From contig NZ_CP056783.1 of NCBI RefSeq assembly GCF_023278045.1, positions 3,381,501 through 3,445,500 of the forward strand: 64,000 nt of DNA, read 5' to 3'. Shown here in pieces: positions 1-64,000 of this stretch. Both the position numbers and the translations under genes were made by a program. Positions within the stretch are counted from its first letter, which is position 1, and every line of letters starts with the position of its first letter. This DNA comes from Flavobacterium sp. K5-23. Its GTDB lineage: Bacteria > Bacteroidota > Bacteroidia > Flavobacteriales > Flavobacteriaceae. The notes under the pieces were generated by a model. It saw only the letters and a list, made by a program, of their open reading frames with translations. It was not told the origin of the DNA and did not search any database.

Positions 1-72
1 TAGTGTAATTAGGATAAAACATTCCTGCTTTTATCAATTCAACATTTCTGTTTTAGGATAATGCTATATTGA

Positions 73-936
73 TTATTTTAAATCATATTTATTAATAATA
101 TAATTTGTTATTGGTTTTAAAGGCTTTCCTGTCTCTGGATGAAACCCAGGAGCATTAAAAATTTCTACAATTCCATCATGCTTATAATACCAAATGAGCG
201 GTTTTTCATTCCTGAAAAATTGATGCTCCCCTATAGAATCTAATTTTTCTAACTTCATTACGCTTTCATCAATAGGCACTATAATATTAGAATGCACAAT
301 TCCAAGTTGATCATTTGTACAACTAACTTTTTCATAATGATTTCCCACCCACTTCATACATTCCTTTTTAGAAAAAAACACCCCTTTTACAGTATATCCC
401 ATAAAAAACAAGGATAACAATACTGTAACAATAATTAATACCTTCCTACCTGGCTTATTATCGTTCACTCCCTTTACTATCCCTTTTTTAACATCCAAAT
501 TTCCAGTAACCAATTCTGTAGTTTCTGTTAATACAGCAACTCCCGAATCACTTCTTTCACTACCATTCCCTTTAAGAATATACCTGTTGTATGGTCTTTT
601 ATCAAAATCTACAAGAACGGCTGCTAATTCAATCCTAGAAGTGTTCTCAGTGTCTTTCTCCCCTTTTAAAAATGAAATTACCGGCTTGAATTTTCCAATA
701 TCAAAATTCTCAATTGCCTTCCTTAAGTTCTTTGTTTCAGTCACATTAAAAAACAATCTAAATATATTCCCATCAGTTGTAGACAAGACATTTTCAAATT
801 TCATCAAACACAGATTTCGCAATTGAGCTGGTGTAGGATTTAATAAAATTCCTGATACATCTTCAATTTTAGACACTTCATATTGTGCCCTGATGGCACT
901 TTTATATTCTTCAAAAGTAATTTTACTCATAGACAT
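73..936 (-). CDS. Hypothetical protein with one central membrane segment
   Basis: The 287-residue product has a soluble N-terminal half of about 160 residues, one hydrophobic segment at about residues 165-187 (KVLIIVTVLLSLFFMGYTVK) and a C-terminal domain of about 100 residues containing two Cys (CMKWVGNHYEKVSC). It has no N-terminal signal peptide, so it looks like a signal-anchor protein with a cytoplasmic N-terminus and an extracytoplasmic tail. I do not recognise the family. The Met-Ser-Met-Ser start follows an AT-rich leader with iterated CGGAAT motifs. It is transcribed away from the two-component genes on the other strand and has no operon partner here. Confidence 0.7.
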   Translation of the reverse strand: MSMSKITFEEYKSAIRAQYEVSKIEDVSGILLNPTPAQLRNLCLMKFENVLSTTDGNIFRLFFNVTETKNLRKAIENFDIGKFKPVISFLKGEKDTENTSRIELAAVLVDFDKRPYNRYILKGNGSERSDSGVAVLTETTELVTGNLDVKKGIVKGVNDNKPGRKVLIIVTVLLSLFFMGYTVKGVFFSKKECMKWVGNHYEKVSCTNDQLGIVHSNIIVPIDESVMKLEKLDSIGEHQFFRNEKPLIWYYKHDGIVEIFNAPGFHPETGKPLKPITNYIINKYDLK

Positions 937-1258
937 TATTGGAATTAATTAGAATACACTGGAAACCTTCGGAATTATCGGAATGACCGGAATTCATTGC
1001 AAATAGTCACCCAAAGACAGCATTCCTTTGCTTCAGAATTAGTTCTTGTTTTAACCTGCAATTAAAACAAATGTACGAAACTAGTTTCAAAAAAGTGTTG
1101 CTAAACAGTATAGCCAGTTTATCCGAGAAGTATAAATAATACTATCCTGTTTCAGCACACTTCACTTCCCGAACCAAAATTAAATGGCAAAGCCTTAAAC
1201 AATATTCGAATCAACTTTTCGAACAGCAATGCCTATGTCAAATTTTTAAATCAAAATT
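937..1258. other. Divergent intergenic region with iterated CGGAAT
   Basis: This 322-bp gap separates the minus-strand membrane protein from the plus-strand lipoprotein peptide. Three CGGAAT hexamers occur with an exact 9-bp period at 970, 979 and 988. A minus-strand TACATTTG, which fits the Bacteroidota -7 consensus TAnnTTTG, lies at 1068-1075 without a well-spaced TTG. No convincing gene is seen. Confidence 0.4.
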
Positions 1259-1450
1259 ATGAAAAAAACAGTTCTTATAGGAGTGTTAGCAATTACAACT
1301 GTGTTAACAATATCATGTACAACGGATTCAGTTGAGACTGAAAATTTAAAAGACGTTAATGAAATCAAAACAATTGGGGTTTCAGGAAATGTCATATATG
1401 CAGATGGCCCAGGAGATGACCAAATTATAATAAACCCTCCAAAACCGTAA
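1259..1450 (+). CDS. Small putative lipoprotein (63 aa)
   Basis: The 63-residue product starts with a lysine-rich n-region and a hydrophobic stretch ending in a lipobox-like LTISC, so the mature part would be a lipid-anchored peptide of about 43 residues beginning at Cys20. The rest is acidic and ends in a Pro-rich tail (INPPKP). No family is recognised. It lies 59 bp upstream of a TPR sensor kinase that also has an exported N-terminus, on the same strand, so it may be co-transcribed and act in the same envelope signalling unit; that link rests only on position. Confidence 0.6.
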   Translation: MKKTVLIGVLAITTVLTISCTTDSVETENLKDVNEIKTIGVSGNVIYADGPGDDQIIINPPKP

Positions 1451-1509
1451 TCAATAAATTAATTTAAATTATTAAGTATTAATTACTAAATTCGGGGAAA
1501 GTTTCAATT

Positions 1510-3234
1510 ATGTTTCGTTCCCCGATATTTATTTTCCTTCTACTCTTTTCAATCTATTCTTGTGACAATATCCCAAAAGACAAAACAACTCTTATAAAAG
1601 AAAAACCTAAAACTGTAAACAGTATTGAAGCACGAAAATTATTAGACAAAGCCGATGTTTTTAATTCAAACCAAAAATTTGACAGTGCTTATTATTTTTA
1701 CAACCGTTCCAAAATAATTTATGAATTGGAAAATGACAGTGCAAATATTGCCTATAATTTAATACAAATGGCATCAATGCAACAGGTATTGAGTGATTAT
1801 ATAGGGAGTGAAAAAAATTTAATAGAAGCCTTATTATATATACAACAAGGATCCCCTTATAAATCAGCAGCCTACAATTCACTTGGTATCTCTTCAAAGG
1901 AACTATACAATTACGAAGATGCTTTGTATTATTATAACAAAGCTAAAATTAACACTACAGATACTATAGCACAAATACAAATTGTCAATAATAAAGCAAA
2001 CATCCATATCAAACAAAAAAAATACGAATCCTCTATACAACTTCTTGAGCCATTATTAAAATCAAAAATATTAGAAACCAATGAAGTTAGAAAAGCTAAA
2101 ATTTTGGACAATTTAGGATTTTCATATTTCAAAAATAACAAGTATCAGGATGGATTGTCTATGATGCTAGAAGCACTATCGATTAGAAAAAAAAATAATG
2201 ATATATATGCTTTAATAAGTAGTAATTTACATCTTGCTGAATATTTTCAAAAAAGCCAACCTCAAACAGCAAATGAATATGCTCTAAATGCGTATCAAAT
2301 CTCCAAGAATATACACAATGTTGATTCCAGATTAGAATCACTCTCTTTTTTAATCGCTCATAATTTTGAAAAAAAATCAAATCAATTTGCAGTTGAATAC
2401 ATAAAGCTTAACGATAGTATTCTAAACGTTCGTAATAACGCTAAAAACCAGTTTATAAAAATAAAATTTGACAGTGAACAAAATAGAGCAGAAAACCTTA
2501 AACTAACAGCTCAAAAAGCTGAGAATGCATTGCAATTAGAGTTGCAAAAAAACAGAACCTTAATCTTGTCTTTTGTGCTATTAATTGGTGCTACAATTAC
2601 TGTGTTTATTGTTTATTATTTAAGAGCAAAAAACAAAAGGGAAAAAATTCAAACCTCCTACAATACTGAAATTAGAATAGCAAAAAAACTACATGATGAA
2701 TTGGCAAATGATGTCTATCAAACAATGGCATTTGCTGAAACACAAGATCTTTCTTCATTTAACAACAAAGAAACCCTACTCAATAATCTTGACACCATCT
2801 ATTCCAGAACCCGTAACATCTCTAAAGAAAACAGTACCATAGAAACAGGAATTAATTTTATACCAAACCTTAAAGAAATGATGGCTGGCTTTAATACGGA
2901 AGCAACTAATATCATATTAAACGGATTGGACACCATCAATTGGTCTTCCATTGAAAACACAAAAAAAATAACCGTTTATCGAGTGCTACAAGAACTCTTG
3001 GTCAATATGAAAAAACACAGTAAAAGCAGTTTAGTTGTGATTTTTTTTAAAATAAATGAAAATAAAATCTGTTTGGATTACACTGATAACGGGGTTGGAG
3101 CTACATTTGATAAAATAAAAAACAAAAACGGACTTCAAAATGTGGAAAACCGTATTCAAGCTATAAAAGGAACAGTTACTTTTGACACTAAATCCGATAA
3201 AGGATTCAAAGCAACTATTTCATTTCCTATATAA
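1510..3234 (+). CDS. TPR-domain sensor histidine kinase
   Basis: The 574-residue product begins with a signal peptide ending in a lipobox-like IYSCDN. About 300 residues of TPR-like helical repeats follow, then a transmembrane helix at about 350-372. The cytoplasmic part has an H-box (KKLHDELANDVYQ, phospho-acceptor near His395) and a GHKL ATPase with N-box (QELLVNMKKHSKSS, about 493) and G-box (DNGVGA, about 525). This is the HisKA_3/NarX-like architecture common in Flavobacteriia, with extracytoplasmic TPRs as the presumed sensor. The response regulator follows after 10 bp, so they form a cognate pair. The signal is unknown. Confidence 0.88.
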   Translation: MFRSPIFIFLLLFSIYSCDNIPKDKTTLIKEKPKTVNSIEARKLLDKADVFNSNQKFDSAYYFYNRSKIIYELENDSANIAYNLIQMASMQQVLSDYIGSEKNLIEALLYIQQGSPYKSAAYNSLGISSKELYNYEDALYYYNKAKINTTDTIAQIQIVNNKANIHIKQKKYESSIQLLEPLLKSKILETNEVRKAKILDNLGFSYFKNNKYQDGLSMMLEALSIRKKNNDIYALISSNLHLAEYFQKSQPQTANEYALNAYQISKNIHNVDSRLESLSFLIAHNFEKKSNQFAVEYIKLNDSILNVRNNAKNQFIKIKFDSEQNRAENLKLTAQKAENALQLELQKNRTLILSFVLLIGATITVFIVYYLRAKNKREKIQTSYNTEIRIAKKLHDELANDVYQTMAFAETQDLSSFNNKETLLNNLDTIYSRTRNISKENSTIETGINFIPNLKEMMAGFNTEATNIILNGLDTINWSSIENTKKITVYRVLQELLVNMKKHSKSSLVVIFFKINENKICLDYTDNGVGATFDKIKNKNGLQNVENRIQAIKGTVTFDTKSDKGFKATISFPI

Positions 3235-3244
3235 ACATTGACTT

Positions 3245-3913
3245 ATGTTAAAAAAAATATTAATCGCCGAAGATTTAGACAGCATCAGTATTGCAGTGGT
3301 GCAAGCATTAGAAGAACTTAATATAGCGGACATAAAGCACGCCAAATACTGTGATGATGCTTTACTTCAAATAAAAAAAGCGCTCCAAGATAACGTTCCT
3401 TATGATTTATTAATTAGTGATTTATCGTTTAAGCCAGATCACAGAGAAAACAAATTGAATAGTGGAGATGAACTTATTGAAGCTGTGAAAAAAGTACAAC
3501 CAGACATTAAAACAATTGTTTTTTCAATTGAAGACAAGTCGTATCGTATAAAATCCCTGTTTAATGACCTAGGAATTAATGCTTATGTTTCAAAGGGAAG
3601 GAATAGTATCCCTCAATTACAAAAAGCCATCCAGAATGTTTTTACTGATGATGAAAAAATAGTATCTCCTGAACTTGAGTATGCATTAAGAGATAAATCC
3701 CTTCACGAAATTGAGTCTTATGATATTTCCTTATTGAAATTATTGTCCAAAGGACTTAATATGGAAGATATTTCTCTAGAATTTAAAGACACAGGAATTA
3801 TTCCTAATGGTTGTAGTAGCATTGAGAAGCGAATAAACAAACTCAAAACCTATTTCAAGGCCAGCAACAATGTACATCTTATAGCTATATCCAAAGACTT
3901 AGGATTAGTATAG
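3245..3913 (+). CDS. Two-component response regulator
   Basis: The 222-residue product has an N-terminal receiver domain with the acidic pocket in ILIAEDLDS and a phospho-acceptor Asp in LLISDLSF, followed by a helical C-terminal domain (about 155-222) that looks like a divergent LuxR/NarL-type helix-turn-helix (SLLKLLSKGLNMEDISLEF... SSIEKRINKLK). The receiver has an unusually long loop after the phospho-site Asp. It lies directly downstream of the TPR kinase and is almost certainly its partner and a transcription regulator. Target genes are not evident; the small genes downstream are candidates. Confidence 0.85.
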   Translation: MLKKILIAEDLDSISIAVVQALEELNIADIKHAKYCDDALLQIKKALQDNVPYDLLISDLSFKPDHRENKLNSGDELIEAVKKVQPDIKTIVFSIEDKSYRIKSLFNDLGINAYVSKGRNSIPQLQKAIQNVFTDDEKIVSPELEYALRDKSLHEIESYDISLLKLLSKGLNMEDISLEFKDTGIIPNGCSSIEKRINKLKTYFKASNNVHLIAISKDLGLV

Positions 3914-3965
3914 TATAATAAAGAAGAGTCTTAGATTTCTTAAAGATTTATAAAAAAAATCCCGT

Positions 3966-3981
3966 TTACGGTTTCCCGTAA
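3966..3981 (+). terminator. Weak hairpin after the response regulator
   Basis: TTACGG and CCGTAA form a 6-bp stem with a 4-base loop (TTTC), followed by a loosely T-rich stretch. It could end the kinase/regulator transcript, but the U-tract is poor. A -7-like TAAGTTTG (4003-4010) just downstream would allow an independent transcript for the next gene. Confidence 0.35.
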
Positions 3982-4047
3982 GGAATTTATTTTCAATGTG
4001 TTTAAGTTTGTTAAAATTAAAATTATTCACAATAAAATTAATAAGCT

Positions 4048-4347
4048 ATGGAGAAAAACGACACTATATACATATCAACTGAAGATCTAAATAAGAAAGG
4101 TAAAGTTGATAAATGGAACAAACGCCTTGATGATTATAATAATTATGTGAAAGAATATATTAAACATTACAAAAAATCATTAAATGGAAACGCTATTTCA
4201 TTGACTAAATACCCTTATATGAAAATAAAATCTGAGGGATTAGCTGAGCGCATTAATAAAGCACAAGATAAAAACATTTTAACCGAAAGTCAGGTTAAAA
4301 GAGTTTATAAAATTAAAATGAAATTAATAAAATCAGTCGAATTCTGA
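4048..4347 (+). CDS. Small charged hypothetical protein (99 aa)
   Basis: The 99-residue product is Lys/Asn-rich with no signal peptide or membrane segment. It looks mostly helical and carries many basic residues in the second half (QVKRVYKIKMKLIKSVEF). No family is recognised. A TAAGTTTG motif 38-45 bases upstream matches the Bacteroidota -7 element. A 43-codon lipoprotein gene starts 7 bp after its stop, so the two are likely co-transcribed. Function unknown; the position next to a two-component pair suggests a regulated accessory gene. Confidence 0.55.
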   Translation: MEKNDTIYISTEDLNKKGKVDKWNKRLDDYNNYVKEYIKHYKKSLNGNAISLTKYPYMKIKSEGLAERINKAQDKNILTESQVKRVYKIKMKLIKSVEF

Positions 4348-4354
4348 TTTTAAA

Positions 4355-4486
4355 ATGAAAATGAAAAAATTAATTATACTAGGCTTATTCCCACTATTTT
4401 TGTTGTTGTCTTCTTGTCCAATAAAACAAAAAAAAGAACAACGTATTATTAAATATGATAGTTTTAAATTTAAGTATGATGATTAA
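4355..4486 (+). CDS. Tiny putative lipoprotein (43 aa)
   Basis: The reading frame encodes MKMKKLIILGLFPLFLLLSS followed by Cys21-Pro-Ile-Lys, which is a complete lipoprotein signal peptide with lipobox LSSC, and then a basic 22-residue mature peptide ending in Tyr-Asp-Asp. A start at the second Met (4361) is equally possible. It lies 7 bp after the preceding small gene on the same strand. It resembles the other lipid-anchored small peptide at 1259-1450 in layout but not in sequence. Function unknown. Confidence 0.55.
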   Translation: MKMKKLIILGLFPLFLLLSSCPIKQKKEQRIIKYDSFKFKYDD

Positions 4487-4551
4487 ATCAAGACATCAAC
4501 TACATATTAATAGAAGTCTTTAACAAACCTATTTTAGTACTAAACTATTAA

Positions 4552-5355
4552 ATGAAATATTTCTTCACGTTTCTATTTCTACTTTATATTTCGATTTTAT
4601 ATCCACAAGCCAAACTCGTTTCTTGGAACTTGGAAAATTTTGGAAAATCAAAGTCTGATGAAACAATCAGTTATATTGCCAATACATTAAAAAATTATGA
4701 TTTAGTAGCCATTCAAGAAGTAGTGGCGGGATATGGCGGCGCCCAAGCTGTAGCTAAACTTGCTGACGAGCTAAACAGAAAAGGAGCCAAATGGGATTAT
4801 GTAATCAGTGAGCCTACAAGTAGCAGTGCCTACAAAACAGAACGTTATGCTTTTCTTTGGAAAACAGCTGTACTAAAAAAAATAGGCAACCCTTGGTTAG
4901 AAATAAAATACCATCTTGAAATTGATAGAGAACCTTATTTCTGTACGTTTGAATATCAAAAAAAACAGTTTACAATTGTCAATTTTCACGCAATTACCAA
5001 AAGTAAACAGCCCGAAACGGAGATTAAATATTTTAAATACCTCCCAGAGGAATATCCAACCTTGAATTTGATATTCGCTGGAGACTTCAATTGCCCACAA
5101 TCGCATACAGTTTTTAATCCTTTGAAAAAAATGGGATATAAAGCCATTTTAGAAAATCAAAAGACATCTTTAAAACAAGAATGTAAAAATGGAGAATGTT
5201 TATCGGCTGAATTCGATAATATGCACTACTCCACCATTAAAGTAAAACCACTAAATTCAGGAATTATATCATTTTATAAAAGCTTCAACTCCTTAAAAGA
5301 AGCAAGAGCAGTATCTGACCACATTCCTATATGGTTTGAATTTTCTCTTAACTGA
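4552..5355 (+). CDS. Secreted endonuclease/exonuclease/phosphatase-family protein
   Basis: The 267-residue product has an N-terminal signal peptide (MKYFFTFLFLLYISILYPQA) followed by an EEP (DNase I-like) fold. Visible motifs are LVSWNLENFG (metal-binding Asn), LVAIQEV (catalytic Glu), the central IVNFHAI, FAGDFNCP (Asp/Asn pair) and the C-terminal SDHIPIWFEF (catalytic Asp-His). These are the metal-dependent phosphodiesterase residues of the family. The substrate could be extracellular DNA or another phosphoester; the sequence does not decide. Size fits secreted members of the family. It is a single gene, not in an obvious operon. Confidence 0.85.
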   Translation: MKYFFTFLFLLYISILYPQAKLVSWNLENFGKSKSDETISYIANTLKNYDLVAIQEVVAGYGGAQAVAKLADELNRKGAKWDYVISEPTSSSAYKTERYAFLWKTAVLKKIGNPWLEIKYHLEIDREPYFCTFEYQKKQFTIVNFHAITKSKQPETEIKYFKYLPEEYPTLNLIFAGDFNCPQSHTVFNPLKKMGYKAILENQKTSLKQECKNGECLSAEFDNMHYSTIKVKPLNSGIISFYKSFNSLKEARAVSDHIPIWFEFSLN

Positions 5356-5484
5356 TTTTATAGGTATACAATAGAAATACCTTTCTGTCTTTTTTATTGT
5401 AACAATAAGCAATGATTATAGTCAAACAATAAGCTGTAAACAATTAGTATATTTACATTTTATTAGAAACCAAAATCATTATTC

Positions 5485-7617
5485 ATGAATAAATTTTCAA
5501 TTCTCTTTCTGAGTTGCATTGTATCATTATCTTCAATTGGTCAAACCAAAAAATTAACGCTCGAAGAAGGTGTTTTACAACAAAATCGCCAATTTAAAGC
5601 TGACAACCTAAGTGGTTTTAATTGGATTCCAAAATCAAACCAGTATGTTTATTATACAGAAGGTTGGTCAAAAATGAAAACTGCCAATACCGCCGATTCA
5701 AAAGCTAATGAATTAGTCAAATTAGTCGATGTTAATTCAGCATTAGGAACTAATTTGAAACACTTTTTCGGGACAGAATGGATTGATTCAAACACCCTTT
5801 TATTTACTGATGCAGGAAAATATTATACGTATTCAATTGCTACAAAATCAGGAAAATTAATTCAGACACTTCCTGAAAAGGCAGAAAATCAAACTTTCGA
5901 TACAGCAAAAGAAAATCTAGCTTTTACTGAAGTTAACAATTTATATTTTCTGAATAAAAACAACCAAAAAATTACGGTTACTAATGAAACAAACGAAGGT
6001 ATTGTTTCAGGTCAGGCCATTTCAAGAAGTGAATTCGGCATCAGTAATGGAATCTTCTGGTCGCCAAAAGCATCTTTTTTAGCTTTTTATCAAAAAGACC
6101 AATCTGATGTGGCCGATTATCCTTTGCTAGACATCACCCAGACTCCGGGGAAATTAGAAAATATAAAATACCCAATGATTGGTCAAAAAAGTGAAAAACC
6201 AAGAGTGGGAATCTACAATCTTACGACTCAAAAAACGGTTTTTATTTCTCCAAAAGGAAATCAAGAAGATTATCTAACTAATCTTTCCTGGACTCCAGAT
6301 GAAAAATATGTTGTGATTGCCGAGTTGAATCGTGGACAAAATGATATGTCCTTGAATGTGTATGACTCACAAACGGGAAATTTTGTAAGAACCATACTTA
6401 ATGAAAAAAATGATCGTTGGGTAGAACCGGAACATCCAGCTTATTTTCCAAACAACAAATCGAATAATTTTGTTTGGATCAGCGAAAAAGATGGATTCAA
6501 TAATATGTACTACTATTCTATTGAAGGGAAACTTATAAAAAAACTGACTGATAATAAATTCCCATTAAGAACAATCCTAGGAAGCAATCCTGCTGGAACG
6601 GAGATTTATTTTTCGGCAACAGGAGAAAAAGGCATTAATATGTTAGCTTACAAAGTCAATCTAAAAGGAAAACAAACGCTAATCACTAAAGAAGAAGGCG
6701 TACATACAGTATCAATAAGTACAGATGGAAACTGGTTTTTTGATGAATATTCTAATCATTCAACGCCTTCAAAATCTGTTTTATACGATAAAAATTTAAA
6801 ATCTAAAACACTTCTTGAAAGCACTAATAAATATGAAGGTTATGCTTTAGGAACTTCTGAAGTTAAAACTATAAAATCAGCTGATGGAACAACTGATTTA
6901 TACACCCGATTAATCAAGCCAAGTGATTTTGACCCTAGTAAAAAATACCCGGTTTTAGTTTATGTATATGGAGGACCACATGCACAATTGGTGACGAATT
7001 CCTTTCTAGATGGAGCCAGTCTTTGGATGTACTGGATGGCTGAACAAGGATATTTAGTATATACGGTTGATAACCGTGGATCTGACAATCGTGGTTTTGA
7101 ATTTGAAAGCATAATCCACGGCCGCTTAGGTGTCAATGAAATGGAGGACCAGATGAAAGGTGTTGAATATTTGAAATCCCTTCCTTATGTTGACGGAAAT
7201 CGTTTGGCGGTTCACGGTTGGAGTTTTGGAGGATTTATGACCACTTCATTGTTATTGCGTAAACCGGATGTTTTTAAAGTAGGTGTTGCGGGAGGTCCAG
7301 TAACTGACTGGAAATATTATGAAATTATGTATGGAGAACGTTATATGGATACTCCAGCGGAAAACCAAAAAGGTTTTGACGAGGCCAACACCTTAAATTA
7401 TGTGAAGGATTTAAAAGAAAAATTGCTTTTAATTCATGGAACCAGTGATGATGTGGTGGTAATGCAACATAATTTAGCATTGGTTAAAAAGTTTGTAGAA
7501 GCTGGAAAACAAATGGATTTTTTCCCTTATCCAATGCACAAACACAATGTTTCAGGAAAAGACCGAGTGCATCTTATGACCAAAGTGTTGAATTATGTAA
7601 TCGACAATAATAAATAG
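5485..7617 (+). CDS. Dipeptidyl-peptidase IV-like serine peptidase (S9B)
   Basis: The 710-residue product has a signal peptide (about residues 1-20), an N-terminal beta-propeller (about 30-460, DPPIV_N) and a C-terminal alpha/beta-hydrolase domain. The nucleophile elbow GWSFGG places Ser near residue 580, the Asp lies in HGTSDD (about 655) and the His in KHNVSG (about 687). Family members release X-Pro dipeptides from peptide N-termini in the periplasm; the typical double-Glu motif for N-terminus recognition was not firmly located, so exact specificity is inferred. It is a stand-alone gene ending in a bidirectional terminator. Confidence 0.92.
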   Translation: MNKFSILFLSCIVSLSSIGQTKKLTLEEGVLQQNRQFKADNLSGFNWIPKSNQYVYYTEGWSKMKTANTADSKANELVKLVDVNSALGTNLKHFFGTEWIDSNTLLFTDAGKYYTYSIATKSGKLIQTLPEKAENQTFDTAKENLAFTEVNNLYFLNKNNQKITVTNETNEGIVSGQAISRSEFGISNGIFWSPKASFLAFYQKDQSDVADYPLLDITQTPGKLENIKYPMIGQKSEKPRVGIYNLTTQKTVFISPKGNQEDYLTNLSWTPDEKYVVIAELNRGQNDMSLNVYDSQTGNFVRTILNEKNDRWVEPEHPAYFPNNKSNNFVWISEKDGFNNMYYYSIEGKLIKKLTDNKFPLRTILGSNPAGTEIYFSATGEKGINMLAYKVNLKGKQTLITKEEGVHTVSISTDGNWFFDEYSNHSTPSKSVLYDKNLKSKTLLESTNKYEGYALGTSEVKTIKSADGTTDLYTRLIKPSDFDPSKKYPVLVYVYGGPHAQLVTNSFLDGASLWMYWMAEQGYLVYTVDNRGSDNRGFEFESIIHGRLGVNEMEDQMKGVEYLKSLPYVDGNRLAVHGWSFGGFMTTSLLLRKPDVFKVGVAGGPVTDWKYYEIMYGERYMDTPAENQKGFDEANTLNYVKDLKEKLLLIHGTSDDVVVMQHNLALVKKFVEAGKQMDFFPYPMHKHNVSGKDRVHLMTKVLNYVIDNNK

Positions 7618-7773
7618 TTCTAAGAGCTATTTAGCTTCGCTGAATCTTCGATTTCCTGCTTTACATTGTAATCTATTAATTTTTTAAAGGAATAAATAGG
7701 ATTTCCACTGCAAACGAAGTTCACTGAACTCTGATAAAAATAGAAATCAAGTGAAGTAATCAGGGCTAAAAGA

Positions 7774-7803
7774 CAAAAGCCAATCTTAATTGATTGGCTT
7801 TTG
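7774..7803. terminator. Bidirectional terminator
   Basis: CAAAAGCCAATC (7774-7785) and its perfect complement GATTGGCTTTTG (7792-7803) form a 12-bp stem with a 6-base loop and A/T tracts on both sides. It sits between the converging peptidase gene and the glutaminase remnant and can serve both. Confidence 0.85.
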
Positions 7804-8472
7804 TTTTATATATAAATATTGAAAATTAAAATATAGACAATCCTGTTTTAGTAGTAAATAATTCCAAGGCATGCATTCCTAATTCTGAATTTCCTTTTTT
7901 GTTTAATTTAGGAGACCAAGTGGCAATCACAAAATTATTAGGATACAAAGCAACAATTCCGCCCCCTATTCCGCTTTTACCTGGCAAACCTACTTTATAG
8001 GTAAACTCACCTGACTCATCATAGAAACCGCAAGTTTGCATTAAAGCATTGAGTCGTTTCACTTGACTTTTAGTCAAAATTTGTTTCCCTTCTTTCGTTT
8101 TTCCCTCATTGGCAAAAAAGAAAAAAGAATTTGCCAGTTCTAGACAATTCATTTCAATAGAACATTGATGGAAATAAAAATCCAAAACGGTGTCTACATC
8201 ATTTTCAATATTCCCAAAAGACTTTAAAAAATTGGCTAAAGCCGCATTTCTAAAACGGGTATCTTTTTCAGATTGAGCTACTGATATATTATAATCTATG
8301 GTACGACTTCCTGAAATCATTCGAACAAATTCCAGAAAATCGTCTTTTGGATTTTTTAAACAAGAAACTAAAATATCTGCAATAACAATGGCTCCCGAGT
8401 TTATGAATGGGTTTCTGGGAATGCCTTTCTCATATTCTAGTTGGATTAAAGAATTAATACCAAACACATGTA

Positions 8473-9051
8473 TTATATGGCCCAAATTTTATCTAAAAAT
8501 ACATAGCTATATCCACAGATACTCATTACCTCTTTTTTGCTTGTAGCTTTTACGACATTAGTAATGAAATCTTCTACATCTTCCAATGAATTATAAAATT
8601 TATTAGAAAATTCTCGTTTGTATTTTGCCCACATTTTTTCAGCGGGATTAAGTTCTGGACTATATGGTGGTAGAAAAACCAAAACAATATTTTCAGGAAT
8701 GATTAATTTTTTTGCCTTATGAAACCTTCCATTATCCAGCACCATTATTTTGAGTTCTTTCGGATTTTCCTTTGAGAAATTATCTAAAAAAACTTGAAAA
8801 TTATCAGCGTTGCAATGTGGGAGTATTAATTGAAAATGGTCTCCAGTTATGGGCGAAAAAGCTCCAGAAAGCCAAGTTGATTTAAAAACTTGTTGGAAAG
8901 CACAAATCGGCTTAACACTAATAGCAGTAACTGATTTTCCGTTTCGAGTGAACAAACCAAAACGCGATTCATCTTGAAAATACAAGTTTACAGAGTCAAA
9001 ATCACCCACCGTATTTAGTGCTATTTCTTGACAGATTCGTCCGAAGTCTTT
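8473..9051 (-). CDS. IS630-family transposase, DDE catalytic part (OrfB)
   Basis: This frame shows the DDE/RNase H-like transposase triad: Asp in YFQDESRFGLF, Asp in VLDNGRFHKA, and Glu in PPYSPELNPAEKMW. It has no convincing ATG near its beginning; a GTG at 9009 exists, but the conserved residues just before it (DFGRICQEIALNTV) argue that translation enters from OrfA by a -1 frameshift at the A-rich run 9048-9057. Alternatively the element carries a single-base deletion and is dead. The coordinates give the open stretch rather than a proven start. Confidence 0.85.
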   Translation of the reverse strand, partial: KDFGRICQEIALNTVGDFDSVNLYFQDESRFGLFTRNGKSVTAISVKPICAFQQVFKSTWLSGAFSPITGDHFQLILPHCNADNFQVFLDNFSKENPKELKIMVLDNGRFHKAKKLIIPENIVLVFLPPYSPELNPAEKMWAKYKREFSNKFYNSLEDVEDFITNVVKATSKKEVMSICGYSYVFLDKIWAI

Positions 9052-9536
9052 TTAAAAGAGATTCCCTGATCTTCGTCTTTTTGGACATGACTTTTGCGGG
9101 CTACTTTTACACTTGATTTAAAATTCCTGATGCAATAATAAAGCAACGTATTGTAATTGAAAGTCTTCCCTGATTCTTTTTCAATCCAATCTTTAAGCTC
9201 AACATAGCCTTGAAGTCCATTTTGAGGGTCGTTGAGTTTTGTTTCCAACATATTGTGTTCAATAGCATTAAAAGCCGACGGCTTAAAACCTGTTTTTTGA
9301 TGCTTCATCAAACCCTCAATTCCAGAATTAAGGTATAATGTCCTCCAATTCTGAACGCTATTAGGGTCAACCACAGCTAATTTAGCAACCTCACGTTTAG
9401 AAATCCCTACTTTTTCGTTTTGCTTCAAAATCAGCAGAACTCTCAAACGTTGACCAATAAACGGAATAGATTGTTTGAGCAGATTTTTTATTTCTTTTTC
9501 GGTTTCCTTAATTACCAAAATTTTTGCATGCGCCAT
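9021..9536 (-). CDS. IS630-family transposase, N-terminal HTH part (OrfA)
   Basis: From the ATG of MAHAKILVIKETEKEIKN, 171 residues carry two helix-turn-helix segments, including KREVAKLAVVDPNSVQNWR, typical of the DNA-binding half of IS630 transposases. A longer frame upstream to 9587 runs toward the inverted repeat and is less likely to be used. The frame ends at a TAG at 9021-9023, but the -1 frame is open from 9051. A slippery-looking TTTTAAAAAG (9057-9048) lies in the overlap, so a frameshift there would give a fused HTH-DDE protein of about 354 residues, the usual family size. Confidence 0.88.
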   Translation of the reverse strand: MAHAKILVIKETEKEIKNLLKQSIPFIGQRLRVLLILKQNEKVGISKREVAKLAVVDPNSVQNWRTLYLNSGIEGLMKHQKTGFKPSAFNAIEHNMLETKLNDPQNGLQGYVELKDWIEKESGKTFNYNTLLYYCIRNFKSSVKVARKSHVQKDEDQGISFKKTSDESVKK

Positions 9537-9942
9537 GATTACTTTTATAATATAGTCCAAATATAACATAAAAAAACCAATTATCAAAATTGGTATATAT
9601 TATATTTTCGTTTGGTATAAAAGCCGTTCCAGAAGGTTCTACCCCTACTCTTTTCCAGATACTTTCACCTGAAAATGAAAAAGCTAATGCTACAGTTAAT
9701 GCTTTTGATATACTCTGAATGGAAAATTTATCCTCACTATCACCAATACCAGAATTCTCTCCATCAATTGTTGTTATGTGGATCCCAAATTTATTCGGGT
9801 CAATTTTTGCTAATTCGGGTATAGTTGTCGTTACATTCCCTATTGTCGGGAACGCAATACACTCTTGCTGTATCTCTTTTAAAATTGCTTCGTAAGCCAT
9901 CAGTTCAATAAAATTAAAAAGGGTAATATGAAAATCTTATTA

Positions 9943-11205
9943 TTATGTTTTTTGCTTTTTCTTTTTGGCAGCGGGAAACAAGACATTATTCAATATTAAT
10001 CGATAGCCAGGAGAATTAGGGTGTAAATCAAGAACTGTAGGGGAATCCCCTACCCTGTGTTGATAATCTTCAGGATCATGGCCACCATAAAAAGTAAACA
10101 TTCCTTTTCCTTTTTGTCCATGAATATAGCGCGCTTCATTATTTAAAAGACATTCGCCTAAAACCAACACATTAGATTTTACAAACTCTCGGTCATAAGA
10201 GGTTGTTTGTCCCATAAATCCTTTTACTAACTGAGTGTGATTTTGACAAAGCATAGTAGGGATAGGGTCCCATTTAGCCGAAAATTCCATTAAAGTAAAA
10301 TAGTCTTTATCTAACGGAATTTGTCTTTTCTCCGTCATATCAATATCCGAAAACTCATAACGCTCTGTCTTTCTTTCCAAAGTAAAATTCTTAAAAGCAA
10401 AAGACTTGGTGAAATCAATCTTTGACTGGTAATTAGAATCACTCGCATCACCATCAAACATAGCCTCACATATGTCAATTCCTTCAGCGGCCAGTGCAAT
10501 ATCAAAACTATCTGTAGCTGAACACATCGCAAACATAAATCCACCCCCAATAACAAAATCACGAATCTTTTGGGCAACGGCTAATTTCTCATCGGAAACT
10601 TTATTGTATCCTAATTTTGTAGCCAATGTTTCAGCTTCTTTCTTTTGTTCGATATACCATGGTGCATTCCTATAAGAACCAAAGAATTTTCCATATTGTC
10701 CAGTAAAATCTTCGTGATGTAAATGCAACCAGTCATAAAGCAATAAACCATCCGATAAAACGTCTTCATCATAGATAGGTGTAAAAGGAATTTCGGCGTA
10801 GGTAAGTACAAGTGTCACTGCATCATCCCAAGGTTTCTTTCCTTTGGGAGTATAAACAGCAACTCTAGGTGCTTTTTCAAGAATAACCGTTTCCATATTT
10901 TGGGAAGGACTAGCTATTTCTTCAAGGATACTATTAGTCTGACTATCGGTAAGTATTTCAAAAGACACTCCCCGTATTTGGCATTCTTTTCTAATCTCAG
11001 GAACATCAGGCAATAAAAAAGAGCCTCCTCTATAATTGAGCAACCAGCTTGCTTTGTATTTTTTATCGATACACCAATAAGTAATACCATACGCTTTAAG
11101 ATGATTTTGTTGGGTTTCTGGATCCATTGGCAACAAAATAAAAGATGCTTTTACTGAAAAGGATATCAGTAATAAAAAAACGACAACTATCTTTCTCAAA
11201 GCCAT
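9943..11205 (-). CDS. Conserved secreted protein, amidotransferase-like fold suspected
   Basis: The 420-residue product has a signal peptide (MALRKIVVVFLLLISFSVKA) and a strongly patterned mature domain beginning SFILLPMDPETQQNHLKAYG. A segment VIGGGFMFAMCSATDSFDIA resembles the nucleophile elbow of class I glutamine amidotransferase/ThuA-like folds, with a Cys at the tip; that is inference from pattern. I recall close relatives in Flavobacteriia labelled asparagine synthetase B, but no synthetase domain is visible, so I do not use that name. The gene precedes glsA by 42 bp in the same direction, an operon now broken by the insertion. A TATCTTTG -7-like motif lies at 11222-11229 on its strand. 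Confidence 0.7.
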   Translation of the reverse strand: MALRKIVVVFLLLISFSVKASFILLPMDPETQQNHLKAYGITYWCIDKKYKASWLLNYRGGSFLLPDVPEIRKECQIRGVSFEILTDSQTNSILEEIASPSQNMETVILEKAPRVAVYTPKGKKPWDDAVTLVLTYAEIPFTPIYDEDVLSDGLLLYDWLHLHHEDFTGQYGKFFGSYRNAPWYIEQKKEAETLATKLGYNKVSDEKLAVAQKIRDFVIGGGFMFAMCSATDSFDIALAAEGIDICEAMFDGDASDSNYQSKIDFTKSFAFKNFTLERKTERYEFSDIDMTEKRQIPLDKDYFTLMEFSAKWDPIPTMLCQNHTQLVKGFMGQTTSYDREFVKSNVLVLGECLLNNEARYIHGQKGKGMFTFYGGHDPEDYQHRVGDSPTVLDLHPNSPGYRLILNNVLFPAAKKKKQKT

Positions 11206-12016
11206 ATTGATTATTTTAAATCAAAGATATAAAAGCTAAGGGGGATTATTAGTCAAATTTAACTTTTAAATGCATTCTATAGTAAGATTAGTACTCGTGA
11301 AAATCAAGTAAAAAACCAGAACTCTATAAAGATGCACTTCTACAGTATAAAAATTATAATTCAAGTAAAAACACGTATATACACATTAGCTACAATTCTT
11401 AAATTTGTGTATGTTATTTTAATAAAAGTAAAAATGAAAATTTTAATAATGAAATCTAATAATAATAATAATCCATTTAATGGTTTTATGCTACTTAAAA
11501 AATCTGGCGCCTTATTGTTAGTGCTACTTATTATTGTTTTTTACATTTTGTCATATCATTTGCATTTTTCTTAAATTAAAAAAAGATTAGAAAAACGATT
11601 AATATCCTTAAAAAACATTTAAAGCAAATTTCAAGATTTCCGAATCCTACTAATGAAATTACCTATAGACCCAAACTATAGAACAGTTCTTTAAATTCAA
11701 TAAAAACTCCAAAAAACAGTCTCGAAAAGGCAATTGGAGTTCCAAATTTTTTAAACTCCAAATTAAAAACCACAGGAAATTGTAACTAGTTTTAAACTAA
11801 TACATAAAAAAAGCCTATGATTCAAATATTAAAAAGAGGCCATAATCCCGATTTTTTATAAAAAGCGCAATAAATCAGGGCTTGAGCCAAAAAACCACAC
11901 CATTTCACTTATTAACTAACCATTATATTATCGATTTATTCTGATATAATTGTATTGATACGGTTACAAATAAGTACGTATGAAAAGCGCGAAAAATTTA
12001 CAAAACATCAATTATT
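11206..12016. other. Long intergenic region, mostly without identifiable genes
   Basis: This 811-bp AT-rich stretch contains one possible 41-codon membrane peptide (11449-11574) behind a TAAATTTG motif (11400-11407). It also has a hairpin made of TTGGAGTT (11734-11741) and AACTCCAA (11754-11761), with a third copy of AACTCCAA at 11705-11712. Nothing else could be supported. Confidence 0.4.
11449..11574 (+). CDS. Possible small membrane peptide (41 aa)
   Basis: The frame from this ATG encodes MKSNNNNNPFNGFMLLKKSG followed by a hydrophobic helix (ALLLVLLIIVFYILSYHLHF), giving a 41-residue single-pass peptide. A longer frame upstream to 11332 is compositionally poor and probably not used. A TAAATTTG -7-like motif lies about 42 bp upstream. 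With an Asn run and no homologue I can name, this may be chance; the clean polar-then-hydrophobic layout is the only support. Confidence 0.3.
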   Translation: MKSNNNNNPFNGFMLLKKSGALLLVLLIIVFYILSYHLHFS

Positions 12017-12547
12017 ATGAAAACATTTATTATTGCGTTGCTATTGGTAAGTATAATCAATACAACATATAGCCAAGAAGACAAATCAACTGAAGATGCA
12101 ATAGCATCCCTAAAAATGGAAGAACTTCCTAGCGTTGTTATTAAAAGTGCCGGAAAAGATTTCTCAGTTTATTTACCAGATAACAACCCTGACAAAAATG
12201 TAAAAGCACTACAAAGAAAATTTATAGGATACCGTTTAGGAAAAGATTTCGAAGGTTATGACACATATTTAGTAATGATGGAATCCAAAAAGGGAACATT
12301 AGTGGCAAACTATAATGAAAACGGAAAATTAATTAGAGTAGTGGAAAATTATAAAAATGTAATACTTCCAAATGCTGTAATTTATTCTTTATTCAAAGAA
12401 TATCCTGGTTGGGAAATTACAAATGACAAATTTATATTTTCACAAGAAGATGGTGATATAACTAAAAAAGAATATACAATCAAGATGAAAAAAGGGAAGG
12501 AAACAAGAAAAATTGTAGTCAAACCTGACGGAGAAATTAAAAAATAA
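12017..12547 (+). CDS. Secreted PepSY-like protein
   Basis: The 176-residue product has a signal peptide (MKTFIIALLLVSIINTTYSQ). The mature part contains two similar alpha/beta units (about 35-95 and 105-165) of the kind seen in PepSY-like/DUF2874 periplasmic proteins of Bacteroidota: a short helix with a potential cleft, then strands (GTLVANYNENGKLIRVVENY, then KKEYTIKMKKGKETRKIVVK). The family's usual role is unproven; an inhibitory or binding function in the periplasm is assumed. It is monocistronic and ends at a strong bidirectional terminator shared with the converging response regulator gene. Confidence 0.65.
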   Translation: MKTFIIALLLVSIINTTYSQEDKSTEDAIASLKMEELPSVVIKSAGKDFSVYLPDNNPDKNVKALQRKFIGYRLGKDFEGYDTYLVMMESKKGTLVANYNENGKLIRVVENYKNVILPNAVIYSLFKEYPGWEITNDKFIFSQEDGDITKKEYTIKMKKGKETRKIVVKPDGEIKK

Positions 12548-12566
12548 ATATCGTAAAAACGATATT
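12547..12566. terminator. Small hairpin after the PepSY-like gene
   Basis: AATATCG and CGATATT form a 7-bp stem around a TAAAAA loop immediately after the stop codon. It sits just before a stronger terminator and may protect the mRNA end. Confidence 0.4.
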
Positions 12567-12567
12567 C

Positions 12568-12611
12568 AAAAATAAGAACTGTCTATAATACATTAGACCG
12601 TTCTTATTTTT
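12568..12611. terminator. Bidirectional terminator
   Basis: An AAAAATAAGAAC arm pairs with GTTCTTATTTTT, with inner GTCT/AGAC pairing and an A/T loop, giving a long stem with T-tracts in both directions. It separates the plus-strand PepSY-like gene from the minus-strand regulator operon. Confidence 0.85.
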
Positions 12612-12618
12612 GCTTATA

Positions 12619-13293
12619 CTATTTCAATAAATCCCCAAGAGTTACAATTCCATTCCTTATAGCAAAGACTACCAATCCAGCAATATTTCTAGATTCCGTT
12701 TTAAGCAATAAATTATTTCTATGTCCTTCAACTGTTCTAGGGCTTATAAAAAGAATTTCTCCAATTTCAACAGTCGTTTTTTGTAAACATATTAATTCTA
12801 GCACTTCATTTTCACGAGAGGTTAGAAAATTAGGGTCAAAAAAAGTTTTGGTGATTTTATTACTTGAAACTGTTTCATGAATAATTTTCATAACATCCTC
12901 ATTGTAGTAAAAACCTCTTTCATTAACTTCCATAATTGTTATAACTAATTCTTCAGGAGTAGCGTTTTTCATTAAATAAGAAGCTGCTCCCACATTCATC
13001 ATATTAACAATAAAAGATTTAGTATTGTAACTTGTTAAAGCAATTATCTTGATATTTGGATATTCATTATTAATGATTTTAGTAGCTTCAACTCCATTTA
13101 AAGATGGCATATTCAAATCCATAATAATAATATCAGGATGAATTATACTTTCTTTTAAGAATGTTAAAAGTTCATTCCCGTCTGAAGCTTCAAAAAATAT
13201 TTCAATATTTTTTTCCCTTTCTAATAGAAAAGAAATCCCTTTACGAAAAAGAATTTCGTCATCAACTAAAATTATTTTGATACGATTATTCAT
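12619..13293 (-). CDS. NarL/LuxR-family response regulator
   Basis: The 224-residue product has a canonical receiver (ILVDDE acidic pair, phospho-acceptor Asp in IIMDLNMPSLNGVE, Thr/Ser and Lys in ALTSY and YLMKNA). A C-terminal LuxR helix-turn-helix follows (LTSRENEVLELICLQKTTVE, ISPRTVEGHRNNLLLKT). It is the last gene of a tight four-gene operon and lies 3 bp after the histidine kinase, so it is that kinase's partner and a DNA-binding activator. Targets are unknown. Confidence 0.92.
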   Translation of the reverse strand: MNNRIKIILVDDEILFRKGISFLLEREKNIEIFFEASDGNELLTFLKESIIHPDIIIMDLNMPSLNGVEATKIINNEYPNIKIIALTSYNTKSFIVNMMNVGAASYLMKNATPEELVITIMEVNERGFYYNEDVMKIIHETVSSNKITKTFFDPNFLTSRENEVLELICLQKTTVEIGEILFISPRTVEGHRNNLLLKTESRNIAGLVVFAIRNGIVTLGDLLK

Positions 13294-13296
13294 AAT

Positions 13297-14088
13297 TTAA
13301 AAATTAAAACCCACTTCTATTCCTTTATTAAAACTTGAATCAAAAACAATACTCCCTTCCAAAAAAGAAATCCTACTCTCAATATTTTTCATTCCAAGCC
13401 CGTTTTGATTTTGTTTGTCTTTCAAATCAAACCCACAACCATCATCCGAATATTTACAGTAATTCAATCCGTTTATATTTTCAAAAAGTATAGAAATGTT
13501 TTTAGCTTTTCCATGACGTATTGAATTATTTATCAATTCCTGTAGTACTCTAAAGATATGTAAATGTTTGTCCTTATCCAAATCATCAAACTGAACCTTA
13601 TTTTGGTAGTTAACAACCACAGATTTGCTATTATTAAAATCCTGACACAATTCTTCGATGCCGGCATGAAGACCAAATTTATCTAAAACAGGAGGCAACA
13701 AATCATGGGCAATCCTTCTTGTACTATCTAATGCTTTTCCGGTAAGATCGATTATGTTCCCAGTAAATTCAGCAATTTCATTATCGGATAAATTTGGAGT
13801 TTTCAATAAATGGCTATTCAATGAAACAATATTGAGTTTAGAACTAATATCATCATGTAAATCTTGAGCTATACGTTTACGTTCTGCTTCTTGCGTAAGA
13901 ATAACTGCTCGCAATTGTTCTTTTTGATGACTGATAACAAGATCCCTTTTCTCTAATTCCTTTTGGACAATTTTTTTTCTCGAAAAATAGAAAAACAAAA
14001 CCAATACTATTCCCATCAAGAGAAAAGCGACACTACTATAGATTATTACTTCTATTAATTCCCCTTCTAGAATTACTTCTTTCTTCAT
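13297..14088 (-). CDS. Sensor histidine kinase (HisKA_3 type)
   Basis: The 263-residue product has one N-terminal membrane helix (about 10-34), a short coiled linker, a HisKA_3 dimerisation domain with H-box RKRIAQDLHDDISSKLN, and a GHKL ATPase domain with N-box (LQELINNSIRHGKAKN) and G-boxes (DDGCGFDL, GLGMKNIESRI). It has no sensor domain of its own. Its start overlaps the preceding multi-TM protein gene by 4 bp, which suggests that this membrane protein supplies sensing. It signals to the response regulator 3 bp downstream. Confidence 0.92.
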   Translation of the reverse strand: MKKEVILEGELIEVIIYSSVAFLLMGIVLVLFFYFSRKKIVQKELEKRDLVISHQKEQLRAVILTQEAERKRIAQDLHDDISSKLNIVSLNSHLLKTPNLSDNEIAEFTGNIIDLTGKALDSTRRIAHDLLPPVLDKFGLHAGIEELCQDFNNSKSVVVNYQNKVQFDDLDKDKHLHIFRVLQELINNSIRHGKAKNISILFENINGLNYCKYSDDGCGFDLKDKQNQNGLGMKNIESRISFLEGSIVFDSSFNKGIEVGFNF

Positions 14089-14729
14089 AAACTTTTCTGA
14101 TCTTTTCTTTTATAAAAACTTTGTTTCCATTCCACTAGAATAAAGAGTTGATAAATTATATATAAAAAGGCATTTAGGATCCATGGAATTTTATTTAATT
14201 TAGGGCTTAGGCTCGTCATCAAATTTCCCACTAAAAATAAAATACAGCTTCCTGATAAATATAAAAGTATCCCCATATTAATATAATAGAAATCCCTATT
14301 TTCAGTTGTTAGTTGGTTATAAAAATAAAATGCTGCATAAGCAACCAATAAAATAGAAGTTAGTATTATTTCGAACAGATTGAACTTTAAAAAAGCTTCC
14401 GGTTCCTTGATATATTGAAATGCTATAATTAATAAACCTATAATTAAGCCCCCCTTCACTATCTTTCTCTGGAAATCTACTTTTTTTAATATATTTAAGT
14501 AAAAAATACTCAATACGACAAACTGTCCAATGAAATAAAAGTGCGATAGAAATAGATTGTTTCTTTTCTGTTGAATTAAAATTTCCGCCAAAATTTGAAC
14601 TACAAAAACCAATCCTAAGTAAAAAACAAATATTTTATAAGCTTTCCCTTGATTGGAAAATCTTATAAAAAAAAGGACTAAATTCAATAATAAAATCAGA
14701 TATCCAATATATGCAAGTAATTGATTCAT
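14085..14729 (-). CDS. Multi-TM membrane protein of a two-component operon
   Basis: The 214-residue product is highly hydrophobic, with about seven predicted membrane helices and short basic loops, ending in a basic tail (KQSFYKRKDQKS). It overlaps the histidine kinase start by 4 bp (ATGA) and the small upstream gene by 1 bp, so translation of the three is coupled. This layout suggests a separately encoded 7TM sensor module for a kinase that has none. I know of similar arrangements in Flavobacteriia but cannot name a family. Confidence 0.75.
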   Translation of the reverse strand: MNQLLAYIGYLILLLNLVLFFIRFSNQGKAYKIFVFYLGLVFVVQILAEILIQQKRNNLFLSHFYFIGQFVVLSIFYLNILKKVDFQRKIVKGGLIIGLLIIAFQYIKEPEAFLKFNLFEIILTSILLVAYAAFYFYNQLTTENRDFYYINMGILLYLSGSCILFLVGNLMTSLSPKLNKIPWILNAFLYIIYQLFILVEWKQSFYKRKDQKSL

Positions 14730-15133
14730 TAATTCCTAGTCATTAAAGGACTTGACGGGTCACAGTCAGTTGGACAAGGTCTTGTAAAATCATAAATATC
14801 GTCTTCAACGGGATTTGCGTCACCAACCCCAACGGTAATCATATCTTCATAAATTTTAGTTTCGGGGTTGAATTTAGTACCCACAATCATCAATTTCTCG
14901 ACATTGTTATCATCCACACCTATATAAGCTCTTACAGCATCAACGCCTTCAGCCAATACCTCCAACAAATCAACTTTGGGAATCAAAAAAGCATTCAAAT
15001 TATGATGTTTATTGTAATTCCCTTCTTTTTTCTTCCAACGTTTAGCCCATTTTTGAGCTGTTTCTAGAGAAATGGCATTAACACTATTTTTCACTCTTTG
15101 TATATTGTTTTCTTCTGTGGTTTCTTTGTGCAT
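14729..15133 (-). CDS. Conserved small soluble protein heading a two-component operon
   Basis: The 134-residue product has no signal peptide and no membrane segment. An N-terminal helical part (SLETAQKWAKRWKKKEGNYN) is followed by an alpha/beta region (LNAFLIPKVDLLEVLAEGVDAVRAYIGV... KLMIVGTKFNP) and an acidic, Pro/Cys-rich tail (DFTRPCPTDCDPSSPL). I do not recognise a named family. It is the first gene of the operon and overlaps the membrane protein gene by one base. The conserved-looking CPTDCDP tail could bind metal or be a recognition tag. It may modulate or be modulated by the downstream kinase. Confidence 0.65.
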   Translation of the reverse strand: MHKETTEENNIQRVKNSVNAISLETAQKWAKRWKKKEGNYNKHHNLNAFLIPKVDLLEVLAEGVDAVRAYIGVDDNNVEKLMIVGTKFNPETKIYEDMITVGVGDANPVEDDIYDFTRPCPTDCDPSSPLMTRN

Positions 15134-15485
15134 AATTATTCAGGTTTTGGTTATATAAATTTTTCTGCAAATTATAAATATAAAGTATGCCAAGTTACTG
15201 TTTTATTTTATGTTTTAAGAAGAAAAATAAAGTCCCTAATAAAAACAAAAACCTATGATAATAGCATAATTACAATACAGTAAGCATAAATTCCACTTAG
15301 TTATCATATTAATATTATCAACAATAAAATATATTAGAAGATTTTTCAGGCAAAAAAACAAATAATCAATTCAACAACACATTCTGGAACTGATATCCAC
15401 TCAAACTTCACTTTCAAATCTTCAAAACACCATTAAATACAGCCATAAAAAAATCCGCTATAAAAGCGGATTTCAAAATCATTTA
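15134..15485. other. Intergenic region without identifiable gene
   Basis: This 352-bp AT-rich gap lies between the start of the two-component operon (minus strand) and the end of dnaB (minus strand). Apart from the dnaB terminator hairpin at 15451-15473 I see no gene and no promoter with good spacing. Confidence 0.5.
15451..15473 (-). terminator. dnaB terminator
   Basis: AAATCCGC (15451-15458) pairs with GCGGATTT (15466-15473) around a 7-base loop, with a T-tract on the minus strand. It follows the dnaB stop codon by about 12 bp. Confidence 0.8.
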
Positions 15486-17030
15486 TTAGAAAGGCATATC
15501 ACTGTCGTCCTCTTCATCATTAAAATTACTTCCAAAAGCTTCATGAGCTGAAGGAAGATTTTTAGTTATGAATGGATTATCATCCTGATTCATAGAAGAA
15601 GGTAAATCATCATAATTACCACTAAAATCATCTAGATTGTCAAATTTACCCAGATGACCAATGAATTTCAAACGTACGTTTTCAATACCACCATTACGGT
15701 GTTTTGCTATCATTATTTCCGCTTGTCCTGCAGTAGGAGAAGCTTCGTCATCATCCCATTCATCAATCTTATAATATTCTGGACGATATAAAAAGGATAC
15801 AATATCTGCATCTTGCTCAATCGCACCCGATTCACGAAGGTCAGAAAGTAAAGGTCTTTTACTCGATCCACGTGTTTCAACAGCACGCGATAACTGAGAA
15901 AGCGCTATTACGGGAACGTTCAATTCCTTTGCCAGGGCTTTCAAATTTCGAGAGATAGTAGAAATTTCCTGTTCACGGTTTCCTCCCCCTTTTCCATTAC
16001 CACCGGCAGTCATCAACTGCAAATAATCAATAATAATAATTTTAATTCCGTGTTGCGAAACTAAACGACGACACTTAGCCCTTAAATCAAAAATTGAAAG
16101 TGATGGAGTATCATCAATAAAAAGTGGTGCTTTTTCTAAGTTTTTAACTTTAGTACTCAACATTGTCCACTCGTGTGGCTCTAGTTTTCCTGTTCTTAAT
16201 TTTTCTGAAGACAATCCTGTTTCAGACGATATTAAACGGGTAATTAATTGGACTGAAGCCATCTCTAAAGAGAATAAAGCAACAGGATGTCCAAAATCAA
16301 TCGCAATGTTTCTAGCCATAGAAAGTACGAATGCCGTTTTTCCCATCGCTGGTCTCGCTGCAATGATAATTAAATCACTTGGTTGCCAACCAGAAGTAAG
16401 CTTATCCAAAAGAGTAAATCCAGTTTCTACACCACTCAGTCCTTCTTGCTTGCTAATTTCTTCAATTCTCTTTTTGGCTTGCAATACTAAACTTTGGGCT
16501 GTTTCAGAACTTCTCTTAATATTCCCTTGAGTAACCTCGTATAATTTAGATTCCGCTTGATCTAATAAATCAAACACATCAGTTGTTTCGTCATAAGAAG
16601 CTTCAATAATCTCAGATGAAATACGAATCAAACTTCTTTGAATAAATTTTTGAAGAATTATTCTAGAGTGAAATTCGATATGAGCAGAAGAGGAAACCTT
16701 TTGAGTCAATTGAATTAAATAAAAATCTCCACCTGCAATTTCCAGTTTTCCGTTTTTTCTTAACTGAGCTGAAACCGTTAATAAATCAATAGGCTGTGTT
16801 TCAGTAAAAAGTTCTACAATGGCTTCAAAAATATATTTATGCCCATCTTTATAAAAAGCATCTGCTTGTAAAATATCAATTACATCATCGACCCCTTTTT
16901 TATCAATCATCATTGCTCCAAGAACCGCCTCTTCTAATTCTAAAACCTGAGGAGGTAACTTACCCTTTTCCAGGCTTATAATAGTAGATTTGTCGACCTT
17001 AAAAGGACTAATGTTTTTGAAGTTTTCCAT
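15486..17030 (-). CDS. dnaB: Replicative DNA helicase DnaB
   Basis: The 514-residue product has the DnaB N-terminal helical domain (about 25-130), a linker and a RecA-like helicase core. The Walker A motif ARPAMGKTA is at about 225-233, Walker B IIIIDYLQLM at about 331-340, and the DnaB signature QLSRAVETRGSSKRPLLSDL follows. It forms the hexameric 5'-3' helicase at the replication fork. There is no intein. The acidic tail (NDEEDDSDMPF) resembles the SSB-like acidic tips of other Bacteroidota DnaB proteins. It is monocistronic with its own terminator. Confidence 0.97.
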   Translation of the reverse strand: MENFKNISPFKVDKSTIISLEKGKLPPQVLELEEAVLGAMMIDKKGVDDVIDILQADAFYKDGHKYIFEAIVELFTETQPIDLLTVSAQLRKNGKLEIAGGDFYLIQLTQKVSSSAHIEFHSRIILQKFIQRSLIRISSEIIEASYDETTDVFDLLDQAESKLYEVTQGNIKRSSETAQSLVLQAKKRIEEISKQEGLSGVETGFTLLDKLTSGWQPSDLIIIAARPAMGKTAFVLSMARNIAIDFGHPVALFSLEMASVQLITRLISSETGLSSEKLRTGKLEPHEWTMLSTKVKNLEKAPLFIDDTPSLSIFDLRAKCRRLVSQHGIKIIIIDYLQLMTAGGNGKGGGNREQEISTISRNLKALAKELNVPVIALSQLSRAVETRGSSKRPLLSDLRESGAIEQDADIVSFLYRPEYYKIDEWDDDEASPTAGQAEIMIAKHRNGGIENVRLKFIGHLGKFDNLDDFSGNYDDLPSSMNQDDNPFITKNLPSAHEAFGSNFNDEEDDSDMPF

Positions 17031-17123
17031 AAAGCGAAAGTAACATAAAATTAAAAAAAAACACTATTGAGTTATTACTAAAAAATGTTTATAAGTAGTA
17101 AGCTTTTGTTTATAAGCCAAAAA

Positions 17124-17151
17124 AAATCCGAAACTGTAAGGCTTCGGATTT
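17124..17151 (-). terminator. accA terminator
   Basis: AAATCCGAA (17124-17132) and TTCGGATTT (17143-17151) form a 9-bp stem with a 10-base loop, 20 bp beyond the accA stop codon, with a T-tract on the minus strand. Confidence 0.8.
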
Positions 17152-17170
17152 ATATAATAAAAGTAAGAAT

Positions 17171-18124
17171 TTACTCTTTGAATTCTCCCATATTACTGTA
17201 TTTATCCATTCTTTGAGCGACTAAATCTTTTGTTGATAAGTCTTTCAATTCATTGAACCCTTTCATAATATACTCCTTAACAGTTTCAAAAGTGGTTTCT
17301 CTATCGTAATGAGCTCCCCCTAATGGTTCAGGTATAATGTCATCAACTAATTTTTGTCTTTTCATATCAGCTGAAGTCAGTTTTAAAGCATCGGCTGCTT
17401 GCTCTTTAAAATCCCAACTTTTCCATAAAATTGAAGAACAAGATTCAGGTGAAATTACAGAATACCAAGTGTTTTCTAACATGTATACTTTATCTCCCAC
17501 ACCTATTCCTAATGCACCACCTGAAGCACCTTCACCTACAATGATAGAAATAATAGGCACTTTAAGCAAAGTCATTTCAAATATGTTCCTTGCAATAGCT
17601 TCACCTTGTCCGCGTTCTTCTGCTTCAAGTCCAGGATAAGCACCCGGAGTATCTATAAGAGTCAAAACGGGAATACCAAACTTCTCTGCCATTTTCATCA
17701 AACGCAAAGCTTTACGATATCCTTCAGGATTTGCCATCCCAAAATTTCTATATTGACGTGTTTTAGTATTGTATCCTTTTTGTTGACCAACAATCATAAA
17801 TGACTGCCCGCCAATTTTTCCTAAACCACCTATCATGGCTTTGTCATCTTTGAAACCTCTATCACCGTGAAGCTCTAAAAAAGTATCGCCACATAGTGCT
17901 CTAACATAATCTAGAGTATAAGGTCTATTAGGATGTCTTGACAATTGAACACGTTGCCATGCTGTCAAGTTCTTATAAATCTTCTTTTTAGTTTCTTCTA
18001 ATTTTTTGTTGATTTGCTTACAAGTGTTTGTAACATCAACATCTGATTCTTGACCAATGACCAGACATTTATCTAACTGATCTTCTAGATCTTTTATCGG
18101 AAGCTCAAAATCTAAATATTCCAT
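17171..18124 (-). CDS. accA: Acetyl-CoA carboxylase carboxyltransferase subunit alpha
   Basis: From the ATG of [18 protein letters not shown] the product is 317 residues, the usual AccA length; an in-frame extension to 18190 is AT-rich leader. The crotonase-like carboxyltransferase core is clear: [50 protein letters not shown] and the oxyanion-loop [12 protein letters not shown]. With AccD it transfers CO2 from biotin to acetyl-CoA to make malonyl-CoA for fatty acids. A TATATTTG -7-like box lies on its strand at 18166-18173. Confidence 0.97.
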
Positions 18125-18298
18125 AGGATTTGTGCGTTTTTGTTTTAGTTTTTGTTTTGGAGATGCAAATATAAATATTAAATCATTCAAGAAGCTAATA
18201 ATTTTCTAATTTAAACCTTAAAAAGATTCAAATAATAACTAAATAGCAACTTTAAAAACAGGCTTTTCAGACACTAATAAACAGTATTTAACTCGATA

Positions 18299-18889
18299 TC
18301 AATTCTTTACCCCAGCTGTTTCTTTACGCGGTATATACGCTTTTAAATACTCTCCTTTTGGAGTTCCGTCATCAAATGAACTAAACTTCACTAATGTTCT
18401 AACACCTTGACGCGCTTCTTCATTCTTGAAATTTTCGTATTCTATTCGATACAAAGCCGAATACATTTCGGCTCTTCCCGTACCGTGATAACAGTGTATT
18501 AGAACTGGATAGTTATCTTTATCATCCATAATTTTAAAGAAAGTATCCAGGTTTTTTTGATTTGGCACTTGATCAGAACCATTATTAAAATATCTTACTC
18601 CTTTAATTTTTGCTACAGCATCCTGTTCTGCTGTAAGTTCAGTAGGGATTTCAGGATTATTTACTAAATCAGCAGTTCCAGGAAACCTCAAATCAACTAT
18701 CGATTTTATATTATACTTCTTTACATAGCTTTCTATTTCATCCGGCGGAATAACACCTGATTTGTATACTTTCCCTTCAGTAATCGTTTCAAAATTATGA
18801 TTGATATTCATATCATACACATATTTTGCCACGAAAATCAACACCAATGCCAGTAAAGAAAAGCCAATTATTTTTTTATTAATCTTCAT
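18299..18889 (-). CDS. Membrane-anchored tyrosine/dual-specificity phosphatase-like protein
   Basis: The 196-residue product has an N-terminal membrane helix (about 7-26) followed by a cysteine-phosphatase fold. The P-loop HCYHGTGR gives the CX5R signature with Cys133 and Arg139, and the upstream VDLRFPG is the family's conserved strand. The catalytic domain would face the periplasm, so the substrate may be a phospho-lipid or phospho-sugar rather than a cytoplasmic phosphoprotein. It lies 39 bp downstream of an LtaS-like enzyme on the same strand, which suggests a joint role in envelope phosphoglycolipid metabolism. Confidence 0.82.
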   Translation of the reverse strand: MKINKKIIGFSLLALVLIFVAKYVYDMNINHNFETITEGKVYKSGVIPPDEIESYVKKYNIKSIVDLRFPGTADLVNNPEIPTELTAEQDAVAKIKGVRYFNNGSDQVPNQKNLDTFFKIMDDKDNYPVLIHCYHGTGRAEMYSALYRIEYENFKNEEARQGVRTLVKFSSFDDGTPKGEYLKAYIPRKETAGVKN

Positions 18890-18928
18890 ATTATATTTTA
18901 TTTATTTTTCAATTTAATACTCTAAGAA

Positions 18929-20860
18929 CTATTTAGCGTATAGTTTTCTATCCACTATTCGATCCATATAATCTTGTATGAAAGCTTTGCAATTCAATTC
19001 TACAGCATCCATTTCAGGATTTCTGTTTTTAATCAAATTATGTTTTAATGCTTTATCGTCTTTATCGTAAAAACCAAGTGCATTTTTACCATCAAATGTA
19101 CATATATAATTCCCTTTAGAAAATTGGTATATATTTCCCGTGGAATTTATCACAAAAGGCTCACTTGATTTCTTGTCTAATAAACTTCTCCCCCAACTCC
19201 TAAAAGGTTTCTCATACCCTATCATATCTAAGATAGTAGGATAAATGTCTATTTGTTGCGCTAAATCAGTATCAACGCCTACGTACTTACTATTGGGCTG
19301 ATAAATCAATATAGGAACCGCATAACGGTTGATAGGTTTTCTATATTCGTCATAAAATATTTGGTTACAATGATCAGCTACAATAACAAAAATAGTATTA
19401 GAAAACCAAGCTTCTTTTTTAGCACTGTCAAAAAACTGTTTTAATGCAAAGTCAGTATATTCAACGCATTTATGCATGGGAACTCCTCCTTCATGAAAAG
19501 TCTTTTTATATTTATCAGGTATGATATATGGTTCGTGAGAGGAAACGGTAAATGCCGAAGCAAAAAACGGCCCTTTCTTTTTATCCAATGTTTTCTTCAT
19601 GTACTGTAGAAATGGTTCGTCCCATATTCCCCAAAATCCATCAAATTGACTATCATCATTAAACTCTGTTCTTCCGTAATAATTATCAATCCCCAGGATA
19701 TTACTAAATCCTAGAAATCCCATCGATCCATTGGCAGCACCGTGAAAAAAAGAAGTGTCATATCCTTCACTTTTCAATACTGAAACGATTGATTCTATTT
19801 TTTGTTTTGGATAAGGAGAAGACGTAAAAGCATCTTTAAAAGACGGTATTCCAGATAAAACTGATGACATTCCATGAATTGATTGTCTCCCATTTGCATA
19901 ACCATTTGTATAAATCATACTGTGTTGTGACAAAGAATCTAAAAATGGAGCGTGGCTTTTATAATTTGGGATGTTTGCGTCTTTATTAAAAGCGCCAATA
20001 TATTCACGCCCGTAGCTTTCTAGAATAAGAACAACCACATTAGGTTTAGATTTAGGATTGTTATGGTAGCTTTTTATAGGCTGCACTAAACTTGCAATCA
20101 CTTGTTGATTTACATCAGGGTAAGAAGTCTTTAAAAAACTATTGCTAAACAAAGTTCTAATTATAGAAAACGGAGTGTTTAAAACAATATCCGAATGTAC
20201 GATGTTCTTCACATGACGGCTAGCGTCCAAAAGATTAATAGGTCGGGTTGATTTCTTAAAATCACCGCCACGAATTCCTCCAATAACCATAGTCACTACA
20301 AACAAGAAACCAACAGTTGAAAATCCTAAATACGGAATGTGTTTTAAAGGATTAAAATCCTGAACCACTACTTTTTTATAGAGATATATCCATAGCGTTG
20401 ACAGAGCTAGAAACAATACAAATACATGCCAATACTCAATTAGAAAATTACTAAATAGTATTACTTTATTCGTCTCGTGTTCTAATACGTTCATAACTGC
20501 CGTAGTTGTACGAGCAAATGTGAATTTATAGTAAATGAAATCTATAAAATTTGTGGCATAGGCCAAAAGGTTTGTAAAAAAATACAAGTAGAAAAGAAAT
20601 TTCTGATATCCTTTATTTGTGTTTTTATAAAAGGGTAGTATCGAAAAAACGATAAACAAAATATTAACGTAAAGTATAGCAGTTGTATCAAAGGCCAAAC
20701 CATAATAACTTAAAGACATAAAATCAGAAACTGACTCTACTCTAAGTAAATCTGAATTGTATAGGTAAAATAAAATTCGGGAGATGAAGTAAAAAAAGTA
20801 AGCTAATAAAAGCCTAAATCCCAGTACTTTGTATTCGTTTAAGCGCAAGTGTTTTTGCAT
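18929..20860 (-). CDS. LtaS-like phosphoglycerol/phosphoethanolamine transferase (sulfatase fold)
   Basis: The 643-residue product has five N-terminal membrane helices (to about residue 210) and a large periplasmic sulfatase-fold domain. Metal and nucleophile regions are visible: NVVVLILESYGREYIG, the likely nucleophile loop ANGRQSIHGMSS, FHGAANGSMGF, and VADHCNQIFYDEY. This is the architecture of lipoteichoic-acid synthase and relatives that move phosphoglycerol or phosphoethanolamine onto surface glycans or lipids. The exact group transferred is not decided by sequence. A TACCTTTG -7-like box lies at 20889-20896. It probably forms an operon with the phosphatase downstream. Confidence 0.87.
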   Translation of the reverse strand: MQKHLRLNEYKVLGFRLLLAYFFYFISRILFYLYNSDLLRVESVSDFMSLSYYGLAFDTTAILYVNILFIVFSILPFYKNTNKGYQKFLFYLYFFTNLLAYATNFIDFIYYKFTFARTTTAVMNVLEHETNKVILFSNFLIEYWHVFVLFLALSTLWIYLYKKVVVQDFNPLKHIPYLGFSTVGFLFVVTMVIGGIRGGDFKKSTRPINLLDASRHVKNIVHSDIVLNTPFSIIRTLFSNSFLKTSYPDVNQQVIASLVQPIKSYHNNPKSKPNVVVLILESYGREYIGAFNKDANIPNYKSHAPFLDSLSQHSMIYTNGYANGRQSIHGMSSVLSGIPSFKDAFTSSPYPKQKIESIVSVLKSEGYDTSFFHGAANGSMGFLGFSNILGIDNYYGRTEFNDDSQFDGFWGIWDEPFLQYMKKTLDKKKGPFFASAFTVSSHEPYIIPDKYKKTFHEGGVPMHKCVEYTDFALKQFFDSAKKEAWFSNTIFVIVADHCNQIFYDEYRKPINRYAVPILIYQPNSKYVGVDTDLAQQIDIYPTILDMIGYEKPFRSWGRSLLDKKSSEPFVINSTGNIYQFSKGNYICTFDGKNALGFYDKDDKALKHNLIKNRNPEMDAVELNCKAFIQDYMDRIVDRKLYAK

Positions 20861-20998
20861 TCCTTGGTTTTTAATTAGTAAAACTTTGCAAAGGTATTGT
20901 ATTTATTTTGTTTCCGATTGTTAAATTAAACACAAATATAAGTTGTTGTATATCAGTAGATTAACATTCGAAAAGACAATATTTAATTTTGCTTTTGG

Positions 20999-21883
20999 TT
21001 ATTCAACTCTTTTTTGTCTATGCTTGATAATTCCGTTTAGGATAACAGTTAGGATAATGATAAAAGCACCTATGTAAAAAGAAGTGCTCATCTTTTCTTT
21101 CCCGCCAATGATATAATACGCTAATACTATGCCATAAACTGGTTCTAGGTTAGTGGTAAGCATAACGGTATAAGGACTTAGCTTCTCCATAACCTTTACT
21201 GATGCTGTAAAAGCATAAGCCGTACATACTGAAGCCAGTAACAAAATCAGCATCCAATTGTTTAATGTCAAAACAAAGAAGTCTAAAGAGAATTTATTTT
21301 GTGTTAAAAAGTAAAGCGTTATAAAAAACACCCCAGCCACAAACTCATAAAAAGTGATTACTGAGGAATCGTGATCCAATATTAATTTTCCATTAAAAAG
21401 AGTAAACAACACTCCAAGAATTATAGAAACTAAGGCATATAGCATTCCCTCAAGGTAATTTACCTCAACTTTCATAATCATTCCCAGCCCAGCTATGATG
21501 ATTAGACCAAAAAACACTTCATACCAAAGTATCTTTCGACCATAAAATAACGGTTCTAATAAAGACGCAAAAAAAGCTCCCAATGAAAAAACCGAAAGTG
21601 TAATGGAAACATTAGAAATATGAATGGCGTGGAAAAAGAATATCCAATGCAAAGCAATCAATAAACCCACAAAAATAAGTTTAAGTAAGGATTTCATTGG
21701 GATAAGGAATGACTTTTTCTTAAACACAATAAAAAACAGTAGAAATACAGCAGCAAAAAGCATTCGATACCAAACTAAAGCATCAGCAGTAATGGTAATT
21801 AAAGCGCCTAATATGGCAGTGAATCCCCAGATAAAAACAATTAAATGAAGATTTAAATAACTTTTAAATTTATCGTTTTGCAT
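20999..21883 (-). CDS. EamA-family (DMT) transporter
   Basis: From the ATG of MQNDKFKSYLNLHLIVFIWG the product is 294 residues with ten predicted membrane helices in two EamA repeats. The first has HLIVFIWGFTAILGALI and the second GMLYALVSIILGVLFTLFNGK. Such proteins export small metabolites or amino acids; the substrate is unknown. The ATG lies 14 bp inside the end of the LptF/G-type permease gene upstream, so translation is coupled. A frame extending to 21940 lies within that neighbour and is not used. Confidence 0.88.
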   Translation of the reverse strand: MQNDKFKSYLNLHLIVFIWGFTAILGALITITADALVWYRMLFAAVFLLFFIVFKKKSFLIPMKSLLKLIFVGLLIALHWIFFFHAIHISNVSITLSVFSLGAFFASLLEPLFYGRKILWYEVFFGLIIIAGLGMIMKVEVNYLEGMLYALVSIILGVLFTLFNGKLILDHDSSVITFYEFVAGVFFITLYFLTQNKFSLDFFVLTLNNWMLILLLASVCTAYAFTASVKVMEKLSPYTVMLTTNLEPVYGIVLAYYIIGGKEKMSTSFYIGAFIIILTVILNGIIKHRQKRVE

Positions 21884-22958
21884 TTCGTAATAAAAATATC
21901 GCCAATATCCCAAAAACAACATTGGGAAACCAAACGGCAATTAAAGGTGAGAAAGTGGATTTTTCGGCTAGTACTCCAAAAATTTTATCAAAAAAGACAA
22001 ACCCAAAAGCAATAGCAATTCCTATGGTTAAATTCATTCCCATTCCGCCTCTACGTTTCATTGCAGATACTGAAACGGCAATAATGGTAAGAATAAATGC
22101 TGAAACAGGAACTGAGAATTTTTTATACAATACCACCATATATACATTGATATTTGAGGAACCGCGTTTTTTCTCCTTATCAATAAACTTATATAATTTA
22201 TTTAAACTAAGGGTTTCCGCTATATATACCACTGGAGTCAAATCTTCTAAATCAAAACTGAACTTGGCTTTTTTCTCAGCCTCTTTTTCAATTTTATCCC
22301 CAAGTTCCCCCACCGTTCTTTTAGTATAATCATACATGGTATAAGTACTATCCTTTGGGTTCCATTTTATTCTACTTGCCGTAATTTTAGATTCTAATTT
22401 CTCCTTATTGAATTTTTCTAAAACAAAATTAAAAGCGGTTTTAGATTCCGTATTAAAGCTATTTACATATAAAAACTCGTTCTCACTTATTTGTCGATAC
22501 ACATCAGTATTATCGCCACGCATTGCTTCTTTCCCTCCGGTTTTCAGGTAGGTATACCTAAAATTATTGAACCCTTCACTCGATACCGGAACAACGTAAA
22601 AACCCATTAATAATACAAAAACAGATATAAGGGAAGCACCAATGATATAAGGCCTTAAAAAACGGGTAAACGATATTCCCGAGCCAAGAATGGCAATGAT
22701 TTCCGTATTATTAGCCAACTTTGAGGTAAACCAAATAATGGATAAAAACAGGAAAATGGGAAACAAGGAATTGGCAAAATAAATCGTGAAATGATAATAA
22801 TAAACCACAATATCCCAAAAAGGAACTTTATGCTCTATCATAAAATTAATCTTTTCAGACACATCAATGATAATCCCAATAGGTATAAACAGCAACAACA
22901 TAGCCGAAAAAGTGGCTAAATATCTTTTCAGAATGTACTTGTCTATTATTGTTAGCAT
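21870..22958 (-). CDS. LptF/LptG-family permease
   Basis: The 362-residue product has the YjgP/YjgQ layout: membrane helices near residues 10-35, 55-80 and 95-125, a large periplasmic beta-jellyroll domain (about 130-265), and three C-terminal helices (VPVSAFILTIIAVSVSAMKRRGGMG...). The N-terminal ILKRYLATFSAMLLLFIPIG matches the family start. It forms the membrane part of the LPS export machine with LptB. It is followed by an overlapping EamA transporter gene. Confidence 0.92.
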   Translation of the reverse strand: MLTIIDKYILKRYLATFSAMLLLFIPIGIIIDVSEKINFMIEHKVPFWDIVVYYYHFTIYFANSLFPIFLFLSIIWFTSKLANNTEIIAILGSGISFTRFLRPYIIGASLISVFVLLMGFYVVPVSSEGFNNFRYTYLKTGGKEAMRGDNTDVYRQISENEFLYVNSFNTESKTAFNFVLEKFNKEKLESKITASRIKWNPKDSTYTMYDYTKRTVGELGDKIEKEAEKKAKFSFDLEDLTPVVYIAETLSLNKLYKFIDKEKKRGSSNINVYMVVLYKKFSVPVSAFILTIIAVSVSAMKRRGGMGMNLTIGIAIAFGFVFFDKIFGVLAEKSTFSPLIAVWFPNVVFGILAIFLLRNAKR

Positions 22959-23064
22959 TTAAAAAGGTTTAAGGTTTAAGGTTTAAAAGTTTAAAGTTCA
23001 AGACGATTGCAAATACATTCACACCGTTTTAAACTTTAAACTAAAAAAACTTTAAACATTTTTT
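22959..23064. repeat. Iterated GGTTTAA and TTTAAAGTT inverted repeats
   Basis: The 106-bp gap between tgt (minus) and the permease gene (minus) holds three copies of AAGGTTT in tandem near 22975, then GTTTAAAGTT, and later AAACTTTAAAC twice. The arms can pair into one large A/T hairpin that may terminate the tgt transcript. The motif is simple and could have arisen by slippage. Confidence 0.5.
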
Positions 23065-24195
23065 TTATAATCTCTGGTTCATATTTTTAACCATCATATC
23101 TTTCCAGGTTCTAAAATCACCGGCGATAATGTGTTTTCTAGCCTCACGAACAAGCCACATATAGAAACCAAGGTTGTGAATCGTTGCGATTTGTTTCCCT
23201 AGGTATTCATTTGCAGCAAACAGGTGACGTAAATACGCTTTGGTATACTCTGTATCCACATAAGTAAGTGCCATTTCGTCAATAGGCGAAAAGTCATCAG
23301 CCCATTTTTTATTCTTGATATTGATCGTACCGTTAGCGGTAAACAACATACCGTTTCTAGCGTTACGCGTAGGCATCACACAGTCAAACATATCAATTCC
23401 CAGTGCAATGTTTTCCAAAATATTGATAGGTGTTCCCACTCCCATTAAGTAACGGGGTTTGTCCTCTGGCAAAATTTCACAAACCACTTCGGTCATTGCG
23501 TACATTTCCTCCGCAGGTTCCCCTACTGATAGTCCACCAATAGCGTTTCCTACTTGGTTTGAATTCGCAATATATTCGGCTGATTGTTGACGCAAGTCTT
23601 TGTAACAACTTCCTTGAACAATTGGGAAAAAAGCTTGGTCGTAACCATATTTCATAGGCACCTTCTCCAAATGATTCACACATCGGTCAAGCCAACGGTG
23701 GGTCATTTTCATCGAGCGCTTCGCGTAATTATAATCACAAGGATATGGTGTACACTCATCAAAAGCCATAATAATATCGGCACCTATGGTACGCTGAATT
23801 TCCATAACATTCTCAGGTGTAAACACGTGGTATGAACCGTCAATATGCGATTTGAATCGAACTCCTTCTTCCTTAATCTTACGGTTAGCCGAAAGTGAAT
23901 ACACTTGGTATCCACCTGAATCCGTCAAAATATTACGGTCCCAGTTCATAAATTTATGCAATCCACCCGCTTTTTCAAGAATTTCCGTTTGAGGACGCAA
24001 GTATAAATGGTAGGTGTTTCCCAGGATAATATCTGGGTTTATATCTTCTTTTAGCTCTCTTTGGTGCACCCCTTTAACCGAGGCAACAGTCCCAACAGGC
24101 ATAAAAATTGGTGTTTCAATAACACCGTGATCTGTAGTAATGCTTCCCGCTCTAGCTTTAGTATGCGGGTCTTTTTGTAATAAATCAAACTTCAT
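23065..24195 (-). CDS. tgt: Queuine/preQ1 tRNA-ribosyltransferase
   Basis: The 376-residue TIM-barrel enzyme exchanges guanine-34 of GUN-anticodon tRNAs for preQ1. The general acid/base Asp92 lies in ILTDSGGYQVYS and the nucleophile Asp271 in MFDCVMPTRNARNG; the binding-pocket PIVQGSCY and GGLSVGEP are intact. The usual zinc-binding CxCxxC is absent: the segment at about 307-314 reads DEMALTYV, and only His340 (TIHN) of the four zinc ligands remains. A good promoter lies upstream at 24227-24257. Confidence 0.95.
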   Translation of the reverse strand: MKFDLLQKDPHTKARAGSITTDHGVIETPIFMPVGTVASVKGVHQRELKEDINPDIILGNTYHLYLRPQTEILEKAGGLHKFMNWDRNILTDSGGYQVYSLSANRKIKEEGVRFKSHIDGSYHVFTPENVMEIQRTIGADIIMAFDECTPYPCDYNYAKRSMKMTHRWLDRCVNHLEKVPMKYGYDQAFFPIVQGSCYKDLRQQSAEYIANSNQVGNAIGGLSVGEPAEEMYAMTEVVCEILPEDKPRYLMGVGTPINILENIALGIDMFDCVMPTRNARNGMLFTANGTINIKNKKWADDFSPIDEMALTYVDTEYTKAYLRHLFAANEYLGKQIATIHNLGFYMWLVREARKHIIAGDFRTWKDMMVKNMNQRL

Positions 24196-24226
24196 AATAC
24201 CGTTTTTCTACCGATTGTTCGGCGGG

Positions 24227-24257
24227 CAAAGATAGGTTAATTTGAAAACCTCATCAA
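24227..24257 (-). promoter_or_regulatory. tgt promoter (Bacteroidota type)
   Basis: On the minus strand TTG (24257-24255), exactly 20 bases, then TATCTTTG (24234-24227) match the Bacteroidota sigma consensus TTG-N~20-TAnnTTTG. It lies about 32 bp before the tgt ATG. Confidence 0.8.
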
Positions 24258-24377
24258 ATATTTTTTTTTATTCTAATTGAAATAAAAAAGAGGGCTCCTA
24301 ACCACCAAATTTCAAATAACACTCCGGAAGAAAACTAGAGAATTAGATATATAAAAATGTTTTAATATTTCCTTTTG

Positions 24378-24477
24378 GGCGTGTCCTCCGCAAAAAGCTA
24401 CGGTCAGGCTATTCGCTTTATCTTTCTGTCGCTAAAGAAGCGCCATAAAGGATACCGCTGCTATCCTTCACGCGAAA
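24378..24477. repeat. Structured palindromic element of about 100 bp
   Basis: The outer arms GGCGTG near the left end and CACGCG near the right end can pair. Inside, TATCTTT and AAAGGATA with TCGCT/AAGCG form a long imperfect hairpin, and CGCTTTATCTTTC is echoed by CGCTGCTATCCTTC. Its base composition is visibly more GC-rich than its surroundings. I recall similar elements scattered between genes in Flavobacteriia; the family assignment is from memory and not verified. Confidence 0.6.
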
Positions 24478-24667
24478 CACTACATTCAATGATAAAAAAC
24501 CATAAAATAAAAGCTACAAATATCACTTTGAAAAATGTTTTGTCTTACTTTTTTTATAAATTCGCTGAATGATAGTAGTGTCATCTATACACAAATGCAA
24601 ATAAAGTTGATGTTATAAACAAGTTGCCGGCAAGCAGCGAAAAAATGACCGTTAAAAAGAAAAACTA

Positions 24668-25843
24668 ATGAAAAACAGAATTATTCTAATTACTATATCA
24701 ATATTGTTAATTACGATTTCTTGTAAGAAAACAGAAGAAAAAATAGAAATAAATGTAACTGATTATATTTCAAATATTCCAACTGATAAATCATTCAAAA
24801 ACAAATTCATTGTTTTAGAATTTTGGGCAACTTGGTGTGCACCTTGCCTTTCGGCAGTTCCGCATATAAATGAATTACAAAATAAATTTAAATCGAATAA
24901 TGATTTAATTTTTGTTTCAATTACAGATGAAAAAGCCGAAAAGGTAAGAAATACTTTAAAACATATTGAGTTTAGTACAATTGTCATTAGCGACCAAACT
25001 AAAAAAACACATAAAACATTAAATGTTTCTGCAATTCCAATAACAGTTTTAATTGACAATAATGGAATAGTAAGGTGGAAAGGAAATCCAGAAGAACTTA
25101 ATGAAGAACTTATTGAGAAATTTATTAACGGAAAAATTTCACCTAATATTGATAATAAAAAGACTAATATCGAAGGTGCAAAAAGTCAAGATGATAAAAA
25201 CAATGAAGATTTGGAAGATGTTGTTTTTAAGATAATCAAAAACAAGCAAACAAAATATACATTTACTTTAATAAATACAAATGGAAACAACTCAATGATT
25301 GCAAGTGCATTAGTTAAAGGGAAATATATTGCATCAAATAAAAAATTATCTGAAATCATATCAAATTTGCTAGATATTAATGAACAACAAGTAATAATTT
25401 CTGAAAAATTTAAAAACAATAAATATAGTTTGATTTATAAAAATTCCGATATAAAATCTGCTGAAAGTGGAATTGCAGACATAATATACAATTTGCTTAA
25501 AACATTAGATTTAAAAGAAATTATTCAAAATAAAAACACTGAAATTTACAAATTAAAAATAATTGATAAAAATAAAATAGAAATATCAAAAGAACCTAAA
25601 ACAGAAATTGGACATTCAGGCAGTAGTACAAAAATCGTTTGTTCAAATACAGAAATAAAATCTTTAATTAACGAAATAAATAACAGTTTTAATATTTTAG
25701 TTAAGGACGAAACTAATTTAAAAGGTAAATATGACTTTCTTATAAGAAATAAATCGATGGAAAATCTAAAACAAGATTTAGAAAAGTATGGATTGAAATT
25801 AGAAAAAACAATAGAAATAGAAAAATTATATAATTACAACTAA
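24668..25843 (+). CDS. Thioredoxin-like (TlpA) lipoprotein fused to a DUF3738-like domain
   Basis: The 391-residue product has a lipoprotein signal (ILLITISCKK), a TlpA/ResA-type thioredoxin domain (about 35-160) with active site WCAPC in FWATWCAPCLSAVP and cis-Pro in SAIPITVL, then a Lys/Asn-rich linker. The C-terminal region of about 190 residues contains NLKGKYDFLIR and LEKYGLKLEKT, which match the signature of the DUF3738 (TIGR03435) family. It would be a membrane-attached thiol-disulfide protein facing the periplasm. It is unusually AT-rich and Asn/Lys-rich and lies alone between palindromic spacers, suggesting horizontal acquisition. Confidence 0.8.
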   Translation: MKNRIILITISILLITISCKKTEEKIEINVTDYISNIPTDKSFKNKFIVLEFWATWCAPCLSAVPHINELQNKFKSNNDLIFVSITDEKAEKVRNTLKHIEFSTIVISDQTKKTHKTLNVSAIPITVLIDNNGIVRWKGNPEELNEELIEKFINGKISPNIDNKKTNIEGAKSQDDKNNEDLEDVVFKIIKNKQTKYTFTLINTNGNNSMIASALVKGKYIASNKKLSEIISNLLDINEQQVIISEKFKNNKYSLIYKNSDIKSAESGIADIIYNLLKTLDLKEIIQNKNTEIYKLKIIDKNKIEISKEPKTEIGHSGSSTKIVCSNTEIKSLINEINNSFNILVKDETNLKGKYDFLIRNKSMENLKQDLEKYGLKLEKTIEIEKLYNYN

Positions 25844-25845
25844 CT

Positions 25846-25978
25846 CTGCCAGCCGACAACCGCTGTTTTGATATAGTGTTTGATTTAGTGGAATTGTCGT
25901 TTCGCATCAAGTTTTCGTTAAACCGAAAATTGAGCGTTTACGAACTTCCAGCCATCTTAAAGTGGCATTCGTTGGCAG
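25846..25978. repeat. Palindromic spacer 1 (cassette-boundary-like)
   Basis: This 133-bp spacer starts 2 bp after the thioredoxin gene stop. Outer arms CTGCCAGCCGA and TCGTTGGCAG pair imperfectly with bulged bases, and inner AGTTTTCG/CGAAAATT arms form the tip. The block AGTGGAATTGTCGTTTCGC (25887-25905) recurs with one change in spacer 2 (26660-26678), and GAAAATTGA..G.TTACGAA recurs as well. The organisation (bulged long hairpin following each single gene) recalls integron attC sites, though no attC core sequence was confirmed. Confidence 0.6.
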
Positions 25979-26024
25979 TAATATTACCGGAAATTGAGAG
26001 TAACAACTAAACTAGAAAATAAAA

Positions 26025-26621
26025 TTGGAAAAAAGTTCATATCAAAAAATAGAAGAATTAAGTAATGTTAAATCAGAAAATTTACTTGGATTTAAATCTA
26101 TGGAGGATTATGAAAAATGCCTCTTACATATTGAAAATTTATTAAATAGCGCAATATTACTTTACAAAAACAACTTTATAAACCAATCTTTCTTTTTAAC
26201 AATCACATCAATTGAAGAAATAGCTAAAGCTGAAGTTTGTATATATAGAGGATTTCAAAAACCAGATAAAACTGTTAAACGCAATAAAGATGGATTATTT
26301 AATCATAAAACAAAGCATCTTGTTGCTGCAAATGAAATAACATTTAAATTCTTAAAATCAATATCAAAAATAGGAATAGAAGAAACAATTTTAATTAAAG
26401 ATAAATTAAATAATGGTGAGTTTGTAAGCCTAAGGGAATCCTCATTGTATTTTGAAAATTGTCAAAATGGAACAAAAACACCTAATGACTTAATTACAAA
26501 AACAGATTGCTTAAATCTTCTCTTAATTTGCATTGAAATTTTTGAAGACAGATTATTTGGATTCAGCGATAAAACAGACATCATAACAGATCGAGTTTTA
26601 ATGAAACTAAATGAAATTTAA
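26025..26621 (+). CDS. AbiV-like HEPN abortive-infection protein
   Basis: The 198-residue product is helical, with IENLLNSAILLYKNNFINQS and LTITSIEEIAKAEVCIYRG, the AbiV/HEPN pattern (alternating helices with a conserved Glu-Glu-x-x-Lys). AbiV family proteins block phage multiplication, and HEPN domains are often RNases; the canonical RxxxxH is not obvious here, so nuclease activity is uncertain. The frame begins with TTG at 26025; an ATG at 26100 would give a shorter protein. It sits alone between two related palindromic spacers, apart from any other defence gene. Confidence 0.7.
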   Translation: MEKSSYQKIEELSNVKSENLLGFKSMEDYEKCLLHIENLLNSAILLYKNNFINQSFFLTITSIEEIAKAEVCIYRGFQKPDKTVKRNKDGLFNHKTKHLVAANEITFKFLKSISKIGIEETILIKDKLNNGEFVSLRESSLYFENCQNGTKTPNDLITKTDCLNLLLICIEIFEDRLFGFSDKTDIITDRVLMKLNEI

Positions 26622-26625
26622 ATAC

Positions 26626-26741
26626 AGCTGCCAACAGCCATTTAAGCTAGCTGGGATTCAGTGGAATTATCGTTTCGCTTCCTATTTTCTGCAATCCTGA
26701 AAATTGAAGGGTTACGAAGCACACACCACTTCAAAGCAGCT
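26626..26741. repeat. Palindromic spacer 2 (cassette-boundary-like)
   Basis: This 116-bp spacer begins 4 bp after the AbiV-like stop codon. Outer arms AGCTGC (26626-26631) and GCAGCT (26736-26741) are complementary and inner ATTTTC/GAAAAT arms form the tip. AGTGGAATTATCGTTTCGC (26660-26678) differs from spacer 1 at one of 19 positions, and the second block GAAAATTGA..G.TTACGAA has the same order and nearly the same distance (45 versus 43 bp). Outer arms differ between the spacers while the inner core is conserved. Confidence 0.6.
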
Positions 26742-26763
26742 AAATATACACAAGCAAAAACGA

Positions 26764-27288
26764 ATGAAATACCTACTAACAGGTCAAGAAACCGAAAGGC
26801 TAAAATTTAGGCTACTGAGATCAGATGACTTCAATTCTTGGATAAATTTATTTAAAGCAAATAATATTGCGGAATATTTACAACTTGATCCTAAACTATC
26901 CGAATCTGAATTATGCAAGTTATGGTTTGACAAAGTGTTTCATAGATACGATAATGATTTGGGAGGAATGAACGTCCTAATTAATAAAACAACAAACCGA
27001 ATTGTTGGTCAATGTGGTCTTCTAGTTCAAACAATTGAAAGTGTCGAGAGATTAGAAATTGGTTATTCTATTCTTCCTGAGTTTTGGAAACAAGGATTTG
27101 CAATTGAAGCTGCAACAAAATGTAAAAATTATGCATTTGAAAACAATAGTGCTGATTCATTAATCTCAATGATCCATATCGATAATTTAGACTCTGAAAA
27201 AGTCGCTTTAAGAAATGGAATGACCTTTGAAAAAAAAGTGAACTCTTTTAACATTTTTCGGATTGACAAGGAGAATTGGAAACCATAA
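26764..27288 (+). CDS. GNAT-family N-acetyltransferase (RimJ/RimL-like)
   Basis: From the ATG of MKYLLTGQETERLKFRLLRS the product is 174 residues. It shows the RimJ/L-type order: TERLKFRLLRSDDFNSWINL, the substrate-side strand GGMNVLINKTTNRIVGQCGL, acetyl-CoA-binding EIGYSILPEFWKQGFAIEAA and the late NLDSEKVALRNGMTFEKK. It would acetylate a protein N-terminus or a small amine; the substrate is unknown. A frame extending to 26704 runs into palindromic spacer 2 and is rejected. It is the third single-gene module of this stretch. Confidence 0.85.
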   Translation: MKYLLTGQETERLKFRLLRSDDFNSWINLFKANNIAEYLQLDPKLSESELCKLWFDKVFHRYDNDLGGMNVLINKTTNRIVGQCGLLVQTIESVERLEIGYSILPEFWKQGFAIEAATKCKNYAFENNSADSLISMIHIDNLDSEKVALRNGMTFEKKVNSFNIFRIDKENWKP

Positions 27289-27331
27289 AAGCCAGTAAAC
27301 AATCAAGCTAAGAATAAATGATGTTGATTTT

Positions 27332-27401
27332 GTCATTTCGACCATCGGGAGAAATCACATAAAGAGCGTAACTGATGTGATTTCTCCTTCGTCGAAATGA
27401 C
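27332..27401. repeat. Long near-perfect hairpin (REP/MITE-like)
   Basis: GTCATTTCGAC (27332-27342) pairs with GTCGAAATGAC (27391-27401); inside, GGAGAAATCACAT pairs with ATGTGATTTCTCC, with a 14-base loop. The stem is about 28 bp with a small internal mismatch. I recall GTCATTTCGAC-type hairpins as dispersed repeats in many bacteria, so this may be a known repetitive family. It lies between the acetyltransferase module and the next gene. Confidence 0.8.
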
Positions 27402-27513
27402 AAATAAACCCTTAACCTAATGAAATTTGGACGTGCCGCTCCACTGAGAATTTGATTCTCGTATAAGGCGATTCCTAAAATGAATTATAAAAATCCAACA
27501 TAAATCAAAAAAA

Positions 27514-28248
27514 ATGAAAACTAAATTAGAAAAAAAAGTCAACTTTTTAACGGGATATGCAATTGTAAGTAGTCTTGTTTTTAGCGTGGTTATTTTAAGC
27601 TCTTTTGGTAAAGAAGATAAAAAAGAAACTTTTGACGAAATCACTACAAAAAAAATCAACTTAATAGGTGAAGATGGCAGCCTAAGAATGGTACTCAGTA
27701 ATGAAACCAGACAACATTCAGGTAGAATGAACGGAAAAGATTACCCAAAAAGAGAAAGACCGGCCGGTATGATTTTCTTTAATGATGAAGGAGACGAGTG
27801 TGGCGGTTTAATTTTTGCAGGAAAAACCAAAGACAACAAAACCAGCTCAGGAATGTCATTTACAATGGACAATTACCACGATGACCAAGTAATTCAACTC
27901 TTAAATACGGAAGAATATGAAAATGGTAAAAGTTTTATTCAAAGAGGGCTAACCATCAATGAGTTTCCGTTAGGCTCAAACATAGACACCAGAAACGCAA
28001 AGTTTGAAGAACTGGAAAAAATAGAAAACAAGGAATTAAGGAACCAAAAAATGGATGAATTATGGGCCAAAGAAGGCTCAAAAAGGAGATTGTTTATTGG
28101 ACGAAATAAATCCAACAGTTCCGGTTTATTTCTATACGATAAAGAAGGAAATCCAAAAATAAAAATTCACGTAGACGAAGAAGGAAATCCAAAAATTGAA
28201 ATCGTGGATAAAAACGGAAAAACAAGAAATTTTCTTGAAAGCAAATAA
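27514..28248 (+). CDS. Membrane-anchored protein with repeated EGNPKI motif
   Basis: The 244-residue product has a cytoplasmic basic N-terminus, a single membrane helix (about 10-30, FLTGYAIVSSLVFSVVILSS) and a hydrophilic extracytoplasmic domain. It ends with a duplicated strand unit, KEGNPKIKIHVD then EEGNPKIEIVDKNG, and has related glycine-rich units before (EDGSLRMVLSNE, DEGDECGGLIFAG). The short D/E-G-x-x-h-h-h repeats suggest a beta-helix or beta-solenoid. No name can be assigned. It is monocistronic and ends at a bidirectional terminator. Confidence 0.7.
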   Translation: MKTKLEKKVNFLTGYAIVSSLVFSVVILSSFGKEDKKETFDEITTKKINLIGEDGSLRMVLSNETRQHSGRMNGKDYPKRERPAGMIFFNDEGDECGGLIFAGKTKDNKTSSGMSFTMDNYHDDQVIQLLNTEEYENGKSFIQRGLTINEFPLGSNIDTRNAKFEELEKIENKELRNQKMDELWAKEGSKRRLFIGRNKSNSSGLFLYDKEGNPKIKIHVDEEGNPKIEIVDKNGKTRNFLESK

Positions 28249-28381
28249 TAAAATCAGGTTTTAGACATTTGGGTTTTGGATTTATTTTCGAACTGAAAAA
28301 AAACTAAACTGAAATCATCTTTTATTTTAATTAAGATCTAATTTTCAAAAACACATTTCGTCTTACGACAACTATAACCAT

Positions 28382-28423
28382 AAAAAAACCGCTACTTTCC
28401 AACTAGGAAAGAGCGGTTTTTTT
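28382..28423. terminator. Bidirectional terminator
   Basis: AACCGCT and AGCGGTT form the base and CTTTCC/GGAAAG the upper stem around a 5-base loop, with A and T runs on either side. It separates two converging genes. Confidence 0.88.
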
Positions 28424-28437
28424 ACTAATTCAAAATA

Positions 28438-28905
28438 TTAAAAAAGACCTAATCGCACACTTGGTGTATTTACTCGTATTTGCGTATTTACTGAAGTACT
28501 GCGAGGGCTTCTCTGGTAATTACGTTGGTCGTATTGATAATAATAAAACCCTGCGTGATGGTAAAATGAATCACTGTGGTAACAATGGTCATCACAATGA
28601 TAATGATGTTCAGCATAGGCGTCTTTTTTCCCTTGCACATAGGCACGATGCGCCCTGTTATTGTCTTCCTTTAAATCTCTTTCATATTGTTTCTGTTCTT
28701 TCCAGAAGGCTTTTTCTTCAGCTTTCGTTTTGGCTTTGAATTCCATCTCAAAACGAGCGTCTTCGGCTCCACGTTGCTCGTAATACGCTATCTTATCTTG
28801 ATTTGTATTTACTCTTGTTTCGCTTTTTACTTTGGCTTCTTGAGCATTCATTGATACTACTGTTCCCAAAAACACTATTGCTATTACCGTATTAATTGTT
28901 TTCAT
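28438..28905 (-). CDS. Secreted His/Tyr-rich protein
   Basis: The 155-residue product has a signal peptide (MKTINTVIAIVFLGTVVSMN), an acidic/basic helical part with repeated Glu-Lys (about 40-92) and a cluster rich in His, Cys and Tyr (about 99-130: AEHHYHCDDHCYHSDSFYHH then AGFYYYQYDQRNYQ). The cluster has 9 His and 2 Cys within about 20 residues, which could bind metal ions (zinc, copper or nickel) outside the inner membrane. No family is recognised. It is monocistronic. Confidence 0.7.
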   Translation of the reverse strand: MKTINTVIAIVFLGTVVSMNAQEAKVKSETRVNTNQDKIAYYEQRGAEDARFEMEFKAKTKAEEKAFWKEQKQYERDLKEDNNRAHRAYVQGKKDAYAEHHYHCDDHCYHSDSFYHHAGFYYYQYDQRNYQRSPRSTSVNTQIRVNTPSVRLGLF

Positions 28906-29118
28906 AATTTTTAATTTTATTGATAGTACGTTATCGTTTGTAATGCTACCTTCAATAGTAAGACAACTGTAAACTAGTTTACCCTACCCTATTATCAAAA
29001 AAATATTTTTTCAAGCTAACAATAAGAGCTTCAATGTGTGAATAAAGTAACTTAAACCCATAATTGTATAATGCATCGATAAGATAAAATGTGGAATTTT
29101 GTAACTTACAAATTAGTT

Positions 29119-29964
29119 ATGAAAAAAATAATTCTCCTATTAAGCGTTGTCCTTGTGTTGTTCTCCTGCAAGAAAAGCGAAACAAACAATGCTGTTGAAA
29201 CAAAAAAAGTGCGTGTAAGAAAACAACCAAAAACGATTTCTTATACCCTAGAAAAAACAAAACAGTGGTTAGAAAAAATCGCAAATGATTCCTCAAAAAT
29301 TCATATTGCCTTTGCGATTAACAGAACTGACAAAGCAAATTTCGTGCAAATGGATTCGGTCATTATCCCTACAGATATGAGTGGTGATATTGAATTTTAT
29401 CTTCCGTTTCCTCATCATATTGATTATTTAAAAGACATTGATAAAATTATCTATTTCTCTTACCCTACACAAACATTTGCCGCTTATGAAAATGGGGAGT
29501 TAATTTATACGGGACCAACCAATATGGGACGAAAGAAAGACCAAACACCTACTGGCCTATTCTTTACCAACTGGAAGGCAGAACAAACTATCAGTACATT
29601 TAATGATGAATGGGATTTACGATGGAATTTTAATATTGAAAACAAAGAAGGTGTGGGATGGCATCAATATAGTTTACCAGGTTACCCGGCTTCGCATTCT
29701 TGTTTACGTCTTCAGGAAAAAGATGCTCGTTATCTTTATGACTGGGCTGACCAATGGATTCTAGCCGATGAGGAAAATGTAAAAGTGAAGGGAACTCCTG
29801 TACTTGTTTTTGGTTCTTATAATTTTGATGCACCAAAACCTTGGTTGCAGTTAATTGCTAATCCAAAGGCCATAGACATTTCAGAGGATGAAATTGAAAA
29901 AGTAACCAAGCCTTTCTTAAGCGCTATTTTATTGGAACAAAAAAACAGAAAAGCAAATAAATAA
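29119..29964 (+). CDS. L,D-transpeptidase lipoprotein (YkuD domain)
   Basis: From the ATG of MKKIILLLSVVLVLFSCKKS (lipobox LFSC) the product is 281 residues. The YkuD catalytic motif HxxxxxxxxxSxxC is visible as HQYSLPGYPASHSCLRL with Cys near residue 195. Preceding strands (FAAYENGELIYTGPTNMGRK, TPTGLFFTNWKA) match the domain. The enzyme would form 3-3 cross-links or attach proteins to peptidoglycan in the periplasm. The frame's earlier in-frame start at 29089 would destroy the lipoprotein signal, so 29119 is preferred. Confidence 0.9.
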   Translation: MKKIILLLSVVLVLFSCKKSETNNAVETKKVRVRKQPKTISYTLEKTKQWLEKIANDSSKIHIAFAINRTDKANFVQMDSVIIPTDMSGDIEFYLPFPHHIDYLKDIDKIIYFSYPTQTFAAYENGELIYTGPTNMGRKKDQTPTGLFFTNWKAEQTISTFNDEWDLRWNFNIENKEGVGWHQYSLPGYPASHSCLRLQEKDARYLYDWADQWILADEENVKVKGTPVLVFGSYNFDAPKPWLQLIANPKAIDISEDEIEKVTKPFLSAILLEQKNRKANK

Positions 29965-30017
29965 ACTAAAAACATTAATTTTACTAGAAAAAGAAGCTAT
30001 CCAGTAAAAAAAATAAA

Positions 30018-30551
30018 ATGATTCCAAGAATTGAAAGTCTAATCGCGAAAAAGTTAATTGGAAAAAGTCTTTCGATGTCTGTATCCCAAGATAAAACCCA
30101 GGAATTATGGCAAAGCTTTATGCCCAGACGTAATGAAATAGAAAATCGTGTGGGCACTGAATTCTATTCTATGCAAATGTATCCTCACACGTATTTTGCT
30201 AATTTCAATCCAAATACTGAATTCGAAAAATGGGCAACCGTTGAAGTGACGGACTTTGATACCGTTCCTAATGATATGAAGTCCTTTATATTAAATGGAG
30301 GACAATATGCTGTGTTTCTCCATAAGGGATCCAACAACATTTACGGTATGTTCGAATACATTTTTACTACTTGGTTACCTAATTCAGAATACGATATAGA
30401 CGACAGACCTCATTTTGAAATATTGGGAGACAAATACAAACGAAATGAAGAAAGTTCAGAGGAGGAAATTTGGATTCCAATAAAAAATAAAGAGCTAAAA
30501 ATTGACAATTCGAATTTGAATTCAAAAACCGAAATAAAAGTTAATATATGA
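30018..30551 (+). CDS. GyrI-like small-molecule-binding domain protein
   Basis: The 177-residue product lacks a signal peptide and an HTH domain. Its pattern, PRIESLIAKKLIGKSLSMSV at the start, LWQSFMPRRNEI, a central YSMQMYP, GGQYAVFLHKGSNN and a final DDRPHFEILGDKYK...EEEIWIPIK, matches stand-alone GyrI-like/AraC effector-binding domains. These bind hydrophobic cations or other small ligands and in some cases shield gyrase. It lies between the L,D-transpeptidase and an acetyltransferase on the same strand with gaps of 53 and 95 bp. Confidence 0.82.
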   Translation: MIPRIESLIAKKLIGKSLSMSVSQDKTQELWQSFMPRRNEIENRVGTEFYSMQMYPHTYFANFNPNTEFEKWATVEVTDFDTVPNDMKSFILNGGQYAVFLHKGSNNIYGMFEYIFTTWLPNSEYDIDDRPHFEILGDKYKRNEESSEEEIWIPIKNKELKIDNSNLNSKTEIKVNI

Positions 30552-30646
30552 AATACAAAACAGGAAAAACCGTTTTTAAAACTTTGTATTCTTAACTTAG
30601 TCCTAGTTTACAAAAACATATTCCATTAATTTAAAAAGTCTAAAAG

Positions 30647-31165
30647 TTGATAACATTCGAAACAGAACGATTAATTCTAAAACCTACTACAAAAGAAGAT
30701 GCCGAATTTATTATAGATTTATTAAATACTCCTAAGTGGATTGAATTTATTGGTGATCGAAATGTTTCAACTATAAAAGATGCCGAAGACTACATTGAGA
30801 CAAAAATGACCTCTCAAATGGAGAAACTAGGTTTTGGGAATTATACTCTAATTAGAAAATTCGATAGAGAAAAAATAGGTTCTTGTGGCCTGTACGATAG
30901 AGAAGGTTTAGATGGAGTTGATATCGGATTTGCTTTGTTACCTAAGTATGAAAAAAAAGGATATGCTTTTGAAGGGGCTAACAAACTAAAGGAAGTCGCC
31001 ATCAGTGACTTTAAGCTTAAAGAAATAAGCGGAATTACTTCGAAAAAAAACACAGCATCTCAAAATTTACTGATGAAAATTGGACTTAAATTCGAACGAA
31101 ACATTCTACTTCCAAATGAAACGGAAGAAATACTTTTATACAAATTAAACCTAGAAGATAACTAG
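30647..31165 (+). CDS. GNAT-family N-acetyltransferase
   Basis: The 172-residue product has the RimJ/L-like GNAT fold: ITFETERLILKPTTKEDAEF, the loop IGSCGLYDREGLDGVDIGFA, the acetyl-CoA loop LLPKYEKKGYAFEGANKLKE and NTASQNLLMKIGLKFERNIL. The frame begins with TTG at 30647, and no ATG exists before the conserved ITFETERL, so a TTG start is likely. It belongs to the same broad family as the enzyme at 26764-27288 but is only distantly similar. The substrate is unknown. Confidence 0.85.
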   Translation: MITFETERLILKPTTKEDAEFIIDLLNTPKWIEFIGDRNVSTIKDAEDYIETKMTSQMEKLGFGNYTLIRKFDREKIGSCGLYDREGLDGVDIGFALLPKYEKKGYAFEGANKLKEVAISDFKLKEISGITSKKNTASQNLLMKIGLKFERNILLPNETEEILLYKLNLEDN

Positions 31166-32075
31166 ATTTAGAAAAAGTAATCCGTCTCTTTTTTAACAGA
31201 TAATTAAAATACTACTGTTGTAAATTGTTTACCATATAAGAGATATAAGAACATATAAGTTGTTGCCGCTTCTAGTTAGCTTAAATGGCCTTATTTTCCT
31301 TATATGATTAAAATTTAAGATGTTTGTTTTTTGTGTAAAATCCTTTTACAATATAAGAACATATAAGTTGTTCCCGTTTATAGCTAGCTTAAATGACCTT
31401 ATTTTCCTTATATGGTTAAATCTAAGCTTTCATTCTAGCATTAAATCCTTTTACCATATAAGAGATATAAGAACATAAAAGTTGTTGCCGCTTCTAGTTA
31501 GCTTAAATGGCCTTATTTTCCTTATATGATTAAAATTTAAGATGTTTGTTTTTTGTGTAAAATCCTTTTACAATATAAGAACATATAAGTTGTTCCCGTT
31601 TATAGCTAGCTTAAATGACCTTATTTTCCTTATATGGTTAAATCTAAGCTTTCATTCTAGCATTAAATCCTTTTACCATATAAGAGATATAAGAACATAA
31701 AAGTTGTTGCCGCTTCTAGTTAGCTTAAATGGCCTTATTTTCCTTATATGATTAAAATTTAAGATGTTTGTTTTTTGTGTAAAATCCTTTTACAATATAA
31801 GAACATATAAGTTGTTCCCGTTTATAGCTGGCTTAAATGACCTTATTTTTCTTATATGGTTAAAATTTAAGATGTTTATTTTTGTATAAAATCCTTTTAC
31901 AATATAAGAGATATAAGAACATATAAGTTGTTCCCGTTTATAGCTAGCTTAAATGACCTTGTTTTTCTTATATGGTTAAAATTCAAGCTGTTTTTTTTTG
32001 TAAGCAGACCTAAATCATAATAATCTTCATTCGGAAATCCCCTTTTAAAGTTGGCTCCATAGAGGAAAAAAATGT
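31166..32075. other. 910-bp non-coding region filled by tandem repeats
   Basis: The region between the acetyltransferase and the esterase (converging) contains no credible gene. It is dominated by the seven-unit tandem array listed separately; a short flank lies on either side. Confidence 0.8.
31231..32005. repeat. Higher-order tandem repeat of alternating 117/105-bp units
   Basis: Seven units begin with AC[C/A]ATATAAG at 31231, 31348, 31453, 31570, 31675, 31792 and 31899. Lengths are 117, 105, 117, 105, 117, 107 and about 107. The two unit types share a common frame but differ in the middle (GTTGCCGCTTCTAGTTAGC versus GTTCCCGTTTATAGCTAGC) and in the tail. The A-B dimer (222 bp) is thus repeated, with A1-B1, A2-B2 and A3-B3 almost identical. 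Each unit contains CATATAAG and the complementary CTTATATG about 60-70 bp apart, so each can fold as a stem-loop. Confidence 0.93.
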
Positions 32076-32900
32076 CTATTTATTTAATTTTATAAAATCC
32101 AAAACCTCGTCATAACGGTCGCTCCAAGGATAAAAATATTGAACTACCATAGGCGCGTGTTTTTTGTTAACTCCTATCTGTTTTACATCAGGCTGAAAGG
32201 GTTTTAATGCTTTTACAAAACGAGTGTTGGCTATTTTTATTGATTGATAAGTCTTGTCACCAACATAGATTAAAAAAGGCGGTGTGTTCTTATCTATAAA
32301 ATAAATAGGAGAAGCGTCCTGCCATTTTTCAGCTTCCGTTGTCCAAGTCGTGATATAGTCGTCCTCAGTAGTAGGAGGCCTTTCTCCCAGGTAATGTTTC
32401 ATATCTAAACCTGCAGCATCATTTAGAATTATTCCTGATATACTTTTTGGATCGATTCCGAATTTCGGATTCATAACGGCCAAAGCCCCTAGATGTCCTC
32501 CAGCGGAATGTCCCGTTATAAAAATTTGATTTAGATTTCCATTGTACTTCTTAATATTCTCTTTTGTCCACTGTATTACTTCTGCTATTTGACGAGTCAT
32601 TTGGGCATAATCAGCATTTGGGCTCAAAGTATAATCAGGTATAACTGTGATAACGCCCTTAGCAGCAAAATTCCTTCCCAGCAAATCATAAGTTCCCTTT
32701 CTCCCACTATTCCAGTTCCCGCCATGAACAAAAATCAATACAGGAAGCGTCTCCGCTTTAAAATTTCTTGGAACAAAAACATTCAAACGAGGTGCTTCTT
32801 CAACACTAGAAATGGTTGTTGGCATATAAGAAACATCCTTAACCTTTATAGAACTACAACTCACTAACAACAAAACAAAAACAACAGAATAGAAGCGCAT
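32076..32900 (-). CDS. Alpha/beta-hydrolase (esterase) lipoprotein
   Basis: The 274-residue product has a lipobox (VFVLLLVSCSS) and an alpha/beta-hydrolase domain of the BD-FAE/kynurenine-formamidase-like group. The oxyanion motif is HGGNWNSG, the nucleophile elbow GHSAGGH, the acid Asp lies in LIYVGDKTY and the His in KKHAPMV. It would hydrolyse an ester or amide outside the inner membrane; the substrate is unknown. It is monocistronic and follows the tandem repeat array, which lies at its 3' side. Confidence 0.87.
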   Translation of the reverse strand: MRFYSVVFVLLLVSCSSIKVKDVSYMPTTISSVEEAPRLNVFVPRNFKAETLPVLIFVHGGNWNSGRKGTYDLLGRNFAAKGVITVIPDYTLSPNADYAQMTRQIAEVIQWTKENIKKYNGNLNQIFITGHSAGGHLGALAVMNPKFGIDPKSISGIILNDAAGLDMKHYLGERPPTTEDDYITTWTTEAEKWQDASPIYFIDKNTPPFLIYVGDKTYQSIKIANTRFVKALKPFQPDVKQIGVNKKHAPMVVQYFYPWSDRYDEVLDFIKLNK

Positions 32901-33312
32901 CTTTTTTTTACTAATATAGGTTTTTTATAATCAGAAAATTGACTTGTCATATGTATTTACTCTTAATTCCTTTTTTAAAATTTTCAAACAAAGCAAAATC
33001 AACATAAAAAATTTACAACTATTTTTTTATAAAAAAACCACACTCCCCCTATTCCATTGCACTATACTTTCTTAGTAAAGAAAAACATTCTGTTATTACA
33101 AAGAAACACCCTATTATTTTTAGTTAATTAACAACTATTATCATTATATTTAGTTAATTAACAACTACTTAGCGCTATATTTTTAGTAAATTTATATTGT
33201 TACAAAATCTAACGCGTAGGATTTTGAAAACAAACAATTAATAAATTAGGGTATGAATGTTTGATTTATACTTTCAAAATAATAACTACTAATAATTTAA
33301 AAACAAACTATT
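32901..33312. other. Promoter region with duplicated GTTAATTAAC palindrome
   Basis: This 412-bp divergent gap separates the esterase (minus) from the ferritin-like gene (plus). The only clear structure is a direct repeat of TTTAGTTAATTAACAACTA; the rest is AT-rich without genes. Confidence 0.5.
33119..33167. promoter_or_regulatory. Putative operator: two identical 19-bp boxes, 30-bp period
   Basis: TTTAGTTAATTAACAACTA occurs at 33119-33137 and again, identical, at 33149-33167. Each contains the perfect palindrome GTTAATTAAC (33123-33132 and 33153-33162). A centre-to-centre distance of 30 bp is close to three helical turns, as for a dimeric regulator binding cooperatively on one DNA face. It lies about 146 bp upstream of the ferritin-like gene. 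Confidence 0.5.
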
Positions 33313-33888
33313 ATGGGAACTGCATATAATAAACCAACAAGTGATAAAAGAGTAGAAGCAACTAACACTAATTCAGCTCATGGATTAAGAGATTTATTTG
33401 AATTTGGATTAAAAGATATTTATTGGGCAGAAAAAGTTTTGTCAAAAACATTACCAAAAATGGTTCGAAACGCTTCCTCTCCAGAATTAGTGAGTAACTT
33501 AAAAAAACAATTAACTGAAACAGAGAAACACGTAACCAGATTAGAAGAAATATTCAAATCATCAGGAATCGAGCCCACTGCTAAAAAATGTGACGCTATG
33601 GCAGGCATCATAAAAGAAAGCAATAATATGCTTAAAGATACTGATATTGGAGTTGTTCGTGATGCTGGAATCATTGCAGCAGAACAAAAAGTTATCCATT
33701 ATGAGATTGCAACTTACGGTACTTTACACGCGTTTGCAAAAACCTTGGGAGAAACCAAAGCGGCTAAACTGCTGGCTAAAACGCTGAAAGAAGATAAAGA
33801 AGCAGATGCTTCATTTACAGATATTGCTTTAAAAGCAATTAACAACAAAGCTTCTAGAGCTGCCGCAATAGCAAATATCAGAATGTAA
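33313..33888 (+). CDS. Ferritin-like DUF892 stress protein (YciE/YciF-like)
   Basis: The 191-residue product is a four-helix bundle with the DUF892 order: LRDLFEFGLKDIYWAEKVLS, an Asn/Lys-rich second helix with ETEKHVTRLEEIFKSSG, DAGIIAAEQKVIHYEIATYG and LLAKTLKEDKEADASFTDIA. The E..H and EEQKVIHYE-like positions fit the dinuclear metal site of the family. Relatives are induced by osmotic or oxidative stress. It is monocistronic, preceded by a duplicated operator-like box and followed by a strong terminator, consistent with stand-alone stress control. Confidence 0.9.
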   Translation: MGTAYNKPTSDKRVEATNTNSAHGLRDLFEFGLKDIYWAEKVLSKTLPKMVRNASSPELVSNLKKQLTETEKHVTRLEEIFKSSGIEPTAKKCDAMAGIIKESNNMLKDTDIGVVRDAGIIAAEQKVIHYEIATYGTLHAFAKTLGETKAAKLLAKTLKEDKEADASFTDIALKAINNKASRAAAIANIRM

Positions 33889-33930
33889 TATGGATTACTA
33901 ATCCAAAAATATTAATAAATTAAGATTTAT

Positions 33931-33957
33931 AGCCCCGCTGAAACGGGGCTTTTTTTA
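33931..33957 (+). terminator. Terminator of the ferritin-like gene
   Basis: AGCCCCG and CGGGGCT form a perfect 7-bp GC-rich stem with loop CTGAAA and a T7 tail. It lies 42 bp after the stop codon and is the classic intrinsic form. Confidence 0.92.
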
Positions 33958-34068
33958 TGGGCCTAATTCATCCACATTAAATGTCCCGAAAACATTATGG
34001 AATGTTCCGTTTAAAAACTCGTCAATCTAAATTCGATTATTTTTTCATAAAACATTTTTTATAGAAAA

Positions 34069-34104
34069 TACTAAAACAAAAAAATTAACACATATGTTTT
34101 AGTA
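34069..34104. promoter_or_regulatory. Perfect 10-bp inverted repeat at the NfeD/flotillin promoter
   Basis: TACTAAAACA (34069-34078) and TGTTTTAGTA (34095-34104) are perfect complements with a 16-base gap. The right arm ends 12 bp before TATGTTTG (34116-34123), so it overlaps the -33 region. A repressor bound here would block the operon promoter. Confidence 0.5.
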
Positions 34105-34115
34105 AGTAAATTCAT

Positions 34116-34123
34116 TATGTTTG
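34116..34123 (+). promoter_or_regulatory. -7-like element of the NfeD/flotillin operon
   Basis: TATGTTTG matches TAnnTTTG on the plus strand, about 83 bp before the ATG at 34207. No exact TTG sits 19-21 bp upstream, so the -33 part is weak. Confidence 0.5.
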
Positions 34124-34206
34124 CAAGGCAGAGAAAAGCATATCAATCTATTTACTTTTTGCTTTTTTCGAACGGTAACATCTGAATAATTAATACTGTA
34201 CTATTT

Positions 34207-34773
34207 ATGGAAATTCTTGAAAATCTAGAACCATTACTAAGAACGTTTTGGTATGTCGCAATTCCAATAAGTGTGATTTTTATTATCCAAACTATTTTGA
34301 CTTTTGTGGGAGCTGATGCTTCAGATGGATTAGAACCTGATTTCAACGGAGACTTTGACGGAGCCGATTCCCCTTTTCAACTATTCTCATTAAGAAACTT
34401 AATTAATTTTTTACTGGGCTTTAGCTGGGCAGGTATTTCATTTTACAGCAGTATAAACAATCCTTATATACTTATTCCTTTATCTATAATTATTGGGTGT
34501 TTGTTCGTATATCTATTTTTTATAATTATTAAACAAGTTCAGAAATTAGAAGAAGATAATTCTTTTAAAATTTCAAATACATTAAATAAAACAGCCGAAG
34601 TTTATTTAACCATTCCAGAGAGAAAAACTGGTAAAGGAAAAATAATGATAAGTGTAAACGGCGCATTCCATGAACTAGAAGCAATGACTGAAAATGAAGC
34701 TATAGTTTCAGGCGCTCTAGTTAAAGTTGTGGCAATAGAAAATGAAAATATTATAATCGTTAAACCTTTTTAA
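34207..34773 (+). CDS. NfeD-like membrane protein, flotillin partner
   Basis: The 188-residue product has membrane helices at about 12-38, 60-82 and 88-112, and a C-terminal OB-like domain of about 70 residues (LNKTAEVYLTIPERKTGKGK ... ALVKVVAIENENIIIVKPF). NfeD-type proteins with such a domain are encoded next to flotillins and help organise membrane microdomains. The flotillin gene follows after 12 bp, so the two form an operon. Confidence 0.82.
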   Translation: MEILENLEPLLRTFWYVAIPISVIFIIQTILTFVGADASDGLEPDFNGDFDGADSPFQLFSLRNLINFLLGFSWAGISFYSSINNPYILIPLSIIIGCLFVYLFFIIIKQVQKLEEDNSFKISNTLNKTAEVYLTIPERKTGKGKIMISVNGAFHELEAMTENEAIVSGALVKVVAIENENIIIVKPF

Positions 34774-34785
34774 ACCAAATTAATA

Positions 34786-36303
34786 ATGACACCAGTAATA
34801 ATTATTGTAGTTGCCGCAATTGTGTTTTTTGCAACTATATCAGCCTTAGTATCGAGATATAAAAGATGTCCTTCTGATAAGATATTAGTAATATACGGAA
34901 GAACCGGAGGCACATCAGCAAAATGTATTCATGGAGGAGGAGCATTTATTTGGCCAGTGATTCAAGACTTTGCTTTCTTAGACTTAAAACCGCTTTCAAT
35001 TGAAGCCAATTTAACAAATGCGTTGAGCCGTCAAAACATTCGGGTTGACGTTCCTTGCCGTTTTACCATTGCGATCTCTACTGAAACAGAAAGTATGAAT
35101 ACCGCAGCGGAAAGATTATTAGGATTAACCTATGAACAAATTCAAGAATTGGCTAAGGACATTCTGTTTGGTCAATTGCGTTTGGTTATCGCTACAATGA
35201 CAATCGAAGAAATCAATTCTGACAGAGACAAGTTTCTTGATAATATATCTAAAAATGTTGATAGTGAACTGCGTAAAATTGGTTTGAAATTAATCAACGT
35301 AAACGTAACCGATATCAAAGATGAATCCGGTTATATTGAAGCTTTGGGTAAAGAAGCTGCTGCAAAAGCAATAAATGAAGCTAAAATTAGTGTTGCCGAA
35401 CAAGAAAAAATAGGGGAAACTGGAAAAGCATTGGCAGACAGAGAAAAAGACACTCAAATAGCGGAAACACATAGAGACAGAGATGTTAAAATTGCTATTA
35501 CACAAAAAGACCGTGAAATTAGTATTGCCTCAGCAGCAAAAGATGAAGCCATTGGTAAAGCTGAAGCACAAAGAGATACGAGAGTAAAAACGTCTGAAGC
35601 AAATGCTATTGCAATTAGAGGAGAAAACGAAGCGAAAATTGCCATTGCTAACTCTGAAGCGCTTCGAAGAGAAAAAGAAGCGGAGTCCTTACGTATAGCG
35701 ATTACTGCTGAAAAAGTACAACAAGCAAAAGCACTTGAAGAATCTTATGTTGCTGAACAAAAAGCAGAATTAGCCCGTTCCGAAAGAGAACGTTCCACTC
35801 AGATTGCAAATATTGTAATCCCTGCAGAAATTGCTAAACAGCGTGCCATTATCGAAGCTCAAGCTGATGCTGAAAGAATAAGAGAAAATGCTAGAGGAGA
35901 AGCCGATGCGATTTTCGCAAAAATGGAAGCCGAAGCAAATGGACTTTACGAAATATTGACAAAACAAGCAGAAGGATACAAACAAGTAGTTGCAGCGGCA
36001 GGTGGAGATCCTACTAAAGCTTTTCAATTATTATTGATCGAAAAACTTCCTGAATTGGTAAGAACACAAGTAGAAGCTGTTAAAAACATCAAAATTGACA
36101 AGATTACCGTATGGGATTCTGGAAATGGTAATGGTGAAAACGGGAATTCATCGACTGCAAATTTCGTTTCAGGTATGATGAAAACAGTTCCTCCTTTAAA
36201 TGATTTATTTAATATGGCCGGTCTAAATCTACCTAACTACCTTAAAGGAGAAGATCCAAAAAACGATAAAACAGAAGACATTAACCAAAAAGATGTAATA
36301 TAA
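34786..36303 (+). CDS. Flotillin-family SPFH protein
   Basis: The 505-residue product has an N-terminal membrane helix (about 3-24), an SPFH/PHB domain (about 25-200, CIHGGGAFIWPVIQDFAFLD) and a long coiled coil with EA/EAQ-rich repeats (about 200-400, many alternating Lys-Glu-Ala), ending in a C-terminal region with QLLLIEKLPELVRTQVEAVK. This is the classical flotillin layout. It forms membrane-bound oligomers that mark functional microdomains and influence envelope stress and protein trafficking. It follows the NfeD-like gene by 12 bp and ends at an intrinsic terminator. Confidence 0.94.
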   Translation: MTPVIIIVVAAIVFFATISALVSRYKRCPSDKILVIYGRTGGTSAKCIHGGGAFIWPVIQDFAFLDLKPLSIEANLTNALSRQNIRVDVPCRFTIAISTETESMNTAAERLLGLTYEQIQELAKDILFGQLRLVIATMTIEEINSDRDKFLDNISKNVDSELRKIGLKLINVNVTDIKDESGYIEALGKEAAAKAINEAKISVAEQEKIGETGKALADREKDTQIAETHRDRDVKIAITQKDREISIASAAKDEAIGKAEAQRDTRVKTSEANAIAIRGENEAKIAIANSEALRREKEAESLRIAITAEKVQQAKALEESYVAEQKAELARSERERSTQIANIVIPAEIAKQRAIIEAQADAERIRENARGEADAIFAKMEAEANGLYEILTKQAEGYKQVVAAAGGDPTKAFQLLLIEKLPELVRTQVEAVKNIKIDKITVWDSGNGNGENGNSSTANFVSGMMKTVPPLNDLFNMAGLNLPNYLKGEDPKNDKTEDINQKDVI

Positions 36304-36365
36304 AATACTTAAACTAATGTGATTTAAATTTTAAAAAACATAAAGTTTATTTCCAAATTAATTTA

Positions 36366-36390
36366 TAGCCCTGCTTCAGCGGGGCTTTTC
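36366..36390 (+). terminator. Terminator of the flotillin operon
   Basis: AGCCCTGC pairs with GCGGGGCT (one G-T pair) around the loop TTCA, followed by TTTTC. It resembles the terminator at 33931-33957 in sequence. Confidence 0.85.
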
Positions 36391-36462
36391 TATTGATTCC
36401 AAATGAATAAAATCAAATTTAATAATAATGATAACTTCCTTTTAATTTCAAAAAATCATTAT

Positions 36463-36476
36463 GTAACATATGTCAC
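36463..36476. promoter_or_regulatory. CRP/FNR-like operator upstream of the rhodanese pair
   Basis: GTAACATATGTCAC is a 14-bp near-perfect palindrome (one mismatch per half), resembling Crp/Fnr-family sites. If transcription starts about 5 bp after TACATTTG (36499-36506), the palindrome is centred near -41.5, the class II activator position. Which regulator binds is unknown. Confidence 0.55.
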
Positions 36477-36498
36477 TGTATAGCCATAAAGGATATTG

Positions 36499-36506
36499 TA
36501 CATTTG
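36499..36506 (+). promoter_or_regulatory. -7 element of the rhodanese operon
   Basis: TACATTTG fits TAnnTTTG and lies 87 bp before the ATG. No TTG exists at the -33 spacing, as often seen at activator-dependent promoters. Confidence 0.6.
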
Positions 36507-36592
36507 CCTTATCAAAAAACAATTTAAATTCATCTGGCAAGAGGTAATATTAATCCAACTTGCTTTTGAAAACAACTAATTTTATATTTACA

Positions 36593-36880
36593 ATGAGCTT
36601 AGAAAAAATAATCCAAGAGAATCAAGGTACTATCGTTGATGTACGTTCTTATGCTGAATTTACTGGAGGAAATGTTGTGGGATCAATAAACATAGCATTA
36701 AATGAAATTCCAGAAAGAATTGAAGAGTTGAAAAAACTAGATTCCCCATTAATATTATGCTGTGCTTCAGGAAATAGAAGCGGACAAGCACAACATTTTC
36801 TTTCGCAACACGGAATTGAATGTTACAATGGTGGTTCATGGCTAGACGTTAATTATTACAAATCTAAAATATCCGAATAA
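36593..36880 (+). CDS. Single-domain rhodanese
   Basis: From the ATG of MSLEKIIQENQGTIVDVRSY the product is 95 residues, a stand-alone rhodanese domain with active-site loop CCASGNRSGQA (catalytic Cys in the CxxxxR loop) and the family's VDVRSYAEFTGGNVVGSINI. It moves sulfane sulfur, for example from thiosulfate or persulfides, to acceptors. The gene starts 86 bp after a -7 box with a Crp/Fnr-like palindrome and is followed after 1 bp by a second rhodanese gene. Confidence 0.9.
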   Translation: MSLEKIIQENQGTIVDVRSYAEFTGGNVVGSINIALNEIPERIEELKKLDSPLILCCASGNRSGQAQHFLSQHGIECYNGGSWLDVNYYKSKISE

Positions 36881-36881
36881 A

Positions 36882-37193
36882 ATGATAAATACCTTAAAGA
36901 AAATATTTGGCTTCGGCCCTAAAACTGACTATGCCGCTCTACTTAAACAAGGAGCTATAATCCTGGATGTTCGTTCCCCTTCTGAATTCAAGCAAGGGCA
37001 TATTAAGGGATCTGTAAATGCGCCTTTGAACTCCATTACTAATTATGCGTCTAAACTAAAAAAAGAGACTCCTATTATTTGTTGTTGCGCTTCAGGAATG
37101 CGTAGTGCATCGGCAAAAAATATTTTGATAACCATTGGATTCAAAGAAGTATACAATGGCGGTGGCTGGAGTAGTCTAGAACAAAAAGTTTAA
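36882..37193 (+). CDS. Single-domain rhodanese, second of a tandem pair
   Basis: The 103-residue product carries the rhodanese signature ILDVRSPSEFKQGHIKGSVN and the loop ICCCASGMRSASA with three consecutive Cys, one more than its neighbour. It is clearly related to the preceding 95-residue protein but not identical, so the pair arose by an older duplication. A short N-terminal extension (MINTLKKIFGFGPKTDYAAL) is basic. Both probably act in sulfide/thiosulfate handling or redox stress under the shared promoter. Confidence 0.9.
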   Translation: MINTLKKIFGFGPKTDYAALLKQGAIILDVRSPSEFKQGHIKGSVNAPLNSITNYASKLKKETPIICCCASGMRSASAKNILITIGFKEVYNGGGWSSLEQKV

Positions 37194-37203
37194 TAATACC
37201 ACT

Positions 37204-37228
37204 AATTCAGGAGAAGCTCTCCTAAATT
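37204..37228. terminator. Hairpin after the rhodanese pair
   Basis: AATTCAGGAG and CTCCTAAATT pair around AAGCT with one mismatch. It lacks a strong T-tract on the plus strand and may act as an mRNA-end structure ahead of the terminator at 37311. Confidence 0.4.
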
Positions 37229-37310
37229 ATTCAATGATTTCAAATTAAAGTAGTCAACATTGGAAAACAAAACTCAAAAACAATGATTTCAATCCTCTTA
37301 ATGCGTAAAT

Positions 37311-37334
37311 AAAGTCCTGAAAAGGGCTTTTTTT
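37311..37334 (+). terminator. Terminator before the transketolase genes
   Basis: AAAGTCC and GGGCTTT form a stem (one G-T pair) with loop TGAAAA, ending in a run of seven Ts. It would stop transcription from the rhodanese operon before the transketolase promoter. Confidence 0.75.
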
Positions 37335-37372
37335 ATACCCATATATTCCATTACAACTAATGCCTAAATCAT

Positions 37373-37403
37373 TTGTCTTACGCCAAAATAAAAATTACCT
37401 TTG
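37373..37403 (+). promoter_or_regulatory. Transketolase promoter (Bacteroidota type)
   Basis: TTG (37373-37375), 20 bases, then TACCTTTG (37396-37403) match the consensus TTG-N~20-TAnnTTTG. It is 26 bp before the start of the transketolase N-terminal subunit. Confidence 0.85.
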
Positions 37404-37428
37404 CCACAGTTTAACTTTTACACACACA

Positions 37429-38277
37429 ATGAAGCCTAACACACAACAATTAAACGATTTAACTATCCAAATCAGAAGAGATATTCTTCGAATGGTACAT
37501 GCAGTAAACTCAGGACACCCAGGAGGATCTCTTGGTTGTACAGAATTTCTTGTCGCTTTGTACCAAAATCTAATGGATCGTAAAGAAGGATTTGACATGG
37601 ACGGAATTGGAGAAGATCTTTTCTTCCTTTCAAACGGACATATCTCTCCAGTTTTTTACAGCATTTTAGCAAGAAGTGGTTATTTCCCTGTTTCTGAATT
37701 ATCGACTTTCCGTCTTATCAATTCAAGATTACAAGGACACCCTACAACACATGATGGTTTACCTGGAATAAGAATGGCATCTGGATCACTTGGACAGGGA
37801 TTATCTGTAGGTATTGGTGCTGCACAAGCTAAGAAACTAAACGGTGACACTAATTTAATTTACACACTTCACGGTGATGGAGAATTACAAGAAGGTCAAA
37901 ACTGGGAAGCAATTATGTATGCATCTGCTAAAAACGTAGACAACCTTATTGCAACAATCGATTTAAACGGAAAACAAATTGATGGCCCTACTGATGAAGT
38001 ATTAGCAATGGGAAGTATCCGCGCTAAATTTGAAGCTTTTGATTGGGATGTTCTTGAAATAAAAGAAGGAAACAACATCGAGGCGATTATTGCAGGAATG
38101 ACTGACGCTAAATCTAGAACAGGAAAAGGAAAACCAGTTTGTGTATTACTTTATACTGAAATGGGTAACGGAGTAGATTATATGATGCACAGTCACGCAT
38201 GGCACGGAAAAGCACCAAATGATGCTCAACTGGAAAATGCTCTAGCTCAAAATCCAGAAACTTTAGGTGATTACTAA
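37429..38277 (+). CDS. Transketolase N-terminal subunit
   Basis: From the ATG of MKPNTQQLNDLTIQIRRDIL the product is 282 residues and holds the thiamine-diphosphate-binding half of transketolase: NSGHPGGSLGCTEFL, LSNGHISPVFYS and the GDG...N motif (HGDGELQEGQNWEA, IDLNGKQIDGPTD). A longer frame to 37360 overlaps the promoter. The C-terminal half is a separate gene 86 bp downstream. The heterotetramer transfers C2 ketol units in the pentose phosphate pathway. Confidence 0.95.
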   Translation: MKPNTQQLNDLTIQIRRDILRMVHAVNSGHPGGSLGCTEFLVALYQNLMDRKEGFDMDGIGEDLFFLSNGHISPVFYSILARSGYFPVSELSTFRLINSRLQGHPTTHDGLPGIRMASGSLGQGLSVGIGAAQAKKLNGDTNLIYTLHGDGELQEGQNWEAIMYASAKNVDNLIATIDLNGKQIDGPTDEVLAMGSIRAKFEAFDWDVLEIKEGNNIEAIIAGMTDAKSRTGKGKPVCVLLYTEMGNGVDYMMHSHAWHGKAPNDAQLENALAQNPETLGDY

Positions 38278-38363
38278 ATAATTTTAAATTTTGAATTGTA
38301 AATTTTGAATTACCACTCAGAATCTTTCAATTATTAAATTTTTAAATCTTTGAATTTAAAAAA

Positions 38364-39317
38364 ATGAAAAAATATACAAATACAGGAAGTAAAGATACTC
38401 GTTCGGGTTTTGGAGCGGGAATGACTGAATTAGGTCAAAAGAATGAAAATGTTGTAGCACTTTGTGCGGATTTAATTGGTTCATTAAAATTTGATGATTT
38501 CAAGAAAAACCACCCAGAGCGTTTTTTCCAAATTGGAATCGCTGAAGCAAATATGATCGGAATCGCTGCAGGTTTAACTATTGGTGGTAAAATTCCTTTC
38601 ACAGGAACTTTTGCTAACTTTTCAACAGGAAGAGTGTACGACCAAATTCGTCAATCAGTAGCTTACTCTGAGAAAAATGTAAAAATTTGTGCTTCACATG
38701 CTGGATTAACATTAGGAGAAGATGGAGCTACACACCAAATTCTTGAAGATATTGGTTTGATGAAAATGTTGCCAGGAATGACAGTAATCAATACTTGTGA
38801 TTACAATCAAACTAAAGCAGCTACACTTGCAATTGCTGATCATCACGGACCAGTTTATTTGCGTTTTGGACGTCCAGTAGTGCCTAACTTCATGCCAGCT
38901 GACGAAGAATTCGTAATTGGTAAAGCAATCCTTTTAAACGAAGGTAAAGATGTAACTATTGTTGCAACTGGACATTTAGTTTGGGAAGCGCTTATTGCTG
39001 CTGAAGCATTAGAAGCAAAAGGAATTTCTGCAGAGGTAATCAACATCCATACAATCAAACCACTTGACGAAGAAGCTATTCTAAAATCATTGGCTAAAAC
39101 TAAATGTATTGTTACTGCTGAAGAGCACAACATCCTTGGAGGTCTTGGAGAAAGCGTATCTAGAGTACTTGCTTTAAATAACCCAGCTCCTCAAGAATTT
39201 GTTGCTGTAAATGACAGTTTTGGAGAATCAGGAACACCTGAGCAATTAATGGACAAATACAAATTAAACAATCAAGCGATTGTTGAAGCTGTAGAAAGAG
39301 TTCTTGCAAGAAAATAA
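38364..39317 (+). CDS. Transketolase C-terminal subunit
   Basis: The 317-residue product has the pyrimidine-binding domain (RSGFGAGMTELGQKNENVVA, FFQIGIAEANMIGIAAGLTI with the essential Glu) and the C-terminal transketolase domain (VATGHLVWEALIAAEALEAK). It completes the enzyme whose N-terminal subunit is 86 bp upstream. The gap contains A/T-rich repeats of AATTTTGAATT but no strong terminator, so co-transcription is likely. Split transketolases are regular in Bacteroidota and do not indicate a frameshift. Confidence 0.95.
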   Translation: MKKYTNTGSKDTRSGFGAGMTELGQKNENVVALCADLIGSLKFDDFKKNHPERFFQIGIAEANMIGIAAGLTIGGKIPFTGTFANFSTGRVYDQIRQSVAYSEKNVKICASHAGLTLGEDGATHQILEDIGLMKMLPGMTVINTCDYNQTKAATLAIADHHGPVYLRFGRPVVPNFMPADEEFVIGKAILLNEGKDVTIVATGHLVWEALIAAEALEAKGISAEVINIHTIKPLDEEAILKSLAKTKCIVTAEEHNILGGLGESVSRVLALNNPAPQEFVAVNDSFGESGTPEQLMDKYKLNNQAIVEAVERVLARK

Positions 39318-39365
39318 TAAAATACATTTATCACCTTTCCTTTTGGAGAAGGTAATAAAAACCAA

Positions 39366-39400
39366 AAAAAATCCCATTCGTTTACCGAATGGGATTTTTT
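39366..39400. terminator. Bidirectional terminator
   Basis: AAAAAATCCCATTCG and CGAATGGGATTTTTT form a perfect 15-bp stem with loop TTTAC. It lies between the converging transketolase and FKBP genes. A second, weaker hairpin (ACCTTTCC/GGAGAAGGT, about 39332-39353) precedes it. Confidence 0.93.
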
Positions 39401-39422
39401 TATGACTCGTTGTCATTATGTA

Positions 39423-40403
39423 TTAATGACAATTTTTATCTAAATGTTTTCTAACTCTAGTTGTATTTGTTGTATTACCACTACAATCAGGAACATTAAT
39501 AAAAGGTATTAAAACACCATTTGAACCTGTAATTTCAAATCTAGTTGTATAATTATCTCCATCATCATCTATGTCTAAGAAATTAGGTATTCCATCACCA
39601 TCAGTATCGTCAGGATTAACAACACCTTTTGCTAAAACTCGCATAAAATTATCACCGTTCACATCTTCAAGATAAGAAGGAATTCCATCTCCATCTTGAT
39701 CTAATCGTTGTATTTCATAAAGTTTAAAACTAAATACTAACGGAGAATAAGAAGGAATTGAACCTTGTCCAGCATTATAATAGGCTAATCCAGATGGTAA
39801 AAACATTACCCCTGAGCCATAATTACTAAACGATACAGTACCGTCATTATTTGTTACATAGGTTCCTTTTTTAAACATTGGAAAAACTTCATTCCATCCT
39901 ATAATTACGTTTAACAATCCAAAGAATTGCTGCGGCTTTGTATTTTGTTCAAAGAACGTAGGAGTAACTGTAGTTACACTAGCCTCTGTTTTACTTGTTA
40001 AGTATTCTCCTTTATATGCAGTTAATACAGCATCAGCATTACACGGAGATTCTCCAGTTCCTTCTCTCAATACTAAATAATATAATTTATAAGTAATATC
40101 ATGTAACTTCACATCTTTACTTAAAAGTTTTGGAAATGTTGTTTTATTCAAATAAGACCAGATTGAAGGCTGAGTAGCTGCATTGGTGATTTTTAAAATC
40201 TCCACATCTTTATCAGCAAAATTCGGATCTGTAAAATCTATATAATACGCTTTTAAATAGGTTTCGATATCTACAATTTCAGTAGCATATTGTGCCGCAT
40301 AATCTCTTGGCAATGCAACTTCTACAGTGTCCTTATCTTTCGAACAAGAAAATAGTGAGATAGATGTAATTATTAAAATAAAATAATACTTAAATTTGTT
40401 CAT
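39423..40403 (-). CDS. FKBP-type peptidyl-prolyl isomerase lipoprotein with Ca-binding repeats
   Basis: The 326-residue product has a lipobox (ITSISLFSCSK) and an FKBP-like domain (about 100-235; VLTAYKGEYLTSK, VIIGWNEVFPMFKKGTYV, VMFLPSGLAYYN). At the C-terminal end are two Asp-rich repeats, DQDGDGIPSYLEDVNGDN and DTDGDGIPNFLDIDDDGDN, that match thrombospondin type-3/calcium-binding loops. This combination is typical of Flavobacteriia. It would help fold secreted proteins in the envelope. It is monocistronic. Confidence 0.9.
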   Translation of the reverse strand: MNKFKYYFILIITSISLFSCSKDKDTVEVALPRDYAAQYATEIVDIETYLKAYYIDFTDPNFADKDVEILKITNAATQPSIWSYLNKTTFPKLLSKDVKLHDITYKLYYLVLREGTGESPCNADAVLTAYKGEYLTSKTEASVTTVTPTFFEQNTKPQQFFGLLNVIIGWNEVFPMFKKGTYVTNNDGTVSFSNYGSGVMFLPSGLAYYNAGQGSIPSYSPLVFSFKLYEIQRLDQDGDGIPSYLEDVNGDNFMRVLAKGVVNPDDTDGDGIPNFLDIDDDGDNYTTRFEITGSNGVLIPFINVPDCSGNTTNTTRVRKHLDKNCH

Positions 40404-40481
40404 TATTGATGATTTTTAAGTGCGCAAGATACAATATTGATTTATTTTTGTAAACTATTTAACTCCGATTTTAGAAAATTT

Positions 40482-40874
40482 ATGAGAATTGACAAATATT
40501 TATGGTGCGTTCGATATTACAAGACAAGAAATATGGTAACAGAGGCTTGCAAAAAAAACCATGTTACCGTAAACGGTCAGGTTGCCAAGCCCTCAAAGGA
40601 AGTTTTTCCAACTGATAAGATTACATTTAGAAAGGACCAAATCACGCAAATAATAACAGTGTTAGATATCCCAGAGAGTCGTGTGGGAGCTAAACTAGTT
40701 GACATTTATAGACGTAATGACACCCCTGCCGAGGTATACCAACATCTTGAATTATTAAAATTGTCTAAGGAGCATTACAGAAAAACCGGAACAGGAAGAC
40801 CTACCAAAAAAGACCGAAGAGACATTGACGAATATGGAAATGAGGTTAATTCAGAGGAAGACGAAGTTGAATAA
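40482..40874 (+). CDS. S4-domain RNA-binding protein (Hsp15-like)
   Basis: From the ATG of MRIDKYLWCVRYYKTRNMVT the product is 130 residues. The S4 domain occupies about 1-65, with KKNHVTVNGQVAKPSKEVFP, and the C-terminal half is basic (HYRKTGTGRPTKKDRRDID) with an acidic tail. Hsp15 family proteins bind stalled 50S subunits carrying peptidyl-tRNA. A TATTTTTG -7-like box lies at 40443-40450. The frame extending to 40437 overlaps that box and is not used. Confidence 0.88.
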   Translation: MRIDKYLWCVRYYKTRNMVTEACKKNHVTVNGQVAKPSKEVFPTDKITFRKDQITQIITVLDIPESRVGAKLVDIYRRNDTPAEVYQHLELLKLSKEHYRKTGTGRPTKKDRRDIDEYGNEVNSEEDEVE

Positions 40875-40923
40875 GACGCTACTAATCAACTTATCATAAT
40901 CTCAAACAAAATAAAAAAAACCA

Positions 40924-40943
40924 AAAAAGGATTAGTCCTTTTT
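40924..40943 (+). terminator. Terminator after the Hsp15-like gene
   Basis: AAAAAGGA and TCCTTTTT form an 8-bp stem around loop TTAG. It lies 49 bp after the stop codon and 14 bp before the phosphoribosyltransferase start. Confidence 0.75.
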
Positions 40944-40957
40944 ATATATTAAAAAAA

Positions 40958-41458
40958 ATGAGCAAAAATATCATCCTGACAAATCAAGAAATAGAACATA
41001 AAACAAAAAGAATCGCTTACCAGATATACGAAACTTTTGCAGATGAAGAGGAGATTGTATTAGCAGGAATTGCCAATAGCGGCTTTATTTTTGCAAAAAA
41101 AATTGCCGAAACCCTTGAATCCATTTCGACATTGAAGGTTTCGCTTTGTGAAGTTCAAATCAACAAACAAAATCCAGAATTAGAAATCCATACTTCTTTA
41201 ACAAAAGAGCAATACACTAATAAAGGTTTAGTTCTTATTGACGACGTGTTAAACTCAGGAACAACATTAATCTATGCAGTAAGACATTTTCTGGACGTGC
41301 CTTTGAAAAAATTCAAAACCGCAGTGCTAGTAGATCGAAATCATAAAAAATACCCTGTAAAAGCCGATTTTAAAGGAATATCACTTTCCACCTCTTTATT
41401 AGAACACGTTCAGGTAGTTTTTGACGAAAATGGAGAAAGCTATGCTTACCTAAGCTAG
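40958..41458 (+). CDS. Phosphoribosyltransferase (PyrR/type I PRTase-like)
   Basis: The 166-residue product has the type I PRTase fold with PRPP-binding motif VLIDDVLNSGTTLIYA and an N-terminal LAGIANSGFIFAKKIAETLE loop. It resembles PyrR and other orotate/uracil-type transferases, but the nucleobase acceptor cannot be told from the sequence, and it is encoded without pyr genes. Its last 9 bp overlap the converging shikimate kinase gene. Confidence 0.85.
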   Translation: MSKNIILTNQEIEHKTKRIAYQIYETFADEEEIVLAGIANSGFIFAKKIAETLESISTLKVSLCEVQINKQNPELEIHTSLTKEQYTNKGLVLIDDVLNSGTTLIYAVRHFLDVPLKKFKTAVLVDRNHKKYPVKADFKGISLSTSLLEHVQVVFDENGESYAYLS

Positions 41459-41968
41459 AATGGCCTGAATATCCAGCACCGTTTGATGAATTGATTTATT
41501 ATCCACACTAACTATGTACTGGGCCTGGTTGTAATAATAGCTTCTTTCAAAAAGATGCATTGCAACAAACTCTTTTAACTCTTCCTCAGATTTATCCGCA
41601 ACAAGCGGTCGTTTGCTTCTATTAGACATTAATCTATCCACCAGAGTCTCTATAGAAGCTTTTAGATATATAGACAGTACGCCATCCCCTTTTAACAATT
41701 CGTGGTTATTAGCATAACAAGGAGTCCCTCCTCCTAATCCAATGATCATTTTTCCAGGAGAATTCAATAATTCAATAAAAAGTTCGTGTTCTAATTTTCT
41801 AAAATAAATCTCCCCGTGCTTCTCGAAGATAGCGCTAACAGGTAAATTTACCTTTTGTTCGATGTATTTATCTAAATCGACGAAAGGAACACTACTGCTT
41901 TTTGACAGTGAATTTGCGATTGTCGATTTTCCACAACCCATATACCCTAATAATATTATTTTTTTCAT
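41450..41968 (-). CDS. aroK: Shikimate kinase
   Basis: The 172-residue product has P-loop GYMGCGKST (about residues 8-16), Asp in DLDKYIE, the substrate-binding FRKLEHELF and GLGGGTPC, and the LID RSKRPL. It phosphorylates shikimate in the chorismate pathway. The gene converges with the phosphoribosyltransferase gene and overlaps it by 9 bp at their 3' ends. A TAAATTTG box lies at 42020-42027 on its strand without a well-spaced TTG. Confidence 0.95.
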   Translation of the reverse strand: MKKIILLGYMGCGKSTIANSLSKSSSVPFVDLDKYIEQKVNLPVSAIFEKHGEIYFRKLEHELFIELLNSPGKMIIGLGGGTPCYANNHELLKGDGVLSIYLKASIETLVDRLMSNRSKRPLVADKSEEELKEFVAMHLFERSYYYNQAQYIVSVDNKSIHQTVLDIQAILA

Positions 41969-42039
41969 GAGAATAAAAGCTTATAAACTAATGCGTTAAG
42001 AATAATTATAAAAAAAAGACAAATTTATAATAAAATTAC

Positions 42040-42071
42040 TTGGAAAACTCCGGAATAAGTCCTTATATTTG
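42040..42071 (+). promoter_or_regulatory. tRNA-Lys promoter (Bacteroidota type)
   Basis: TTG (42040-42042), 21 bases, then TATATTTG (42064-42071) fit the Bacteroidota consensus. The first tRNA begins 26 bp later. Confidence 0.82.
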
Positions 42072-42097
42072 CACCCGCATTCAAGCAAAGAAATTAT

Positions 42098-42170
42098 GAC
42101 TCGATAGCTCAGTTGGTAGAGCACATCACTTTTAATGATGGGGTCCTGGGTTCGAGCCCCAGTCGGGTCA
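42098..42170 (+). tRNA. tRNA-Lys (anticodon TTT), copy 1
   Basis: The 73-nt cloverleaf has acceptor arms GACTCGA/TCGGGTC, D arm GCTC/GAGC, anticodon loop CTTTTAA with TTT, and T arm CTGGG-TTCGAGC-CCCAG, with discriminator A. It is not followed by a hairpin, unlike copies 2 and 3. CCA is not encoded. Confidence 0.98.
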
Positions 42171-42206
42171 CAAATTGTGATCAACACATAATTTTCTTGA
42201 ATGATT

Positions 42207-42279
42207 GACTCGATAGCTCAGTTGGTAGAGCACATCACTTTTAATGATGGGGTCCTGGGTTCGAGCCCCAGTCGGGTCA
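42207..42279 (+). tRNA. tRNA-Lys (anticodon TTT), copy 2
   Basis: It is identical over all 73 bases to copy 1. It lies 36 bp downstream and is followed by a terminator-like hairpin (AGGTCA...TGACCT) with a T-tract. Confidence 0.98.
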
Positions 42280-42283
42280 CAAT

Positions 42284-42316
42284 AGGTCAGGTATTTCACT
42301 ACTTGACCTTTTTTTA
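42284..42316 (+). terminator. Hairpin after tRNA-Lys copy 2
   Basis: AGGTCA (42284-42289) and TGACCT (42304-42309) pair around a 14-base loop and are followed by a T7 run. tRNA-Leu begins just 9 bases after the stem, so readthrough or processing must occur if Leu uses the same promoter. Confidence 0.7.
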
Positions 42317-42318
42317 TA

Positions 42319-42401
42319 GGCCACGTGGAGAAACGGTAGACTTGCCATCTTGAGGGGGTGGTGCTCGTAAGGGCGTGTGGGTTCAAATCCCACCGTGGTC
42401 A
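42319..42401 (+). tRNA. tRNA-Leu (anticodon GAG)
   Basis: The 83-nt class II tRNA has acceptor GGCCACG/CGTGGTC, anticodon stem CCATC/GGTGG with loop TTGAGGG (GAG), a long variable arm (TGCTCGTAAGGGCGT), T arm GTGGG-TTCAAAT-CCCAC and discriminator A. It lies between copies 2 and 3 of tRNA-Lys. Confidence 0.96.
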
Positions 42402-42435
42402 CGAATCATTAGCCTTCTTATATTTTTTTATTATA

Positions 42436-42508
42436 GACTCGATAGCTCAGTTGGTAGAGCACATCACTTTTAATGATGGGGTCCTGGGTTCGAGCCCCAG
42501 TCGGGTCA
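42436..42508 (+). tRNA. tRNA-Lys (anticodon TTT), copy 3
   Basis: It is identical over all 73 bases to copies 1 and 2. The sequence downstream starts CAATAGGTCA as after copy 2, pointing to segment duplication. Confidence 0.98.
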
Positions 42509-42512
42509 CAAT

Positions 42513-42543
42513 AGGTCAAGTATTTTATACTTGGCCTTTTTTA
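42513..42543 (+). terminator. Terminator of the tRNA cluster
   Basis: AGGTCAAGTA and TACTTGGCCT form a 10-bp stem (one G-T pair) with loop TTTTA and a T-tract. It resembles the hairpin after copy 2, including the AGGTCA arm. Confidence 0.88.
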
Positions 42544-42581
42544 TTGGAATTCAATTTAGAATTACAGCATTAACATAAATG

Positions 42582-42618
42582 AAAAAAGCGTCCAGATAAA
42601 TTATCTGGACGCTTTTTT
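42582..42618 (-). terminator. Terminator of the ECF sigma operon
   Basis: An 18-bp inverted repeat (AAAAAAGCGTCCAGATAA with its complement) around a single A forms a strong hairpin with a T-tract on the minus strand. It can also end tRNA readthrough from the other side. Confidence 0.9.
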
Positions 42619-42634
42619 ATATTTAGAAAACTAT

Positions 42635-43168
42635 CTATTTCAATAATTGCTGCAAAGGCTTCAATTGTTCTAAATCGATATTTGATTTTTTAAGAAGTTG
42701 CAACATGGTCACAATATTAGTTGGATTCATATCTTTTCCTAATACACGTACCACCGCAAAACCATTTTCATTTTTATGAGCATAGAAAACAAACTCCTCG
42801 ATATGCTCATCGGCACCAATATAACTCACCGAAGCTCCTTCTTTACCGGAACTAACCTTCATTAGTTGCTGATACTTTTCGTCCTTTAAAATCAAATTTA
42901 CCTTCGCTCTTTCAATTTCAAATTCAACTTGGTTTTTATCATTTCGCTTATAAGCTAAAACATTCATCTTTTCAAAAGATTCCAGCGCCGTCTTTTGGTC
43001 TGCCGATAATGTTGCTTTATCAACATTCAAAATCGTAGGCGATATATCCAAAGCTATGAAATCTTTGTTTTCAGTGTTTTCAACAAAATACTTTTGCAAG
43101 GACGGTTCGCTTTTACAACCTCCAAGAGCAAGACTTATCACAATCGAAACTACATATATCTTTTTCAT
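42635..43168 (-). CDS. DUF4252 lipoprotein
   Basis: The 177-residue product has a lipoprotein signal (VISLALGGCKS). The mature protein shows the DUF4252 pattern of two similar alpha/beta halves: FEKMNVLAYKRNDKNQVEFE and VSYIGADEHIEEFVFYAHKN, with a final leucine-rich helix (LLKKSNIDLEQLKPLQQLLK). It would be anchored in the envelope. It is the last gene of the sigma-factor operon, 5 bp after a second DUF4252 gene. The role is unproven, but these proteins regularly accompany ECF sigma genes in Bacteroidota. Confidence 0.83.
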   Translation of the reverse strand: MKKIYVVSIVISLALGGCKSEPSLQKYFVENTENKDFIALDISPTILNVDKATLSADQKTALESFEKMNVLAYKRNDKNQVEFEIERAKVNLILKDEKYQQLMKVSSGKEGASVSYIGADEHIEEFVFYAHKNENGFAVVRVLGKDMNPTNIVTMLQLLKKSNIDLEQLKPLQQLLK

Positions 43169-43173
43169 ATTTT

Positions 43174-43752
43174 TTATTTTTTATTTTTTGCTGCCTTTTT
43201 TAAATCGTCCCCACCAGGAATTCTCATCTTATCAGTAAGAATAGAAATTTCATTCAAATCAAAATTACCGGTAAGAGACATTAATACCGTTTCATTTGCC
43301 TTGCTTCCTCCTTCAATAAACATCAACAACTCTCTTATTTGTGTATCTGTCGCTCCTGATTTCACAAATATTTTTACACTCTTACCACTATCATTCACTC
43401 GCATTAATTCCTCTAACCCGGAAGTTTTTATATATCTCTCAGCAGTTGCTTTCATATCAGCAGTTGTTGTGACACTTGTTGTTGTGAACACTTTAAGATT
43501 GTCTAATTTCTTTATCAGGTTCATATACTGCTGCGTTTCTCTGTCTGAAGTATCTACTTTCACCTTACTCATCAAGTCAAACATTTTTCTATTTACGATC
43601 AGGAAAGTTACCTCTTTCTGCCCTTCATATTTGTCAAAAGCATTTTGAGCGAAAAATGGGCTCGAAATTAAAACTAGCATTAATGTGATTATAAACTTTT
43701 TACTCAAGTTTAACTTACTGTTCTTTCTGTTTTCGTTTGTTGTTGATTTCAT
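43174..43752 (-). CDS. Secreted DUF4252 protein
   Basis: The 192-residue product has an unusually long basic n-region (about 20 residues) before the hydrophobic core (KKFIITLMLVLISSPFFAQN). The mature domain shows the DUF4252 order: KLDNLKVFTTTSVTTTADMK, EELMRVNDSGKSVKIFVKSG and VLMSLTGNFDLNEISILTDK. It is a paralogue of the lipoprotein downstream and probably acts with it. A later start at a Met before the hydrophobic core is not available, so the long n-region seems real. Confidence 0.8.
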   Translation of the reverse strand: MKSTTNENRKNSKLNLSKKFIITLMLVLISSPFFAQNAFDKYEGQKEVTFLIVNRKMFDLMSKVKVDTSDRETQQYMNLIKKLDNLKVFTTTSVTTTADMKATAERYIKTSGLEELMRVNDSGKSVKIFVKSGATDTQIRELLMFIEGGSKANETVLMSLTGNFDLNEISILTDKMRIPGGDDLKKAAKNKK

Positions 43753-43830
43753 TTTATTTATATTTAATTTGATTGAATTCTGTTAATTGTTACTATTCAG
43801 GTTTTATTGCAAATCAAACCCATTCTATTT

Positions 43831-44277
43831 TTAATGCTTAACAAATATTTTATTCTTGGCGTTTTCATATTCCTTAACATATATTACACTTTCTATGCCA
43901 ACATTCACCTGGCCTGACAACATCGCTAATGCTTTTTGCGTTTCTTTCAAAGCTACCTCTGGATCATCGTAAGTTCCTAGCTCTTTACTCATAACTTTAT
44001 CCTCAGTAAAAACAAAAGTTATTATCCCAAATAAAACAACTATGGATGCTGCAATTGATACCCAAGCAACATAGCGTTTATTAGCTAATAGAGGAATTTC
44101 CTTTTCGAATTTCTGTTCTTTTCCTGCTCCAAAATAAGAAAACATTGGTTTATACTCCTCTAAATGCGGCGCAATATTCGAAGAAGAAAAATATGCCTTC
44201 AATTCATTTTCTTCAGAAATACTGGTTTCTCCTTGAAAGTATTTTTCCAGTATTATATCTATTTTATCTAATTCCAT
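43831..44277 (-). CDS. Single-pass membrane protein, probable anti-sigma factor
   Basis: The 148-residue product has a cytoplasmic helical N-terminal domain of about 65 residues (MELDKIDIILEKYFQGETSI) resembling the zinc-less anti-sigma N-terminal fold, one membrane helix (about 70-90, AWVSIAASIVVLFGIITFVF), and a C-terminal domain of about 55 residues. The gene overlaps the ECF sigma gene by 14 bp, the usual position of an anti-sigma factor; that role is inferred mainly from this overlap. The two DUF4252 proteins follow. Confidence 0.75.
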   Translation of the reverse strand: MELDKIDIILEKYFQGETSISEENELKAYFSSSNIAPHLEEYKPMFSYFGAGKEQKFEKEIPLLANKRYVAWVSIAASIVVLFGIITFVFTEDKVMSKELGTYDDPEVALKETQKALAMLSGQVNVGIESVIYVKEYENAKNKIFVKH

Positions 44278-44773
44278 AATTATGTGTGTTTGTCATACTT
44301 TCTCTAATCGTTTTCCTTGCCCTGGAAAGCGCCACGCGAATGGCAGTTTCATTCATACCTACAATAACAGCAATTTCTTTAAATTCATATTGCTCGATAT
44401 CACGCAACTGTATTATCAATCGTTGTTGTTCAGGCAAATTCTTAATAATTTTTTCCACCCATTTTAAACTATCAACATCCTCAACTTTTTTATCTAAACT
44501 AGGTTCTCTGCCAGTATAATTGTTATGGACAATTTTCAAATTCCCTGCTCTTTTCGATTTTAACTGATCTAAACAATAGTTTTTAGTCATTGTCATAGCA
44601 AATGCCTCCATATTATTATACTCTGACCAGCCTTCTTTTCTACCCCATAGTTTAACCAAAACCTCCTGAGTAGCATCTTCCGCTTCTTCTGTACTTACAA
44701 GTAATCGCTTAGCTAAGCGAAAGACTTTGTCTTTGAAAGGAGCAATTAAAAGAACAAACTCGTTTTGATTCAT
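44264..44773 (-). CDS. ECF-type RNA polymerase sigma factor
   Basis: The 169-residue product has sigma region 2 (FRLAKRLLVSTEEAEDATQEVLVKLW and neighbours) and region 4 (LPEQQRLIIQLRDIEQYEFK followed by an HTH, EIAVIVGMNETAIRVALSRA). It starts with MNQNEFVLLIAPFKDKVFRL and has no extra domains. It is followed by an overlapping anti-sigma-like gene and two DUF4252 genes, a recurrent Bacteroidota operon. It is divergent from the S41 peptidase gene. Confidence 0.94.
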   Translation of the reverse strand: MNQNEFVLLIAPFKDKVFRLAKRLLVSTEEAEDATQEVLVKLWGRKEGWSEYNNMEAFAMTMTKNYCLDQLKSKRAGNLKIVHNNYTGREPSLDKKVEDVDSLKWVEKIIKNLPEQQRLIIQLRDIEQYEFKEIAVIVGMNETAIRVALSRARKTIRESMTNTHNYGIR

Positions 44774-44896
44774 TGCATTAGATTTAGTAAATCGGTTATA
44801 CTATCAAGACGAACCAATGTTAATTTTGTTACAAAGTATAGGAAATAAAACTAAAGTTATTAATTTTACGTTAAGTATACTATTAAAATACCCCAT
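44774..44896. promoter_or_regulatory. Divergent promoter region of the ECF operon and S41 peptidase
   Basis: This 123-bp AT-rich gap separates divergent starts. The minus strand has ATACTTTG near 44835, close to but not matching TAnnTTTG. No clear ECF -35/-10 pair could be established. The pair may be co-regulated. Confidence 0.3.
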
Positions 44897-46342
44897 ATGA
44901 AAACCACATACAAGTTTATCCTACTATTATTCTTAGCCGTTTTTTCTTTCCAAAGCTGTCAAGACAATGATGATTTAGGACCGCCAGCAAGTCTAGAAAT
45001 CCAAAATTTCATTTGGAAAGGACTTAACCAATACTATTTATGGCAACAAGATGTTCCAAATTTATCTGATGATAGATTTGAATATCAAGACCAATTAAAC
45101 ACTTTTCTAAAAGGGAATCCTGTTCCAGAAGATTTATTTAATGCATTAAGAGTAGATAAATCTATAGATAGGTTTAGCTGGATTGTAAATGACTACGAAA
45201 CATTAGAACAATCGCTTCAAGGAATCACTAAAAACAGTGGTGTAGAATTTGGTTTGAGCTACAAGGCTGGCAGTAGTACTGAAATTTTTGGTTGGGTACG
45301 TTATATTCTTCCAAATTCAGATGCTTCAACAAAAGACATCCAACGCGGAAACATTTTTTATGGTATCAACGGAACTCAACTTACCGTTAGTAATTATCAA
45401 TCCTTATTGGCTCTAGAAAATTACACCTTAAATCTAGCCGATTATAACGGAGGAGCTATTACTCCAAATGGAGAATCAGTATCACTAACAAAAACCGTTT
45501 TATCCGAAAATCCTATTTTCATCAATACAGTAATTAATTCTGGCGACCACAAAATTGGTTATTTGATGTATAATGGATTCTATGCAGACTTCGACACAAA
45601 ATTAAATGAAGCCTTTGGAACATTAAAAGCAGCAGGAATAACTTCTCTAGTGCTAGATTTAAGATACAACTCAGGAGGTTCAGTTCTTACAGCCACTAGA
45701 CTGGCTAGTATGATTACTGGACAACATACCGGAAAAGTATTTGCTAAGCAGCAATGGAATTCTAAAATCAATTCCTATTTTGAATCTAACAATCCTGACT
45801 TGCTTAAAAACTTTTTTACTGACAAAATAGGAACTACACCTATCAACAGCTTAAATTTGACTAAGGTTTATATTTTAACATCTAAAAGTTCTGCTTCAGC
45901 ATCTGAACTAGTGATAAATGGATTAGAACCACATATGAGTGTAATTCAAATAGGCGATATTACCACTGGTAAAAATGTTGGTTCAGTTACCCTATATGAT
46001 TCTCCTACTTTTGGTAAAGAAAAAAGAAGCCCAAATCATAAATATGCAATGCAGCCTATTGTTTTAAAAATTGTTAATTCAGATGGTTTTGGGGATTATT
46101 TCAATGGACTTGAACCTACTTTTGCTTTAAAAGAAAACATAGGTAATTTAGGAGTTCTTGGAAACAGCACGGAACCTTTATTAAGTACAGCAATAGGTAA
46201 GATTACAGGAACTACAAAAATGATAATGAAAAGTCCTGAAAAAGATTTCGATTACTTTAAAGACACTAAATCAATCAACGGGGTTCTAAACCAAATGTAC
46301 ATTGAAAAAGCACCAGAAGGTTTATTAAAAGCATTAGAATAG
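44897..46342 (+). CDS. S41-family C-terminal-processing peptidase lipoprotein
   Basis: The 481-residue product has a lipobox (FSFQSCQD), an N-terminal helical region, a PDZ-like segment (about 145-185, IQRGNIFYGINGTQLTVSNY) and the S41 core. The Ser region is SKSSASASELV (about 329-338) and the Lys lies in TTGKNVGS (about Lys359), giving the Ser-Lys dyad; LRYNSGGSVLTA is the conserved substrate cleft. It would cleave protein C-termini in the periplasm. It is divergent from the ECF sigma operon and ends at its own terminator. Confidence 0.9.
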   Translation: MKTTYKFILLLFLAVFSFQSCQDNDDLGPPASLEIQNFIWKGLNQYYLWQQDVPNLSDDRFEYQDQLNTFLKGNPVPEDLFNALRVDKSIDRFSWIVNDYETLEQSLQGITKNSGVEFGLSYKAGSSTEIFGWVRYILPNSDASTKDIQRGNIFYGINGTQLTVSNYQSLLALENYTLNLADYNGGAITPNGESVSLTKTVLSENPIFINTVINSGDHKIGYLMYNGFYADFDTKLNEAFGTLKAAGITSLVLDLRYNSGGSVLTATRLASMITGQHTGKVFAKQQWNSKINSYFESNNPDLLKNFFTDKIGTTPINSLNLTKVYILTSKSSASASELVINGLEPHMSVIQIGDITTGKNVGSVTLYDSPTFGKEKRSPNHKYAMQPIVLKIVNSDGFGDYFNGLEPTFALKENIGNLGVLGNSTEPLLSTAIGKITGTTKMIMKSPEKDFDYFKDTKSINGVLNQMYIEKAPEGLLKALE

Positions 46343-46357
46343 TACAACTTAATAATA

Positions 46358-46395
46358 AAAACTGCCCAATCTTACGATTAGGGCAGTTTTTTTTT
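46358..46395 (+). terminator. Terminator of the S41 peptidase gene
   Basis: AAAACTGCCC (46358-46367) pairs with GGGCAGTTTT (46381-46390), followed by five more Ts. It lies 15 bp after the stop. Confidence 0.92.
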
Positions 46396-46555
46396 GTGTA
46401 TAATTATGGGATAGACAACCGTTTTAACTCACTCAATTTTATTGTTCATTCATAATACAATTGTAAATACGCATCAACATCAGCTTACAAGTGAACCCTT
46501 TTAACTCTAGCTCTCGGATCTTTAATTTCTACTTATTTCAGGACGGGACAACCAC

Positions 46556-46590
46556 AAAAAAAAGCCCTCAATAAATTGAGAGCACTTTTC
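46556..46590 (-). terminator. asnB terminator
   Basis: On the minus strand GCTCTCAAT pairs with ATTGAGGGC (one G-T pair) around a short loop, followed by eight Ts. Confidence 0.85.
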
Positions 46591-46623
46591 CACTATATTC
46601 AAACCATCAATATTAATATAAAA

Positions 46624-48300
46624 CTAAGCTTTTGCATAAGCATCATCATGAACACTTGCAACTGCTCTTCCTGAAGGATCATTCATATTCTTGAATGCTT
46701 CATCCCATTCCAAAGCGATTTTAGTACTACAAGCCACACTTGCTTCTTGAGGAACACATAGTGCCGCAGCATCACTTGGGAAATGTTCCGTAAAAATGGA
46801 ACGGTAATAATATTCCTCTTTGGATGTTGGTGTTTGTAAAGGGAATTTGTATTTCGCATTAGCTAATTGCTCATCCGAAACTTCTACCGCTACCACTTCT
46901 TTCAAAGTGTCAATCCAGCCGTATCCAACACCATCAGAAAACTGTTCTTTTTGTCTCCAAGCTACACTTGGCGGCAACATATCTTCAAAAGCTTTACGAA
47001 GCACCCATTTCTCCATTTTGCGTTCGCCAGTTATCATTTTATCTTGAGGATTAACTCTCATGGCCACATCCATAAATTCTTTATCTAAAAATGGCACACG
47101 ACCTTCAATACCCCAAGCAGCTAAACTTTTGTTAGCACGCAAACAATCGTACATGTGTAATTTACTCAACTTACGTACTGTTTCCTCGTGAAATTCTTGA
47201 GCATTTGGCGCTTTATGAAAATATAAATACCCCCCAAACAATTCATCAGCTCCTTCACCGGACAATACCATTTTGATACCCATGGATTTAATTACCCTAG
47301 CCATTAACCACATAGGTGTTGAAGCTCTAATGGTAGTTACATCGTAAGTTTCCAAACTATAAATTACATCACGCACTGCATCCAAACCTTCTTGAATAGT
47401 GAATTTAACCTCGTGATGAATTGTCCCAATATGATCTGCTACAATTTGAGCAGCCGCTAAATCTGGGGAACCCTCTAAACCTACAGAAAAAGAATGCAGC
47501 TGTGGATACCAAGCATCGGCAACATCATCTGACTCAATACGTTTTTGTGCATATTTTTTGGCTACAGCCGAAGTGATAGAAGAATCTAAACCTCCTGAAA
47601 GCAAAACTCCGTAAGGTACATCACTCATCAATTGTCTATGAACTGCTGCTTCTAATGCTTCTTTAATTGCAGGAATACTTGTAACATTATCTTTTACAGC
47701 ATCATATTCAGTCCATTCTCTTTTATACCATTGTACAAATTCGCCGTTTTTACTCGTCAAGTAATGTCCTGGAGGAAATAATTCTATTTTGGCACAAAAC
47801 CCTTCCAAAGCTTTCAATTCTGAAGCTACATAAAAAGTTCCGTGTTGGTCCCATCCTATGTATAAAGGAATTATTCCCATATGATCTCGAGCAACAAAAT
47901 ACTCGTCTTTCTCTACATCATAAATAGCAAACCCAAAAATACCATTCAGCTCATCAATAAAATGAGGCCCTTTCTCTTTGTAAAGTGCTAAAATAACTTC
48001 ACAGTCACTTTCCGTTTTAAAGTTATATTTTCCTTCAAATTGCTTACGCAATGCTCTGTGGTTATAGATTTCGCCATTTGCCGCCAAAACTAAGTTTCCA
48101 TCTTCGCTAAATAAAGGTTGTTTCCCAGATGCTGGATCTACAATTGCTAATCTTTCATGAGACAAGATTGCTTTATCATTACTAAATATTCCGCTCCAGT
48201 CCGGACCGCGATGACGAATGATTTTAGACATTTCTAATACTTGCGGTCTTAAAACTTCCGCTTTTTGTTTTAGGTCAAAGGCACATACTATTCCACACAT
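46624..48300 (-). CDS. asnB: Glutamine-hydrolysing asparagine synthase
   Basis: From the ATG of MCGIVCAFDLKQKAEVLRPQ the product is 558 residues, the usual AsnB length, with the catalytic Cys directly after Met. An in-frame extension to 48372 would block that Cys. The class II amidotransferase domain (SHERLAIVDPASGKQPLF, NGEIYNHRALR) is followed by the synthetase domain with the pyrophosphate loop LLSGGLDSSITSAV and SGEGADELFGGYLY. It makes asparagine from aspartate, glutamine and ATP. It is monocistronic. Confidence 0.96.
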   Translation of the reverse strand: MCGIVCAFDLKQKAEVLRPQVLEMSKIIRHRGPDWSGIFSNDKAILSHERLAIVDPASGKQPLFSEDGNLVLAANGEIYNHRALRKQFEGKYNFKTESDCEVILALYKEKGPHFIDELNGIFGFAIYDVEKDEYFVARDHMGIIPLYIGWDQHGTFYVASELKALEGFCAKIELFPPGHYLTSKNGEFVQWYKREWTEYDAVKDNVTSIPAIKEALEAAVHRQLMSDVPYGVLLSGGLDSSITSAVAKKYAQKRIESDDVADAWYPQLHSFSVGLEGSPDLAAAQIVADHIGTIHHEVKFTIQEGLDAVRDVIYSLETYDVTTIRASTPMWLMARVIKSMGIKMVLSGEGADELFGGYLYFHKAPNAQEFHEETVRKLSKLHMYDCLRANKSLAAWGIEGRVPFLDKEFMDVAMRVNPQDKMITGERKMEKWVLRKAFEDMLPPSVAWRQKEQFSDGVGYGWIDTLKEVVAVEVSDEQLANAKYKFPLQTPTSKEEYYYRSIFTEHFPSDAAALCVPQEASVACSTKIALEWDEAFKNMNDPSGRAVASVHDDAYAKA

Positions 48301-48494
48301 AACTATATATTTTAAACGTTTTGTTTTACTTGATAAGACAAAGATGCAATAACAGTTATAATCGAGAAACACTATTGTTGTTTTTGATTACAAATTATAA
48401 CCGTAACTGCAATTTTACGACTAGTATGTAATCAAAACAGGAGTAAATCTATCTTTTGCGGGAAATATTGTAAATTTTTCTTTTTATCAAAAGT

Positions 48495-50120
48495 TTAATT
48501 CATTTTGATTCCTTTCAGAAACGTTTGCGTTGGTTTCATTTTAACCATTTGATTTTCATTAATTTTCATTAAATCTTTATCATAAATTACAAAATCAGCC
48601 CATTTCCCAACTTCGAGACTTCCTTTTTCCTTTTCTTCAAAATTAGAATAAGCTGCCCAAATGGTCATTCCTTTTATCGTTTCCTCTCTAGTCAAAGCGT
48701 TTTCCATTTGAAAACCACTTTTGGGATATCCTTTGATGTCTTTTCTGGTTACGGCGGCATGAAATGTCAGCATTGGATTTACTTCTTCAACCGGAAAATC
48801 AGTTCCTAAAGCTATAATTCCAGCCTTTTGCAATAATTTTTTATAAGCATAGGAATTTTTCAACCTTTCTTTTCCCAATCTTTCTCCAACCCAATACATA
48901 TCAGATGTAGCGTGGGTAGGCTGTACAGATGGAATAATCCCTAGTTTAAAATAATCAAAATCGGCTTCCTGTATAACTTGCGCATGTTCAATTTTCCACC
49001 TTCTGTCTTTCTTCCACTTTAAAACTTCTTTATAAATTTTCAAAACAACTGTATTAGACGAGTCTCCTATAGCATGTGTATTCAATTGAAAATCTGAAGC
49101 TGCAATTTGTTTCGAGAACGATTTCATTTCAGAAAACGGCGTTGTTAGCGCTCCGTATTGTTTTGGCATATCTGAATATTCTTTGTGAAGGCAAGCACCA
49201 CGAGAACCTAAAGCACCATCTCCGTACATTTTAAAAGACCTTACATTTAAATTATCAGTTTTATAAATCCCTTTTTTAAGATAATCGTTCAGATTCTTTT
49301 GATTTGCAGAAACCATGGCATAAATATTAATTTTCAATTTCTTTGCCTTTTGCAAACTATCCATTAAATTAATAATATCTGGATCCAAACCAGCATCGTT
49401 AACCGTTGTTAATCCGTAATCGAACATAACTTTTTCAGCAGCCAATAGCGCTCTTATTTGAACCTTCCTACTTGGAGCTGGAATAATTTTATTAATTAAA
49501 TTCATTGGGCCATCAACTAAAATACCTGTTGGCTCCCCGTTTTTCATTTCTATTTGACCACCTACAGCTTTTGTCTTATTGGTTATTCCGGCTAGCTTCA
49601 AAGCTTTACTGTTTACAACCATTGCATGACCATCTACCCGCCTTAAAACAACAGGGATGTCAGGGAATGCGATATCTAAATCAGATTTTGACGGATATTT
49701 TTTGTTATCCCAATCATTCTGATCCCATCCATTTCCGACAATAAAATCTGTTTTATTTTCTTTTTGAAAAGATTTAATGCGTGCGACTATTTCTTGAATG
49801 CTTTTTGTTCCATTTAAATCTACTTCTTGCAAAAAAAGACCATAATAATAAAAATGACAATGGGCATCTATCAATCCTGGATAAATGAATTTATTCTTGG
49901 CTTCTACAGTATTATTGGATTCATACTTATTTGTGATTTCATCGTTGGTACCAATAGCAACAATTTTACCTTCATTGATTGCCATCGCAGATGCTTTATC
50001 AAATGTATTATTTACGGTATAAATAGTAGCATCCGTAATAATGGTATCAACGGAAATTTTATTTATTTGATTACAGGATAACAACAAAAACAAAGCAAGA
50101 AGTGATGTAATACATTTCAT
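48495..50120 (-). CDS. YtcJ-like amidohydrolase lipoprotein
   Basis: The 541-residue product has a lipobox (LALFLLLSCNQ) and an amidohydrolase-family TIM barrel with metal motif GLIDAHCHFYYYG, then VDGHAMVV, TVNDAGLD, LNTHAIGDSSN, IEHAQVI and the final ALGTDFPVEEVNP. This is the YtcJ/metal-dependent hydrolase pattern. The substrate (cyclic amide or N-acyl compound) is unknown, and it acts on the envelope side if lipidated. It lies 85 bp downstream of a GreA-like gene on the same strand and may share its transcript. Confidence 0.85.
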   Translation of the reverse strand: MKCITSLLALFLLLSCNQINKISVDTIITDATIYTVNNTFDKASAMAINEGKIVAIGTNDEITNKYESNNTVEAKNKFIYPGLIDAHCHFYYYGLFLQEVDLNGTKSIQEIVARIKSFQKENKTDFIVGNGWDQNDWDNKKYPSKSDLDIAFPDIPVVLRRVDGHAMVVNSKALKLAGITNKTKAVGGQIEMKNGEPTGILVDGPMNLINKIIPAPSRKVQIRALLAAEKVMFDYGLTTVNDAGLDPDIINLMDSLQKAKKLKINIYAMVSANQKNLNDYLKKGIYKTDNLNVRSFKMYGDGALGSRGACLHKEYSDMPKQYGALTTPFSEMKSFSKQIAASDFQLNTHAIGDSSNTVVLKIYKEVLKWKKDRRWKIEHAQVIQEADFDYFKLGIIPSVQPTHATSDMYWVGERLGKERLKNSYAYKKLLQKAGIIALGTDFPVEEVNPMLTFHAAVTRKDIKGYPKSGFQMENALTREETIKGMTIWAAYSNFEEKEKGSLEVGKWADFVIYDKDLMKINENQMVKMKPTQTFLKGIKMN

Positions 50121-50205
50121 AATAAAAAATTTAGAAAGGATAAATTAAGGAAAGAAGCCTGGATAGCACTAAACTGCAATCGGAATTATTCAGGCTGAAA
50201 AAAGT

Positions 50206-50655
50206 TTATAAAATTTCTTCAATCAAATATTTAGTGGTGTTGATCTCAAAAGTGAAACCAACTTTATTCCCCATTAAATGAGCCCCCAATGGTGATTGTG
50301 GAGACAAAGCAATAACATTTATTCCTTCAATATTAATTTTCGGGAGTGCCAGACTCAGGTAAAGATAAATTCCATTGGCTTTAACCAAACTACCTATAAT
50401 AATTATTTCAGCAACTTTTGTAGAATCTATCTTATCCAAAACGGCTTTTTGGCTCAGTACTTCTCTTAATTTAGTATTGAGCTTTTCCTGTTCGATATGC
50501 ATCATTGACAAAGCTGTTTCGTGCTTATCTCCAGCTGATCCTTTGGCATCGTTCTTTGAATCTTCGGTCAAAGCAGTAATCATATCTCTGAACACATCTA
50601 TTCTATCTTGAACCAATTGGGAGTAATACTTATATATTTTTTGCTTGAAAGTCAT
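50206..50655 (-). CDS. GreA/GreB-like C-terminal-domain protein
   Basis: The 149-residue product has an N-terminal helical hairpin region (about 1-75), shorter and less clearly two-stranded than in true GreA. A GreA/Rnk-type C-terminal FKBP-like domain follows, ending in VIALSPQSPLGAHLMGNKVG, which matches the GreA/B motif of SPxxxxLLGKxVG. It would bind the RNA polymerase secondary channel. Whether it cleaves or inhibits cannot be told. Relatives in Flavobacteriia are sometimes labelled 3-oxoacyl-ACP synthase, for which there is no evidence here. Confidence 0.78.
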   Translation of the reverse strand: MTFKQKIYKYYSQLVQDRIDVFRDMITALTEDSKNDAKGSAGDKHETALSMMHIEQEKLNTKLREVLSQKAVLDKIDSTKVAEIIIIGSLVKANGIYLYLSLALPKINIEGINVIALSPQSPLGAHLMGNKVGFTFEINTTKYLIEEIL

Positions 50656-50853
50656 TTTTGGGTTTTATAAAAATTAAGATGCGATATGCAATACTCTAAT
50701 CACACCTATTCAAAGCAGTCAAAGTTATGTTATTATTCTAAAGTTGCACTAACTTTTTTCAATGGAGATTCAGATCTAAATTTTAACATGATTTTTTACA
50801 TATATCAAAACACAATCGATAATTTTAGCATTCTAATCATTTTAATACAAAAT

Positions 50854-51399
50854 ATGAAAAAATCGACACTTATTGCCACAATGGCATTTGCCTTTACAAC
50901 GCTTTTATCATCGAATATGAATGCTCAAAAATTTCCAGATCTTGACAAAAGTCCAATGGATGTAGCTTCATTTCCAACAGATTACAAAAATGCCGATAAA
51001 ATCGCAAAAGTTACTTATAGCAGACCCGTATTAAAAGGACGTAATGTTAGCGAATTAGCTCCAAACGGAAAAGTATGGAGAACAGGAGCTAATGAAGCAA
51101 CCGAAATCACTTTATACAAGGATATGAAGTTAGGACAAACTAAAATTAAAGCAGGAACTTATACCTTTTATGCAATTCCTGAAAAAGACACTTATACCAT
51201 TATTATTAATAAAGACCTTAATGTTTGGGGTTCTTATTTTTACAAAGTAGAAAATGACGTGGCTCGCCTAGTTGTTCCTGTAACCGAAGGTAAAGAATCA
51301 TTAGAAGCATTTTCAATGGTTTTTAGCAAATCAGACAATGGAATAATCCTAAATATGGGTTGGGACAAAGTAAGAGTTGCAGTTCCTTTTACGGAATAA
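50854..51399 (+). CDS. Secreted DUF2911 protein
   Basis: From the ATG of MKKSTLIATMAFAFTTLLSS the product is 181 residues with a signal peptide. The mature domain has the DUF2911 signature VTYSRPVLKGRNV, GKVWRTGANEATEITLYKDM, IKAGTYTFYAIPEKDTYTII and VWGSYFYKVENDVARLVVPV. The family is widespread in Bacteroidota and its function is unknown. A longer frame reaching to 50686 is AT-rich leader. It is divergent from the GreA-like gene and ends at a bidirectional terminator. Confidence 0.87.
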   Translation: MKKSTLIATMAFAFTTLLSSNMNAQKFPDLDKSPMDVASFPTDYKNADKIAKVTYSRPVLKGRNVSELAPNGKVWRTGANEATEITLYKDMKLGQTKIKAGTYTFYAIPEKDTYTIIINKDLNVWGSYFYKVENDVARLVVPVTEGKESLEAFSMVFSKSDNGIILNMGWDKVRVAVPFTE

Positions 51400-51415
51400 C
51401 AATTAATAAGAACAT

Positions 51416-51455
51416 AAAAAAAATGGCTTCCAAAATAAAGGAAGCCATTTTTTTT
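51416..51455. terminator. Bidirectional terminator
   Basis: AAATGGCTTCC (51421-51431) pairs with GGAAGCCATTT (51440-51450), extended by A and T runs. It serves the DUF2911 gene and the converging barrel gene. Confidence 0.92.
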
Positions 51456-51495
51456 ATGCCAATTTTAAAAATCTTTATTCATTTATTTAAACGAA

Positions 51496-53262
51496 TTAAA
51501 AATCAAATTTATAATTAGCTCCTACAGCTATTTGAAAACCCTGAACAGGATAATCCATCCATTTTTGATAAGAATTATTCAGGATATTATTTGCTTTTAG
51601 AAATCCTGATAACCTTTCGCTATATTTAAATCCAATGTTAGCATTAACATCAAAATAACTATCTAAGGTAGTTGGATTTGTACCTGGAGCGGTTATGAAA
51701 ACAATATCAGTGTTGTTTTTTTGGTCTTTACGATCTCCAACATAAAATACATTAACCCCTGCATTCCACTTTTTAGTGATATTGAAGTCAATATTCGAAT
51801 TCAGTTTTATCGTAGGCAGATTCCAAGCTTCTAATTCCATATCACTTGTATAATCATTATAAGAACCACCAATTCCAAAACTCACGTTTTCAGAGAAATC
51901 AGCTTTTAATTCCCCCGAAAAACCTAATGTTCTCACATCATCATAGGCAACACGCATAGAATTCCCAAAACCATAATCTTTATTTGAGCTGTCTTCATTA
52001 TAATCATTACTTAAGAACAAGGCTTTGTTTCTTTCATTTAAATATGAAGCGCGAAGGTTATAACTAACATTACTAGCCAGTTTTCCTTTCAATCCCGCGT
52101 ATATATCAAATTGTTTGTCAGTAGGCGCAATATTCAAAGTAGGAGAGACATAAGGATTTTTAGCTACAAAATCCATATAGGTGTTTTGTTCTAAATTCCC
52201 TTCGGCTCCAGCGTAAAAAAGCATCAAATCACCAACAACTTTATACGATGCTGAAATATTTGGATAGACGAAAAAAGAATTCTTACTGTTTTCAGTATCC
52301 AAACTATAGAACACAGATGCCCCAATGTTTAAGGTCCAATCGTCTTTAAGCATTACAAAACTTGGAGAAATCCCAAAATTCGTAAAACCATATTTTAAAG
52401 GTTGTGTATTTGTATTCGAATAATTATTTTTAAAACTTCCTCCTAGATAATCAACTGTAATATTAGTCGTTATAGATTCATCCATTACGGCAAATCGCAA
52501 TGAAGGCTTTGCATAAAATCTATTTTCAGCAGAACCAAAACCGTCCGTAAAACGATTAAATCGAATTTTAGCTTCATCCAAAAGCCCTTCATTAAAATCA
52601 ATTTTTCCGCCAGCTGTAATTGTATTGTACGACTGCATTGGCTCTATTCCTGTAACCAAACTAATTCTATCAGCCGGACTTAAACCTGAACCAAATCCTT
52701 TAGGCAAACCATACCAATTATAAATTTCATTATGATATCCTAAATCTAATTTCCAGGACATATTGTTTTGATTTGCTCCATACACAACATCTATAGCACT
52801 ATCATAAAACTGATCGTCAAGCTCTACTCCTTTTATTCCTCCTTGTGATGAAAGGTGACGAAACATACCACCTACATAATTGTTATTGTCTAATGGCTGA
52901 TGAACATACAATTCTCCTATTAGTTTGCCGTAATTACCAACACCAAAAGTCGCATAATTATTAAACAAATGTTCCTGTTTTGTTTTCTCCACTCCTTCCG
53001 CTTTCCCTTTTGAAGGGGTAAAAGTCGAAGCTACCGGAAAAGAAAAAATGGAGTATTTCACATTTTCTTTTTTAGCATTCCCCGCATCATCCAGCACAGC
53101 AGTTTCCTGTACCTTGAACGCATCTGATAGTGTGGGAGTATATGGCTTAACAACATTGACAACCTCAGCTCCTATATTGTCCTCTTTTTTCTGGGCAAAC
53201 GAAAACTGAAATGCTATTAATACTAAAATTACAGTACTCTTATTTTGGAAATTGAATTTCAT
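51496..53262 (-). CDS. Outer-membrane beta-barrel protein, TonB-receptor-like without plug
   Basis: The 588-residue product has a signal peptide (LVLIAFQFSFAQ) and many alternating amphipathic strands ending in FQIAVGANYKFDF, a C-terminal aromatic residue typical of outer-membrane barrels. There is no obvious carboxypeptidase-like or plug domain before the barrel, so it would be a plugless TonB-receptor-like barrel. It follows a 1004-residue TPR gene by 111 bp on the same strand, and the two probably act together at the outer membrane. Confidence 0.83.
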   Translation of the reverse strand: MKFNFQNKSTVILVLIAFQFSFAQKKEDNIGAEVVNVVKPYTPTLSDAFKVQETAVLDDAGNAKKENVKYSIFSFPVASTFTPSKGKAEGVEKTKQEHLFNNYATFGVGNYGKLIGELYVHQPLDNNNYVGGMFRHLSSQGGIKGVELDDQFYDSAIDVVYGANQNNMSWKLDLGYHNEIYNWYGLPKGFGSGLSPADRISLVTGIEPMQSYNTITAGGKIDFNEGLLDEAKIRFNRFTDGFGSAENRFYAKPSLRFAVMDESITTNITVDYLGGSFKNNYSNTNTQPLKYGFTNFGISPSFVMLKDDWTLNIGASVFYSLDTENSKNSFFVYPNISASYKVVGDLMLFYAGAEGNLEQNTYMDFVAKNPYVSPTLNIAPTDKQFDIYAGLKGKLASNVSYNLRASYLNERNKALFLSNDYNEDSSNKDYGFGNSMRVAYDDVRTLGFSGELKADFSENVSFGIGGSYNDYTSDMELEAWNLPTIKLNSNIDFNITKKWNAGVNVFYVGDRKDQKNNTDIVFITAPGTNPTTLDSYFDVNANIGFKYSERLSGFLKANNILNNSYQKWMDYPVQGFQIAVGANYKFDF

Positions 53263-53373
53263 ATTATATTTTTTTTGAAGGATAAAAGAAAAAAAGAATC
53301 TTTTAATTTGTGACTAAATGCTTCTTTCCTTCTTTTTATTTATCTTTTGATACTTATGTCTTGACTCTTCTAA

Positions 53374-56300
53374 CTACTTTGAAATCGATGAATTTGTTTT
53401 TGACTCCTCGGCTTTAATAGTCTCAAGCTCTTTTTTAGCTTCGTTTATTACTTCAGGATATTCTGAGAAGTTTTGAATTACATTTTCCAAAATATAAGTT
53501 GCTTGAAAACTATCTTTTAATCCATAAAAGTTTTTTGCCATAAGTATTAATCCTTTGGCACCATAAAAACGATACCCTGAATAATTCTTCGCTAGTTTTT
53601 GAACTACAGTATTTGATGCTTCGTACTTCTTGTCTTTAAATTTAAAGTAAGCATCGTAATACAATGCTTCAGCAGCTAGTTCCCCTTTAGCAATGGTAAG
53701 CACTGTAGCATAAGCAGAACGAGCTCTCGACTCATCACCTGTTTGCATAGCAGAACGGGCAATTATAATTTGAGCATCACTTTTTACATTATCATCTGTC
53801 TTAGAATTATTCAATACTTTTTCAGCATAATTAACTGCATTCGAATAGTCCTTTGCATCATAATAACATTTCATCAAATTCGACTGTGCGAAAACTTTAT
53901 TTTGAGGAAAATCGGCTTCATTTTCTAATCGAATTAAAACCGGAATTGCTTTTTCATTTTCTTTGTTTTTCAATAAAACCTGAGACAAGCGAGCCAAAGA
54001 CTGCTCTGTAAACTCACCTCTAGGCTGTCCTATCACATATTCATAATTCGGTATTGATTTGTTTTCTAAACCTCCAGAGAAATACGATTGTGCCAGATAA
54101 AAATTAGCTTGCACTGCGTGAATCCCTTTTGGAAAACTAGAGATATAAGCACTAAAACCCGTAATTGCTTGTTTATTGTTGTTTTGCTCGAATTGTTTAA
54201 AAGCCGACTCATATGAATCATTATCTAAATCAGCATTAGAAATAGAAACAAAGTCAAGACCTCTAACCCAAGTAGCATACTCTTCCACTCTACCACTATC
54301 AACATAAATCAATCTTGCTGTCGCTACTGCCTCAAGCGCCTCAGGTGTTTTAGGGTATTCAGCAACAACTTTTTTGAATTTCGATAAAGCCTCTTCATTT
54401 TTGTCAGAGTTATAATAAATCAATCCCTGACGTAAAATTGATTTTGAAGTATAAGAACTGCTTTTAAACTCGCTTATTAAACGATCATACGTTTTTATGG
54501 CTAAGTCTGGTTTTTTTTCTGCAACATAAGTATTCCCTAATTCATAAAAGGCATCATCTCTATAACTGGATTTTTGAAACAACTGTAAAAAAGCATTTAG
54601 CTCCTCTATCTTCTTGTCGTTTTTAGCCACAAAACCATAACAAATCGCTTTTTGAAAATAAGCATAGTCAGCATCTGATTTTTTAAAGTCTATCACTTTA
54701 TTATAAGCATCCATAGCTGGCCAATACTTAGATGTCACAAAACGACAATCTCCTAATCGTAAATAAGAATCATTCAAACGCACATAGTCCTCTTTCACTG
54801 AATCAATTTGATTTTGAAAATAAGTAGCCGCTTGATCGTATTCTTTCAATTTGAAATAAGCATAGGCAATATTATAATTACTGTTTTTATATTCTGGTGT
54901 TGCTGAAGCACGTGACATACCGGTAAATTGTCTATAGCTCAACAATGCATTTTTAAAATCGTCCAAAATATACTCCGTTTCCCCTTTCCAGAAAGTAGCT
55001 CTGGCAGCAAACTCAGGATCTATTTGACCATCAATAGATTTTTTAAACATTTTTGCAGCATCTTGATAATATCTATCCGCATACAATTCTAATCCTCTAT
55101 AAAAAGTCACTTTTTGATAAGCCAGTTTATTTTCTGGTGTTTTATTCTTTTCTAATAATACTAAAGCCTCTTTATAGTTTTTTGAAGAGATATAAGAATC
55201 AATTAGCAATTTTTCAATAACTGAACGGCTGGCATTGTTTGGATATTTTTTTAAAAAACTTAACAAAACCTCTGGTACACTTTGATAAGAGTTCCCAATC
55301 TCGTAACTCAATTTAGCATAATTCAAACTAGCATCTTCTTGAATAGAAACATCAAATGCCATTTCCGAAGCATTTTTAAAAGCATTCAACGCCTGTGGTT
55401 TTTTATCTGAATTCAAATAACTTTCCCCTAAATGGTAATAAGCATTTTGAGCCACAAAATCTTTACCGTTTATGATTTTATTGAATTGAGAAATGGCGTT
55501 TTCATAATCATTTTGCTTGTAATAAGCATATCCCAGTTGATAAAAATCAGTATTACTCCACCTCCCTTTTTTTCCTTTATATTGAGCTAAATAAGGAATT
55601 GCTGCATCGTATTTTTTTAAATTAAAATAGCTTTCTCCAATAATTTTATTTAGTTCTGATTTTTCAATAGCACTAGATTTAGCCATCGCTTTTTCACCCA
55701 GCTCTATAGCTTTTTGAAAATTTCCCAACTTAAAATTCATATCAGCCTGATAATACGAAAGCTTCTCTTTGTATTTTTCTTCGCCTGATACCTCATCAAA
55801 ATATTTAGTAGCTTGCTTGTAATCATCCCCTTCGTAAGCCATAAAACCTAAATAATACTTAGCTTGAGAACCATATTCAGCTGAATTTACAACTTTATTA
55901 AGATAAGTTGTCGCTTCTTTTTTCTTTTTGGAACTAAAATAACTATATCCTTTTTGAAAGTTAAACTTATCTCTTTCCGTACCGCTTAATTGGTTTTCGT
56001 TTACCTTTTCAAACCATTGTAAGGCTTGAGGATAATACCCTTGTTCAAAATAAAAGTGAGCCACTTCTTTAAAAGCCTGATTACTTTTTACACTTGTAGG
56101 ATAATCAGAAACAAAACGCTCCATCAGCTCATCAGCATTGGGTTGATTATTCCTAATCGCACAATTAGCATAGTAATACGAACAATCGGATTTTAACTCT
56201 TCGTTAGCCGTTGTTGCTTTTACTTTATCAAAAATAACCTGAGCCGAAGCATATTGTTTTTGATTGAATAAAGAAAGTGCCGTATTAAAATCCTTCAACT

Positions 56301-56388
56301 CATGGGTGTAAACAGTTGATTTTTGTGCCGAAATACTAATTGAGGAGACAAAAAACAATAAAAAGAGGAATCTATTAAGTTTGTGCAT
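53374..56388 (-). CDS. 1004-residue secreted TPR protein
   Basis: The product has a signal peptide (LFLLFFVSSISISAQ) and then about 950 residues of tetratricopeptide repeats. Clear TPR units include WSNTDFYQLGYAYYKQNDYE, YHLGESYLNSDKKPQALNAF and SYYANCAIRNNQPNADELME. Blocks of the YbgF/BamD-like outer-membrane TPR type are recognisable. It is likely periplasmic or attached to the inner leaflet of the outer membrane and would scaffold its neighbour barrel. A TACATTTG -7-like box lies at 56408-56415 on its strand. Confidence 0.87.
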   Translation of the reverse strand: MHKLNRFLFLLFFVSSISISAQKSTVYTHELKDFNTALSLFNQKQYASAQVIFDKVKATTANEELKSDCSYYYANCAIRNNQPNADELMERFVSDYPTSVKSNQAFKEVAHFYFEQGYYPQALQWFEKVNENQLSGTERDKFNFQKGYSYFSSKKKKEATTYLNKVVNSAEYGSQAKYYLGFMAYEGDDYKQATKYFDEVSGEEKYKEKLSYYQADMNFKLGNFQKAIELGEKAMAKSSAIEKSELNKIIGESYFNLKKYDAAIPYLAQYKGKKGRWSNTDFYQLGYAYYKQNDYENAISQFNKIINGKDFVAQNAYYHLGESYLNSDKKPQALNAFKNASEMAFDVSIQEDASLNYAKLSYEIGNSYQSVPEVLLSFLKKYPNNASRSVIEKLLIDSYISSKNYKEALVLLEKNKTPENKLAYQKVTFYRGLELYADRYYQDAAKMFKKSIDGQIDPEFAARATFWKGETEYILDDFKNALLSYRQFTGMSRASATPEYKNSNYNIAYAYFKLKEYDQAATYFQNQIDSVKEDYVRLNDSYLRLGDCRFVTSKYWPAMDAYNKVIDFKKSDADYAYFQKAICYGFVAKNDKKIEELNAFLQLFQKSSYRDDAFYELGNTYVAEKKPDLAIKTYDRLISEFKSSSYTSKSILRQGLIYYNSDKNEEALSKFKKVVAEYPKTPEALEAVATARLIYVDSGRVEEYATWVRGLDFVSISNADLDNDSYESAFKQFEQNNNKQAITGFSAYISSFPKGIHAVQANFYLAQSYFSGGLENKSIPNYEYVIGQPRGEFTEQSLARLSQVLLKNKENEKAIPVLIRLENEADFPQNKVFAQSNLMKCYYDAKDYSNAVNYAEKVLNNSKTDDNVKSDAQIIIARSAMQTGDESRARSAYATVLTIAKGELAAEALYYDAYFKFKDKKYEASNTVVQKLAKNYSGYRFYGAKGLILMAKNFYGLKDSFQATYILENVIQNFSEYPEVINEAKKELETIKAEESKTNSSISK

Positions 56389-56667
56389 TTTGATTTTTTT
56401 TAATATTCAAATGTATTATATTCTATGGTCTATAACGGGTAGGATCCCCGTTTTATTATGAACAATTGTTTTAACAACAACTTTGCCAACATTTAGGTAA
56501 AATATTCTTTTTTAAAAAAATTCGTACTTTACAGTTGTAGTAGATTGAATACAACTCTTTATTTAACTATTAAGCGTTTATATTTACATCTATCCCATTT
56601 TAATGACGAAATATATTTTGAATACAACCGTTTACTTATTACTTTTACCCAATAAACAATTTCAATT
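56389..56667. other. Divergent gap between the TPR gene and ftsE
   Basis: This 279-bp gap has a minus-strand TACATTTG (56408-56415) and a small inverted repeat AACGGG/CCCGTT (56434-56452). No gene is supported. Confidence 0.45.
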
Positions 56668-57351
56668 ATGTCTCAACCGGTACTTTCATTAAAAAACACA
56701 ACCATTTATCAAGGTCAAAAGGTCATATTATCTAATATAAACCTGGAGGTAAATCATGGTGAATTCTTATATATTATTGGAAAAACCGGATCTGGAAAAA
56801 GTAGTCTGATGAAAACTCTTTATGCTGATCTCGCTTTAACAGAAGGTGAAGGACATATCGTCGATTTTGATTTACATACTTTGAAAGAAGATGACATTCC
56901 TTATTTGAGAAGAAAAATCGGGATTGTATTTCAAGATTTTAAATTATTACCGGACCGTACTATAAAAGACAATATGTTATTTGTCCTAAAAGCAACTGGA
57001 TGGGTTGACAATGAGGAAATGCAACGTAAAATTGATGAAGTATTGGATAAAGTTGGGATGAAAGATCATGCTAACAAGATGCCGCATCAAATCTCTGGTG
57101 GAGAACAACAACGTGTTGCCATTGCAAGAGCTTTGCTTAACGATCCTGAACTTATTCTTGCAGATGAGCCTACAGGTAACCTAGACCCACAAACTAGTGC
57201 GGAAGTACTTGAAGTTTTAAGAAACATCAATGCCAACGGTAAAACAATCATTATGGCCACTCACGATTATGCCTTATTGATGAAATACCCATCGAAAACT
57301 TTAAAATGTGAAGATACTAAAATTTTTGAAGTAGTTCAGAGACCAGCATAA
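56668..57351 (+). CDS. ftsE: Cell-division ABC transporter ATPase FtsE
   Basis: The 227-residue ABC ATPase has Walker [10 protein letters not shown] (38-46), Q-loop [16 protein letters not shown], signature [14 protein letters not shown] (142-155) and Walker [14 protein letters not shown]. The Q-loop and signature closely match FtsE. With FtsX it couples divisome assembly to peptidoglycan hydrolysis. FtsX is not adjacent here; in Bacteroidota it is often encoded elsewhere. The stop overlaps the next gene's start (TAATG). Confidence 0.93.
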
Positions 57352-58241
57352 TGCTTTCCATTCTTATTCCAACATATAATTACAATGCTTTTCCTTTAGT
57401 TTTAGAATTGCATAAGCAGTGTGTGGAATCTAATCTAGTTTTTGAGATTTTATGTTTCGATGATTCTTCCACTTTTGAAATCCCCGAAAATAATCAAATC
57501 AATAGTTTAGATAAATGCAGTTATATAATCTTAGATAAAAACATTGGTAGAAGTAAGATTCGAAATTTACTGGCTTCGAAGTCGAATTATGAGTGGTTGC
57601 TTTATATGGATTGCGACACTTTACCTGAAAATTCTAATTTTATTTCAAATTACATCAGCCAAATTAATTCATCAGTCAAAGGTGTTTTTTTTGGAGGAAT
57701 TATTTATACTGAAAACAAACCTGATAGAGACAAATTATTACGATGGGTATTTGGAAAAAAAAGAGAAGCTATTCCATTATCTGAACGAAAAAAAAATCCT
57801 TATAAAACTACATTCATCTCTAATTTTTTAATAAAAAAATCTATTTTTGAAACAATTTTGTTTGATGAAAAAATCAACACTTACGGCTATGAAGATTTTA
57901 CTTTTATTCATTCATTAAAGGATAAAAACATAGAAATTCAACATATTGAAAACCCATTGTATCATCTGAATTTGGAAACTTCCGAATTGTTTATTTCCAA
58001 AACAAAAACTGCTCTTGAAACCCTTTTATTTATTTCAAAAAACAATTCGAAAATTAAAGTCGATAGCAAACTAATTAAAATCCACAAGGTACTTTCCCTT
58101 TTCAAAATCGAATTCTTGGCGGCAATGTTGTTTCAGGGATTACATATAAGGTTAGAAGAAAACTTAACTTCAAAAAAACCGTCATTATTGTTGTTTGACT
58201 TCTATAAAATAGGCTATTTTTGTTATTTAAACATAAACTAG
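57351..58241 (+). CDS. Glycosyltransferase family 2 protein
   Basis: The 296-residue product has a GT-A fold with LSILIPTYNYNAFPLVLELH, CFDDSSTFEIP and the metal-binding-like YMDCDTLPENSN. The acceptor region has TYGYEDFTFIHSLKD. It would add a sugar from a nucleotide donor, probably to a surface glycan. It overlaps ftsE by one base and is followed after 0 bp by a second GT2 gene, so the three are translated from one transcript. Confidence 0.9.
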   Translation: MLSILIPTYNYNAFPLVLELHKQCVESNLVFEILCFDDSSTFEIPENNQINSLDKCSYIILDKNIGRSKIRNLLASKSNYEWLLYMDCDTLPENSNFISNYISQINSSVKGVFFGGIIYTENKPDRDKLLRWVFGKKREAIPLSERKKNPYKTTFISNFLIKKSIFETILFDEKINTYGYEDFTFIHSLKDKNIEIQHIENPLYHLNLETSELFISKTKTALETLLFISKNNSKIKVDSKLIKIHKVLSLFKIEFLAAMLFQGLHIRLEENLTSKKPSLLLFDFYKIGYFCYLNIN

Positions 58242-59192
58242 ATGCCTTTTTTTTCTGTCATAATTCCGCTTTTCAACAAGGAGAAACACATTGAAGCCAC
58301 TTTAAAAAGTGTACTTAACCAAACATTTAATGACTTCGAAATAATAATAATCAATGACGGGTCAACTGATCAAAGTGTCGAAAAAGTATTGCCTTTTGAA
58401 TCTAAAAAAACAACCCTGTTTCATCATCCGCAAAACAAAGGCCTCTCAGCATCCAGAAATACAGGAATAAAACACGCTTGCTCATCCTATATTGTTTTTT
58501 TGGACGCTGATGATATCTGGAAGCCAAATTATTTACAAAAAATATCTTCCTTAATAAACAACTTCACAGAAGCAAGAATATATGCAACAAATTATCTTGA
58601 AATTTACGCCAACACCATTGCTATTAAGCCTAAACTCAATCTAAAAAATTTTAAAAACGATGGAATTGTAGCTGACTTTTTCGAAAGCAGTTTATCCCAA
58701 CCCATTTATTGCCCATCAGGTTTATGTGTCGAAAAATCAGTTTTAGAAAAAATAGGCTTTTATAACGAACAGATCACTTTTGGAGAAGACGTGGACTTTA
58801 ATATTAGGGCCAATAATTTATTTAAACTGGCTTATTCACCTGAAAATCTGGTTGAATACACTATGTTTTCAGAAAATAAAATTACAAATTCTGAATTAAG
58901 AAACAAAACAATAACCGATTTTGATTCATATGAATCTCTTACCCAAAACAATCGAAGTCTAAAAAAGTACCTAGATTTCAACAGGTACATAATGGCTAAA
59001 CAATATAAGATTGAAAATGACACTCTCAATTTTGATAAAATAAAAAAAAGAATTGATTCCAATCCTGAAATTTCCGGATTAAACTACAAACAACGTTTTT
59101 TATTAAATTCCCCTTTGTTTCTGTTGAAAATTATAAAAAAAATAAAAATTGGTTTGTTAGAAAAGGGAATCCGAATTACAACATATGATTAA
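58242..59192 (+). CDS. Glycosyltransferase family 2 protein
   Basis: The 316-residue product shows FFSVIIPLFNKEKHIEATLK, IINDGSTDQS and the DXD-like VFLDADDIWKPNY, followed by FGEDVDFNIRANNL, the usual GT2 order. It starts directly at the stop of the previous glycosyltransferase. Its last 17 bp overlap the converging FdtA-like gene, so the two polysaccharide segments meet tail to tail here. Confidence 0.92.
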   Translation: MPFFSVIIPLFNKEKHIEATLKSVLNQTFNDFEIIIINDGSTDQSVEKVLPFESKKTTLFHHPQNKGLSASRNTGIKHACSSYIVFLDADDIWKPNYLQKISSLINNFTEARIYATNYLEIYANTIAIKPKLNLKNFKNDGIVADFFESSLSQPIYCPSGLCVEKSVLEKIGFYNEQITFGEDVDFNIRANNLFKLAYSPENLVEYTMFSENKITNSELRNKTITDFDSYESLTQNNRSLKKYLDFNRYIMAKQYKIENDTLNFDKIKKRIDSNPEISGLNYKQRFLLNSPLFLLKIIKKIKIGLLEKGIRITTYD

Positions 59193-59583
59193 ACTTCAAA
59201 TAATCTAAATATTCCTGAAAATCCCGAATATAATCGCCTTCAGAAAACACATCAGAGGCCATAACAAGGCAAACCGCTCCAGAAGAAAAATTCTCCAATT
59301 CACGCCAAACATTACTGTTTATCAGCAAGCCTTTGTCCGGCTTATTTAGTGTGACAATTTGTTCTTGGCTTCCATCTTTTAAAACAACATCAAAACTTCC
59401 TGAAATAGCAACCAGCACTTGTTTTAGCTTTTTATGTGAATGCCCTCCCCTTTTTGCAGAACTCGGGATATCATATAAATAATACACCCTTTTTATATCA
59501 AATGGAATTGCATTATGTTCAATAACAGCAAGATTTCCCTGGCTGTTTTCAATTTTTGGGATATTAATGATTTCAATATTCAT
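59176..59583 (-). CDS. FdtA/WxcM-like cupin, dTDP-4-oxo-6-deoxyhexose 3,4-ketoisomerase
   Basis: The 135-residue product is a single cupin with IKRVYYLYDIPSSAKRGGHS and HKKLKQVLVAISGSFDVVLK, matching FdtA/QdtA-type ketoisomerases (the His cluster GGHSH lies at the active site). These convert dTDP-4-oxo-6-deoxyglucose to the 3-oxo sugar before amination. A DegT-type aminotransferase is encoded 4 kb further along the same strand, completing a 3-amino-3,6-dideoxyhexose route. Fuc3N versus Qui3N cannot be decided. Confidence 0.85.
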   Translation of the reverse strand: MNIEIINIPKIENSQGNLAVIEHNAIPFDIKRVYYLYDIPSSAKRGGHSHKKLKQVLVAISGSFDVVLKDGSQEQIVTLNKPDKGLLINSNVWRELENFSSGAVCLVMASDVFSEGDYIRDFQEYLDYLKFNHML

Positions 59584-59587
59584 AAGG

Positions 59588-60691
59588 CTAACTTACATCA
59601 ATTTTAAGATATTCTAACCACTGATTGCCTATATTTTCCAATGAAAATTTTTCGATACTTTTAAGTGCGTTCTGTTTACAAAAATGATACAACTCAATGT
59701 CTTCTATCATCAAATTCATAGCTTGGGTCAATTTTTCAATATTTTGATCTTCTACTAATAGTCCGTTGTATCTATCAATTACAATTTCAGCAGGACCAGA
59801 AAGACAATCAAAAGAAATTACCGGAGTCTGGCAAGCAAGTGATTCTGCGAGCACATTCCCAAATCCTTCGTTCTTACTGGACAAAACAGTAAATACTGCA
59901 TTTTTCATAAAACAAAACGGATTTTCTTTCCAACCCAGAAAATGAACCTTATCGACAATGTTAAGTTGGCCAACTTGCTCTTCTAATTTTTCACGAAAAA
60001 CACCATCCCCTAATAAAACAAGATGAATATTCTCTTTTGGTAAATTAGAATGGTAATAAGCGGTTATCAGTTTATCAAATTGTTTGATATTATCCACCAT
60101 TCTTCCTACTGCCAGGATATATTTAAAGTCGACATCAATCTCTTCTCTAGATTGTCTTTGAATACTTTCTATATCTATGGGATTGTTAATCGTAAATAAA
60201 TTATTGTATTGTAATTCCTTTTGGATTTTCTCTTCTATTTTTTTAGAAACGGTGACAATTCCATATGCATCGGAATATATTTTTTTGGCTAGAAACTGCA
60301 ATTTAGGGAAATACATCTCAGTCATATAGCTATGAACCGTCATTATATAAGGCGATTTGTAGAGTAACTTAGTAGTCAAAAACTCCTGAAACTGATTGTT
60401 TTTAACCCTAAAATCAATTATGTAATCAAAGGAATGCTCTTTTAAATATTTTCTAAGAATATTGAATCTTTTCAGTTTATTGAAGAGTCCATTTGTTTTG
60501 TTCTTCTGTTCTCCTAGATTTAAAAGCTGACCTGAATATTCGTATTCAATTATATCCAAAATTGTGACATGATGGACTTCCACATTCTTGTTTTCGAAAA
60601 ATTGAGACAATAATGCGGCACAGCGTTCAGCACCGCCATTGGCGAGTTGTTCACTAATAAGACAAATTTTATAAACTTTCTTTTGAGTCAT
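59588..60691 (-). CDS. Glycosyltransferase family 4 protein
   Basis: The 367-residue GT-B protein has an N-terminal NGGAERCAALLSQFFENKNV loop and a C-terminal donor-binding half with LAVGRMVDNIKQFDKLITAY, LLGDGVFREKLEEQVGQLNI and the EX7E-type SSKNEGFGNVLAESLACQTP. It would transfer a sugar with retention of configuration. It lies 4 bp upstream of the FdtA-like gene on the same strand, and the divergent glycosyltransferase at 60732 starts 40 bp away. Confidence 0.92.
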   Translation of the reverse strand: MTQKKVYKICLISEQLANGGAERCAALLSQFFENKNVEVHHVTILDIIEYEYSGQLLNLGEQKNKTNGLFNKLKRFNILRKYLKEHSFDYIIDFRVKNNQFQEFLTTKLLYKSPYIMTVHSYMTEMYFPKLQFLAKKIYSDAYGIVTVSKKIEEKIQKELQYNNLFTINNPIDIESIQRQSREEIDVDFKYILAVGRMVDNIKQFDKLITAYYHSNLPKENIHLVLLGDGVFREKLEEQVGQLNIVDKVHFLGWKENPFCFMKNAVFTVLSSKNEGFGNVLAESLACQTPVISFDCLSGPAEIVIDRYNGLLVEDQNIEKLTQAMNLMIEDIELYHFCKQNALKSIEKFSLENIGNQWLEYLKIDVS

Positions 60692-60731
60692 AAACCAAAA
60701 TACCTAATTTCGAAAACAAATATAGACATTC

Positions 60732-61868
60732 ATGAGGATTTTACTAGTAGGCGAATACAGTGGGTTTCACAATACCCTAAAAGAAGGGCTTATTCAGCTT
60801 GGCCATGAAGTAATTCTCATAGGGGATAATGATTTCAAGAACTACCCCTTGGATATTTCTGTTTATGCAAAAACCTTCAAAGACAATTATGTATTAAATA
60901 AAATACGGCAAGCCATTTTTAGGTTGACCACAATTGATCTCGCCCAATTAGAAATTGCCTTTCGATTCTTTTTAAACAGAAAAAAGCTAATTGGTTTTGA
61001 TATTGTTCAGTTGATAAACGAATATCCTTTGCATTCTAATTTGTATTTGGAAAAAAAAATGTTGAATTATATTTTTAAAAACAATAAAAAAACATTCCTT
61101 TCCTCTTGTGGAGATGATTATCCAAGCGTAAAGTATATGCTTGAAGACAAATTTAAATATTCGGTATTAACACCATGCAAAACAAACCCAAAACTTGGGC
61201 ATTGCCAATATACACTTTGCTATGCAACGAAACCCTTTAAAGAGTTACACGAATTTGTGTATCAAAATTGCATTGCCGTAATTCCTGGGGATTTAGATTA
61301 CGCCATTCCGTTGCAAAATCATCCGAAAGCTCTTCCTTTGATTCCCTATCCTATTAACATAGATAAAAACGAATTCAGTCCTCTTATAATAAAAGACAAA
61401 ATCATTATTTTTCACGGAATTAATGAGGCCAATTACTATAAAAAAGGAAATAATTATTTTGAAAAGGCACTAGAAATCATTGAAGAAAAATATGGTGATA
61501 AAGTCGAAATAACTACCACTCGAAGTATTCCTTATGCCACTTACATTAAGTTATACAATAAAGCACATATTTTATTAGACCAAACCTTTAGTTATGATCA
61601 AGGATATAATGCACTTGAGGCTATGGCAAAAGGTAAGGTGGTTTTCACAGGAGCAGAACAAGAATTCACAGCTCATTACAATTTAAAAGAAAGAGTTTGT
61701 ATTAATGCGCTCCCAGAAGTAGAAAGTTTAGTGACTGAGTTATCCCATTTAATTGAAAATCCTGAAGAAATAATAGCCATTAGTAAAAGAGCTAGAGCTT
61801 TTATCGAAAAGGAACATGATTATATTATAGTTGCTAATAAGTATTTGGAAGTTTGGAAAAAAAACTAA
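60732..61868 (+). CDS. GT-B-fold glycosyltransferase
   Basis: The 378-residue product starts MRILLVGEYSGFHNTLKEGL and has the C-terminal donor-binding half IIFHGINEANYYKKGNNYFE and ILLDQTFSYDQGYNALEAMA, where the Glu-containing segment is the sugar-nucleotide site. It has a CxxxxC-rich middle (TPCKTNPKLGHCQYTLC) with four Cys, which may bind a metal or form disulfides. The acceptor is unknown. It overlaps the converging flippase gene by 4 bp. Confidence 0.82.
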   Translation: MRILLVGEYSGFHNTLKEGLIQLGHEVILIGDNDFKNYPLDISVYAKTFKDNYVLNKIRQAIFRLTTIDLAQLEIAFRFFLNRKKLIGFDIVQLINEYPLHSNLYLEKKMLNYIFKNNKKTFLSSCGDDYPSVKYMLEDKFKYSVLTPCKTNPKLGHCQYTLCYATKPFKELHEFVYQNCIAVIPGDLDYAIPLQNHPKALPLIPYPINIDKNEFSPLIIKDKIIIFHGINEANYYKKGNNYFEKALEIIEEKYGDKVEITTTRSIPYATYIKLYNKAHILLDQTFSYDQGYNALEAMAKGKVVFTGAEQEFTAHYNLKERVCINALPEVESLVTELSHLIENPEEIIAISKRARAFIEKEHDYIIVANKYLEVWKKN

Positions 61869-63139
61869 AACAAGCTTTTCCTGAAATAAACCACTAATAC
61901 GGTTAAGTAAACAAAATACGTTAGAGCGTGTGCTATAACAACTCCTTCAACACCAAAAACTGTAATTAGATATTTACTCGAAAAATAGAGTGTCGTAAGC
62001 GATAGTAATTCAGTTAATACAAATGGAACAGTCAGTTTTTTAGCAAAAAATTGAAACCCTAAAATCAAAGATGCCACTTTTAAAACATCACCAACTATCT
62101 GCCAAAAAAACAGGGTTGTTACAGGAAGAAATTCATCTGTAAAAAGAAGTTGAACAATAAAAAAGCGAGCAAAATAAATCAAGGTTACCCCAACAACAAA
62201 AAGAGGAATTATATTTTTATAAAAACTCCAAAACACCTTTTTCGTTTCCAGATTATTCTTGGACTCAACTAATTTAGGCAAAAAATAAACAGATAAAATA
62301 GTACTTACAAAAAGTAAATAGTAAGTCGATATTCGCATCATTGTTTCCCAAAAACCGGCTTGTTCAATCCCAATAGATTGTATTAAATTAGTCCTGATAG
62401 CTAAAAAAACCAGAGGCCCAAAAACGGCAGAAACCAAAACCATTACTGAATAAGAAGCCATTTTTAAAATAAAATGAAAATCAAAATATCGAATTCTAAC
62501 ACTGTTCCAAAAAGGAATTTCCTTATTTATGTAATAAAAAGTCACAAAGAACAATAAGGCTGGTGAAATTACAATTGACAATAATGCTCCTAAAGTCCTG
62601 AACTGTAAAATCAAAACCAGTGACAAAATCAGTCCTATTACATTACCAATACTATTTATCCAGATTACTTTTTTAAATCTACCCTTTCCATTAAGTACAG
62701 ATGCCAAAAATATGGAAATACTATACCAGGGTAAGGCTAGAGCCAAGGCTTTAAATACAATTAAGTACTCATCGTTATTACCTAAAATTTTAAAACACCA
62801 ATAATCCGCAAAAAAAAACAAGAAACCGCTTAAAAAAAAACCAACAAACAACAAACTGAAAAAGACCGTTGAAATTATTTTTTTTAATTGATTGTTGTCG
62901 TCTTTATTTTCAGCAACATATTTGACTATTCCGTTTTGAAATCCCAAAGTAGAAATCCCTTCCAGTGAAGATATAAAATTCCTGAGATTCCCAACTAAAG
63001 CTATACCTGATGGACCAACAAATACCGCTAACAATTTAGAAGTCACCAGCCCGATACCTATTTTTAACAGAACACTCATACTGTTTAAAGAAGTGATTTT
63101 AAACAAGCTTGACTGTAATATGTTTTTTAACACTCTCAA
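61865..63139 (-). CDS. Wzx-type oligosaccharide flippase
   Basis: The 424-residue product has about 12 membrane helices in the MATE/Wzx pattern: SMSVLLKIGIGLVTSKLLAV at the start, GALLSIVISPALLFFVTFYY, and a C-terminal GVEGVVIAHALTYFVYLTVL. It moves lipid-linked oligosaccharides across the inner membrane. It lies 1 bp after the DegT aminotransferase on the same strand, so the two are co-translated. Confidence 0.9.
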   Translation of the reverse strand: MRVLKNILQSSLFKITSLNSMSVLLKIGIGLVTSKLLAVFVGPSGIALVGNLRNFISSLEGISTLGFQNGIVKYVAENKDDNNQLKKIISTVFFSLLFVGFFLSGFLFFFADYWCFKILGNNDEYLIVFKALALALPWYSISIFLASVLNGKGRFKKVIWINSIGNVIGLILSLVLILQFRTLGALLSIVISPALLFFVTFYYINKEIPFWNSVRIRYFDFHFILKMASYSVMVLVSAVFGPLVFLAIRTNLIQSIGIEQAGFWETMMRISTYYLLFVSTILSVYFLPKLVESKNNLETKKVFWSFYKNIIPLFVVGVTLIYFARFFIVQLLFTDEFLPVTTLFFWQIVGDVLKVASLILGFQFFAKKLTVPFVLTELLSLTTLYFSSKYLITVFGVEGVVIAHALTYFVYLTVLVVYFRKSLF

Positions 63140-63140
63140 T

Positions 63141-64000
63141 TTAGTATTTGTTTAAAACGGAGATAATAACATCAACTTCACCTGAAGTCAAGACAGGACT
63201 TATTGGCAAACTCAATACGGTATCGTGTATTTTTTCGGTAATTGGGAACGATAAATTATTCCATTGCTTCAAAGCTTTTTGTTTATGAGGCGGAACCGGA
63301 TAATGAATCATTGATTGAATCCCATTTTCTAATAAATAATTTTGTAAATCGGCTCTTTTTTCTGTTCGAATAACAAATAGATGAAAGACATGACTTGTAG
63401 AAAAATCCCATTGAGGTAGAATTATTTTCTCGTTTTTAATTTCGGATAAATATCGTTTTGCAATTACTCTGCGTTTTTCATTGTCCAAATCTAAATTAGG
63501 TAGTTTTGCATTTAAAAAAGCGGCTTGCAGTTCATCGAGTCTCGAATTCACACCTACATAATCATTATAATATTTAGTTTCCGAGCCGTAATTCCGAAGC
63601 GAAAACAAGACTTTTGCCAAGGCTTCATCGTTTGTGGTTATTGCTCCACCATCGCCAAGAGCACCAAGGTTTTTACCAGGATAAAAACTGAATGCTTGGG
63701 CATTCCCTATTTTGGCTTTCGCCTTTTGGCTTTCGGTTTCAAAAAAAGCGCCATGAGCTTGGGCAGCATCTTCAATTACTATTAAATTATGTGCTTCGGC
63801 AATTTCGTTTATGGAATCCATTTCTGCCAACTTTCCATACAAATGAACGACCAGAATCGCTTTGGTTTTCGAACTTATATTGGTTACAATTAAATCGGTA
63901 TTAATATTGAAAGTTTCCAATTTTGGCTCGACCAAAACAGGAATTAAATCCGATTGTAAAATTGCCAGAATACTGGCGATATATGTATTTGCAGAAACTA
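63141..64000 (-). CDS. DegT/DnrJ/EryC1-family aminotransferase (partial, 5' end outside window)
   Basis: The frame is open to the window edge; at least 286 residues are present and the N-terminal part is missing. Conserved pieces are [13 protein letters not shown] near the edge, [23 protein letters not shown], the PLP-Lys loop [17 protein letters not shown] and [19 protein letters not shown]. It aminates a keto-sugar nucleotide. With the FdtA-like cupin it fits FdtB-type synthesis of a 3-amino-3,6-dideoxyhexose. It is translated together with the flippase, 1 bp away. Confidence 0.93.

Follow-up and report, generated by a model that had tools for sequence, protein, structure and literature searches.

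The region described here, part of a 64-kb window (the whole stretch of DNA that was analysed), is very probably the orphaned remainder of a Bacteroidota cassette platform that resembles an integron. As far as sequence can tell, the system is integron-like in its working, not a canonical IntI integron. The same machinery, complete with its recombinase, is found in many Bacteroidota and seems to be a relative of integrons that has escaped notice. Comparison between genomes supports this reading through arrays, cassette-private ends, covariation, cassette-exact sharing, co-occurrence of recombinase and sites, recombinase relics and decay of the site cores. The initial annotation had suggested a Bacteroidota cassette system that is driven by recombination and uses a distant integrase; its observations were partly confirmed, and its interpretation is supported by the comparisons below.

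Cassettes and sites in the window

Three single genes lie in one direction, as originally described, among hairpin sites that were modelled twice: the first covariance model (R1) was biased to the window's subfamily and was replaced by R2, which was built on 148 sites and has an outer stem drawn by hand. The features are as follows.

23065..24195, minus strand: tgt, flanking gene (NCBIfam TIGR00430, 489 bits)
24398..24478, minus strand: Flavo-1 RNA element, separating tgt from the attI-like end (Rfam RF01705, 51.8 bits)
24600..24622, plus strand: tentative attI-like end AATAAAGTTGATGTTATAAACAA, just before cassette 1 (short sequence match)
24623..25970, plus strand: cassette 1 (sequence and cassette end rule)
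24668-25843, plus strand: gene for a Redoxin + DUF3738 (thioredoxin-like) protein, 391 aa (Pfam)
25858..25973, plus strand: attC-like site 1, AAC...GTT (R1 110.1 bits; R2 85.9 bits, E 7e-18)
25971..26745, plus strand: cassette 2 (sequence; ends predicted to pair when joined)
26025-26621, plus strand: HEPN_AbiV gene (abortive infection, AbiV-like), 198 aa, TTG start (Pfam 1.4e-18; PADLOC AbiV 9.3e-49)
26633..26748, plus strand: attC-like site 2, right core decayed, ATA replacing GTT (R2 60.2 bits, E 8.5e-12)
26764-27288, plus strand: GNAT acetyltransferase gene, third module, where the array is truncated (Pfam; no R2 match behind)

Both spacers are members of one family of hairpin sites resembling attC. 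The 24-nt block that they share (25882-25905 and 26655-26678) has two differing positions, as first noticed, and lies inside a 48-nt repeat of 75% identity. Against 200 shuffles, the two spacer folds reach z values of -3.0 and -2.8, with 2 and 1 shuffles equally good. Over the 64-kb window, R2 finds these two sites, the next best match being at 0.026. The claim that a hairpin follows each gene therefore stands for the two spacers only; the hairpin behind GNAT (27328-27402), considered as a third site, belongs to another repeat, a near-perfect palindrome, and has no R2 match. (Another copy of this palindrome repeat was seen.)

Cassette 1 starts with GTTGCCGGC (24623-24631) and ends with GCCGACAAC (25852-25860), an inverted match with one mismatch, and in cassette 2 the inverted match between GTTGGCAG (25971-25978) and CTGCCAAC (26628-26635) is perfect. 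At the putative attI-like end, TTGATGTTATAWACAAGTT is present in 3 of 131 loci, these being the window (L001) and the attI of two integrons of the 584-aa type (L080 and L086). A 20-nt form of this end has one match in the window, with 2 mismatches (0.00 expected), and an attI HMM built on 14 sequences did not match it. The window AbiV protein scores 67.9 bits for the HEPN_AbiV domain (curated cut-off 27.1), and its gene is a probable phage-defence cargo of cassette 2, in line with the anti-phage role suggested for it earlier.

In one relative (G044), the tgt orthologue is directly adjoined by a recombinase gene and attI. With tblastn, the tgt loci of 20 relatives (3.9-15.5 kb each) yielded none of the three window genes, and R2 sites occur at three of these 20 loci, one such site about 9 kb away from tgt. 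Flavo-1 also lies upstream of three further attI-like copies in the window's own genome (L062, L053 and L049).

The covariance-model search that the annotation had proposed shows the family to be genome-wide, with 27 sites at E<0.01 in the window's own genome and sites in 172 of the 199 sampled genomes of its genus; in a broader sample of 392 Bacteroidota genomes, which includes 26 of this genus, 144 carry them. With site 1 as query, 17 other places in the own genome were matched at E<1e-4, and a plasmid search gave no match. The sites have a median length of 124 nt and follow genes closely, with a median of 13 nt from stop codon to AAC. Their stems covary, with 635 compensatory cells vs 239±16 in shuffled and 98-128 in slid controls and a score of 0.574 vs 0.189, in an alignment fitted to model R1, which already held 8 of the 18 pairs. 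By this covariation they are, as attC sites are, imperfect hairpins conserved by structure.

The classical attC core boxes are RYYYAAC and GTTRRRY. The cores of the Bacteroidota sites are YAAC and mostly GTTR, and among 162 sites that run from AAC to GTT, RYYYAAC was found in 7, GTTRRRY in 10 and both in none. Taken strictly, the earlier remark that no classical core is seen is therefore correct. In five sites, the AAC core is occupied by a group II intron oriented against the cassettes. The same is reported of group IIC-attC introns in integrons (PMC7923331, where the core box is printed as RYYYACC).

Cassette arrays in relatives

Relatives carry the sites in arrays that run in one direction, most cassettes holding a single gene, as in an integron; a tyrosine recombinase gene followed by an attI-like site stands at the head. 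These loci were selected for carrying the recombinase, and the array figures therefore describe such loci. (The loci site table and the genome presence tables for recombinase and sites were transcribed by hand into scripts.) From 197 site matches, 193 were kept, leaving out three that were antisense over sense sites and one weak site (in L100), and within any given locus the kept sites are all on the same strand. Full flanks were available for 191, including the 162 AAC..GTT sites, which gave 126 adjacent pairs less than 3000 bp apart. The facing ends of adjacent sites match at 6 or more of 7 positions in 114 of the 126 pairs, and the other 12 fail, as against 3.8% of random pairs, 6 of 110 skip-one pairs and 4% when both ends of a single site were compared. 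Among loci taken from named records (17 of 80, those with a downstream site), the match held in 11 of 14 pairs. Because the facing ends of neighboring sites agree in this way, each cassette has private inverted ends, predicted to pair in the excised circle. When a cassette was joined to its own start, the predicted hairpin became more stable in 120 of 128 cases (12-nt flanks), with a mean of -26.1 vs -20.8 kcal/mol; a random partner gave -20.6.

Whole cassettes also recur, nearly identical, in different species. Two pairs of genomes from different species have a cassette in common, of 605 bp at 99.8% identity (G237 and G157) and 758 bp at 96.3% (G184 and G180), and the common stretch begins at the previous site, whose end is also shared, and stops within one base of the next GTT. 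A single forward ORF was found in 102 of 155 cassettes and more than one ORF of at least 60 aa in 43; the longest ORF runs forward in 135 of 151 and antisense in 16. From 140 cassette ORFs, 121 were scanned (19 were left out, 16 of them antisense), and with the window thioredoxin and GNAT this made 123, among which the defence genes AbiV, SduA, Mrr and GmrSD were found.

Taking the best of all GTT positions per locus, the first cassette starts 47-156 nt behind the recombinase stop, with an end match of at least 6 of 7, in 15 of 17 loci. As in integrons, then, attI lies beside the recombinase gene, with cassettes inserted there. As a candidate for a cassette promoter (Pc) of the platform, TAnnTTTG, the Bacteroidetes -7 promoter motif, occurs within 45 nt of the recombinase stop in 13 of the 17 loci vs a background of 3.5%.

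How would such a system work? In an intact copy, the recombinase gene lies just upstream of the attI-like site (often ..ATAWACAA|GTT) and is transcribed toward it, and each cassette closes with an attC-like hairpin site consisting of AAC, a long imperfect stem and GTT. A cassette starts with GTT-N7 and ends with N7'-AAC-stem. Since N7' is N7 in reverse complement, excision of a cassette would rebuild a fully paired site. The recombinase may bind the folded strand, probably the bottom one, and cut at the AAC/GTT core. Insertion would occur at attI or other sites, and expression would presumably start from a promoter before attI.

The array-head recombinase and alternative explanations

The array-head tyrosine recombinase has about 350 aa, with 584-aa and longer forms, and is present in 118 of the 199 genus genomes and 120 of the 392 Bacteroidota genomes. 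Within the genus it co-occurs with the sites (Mann-Whitney p=1.8e-12), with a median of 15.5 sites in genomes that carry it vs 3 in those that do not (counted up to 18 per genome). In the 366 genomes outside the genus, with presence scored at E<=1e-60, both are found in 75, the recombinase only in 32, a site only in 48 and neither in 211 (Fisher p=8e-21). The "distant integrase" of the annotation thus has a counterpart in a non-IntI tyrosine recombinase that heads arrays, of which only relics remain here. No array-head recombinase was found in the own genome at E<=1e-60, and its PF00589 genes comprise XerC/D-like genes, three others and one relic. At 2.103 Mb, a C-terminal recombinase relic lies with an attI-like sequence and sites, and the attI HMM finds seven attI-like copies at array heads. 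AAC..GTT is intact in 14 of 33 own-genome sites, whereas relatives keep it in 148 of 160 (p=5e-10). The recombinase gene of this genome has evidently decayed while its cassettes persist as orphans, and the window has no integrase because only relics of it are left in the genome.

It is hard to credit that the spacers represent hairpin repeats scattered through intergenic DNA (terminators, RNA elements, REP-like or IS200-type) that stand behind genes by chance. They do fold well and lie directly behind stop codons, but such repeats would not explain the exact sharing of cassettes across species, the single orientation of each array behind a recombinase or the attI-like insertion point, and the cassette-private matching ends already refute them. 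Moreover, an Rfam scan of window positions 20000-33000 found Flavo-1 alone, the spacers matching no family at E<=1. Nor is it at all probable, if slightly less far-fetched, that host XerC/XerD or another general recombinase moves the cassettes and the array-head recombinase is a passenger. XerD- and XerC-like genes are kept in the own genome, and 26 of the 81 genus genomes without the array-head recombinase have at least five sites (conversely, no site was found in 7 of the 118 with it). However, site number follows this recombinase, which is located at attI, and where it has been lost, as in the own genome, the cores have decayed.

A more serious contender, though still an unlikely one, is a canonical IntI-family integron with divergent attC sites, which would make this merely a new taxon for known integrons. 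The architecture and the core position of the group II introns are the same; TIGR02249 is among the best families, with 213.6-218.8 bits for five recombinases; IntI4 (2a3v) is the second-best structural match; and the insertion is reported to be not fully conserved in an "integron-like" recombinase subgroup (PMC8138268). On the other hand, none of the 199 genus genomes has a protein above the 265-bit cut-off of TIGR02249, compared with 440-487 bits for six IntI from other phyla. The IntI-specific insertion is absent: box II and HxxR are 57-62 residues apart in array-head recombinases vs 99 in the six IntI, and residues 183-240 of IntI4 are unmatched by the recombinase profile. In a quick tree, the six IntI form a clade of their own with no Bacteroidota array-head recombinase inside, and the site cores are rarely classical.

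The integron-like platform of Bacteroidota remains the preferred reading. NF040815 (XerA) is the best NCBIfam family for three proteins of the 350-aa type (224.5-230.9 bits, cut-off 220). A full-length structure model (pLDDT 79.5, pTM 0.50) has XerA (PDB 5hxy) as its best match. In the profile comparison, the match to 5hxy begins at profile residue 69, so the N-terminal domain is extra. This domain has no Pfam match and may resemble a single-strand or fork binding domain. PADLOC gave no match for the one recombinase submitted.

Significance and relation to known systems

According to the IntegronFinder 2.0 paper (PMC9024848), integrons are regarded as rare in Bacteroidetes, with earlier only In0 elements and then one complete integron, in Salinibacter ruber. 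A literature search, with subscription papers and preprints outside its scope, found no description of the Bacteroidota recombinase/attC-like system. If the system is confirmed, one of the main ways in which a large phylum exchanges genes would have gone unnoticed, probably because the models used in searches require IntI and classical cores. Recombination at hairpin sites would then have a second kind of recombinase behind it, which would let the purpose of the IntI insertion be tested by natural comparison, and the arrays would be a hunting ground for defence genes. A wider proposal is slightly favored on balance: Bacteroidota may own a phylum-wide integron class whose recombinase, intermediate between XerA and IntI, lost the IntI insertion or never had it. 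Its N-terminal domain, repeated in the longer forms, would grip folded attC-like hairpins, so that hairpin-cassette recombination would have been solved a second way, and defence genes would be stocked in many dispersed platforms, several of them keeping attI and cassettes after the death of the recombinase.

Sedentary chromosomal integrons (IntI/attI/attC) are similar in having a tyrosine recombinase, attI and an array in one direction, whose cassettes mostly hold one gene and close with an imperfect hairpin, with cassette-private end complementarity and group II introns in the site core. They differ in that the Bacteroidota recombinase lacks the IntI insertion, falls below the IntI family cut-off and has the N-terminal domain described above, and in the cores of the sites. 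The chromosomal integrons of Treponema, as described in PMC3607928, are set apart as intI integrons of another phylum. CALINs, clusters of at least two attC sites without an integrase (PMC9024848), resemble the window and own-genome arrays, which are site clusters with no working integrase found; unlike CALINs, these have sites off the classical core that were counted by R2, not by IntegronFinder's attC model. XerA-type recombinases, to which a role in chromosome dimer resolution is given in PMC8138268, are the best family and top structural match of the array-head recombinase but differ from it in the extra domain.

Site family and private cassette ends

In the one-contig genome of 3.49 Mb (the window is G000:C1:3381501-3445500), the three-gene array is flanked by tgt (identified by TIGR00430) on one side and an unrelated gene on the other. 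The Redoxin/DUF3738, AbiV and GNAT genes between them all lie on the forward strand.

Features of the array
24398-24478: Flavo-1 RNA element
24623-24631 and 25852-25860: ends of the thioredoxin cassette, GTTGCCGGC and GCCGACAAC, one mismatch
25858-25973: site 1
25971-25978 and 26628-26635: ends of the AbiV cassette, GTTGGCAG and CTGCCAAC
26633-26748: site 2
27328-27402: near-perfect palindrome TTGTCATTTCGACC.. behind the GNAT gene, folding z -6.3

The initial annotation saw a long hairpin after each gene. This stands for the first two spacers, which belong to one family, have a 48-nt block of 75% identity in common and fold better than shuffled sequences. The third hairpin, however, is a different palindrome, a dispersed repeat with no relation to the cassette sites. 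(It recurs in locus L049, ahead of the attI-like site at ~0.639 Mb.) The GTT is gone from site 2, and the site itself from the GNAT module. Elsewhere in the window, a GyrI-like/Cass2 gene (30018-30551) and a further GNAT gene are followed by an imperfect tandem repeat (31220-31990), whose unit measures about 230 bp as judged by eye.

With site 1 as query, 17 further places were found in the genome (E<1e-4). A covariance model built from 35 copies (R1) gave 27 matches there (E<0.01), which form some twelve clusters, and the aligned copies have the consensus ..YAAC-A-stem-NNAAC-GTTR... The final model (R2) was built from 148 sites. Over its 18 outer pairs, 635 compensatory cells were counted versus 239±16 in shuffled and 98-128 in slid controls, a count biased toward structure, since R1, to which the sites had been aligned, already contained 8 of the 18 pairs; it did not contain the inner helices.

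What delimits a cassette? The letters that open it, directly after a site's GTT, are reverse-complementary to those that close it, just before AAC in the next site. Complementarity at six or more of seven positions, all outside the R1 and R2 models, was found in 114 of 126 adjacent pairs (random pairs, 3.8%; skip-one pairs, 6/110; the two ends of one site, 4%), and in 11 of 14 from named records. In DNA folding, the excised-circle form of the site was the stabler in 120 of 128 cases (mean -26.1 vs -20.8 kcal/mol), while the chromosomal partner gave folding no better than a random partner (-20.6 kcal/mol, p=0.36).

Apparent movement and cargo of cassettes

Among 155 cassettes compared, near-identical whole cassettes occur in different species, one of 605 bp at 99.8% identity (G237 and G157) and one of 758 bp at 96.3% (G184 and G180). 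Each block of identity begins inside the shared terminal part of the preceding site and ends at most one base from the following GTT. Several cassettes are present more than once in the array of G044. From such comparisons, whole cassettes appear to move.

Whether related spacers always follow single genes was a question raised at the outset. One forward ORF (at least 60 aa) makes up the coding content of 102 of the 155 cassettes; 43 have more than one ORF, and six a single antisense ORF. Where the longest ORF is forward, the median distance from stop codon to AAC is 13 nt. The 123 ORFs scanned matched 90 Pfam families, including GmrSD, Mrr, HNH and RES domains, and 151 PADLOC models at E<=1e-5, with SduA, AbiV, REase, cyclase and others among the matches listed (25 of 151). 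The AbiV gene of the window is probably an anti-phage gene.

A recombinase at the array heads, and its loss

The attI-like site was placed by end matching at 17 array heads. For 15 of them, the end of the first cassette has its matching start 47-156 nt past the stop codon of the recombinase, a count favored by using the best GTT per locus; in 10 of these 15 the start directly follows ATAWACAA. TAnnTTTG, possibly a promoter before attI, stands no more than 45 nt from that stop codon at 13 of the 17 heads vs 3.5% in the background. On 80 loci from the named collection, R2 found 34 sites, 31 of them downstream of the recombinase and on its strand, in 17 of the 80 (including Flavobacterium enshiense DK69, F. 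aciduliphilum, Algoriphagus ornithinivorans and Alkalitalea saponilacus).

The recombinase profile (E<=1e-60) matched 118 of 199 genomes of the genus, and R2 (E<=1e-4, up to 18 sites scored) 172. Median site numbers were 15.5 with the recombinase vs 3 without (p=1.8e-12, relatedness uncorrected); no site was found in 7 of the 118. The phylum sample gave the recombinase in 120 of 392 genomes (81 of 178 genera) and sites, with up to 9 scored, in 144 (87 genera). Outside the genus (366 genomes), 75 had both, 32 the recombinase only, 48 sites only and 211 neither (Fisher p=8e-21, relatedness uncorrected). The anticipated co-occurrence with a tyrosine recombinase is thus borne out, and with the private ends and cross-species cassettes it argues for the recombination-driven cassette system first suggested.

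No integron integrase (TIGR02249) exceeded the cut-off across the 199 genomes; many two-part matches did score 100-128 bits, and several of these stand immediately upstream of a site array. IntI of other phyla (six proteins) reach 440-487 bits. The recombinases carry PF00589, a SAM-like domain and the catalytic residues. Three 350-aa-type proteins scored slightly above the XerA cut-off and two 583-aa-type proteins below; all five fell below that for IntI. The IntI insertion, present in the six IntI, is absent, and in a quick tree the IntI form one clade with the array-head recombinases outside. A predicted structure of a 347-aa form matched XerA and IntI4 best (pTM 0.50, domain placement uncertain). 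Smyshlyaev et al. also describe an 'integron-like' subgroup of recombinases, in which conservation of the insertion is incomplete (PMC8138268).

The N-terminus is a ~60-aa domain without a Pfam match, to which longer forms (open frames of 462-704 aa in loci L080, L086, L171, L173, L190 and L195) have one or two weak matches. Weak matches also occur in recombinases from Spirochaetota, Undinarchaeales and Firmicutes MAGs (L181, L182, L187), loci in which R2 found no sites.

The initial annotation saw no integrase here and suggested that a distant one might be used. In relatives the recombinase heads the arrays; the genome itself keeps only relics: the profile (E<=1e-60) has no match in it, and at 2.103 Mb what is left of a recombinase C-terminus (68% identity over 65 residues) is followed by attI-like sequence and sites. 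By the attI model, six loci of the genome have further attI-like copies at their heads, seven in all, with final recombinase codons retained in L058 and (by eye) L053. The model missed the tentative attI-like end in the window, in which 18 of 20 positions agree with attI of the 584-aa type. Flavo-1 elements lie just upstream of three attI-like copies (L053:17508-17590, L062:13947-14024, L049:8975-9058) and of the window array, about where the recombinase gene is expected; perhaps they inserted as it was lost. Beside the tgt orthologue, G044 has attI and a recombinase gene with one in-frame TAG (L132, G044:C1:3275999-3277039), and a second copy heads its long array at 0.24 Mb; G029 has a relic of the recombinase end and attI, and G007 perhaps likewise (attI model only 0.19). 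Intact AAC..GTT cores number 14 of 33 in the genome vs 148 of 160 in relatives' loci (p=5e-10), the decay that orphan sites should show.

Introns and comparison with integrons

In five of 193 sites the AAC core is split by an insert on the opposite strand, so that the site begins with CAC.

Group II introns in AAC cores, opposite to cassettes
L100:6027-7932
L053:14759-16664
L056:13871-15775
L056:18953-19901
L087:2890-4644

The four in the window's genome are copies of a single intron (99.0-99.8% identity, one of them truncated where its locus sequence ends); the fifth, in G151, is a relative (88% over 1760 bp). Rfam assigns two of the five to group II introns, and the intron ORF has RVT_1 and GIIM domains. 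On the bottom strand, four targets read CTGT/T and the remaining one GTGT/T.

A search of open-access literature listed no description of this system. Published sources credit Bacteroidetes with only In0 and one complete integron by IntegronFinder 2.0 (PMC9024848) and name Bacteroidota among integron-bearing phyla (PMC8618304, PMC9668308). As far as sequence can tell, the system works like an integron, and the window holds orphan cassettes from it. Since it fails defining IntI features, it is kept apart from IntI integrons, as a variant and not a member. Cassette-private ends and a stabler circle form follow the same logic as integron attC sites. Transcription toward attI is common to this system and Treponema integrons (PMC3607928). 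The divergent layout of classical integrons is seen in L099:799-5556 (G022), where three R2 matches lie upstream of a more distantly related recombinase (41% identity), on the opposite strand. The introns, identified here to group II level, resemble in position the group IIC-attC introns of integrons, which are reported to insert at TTGT/T in the R'' box, opposite to cassettes (PMC7923331).
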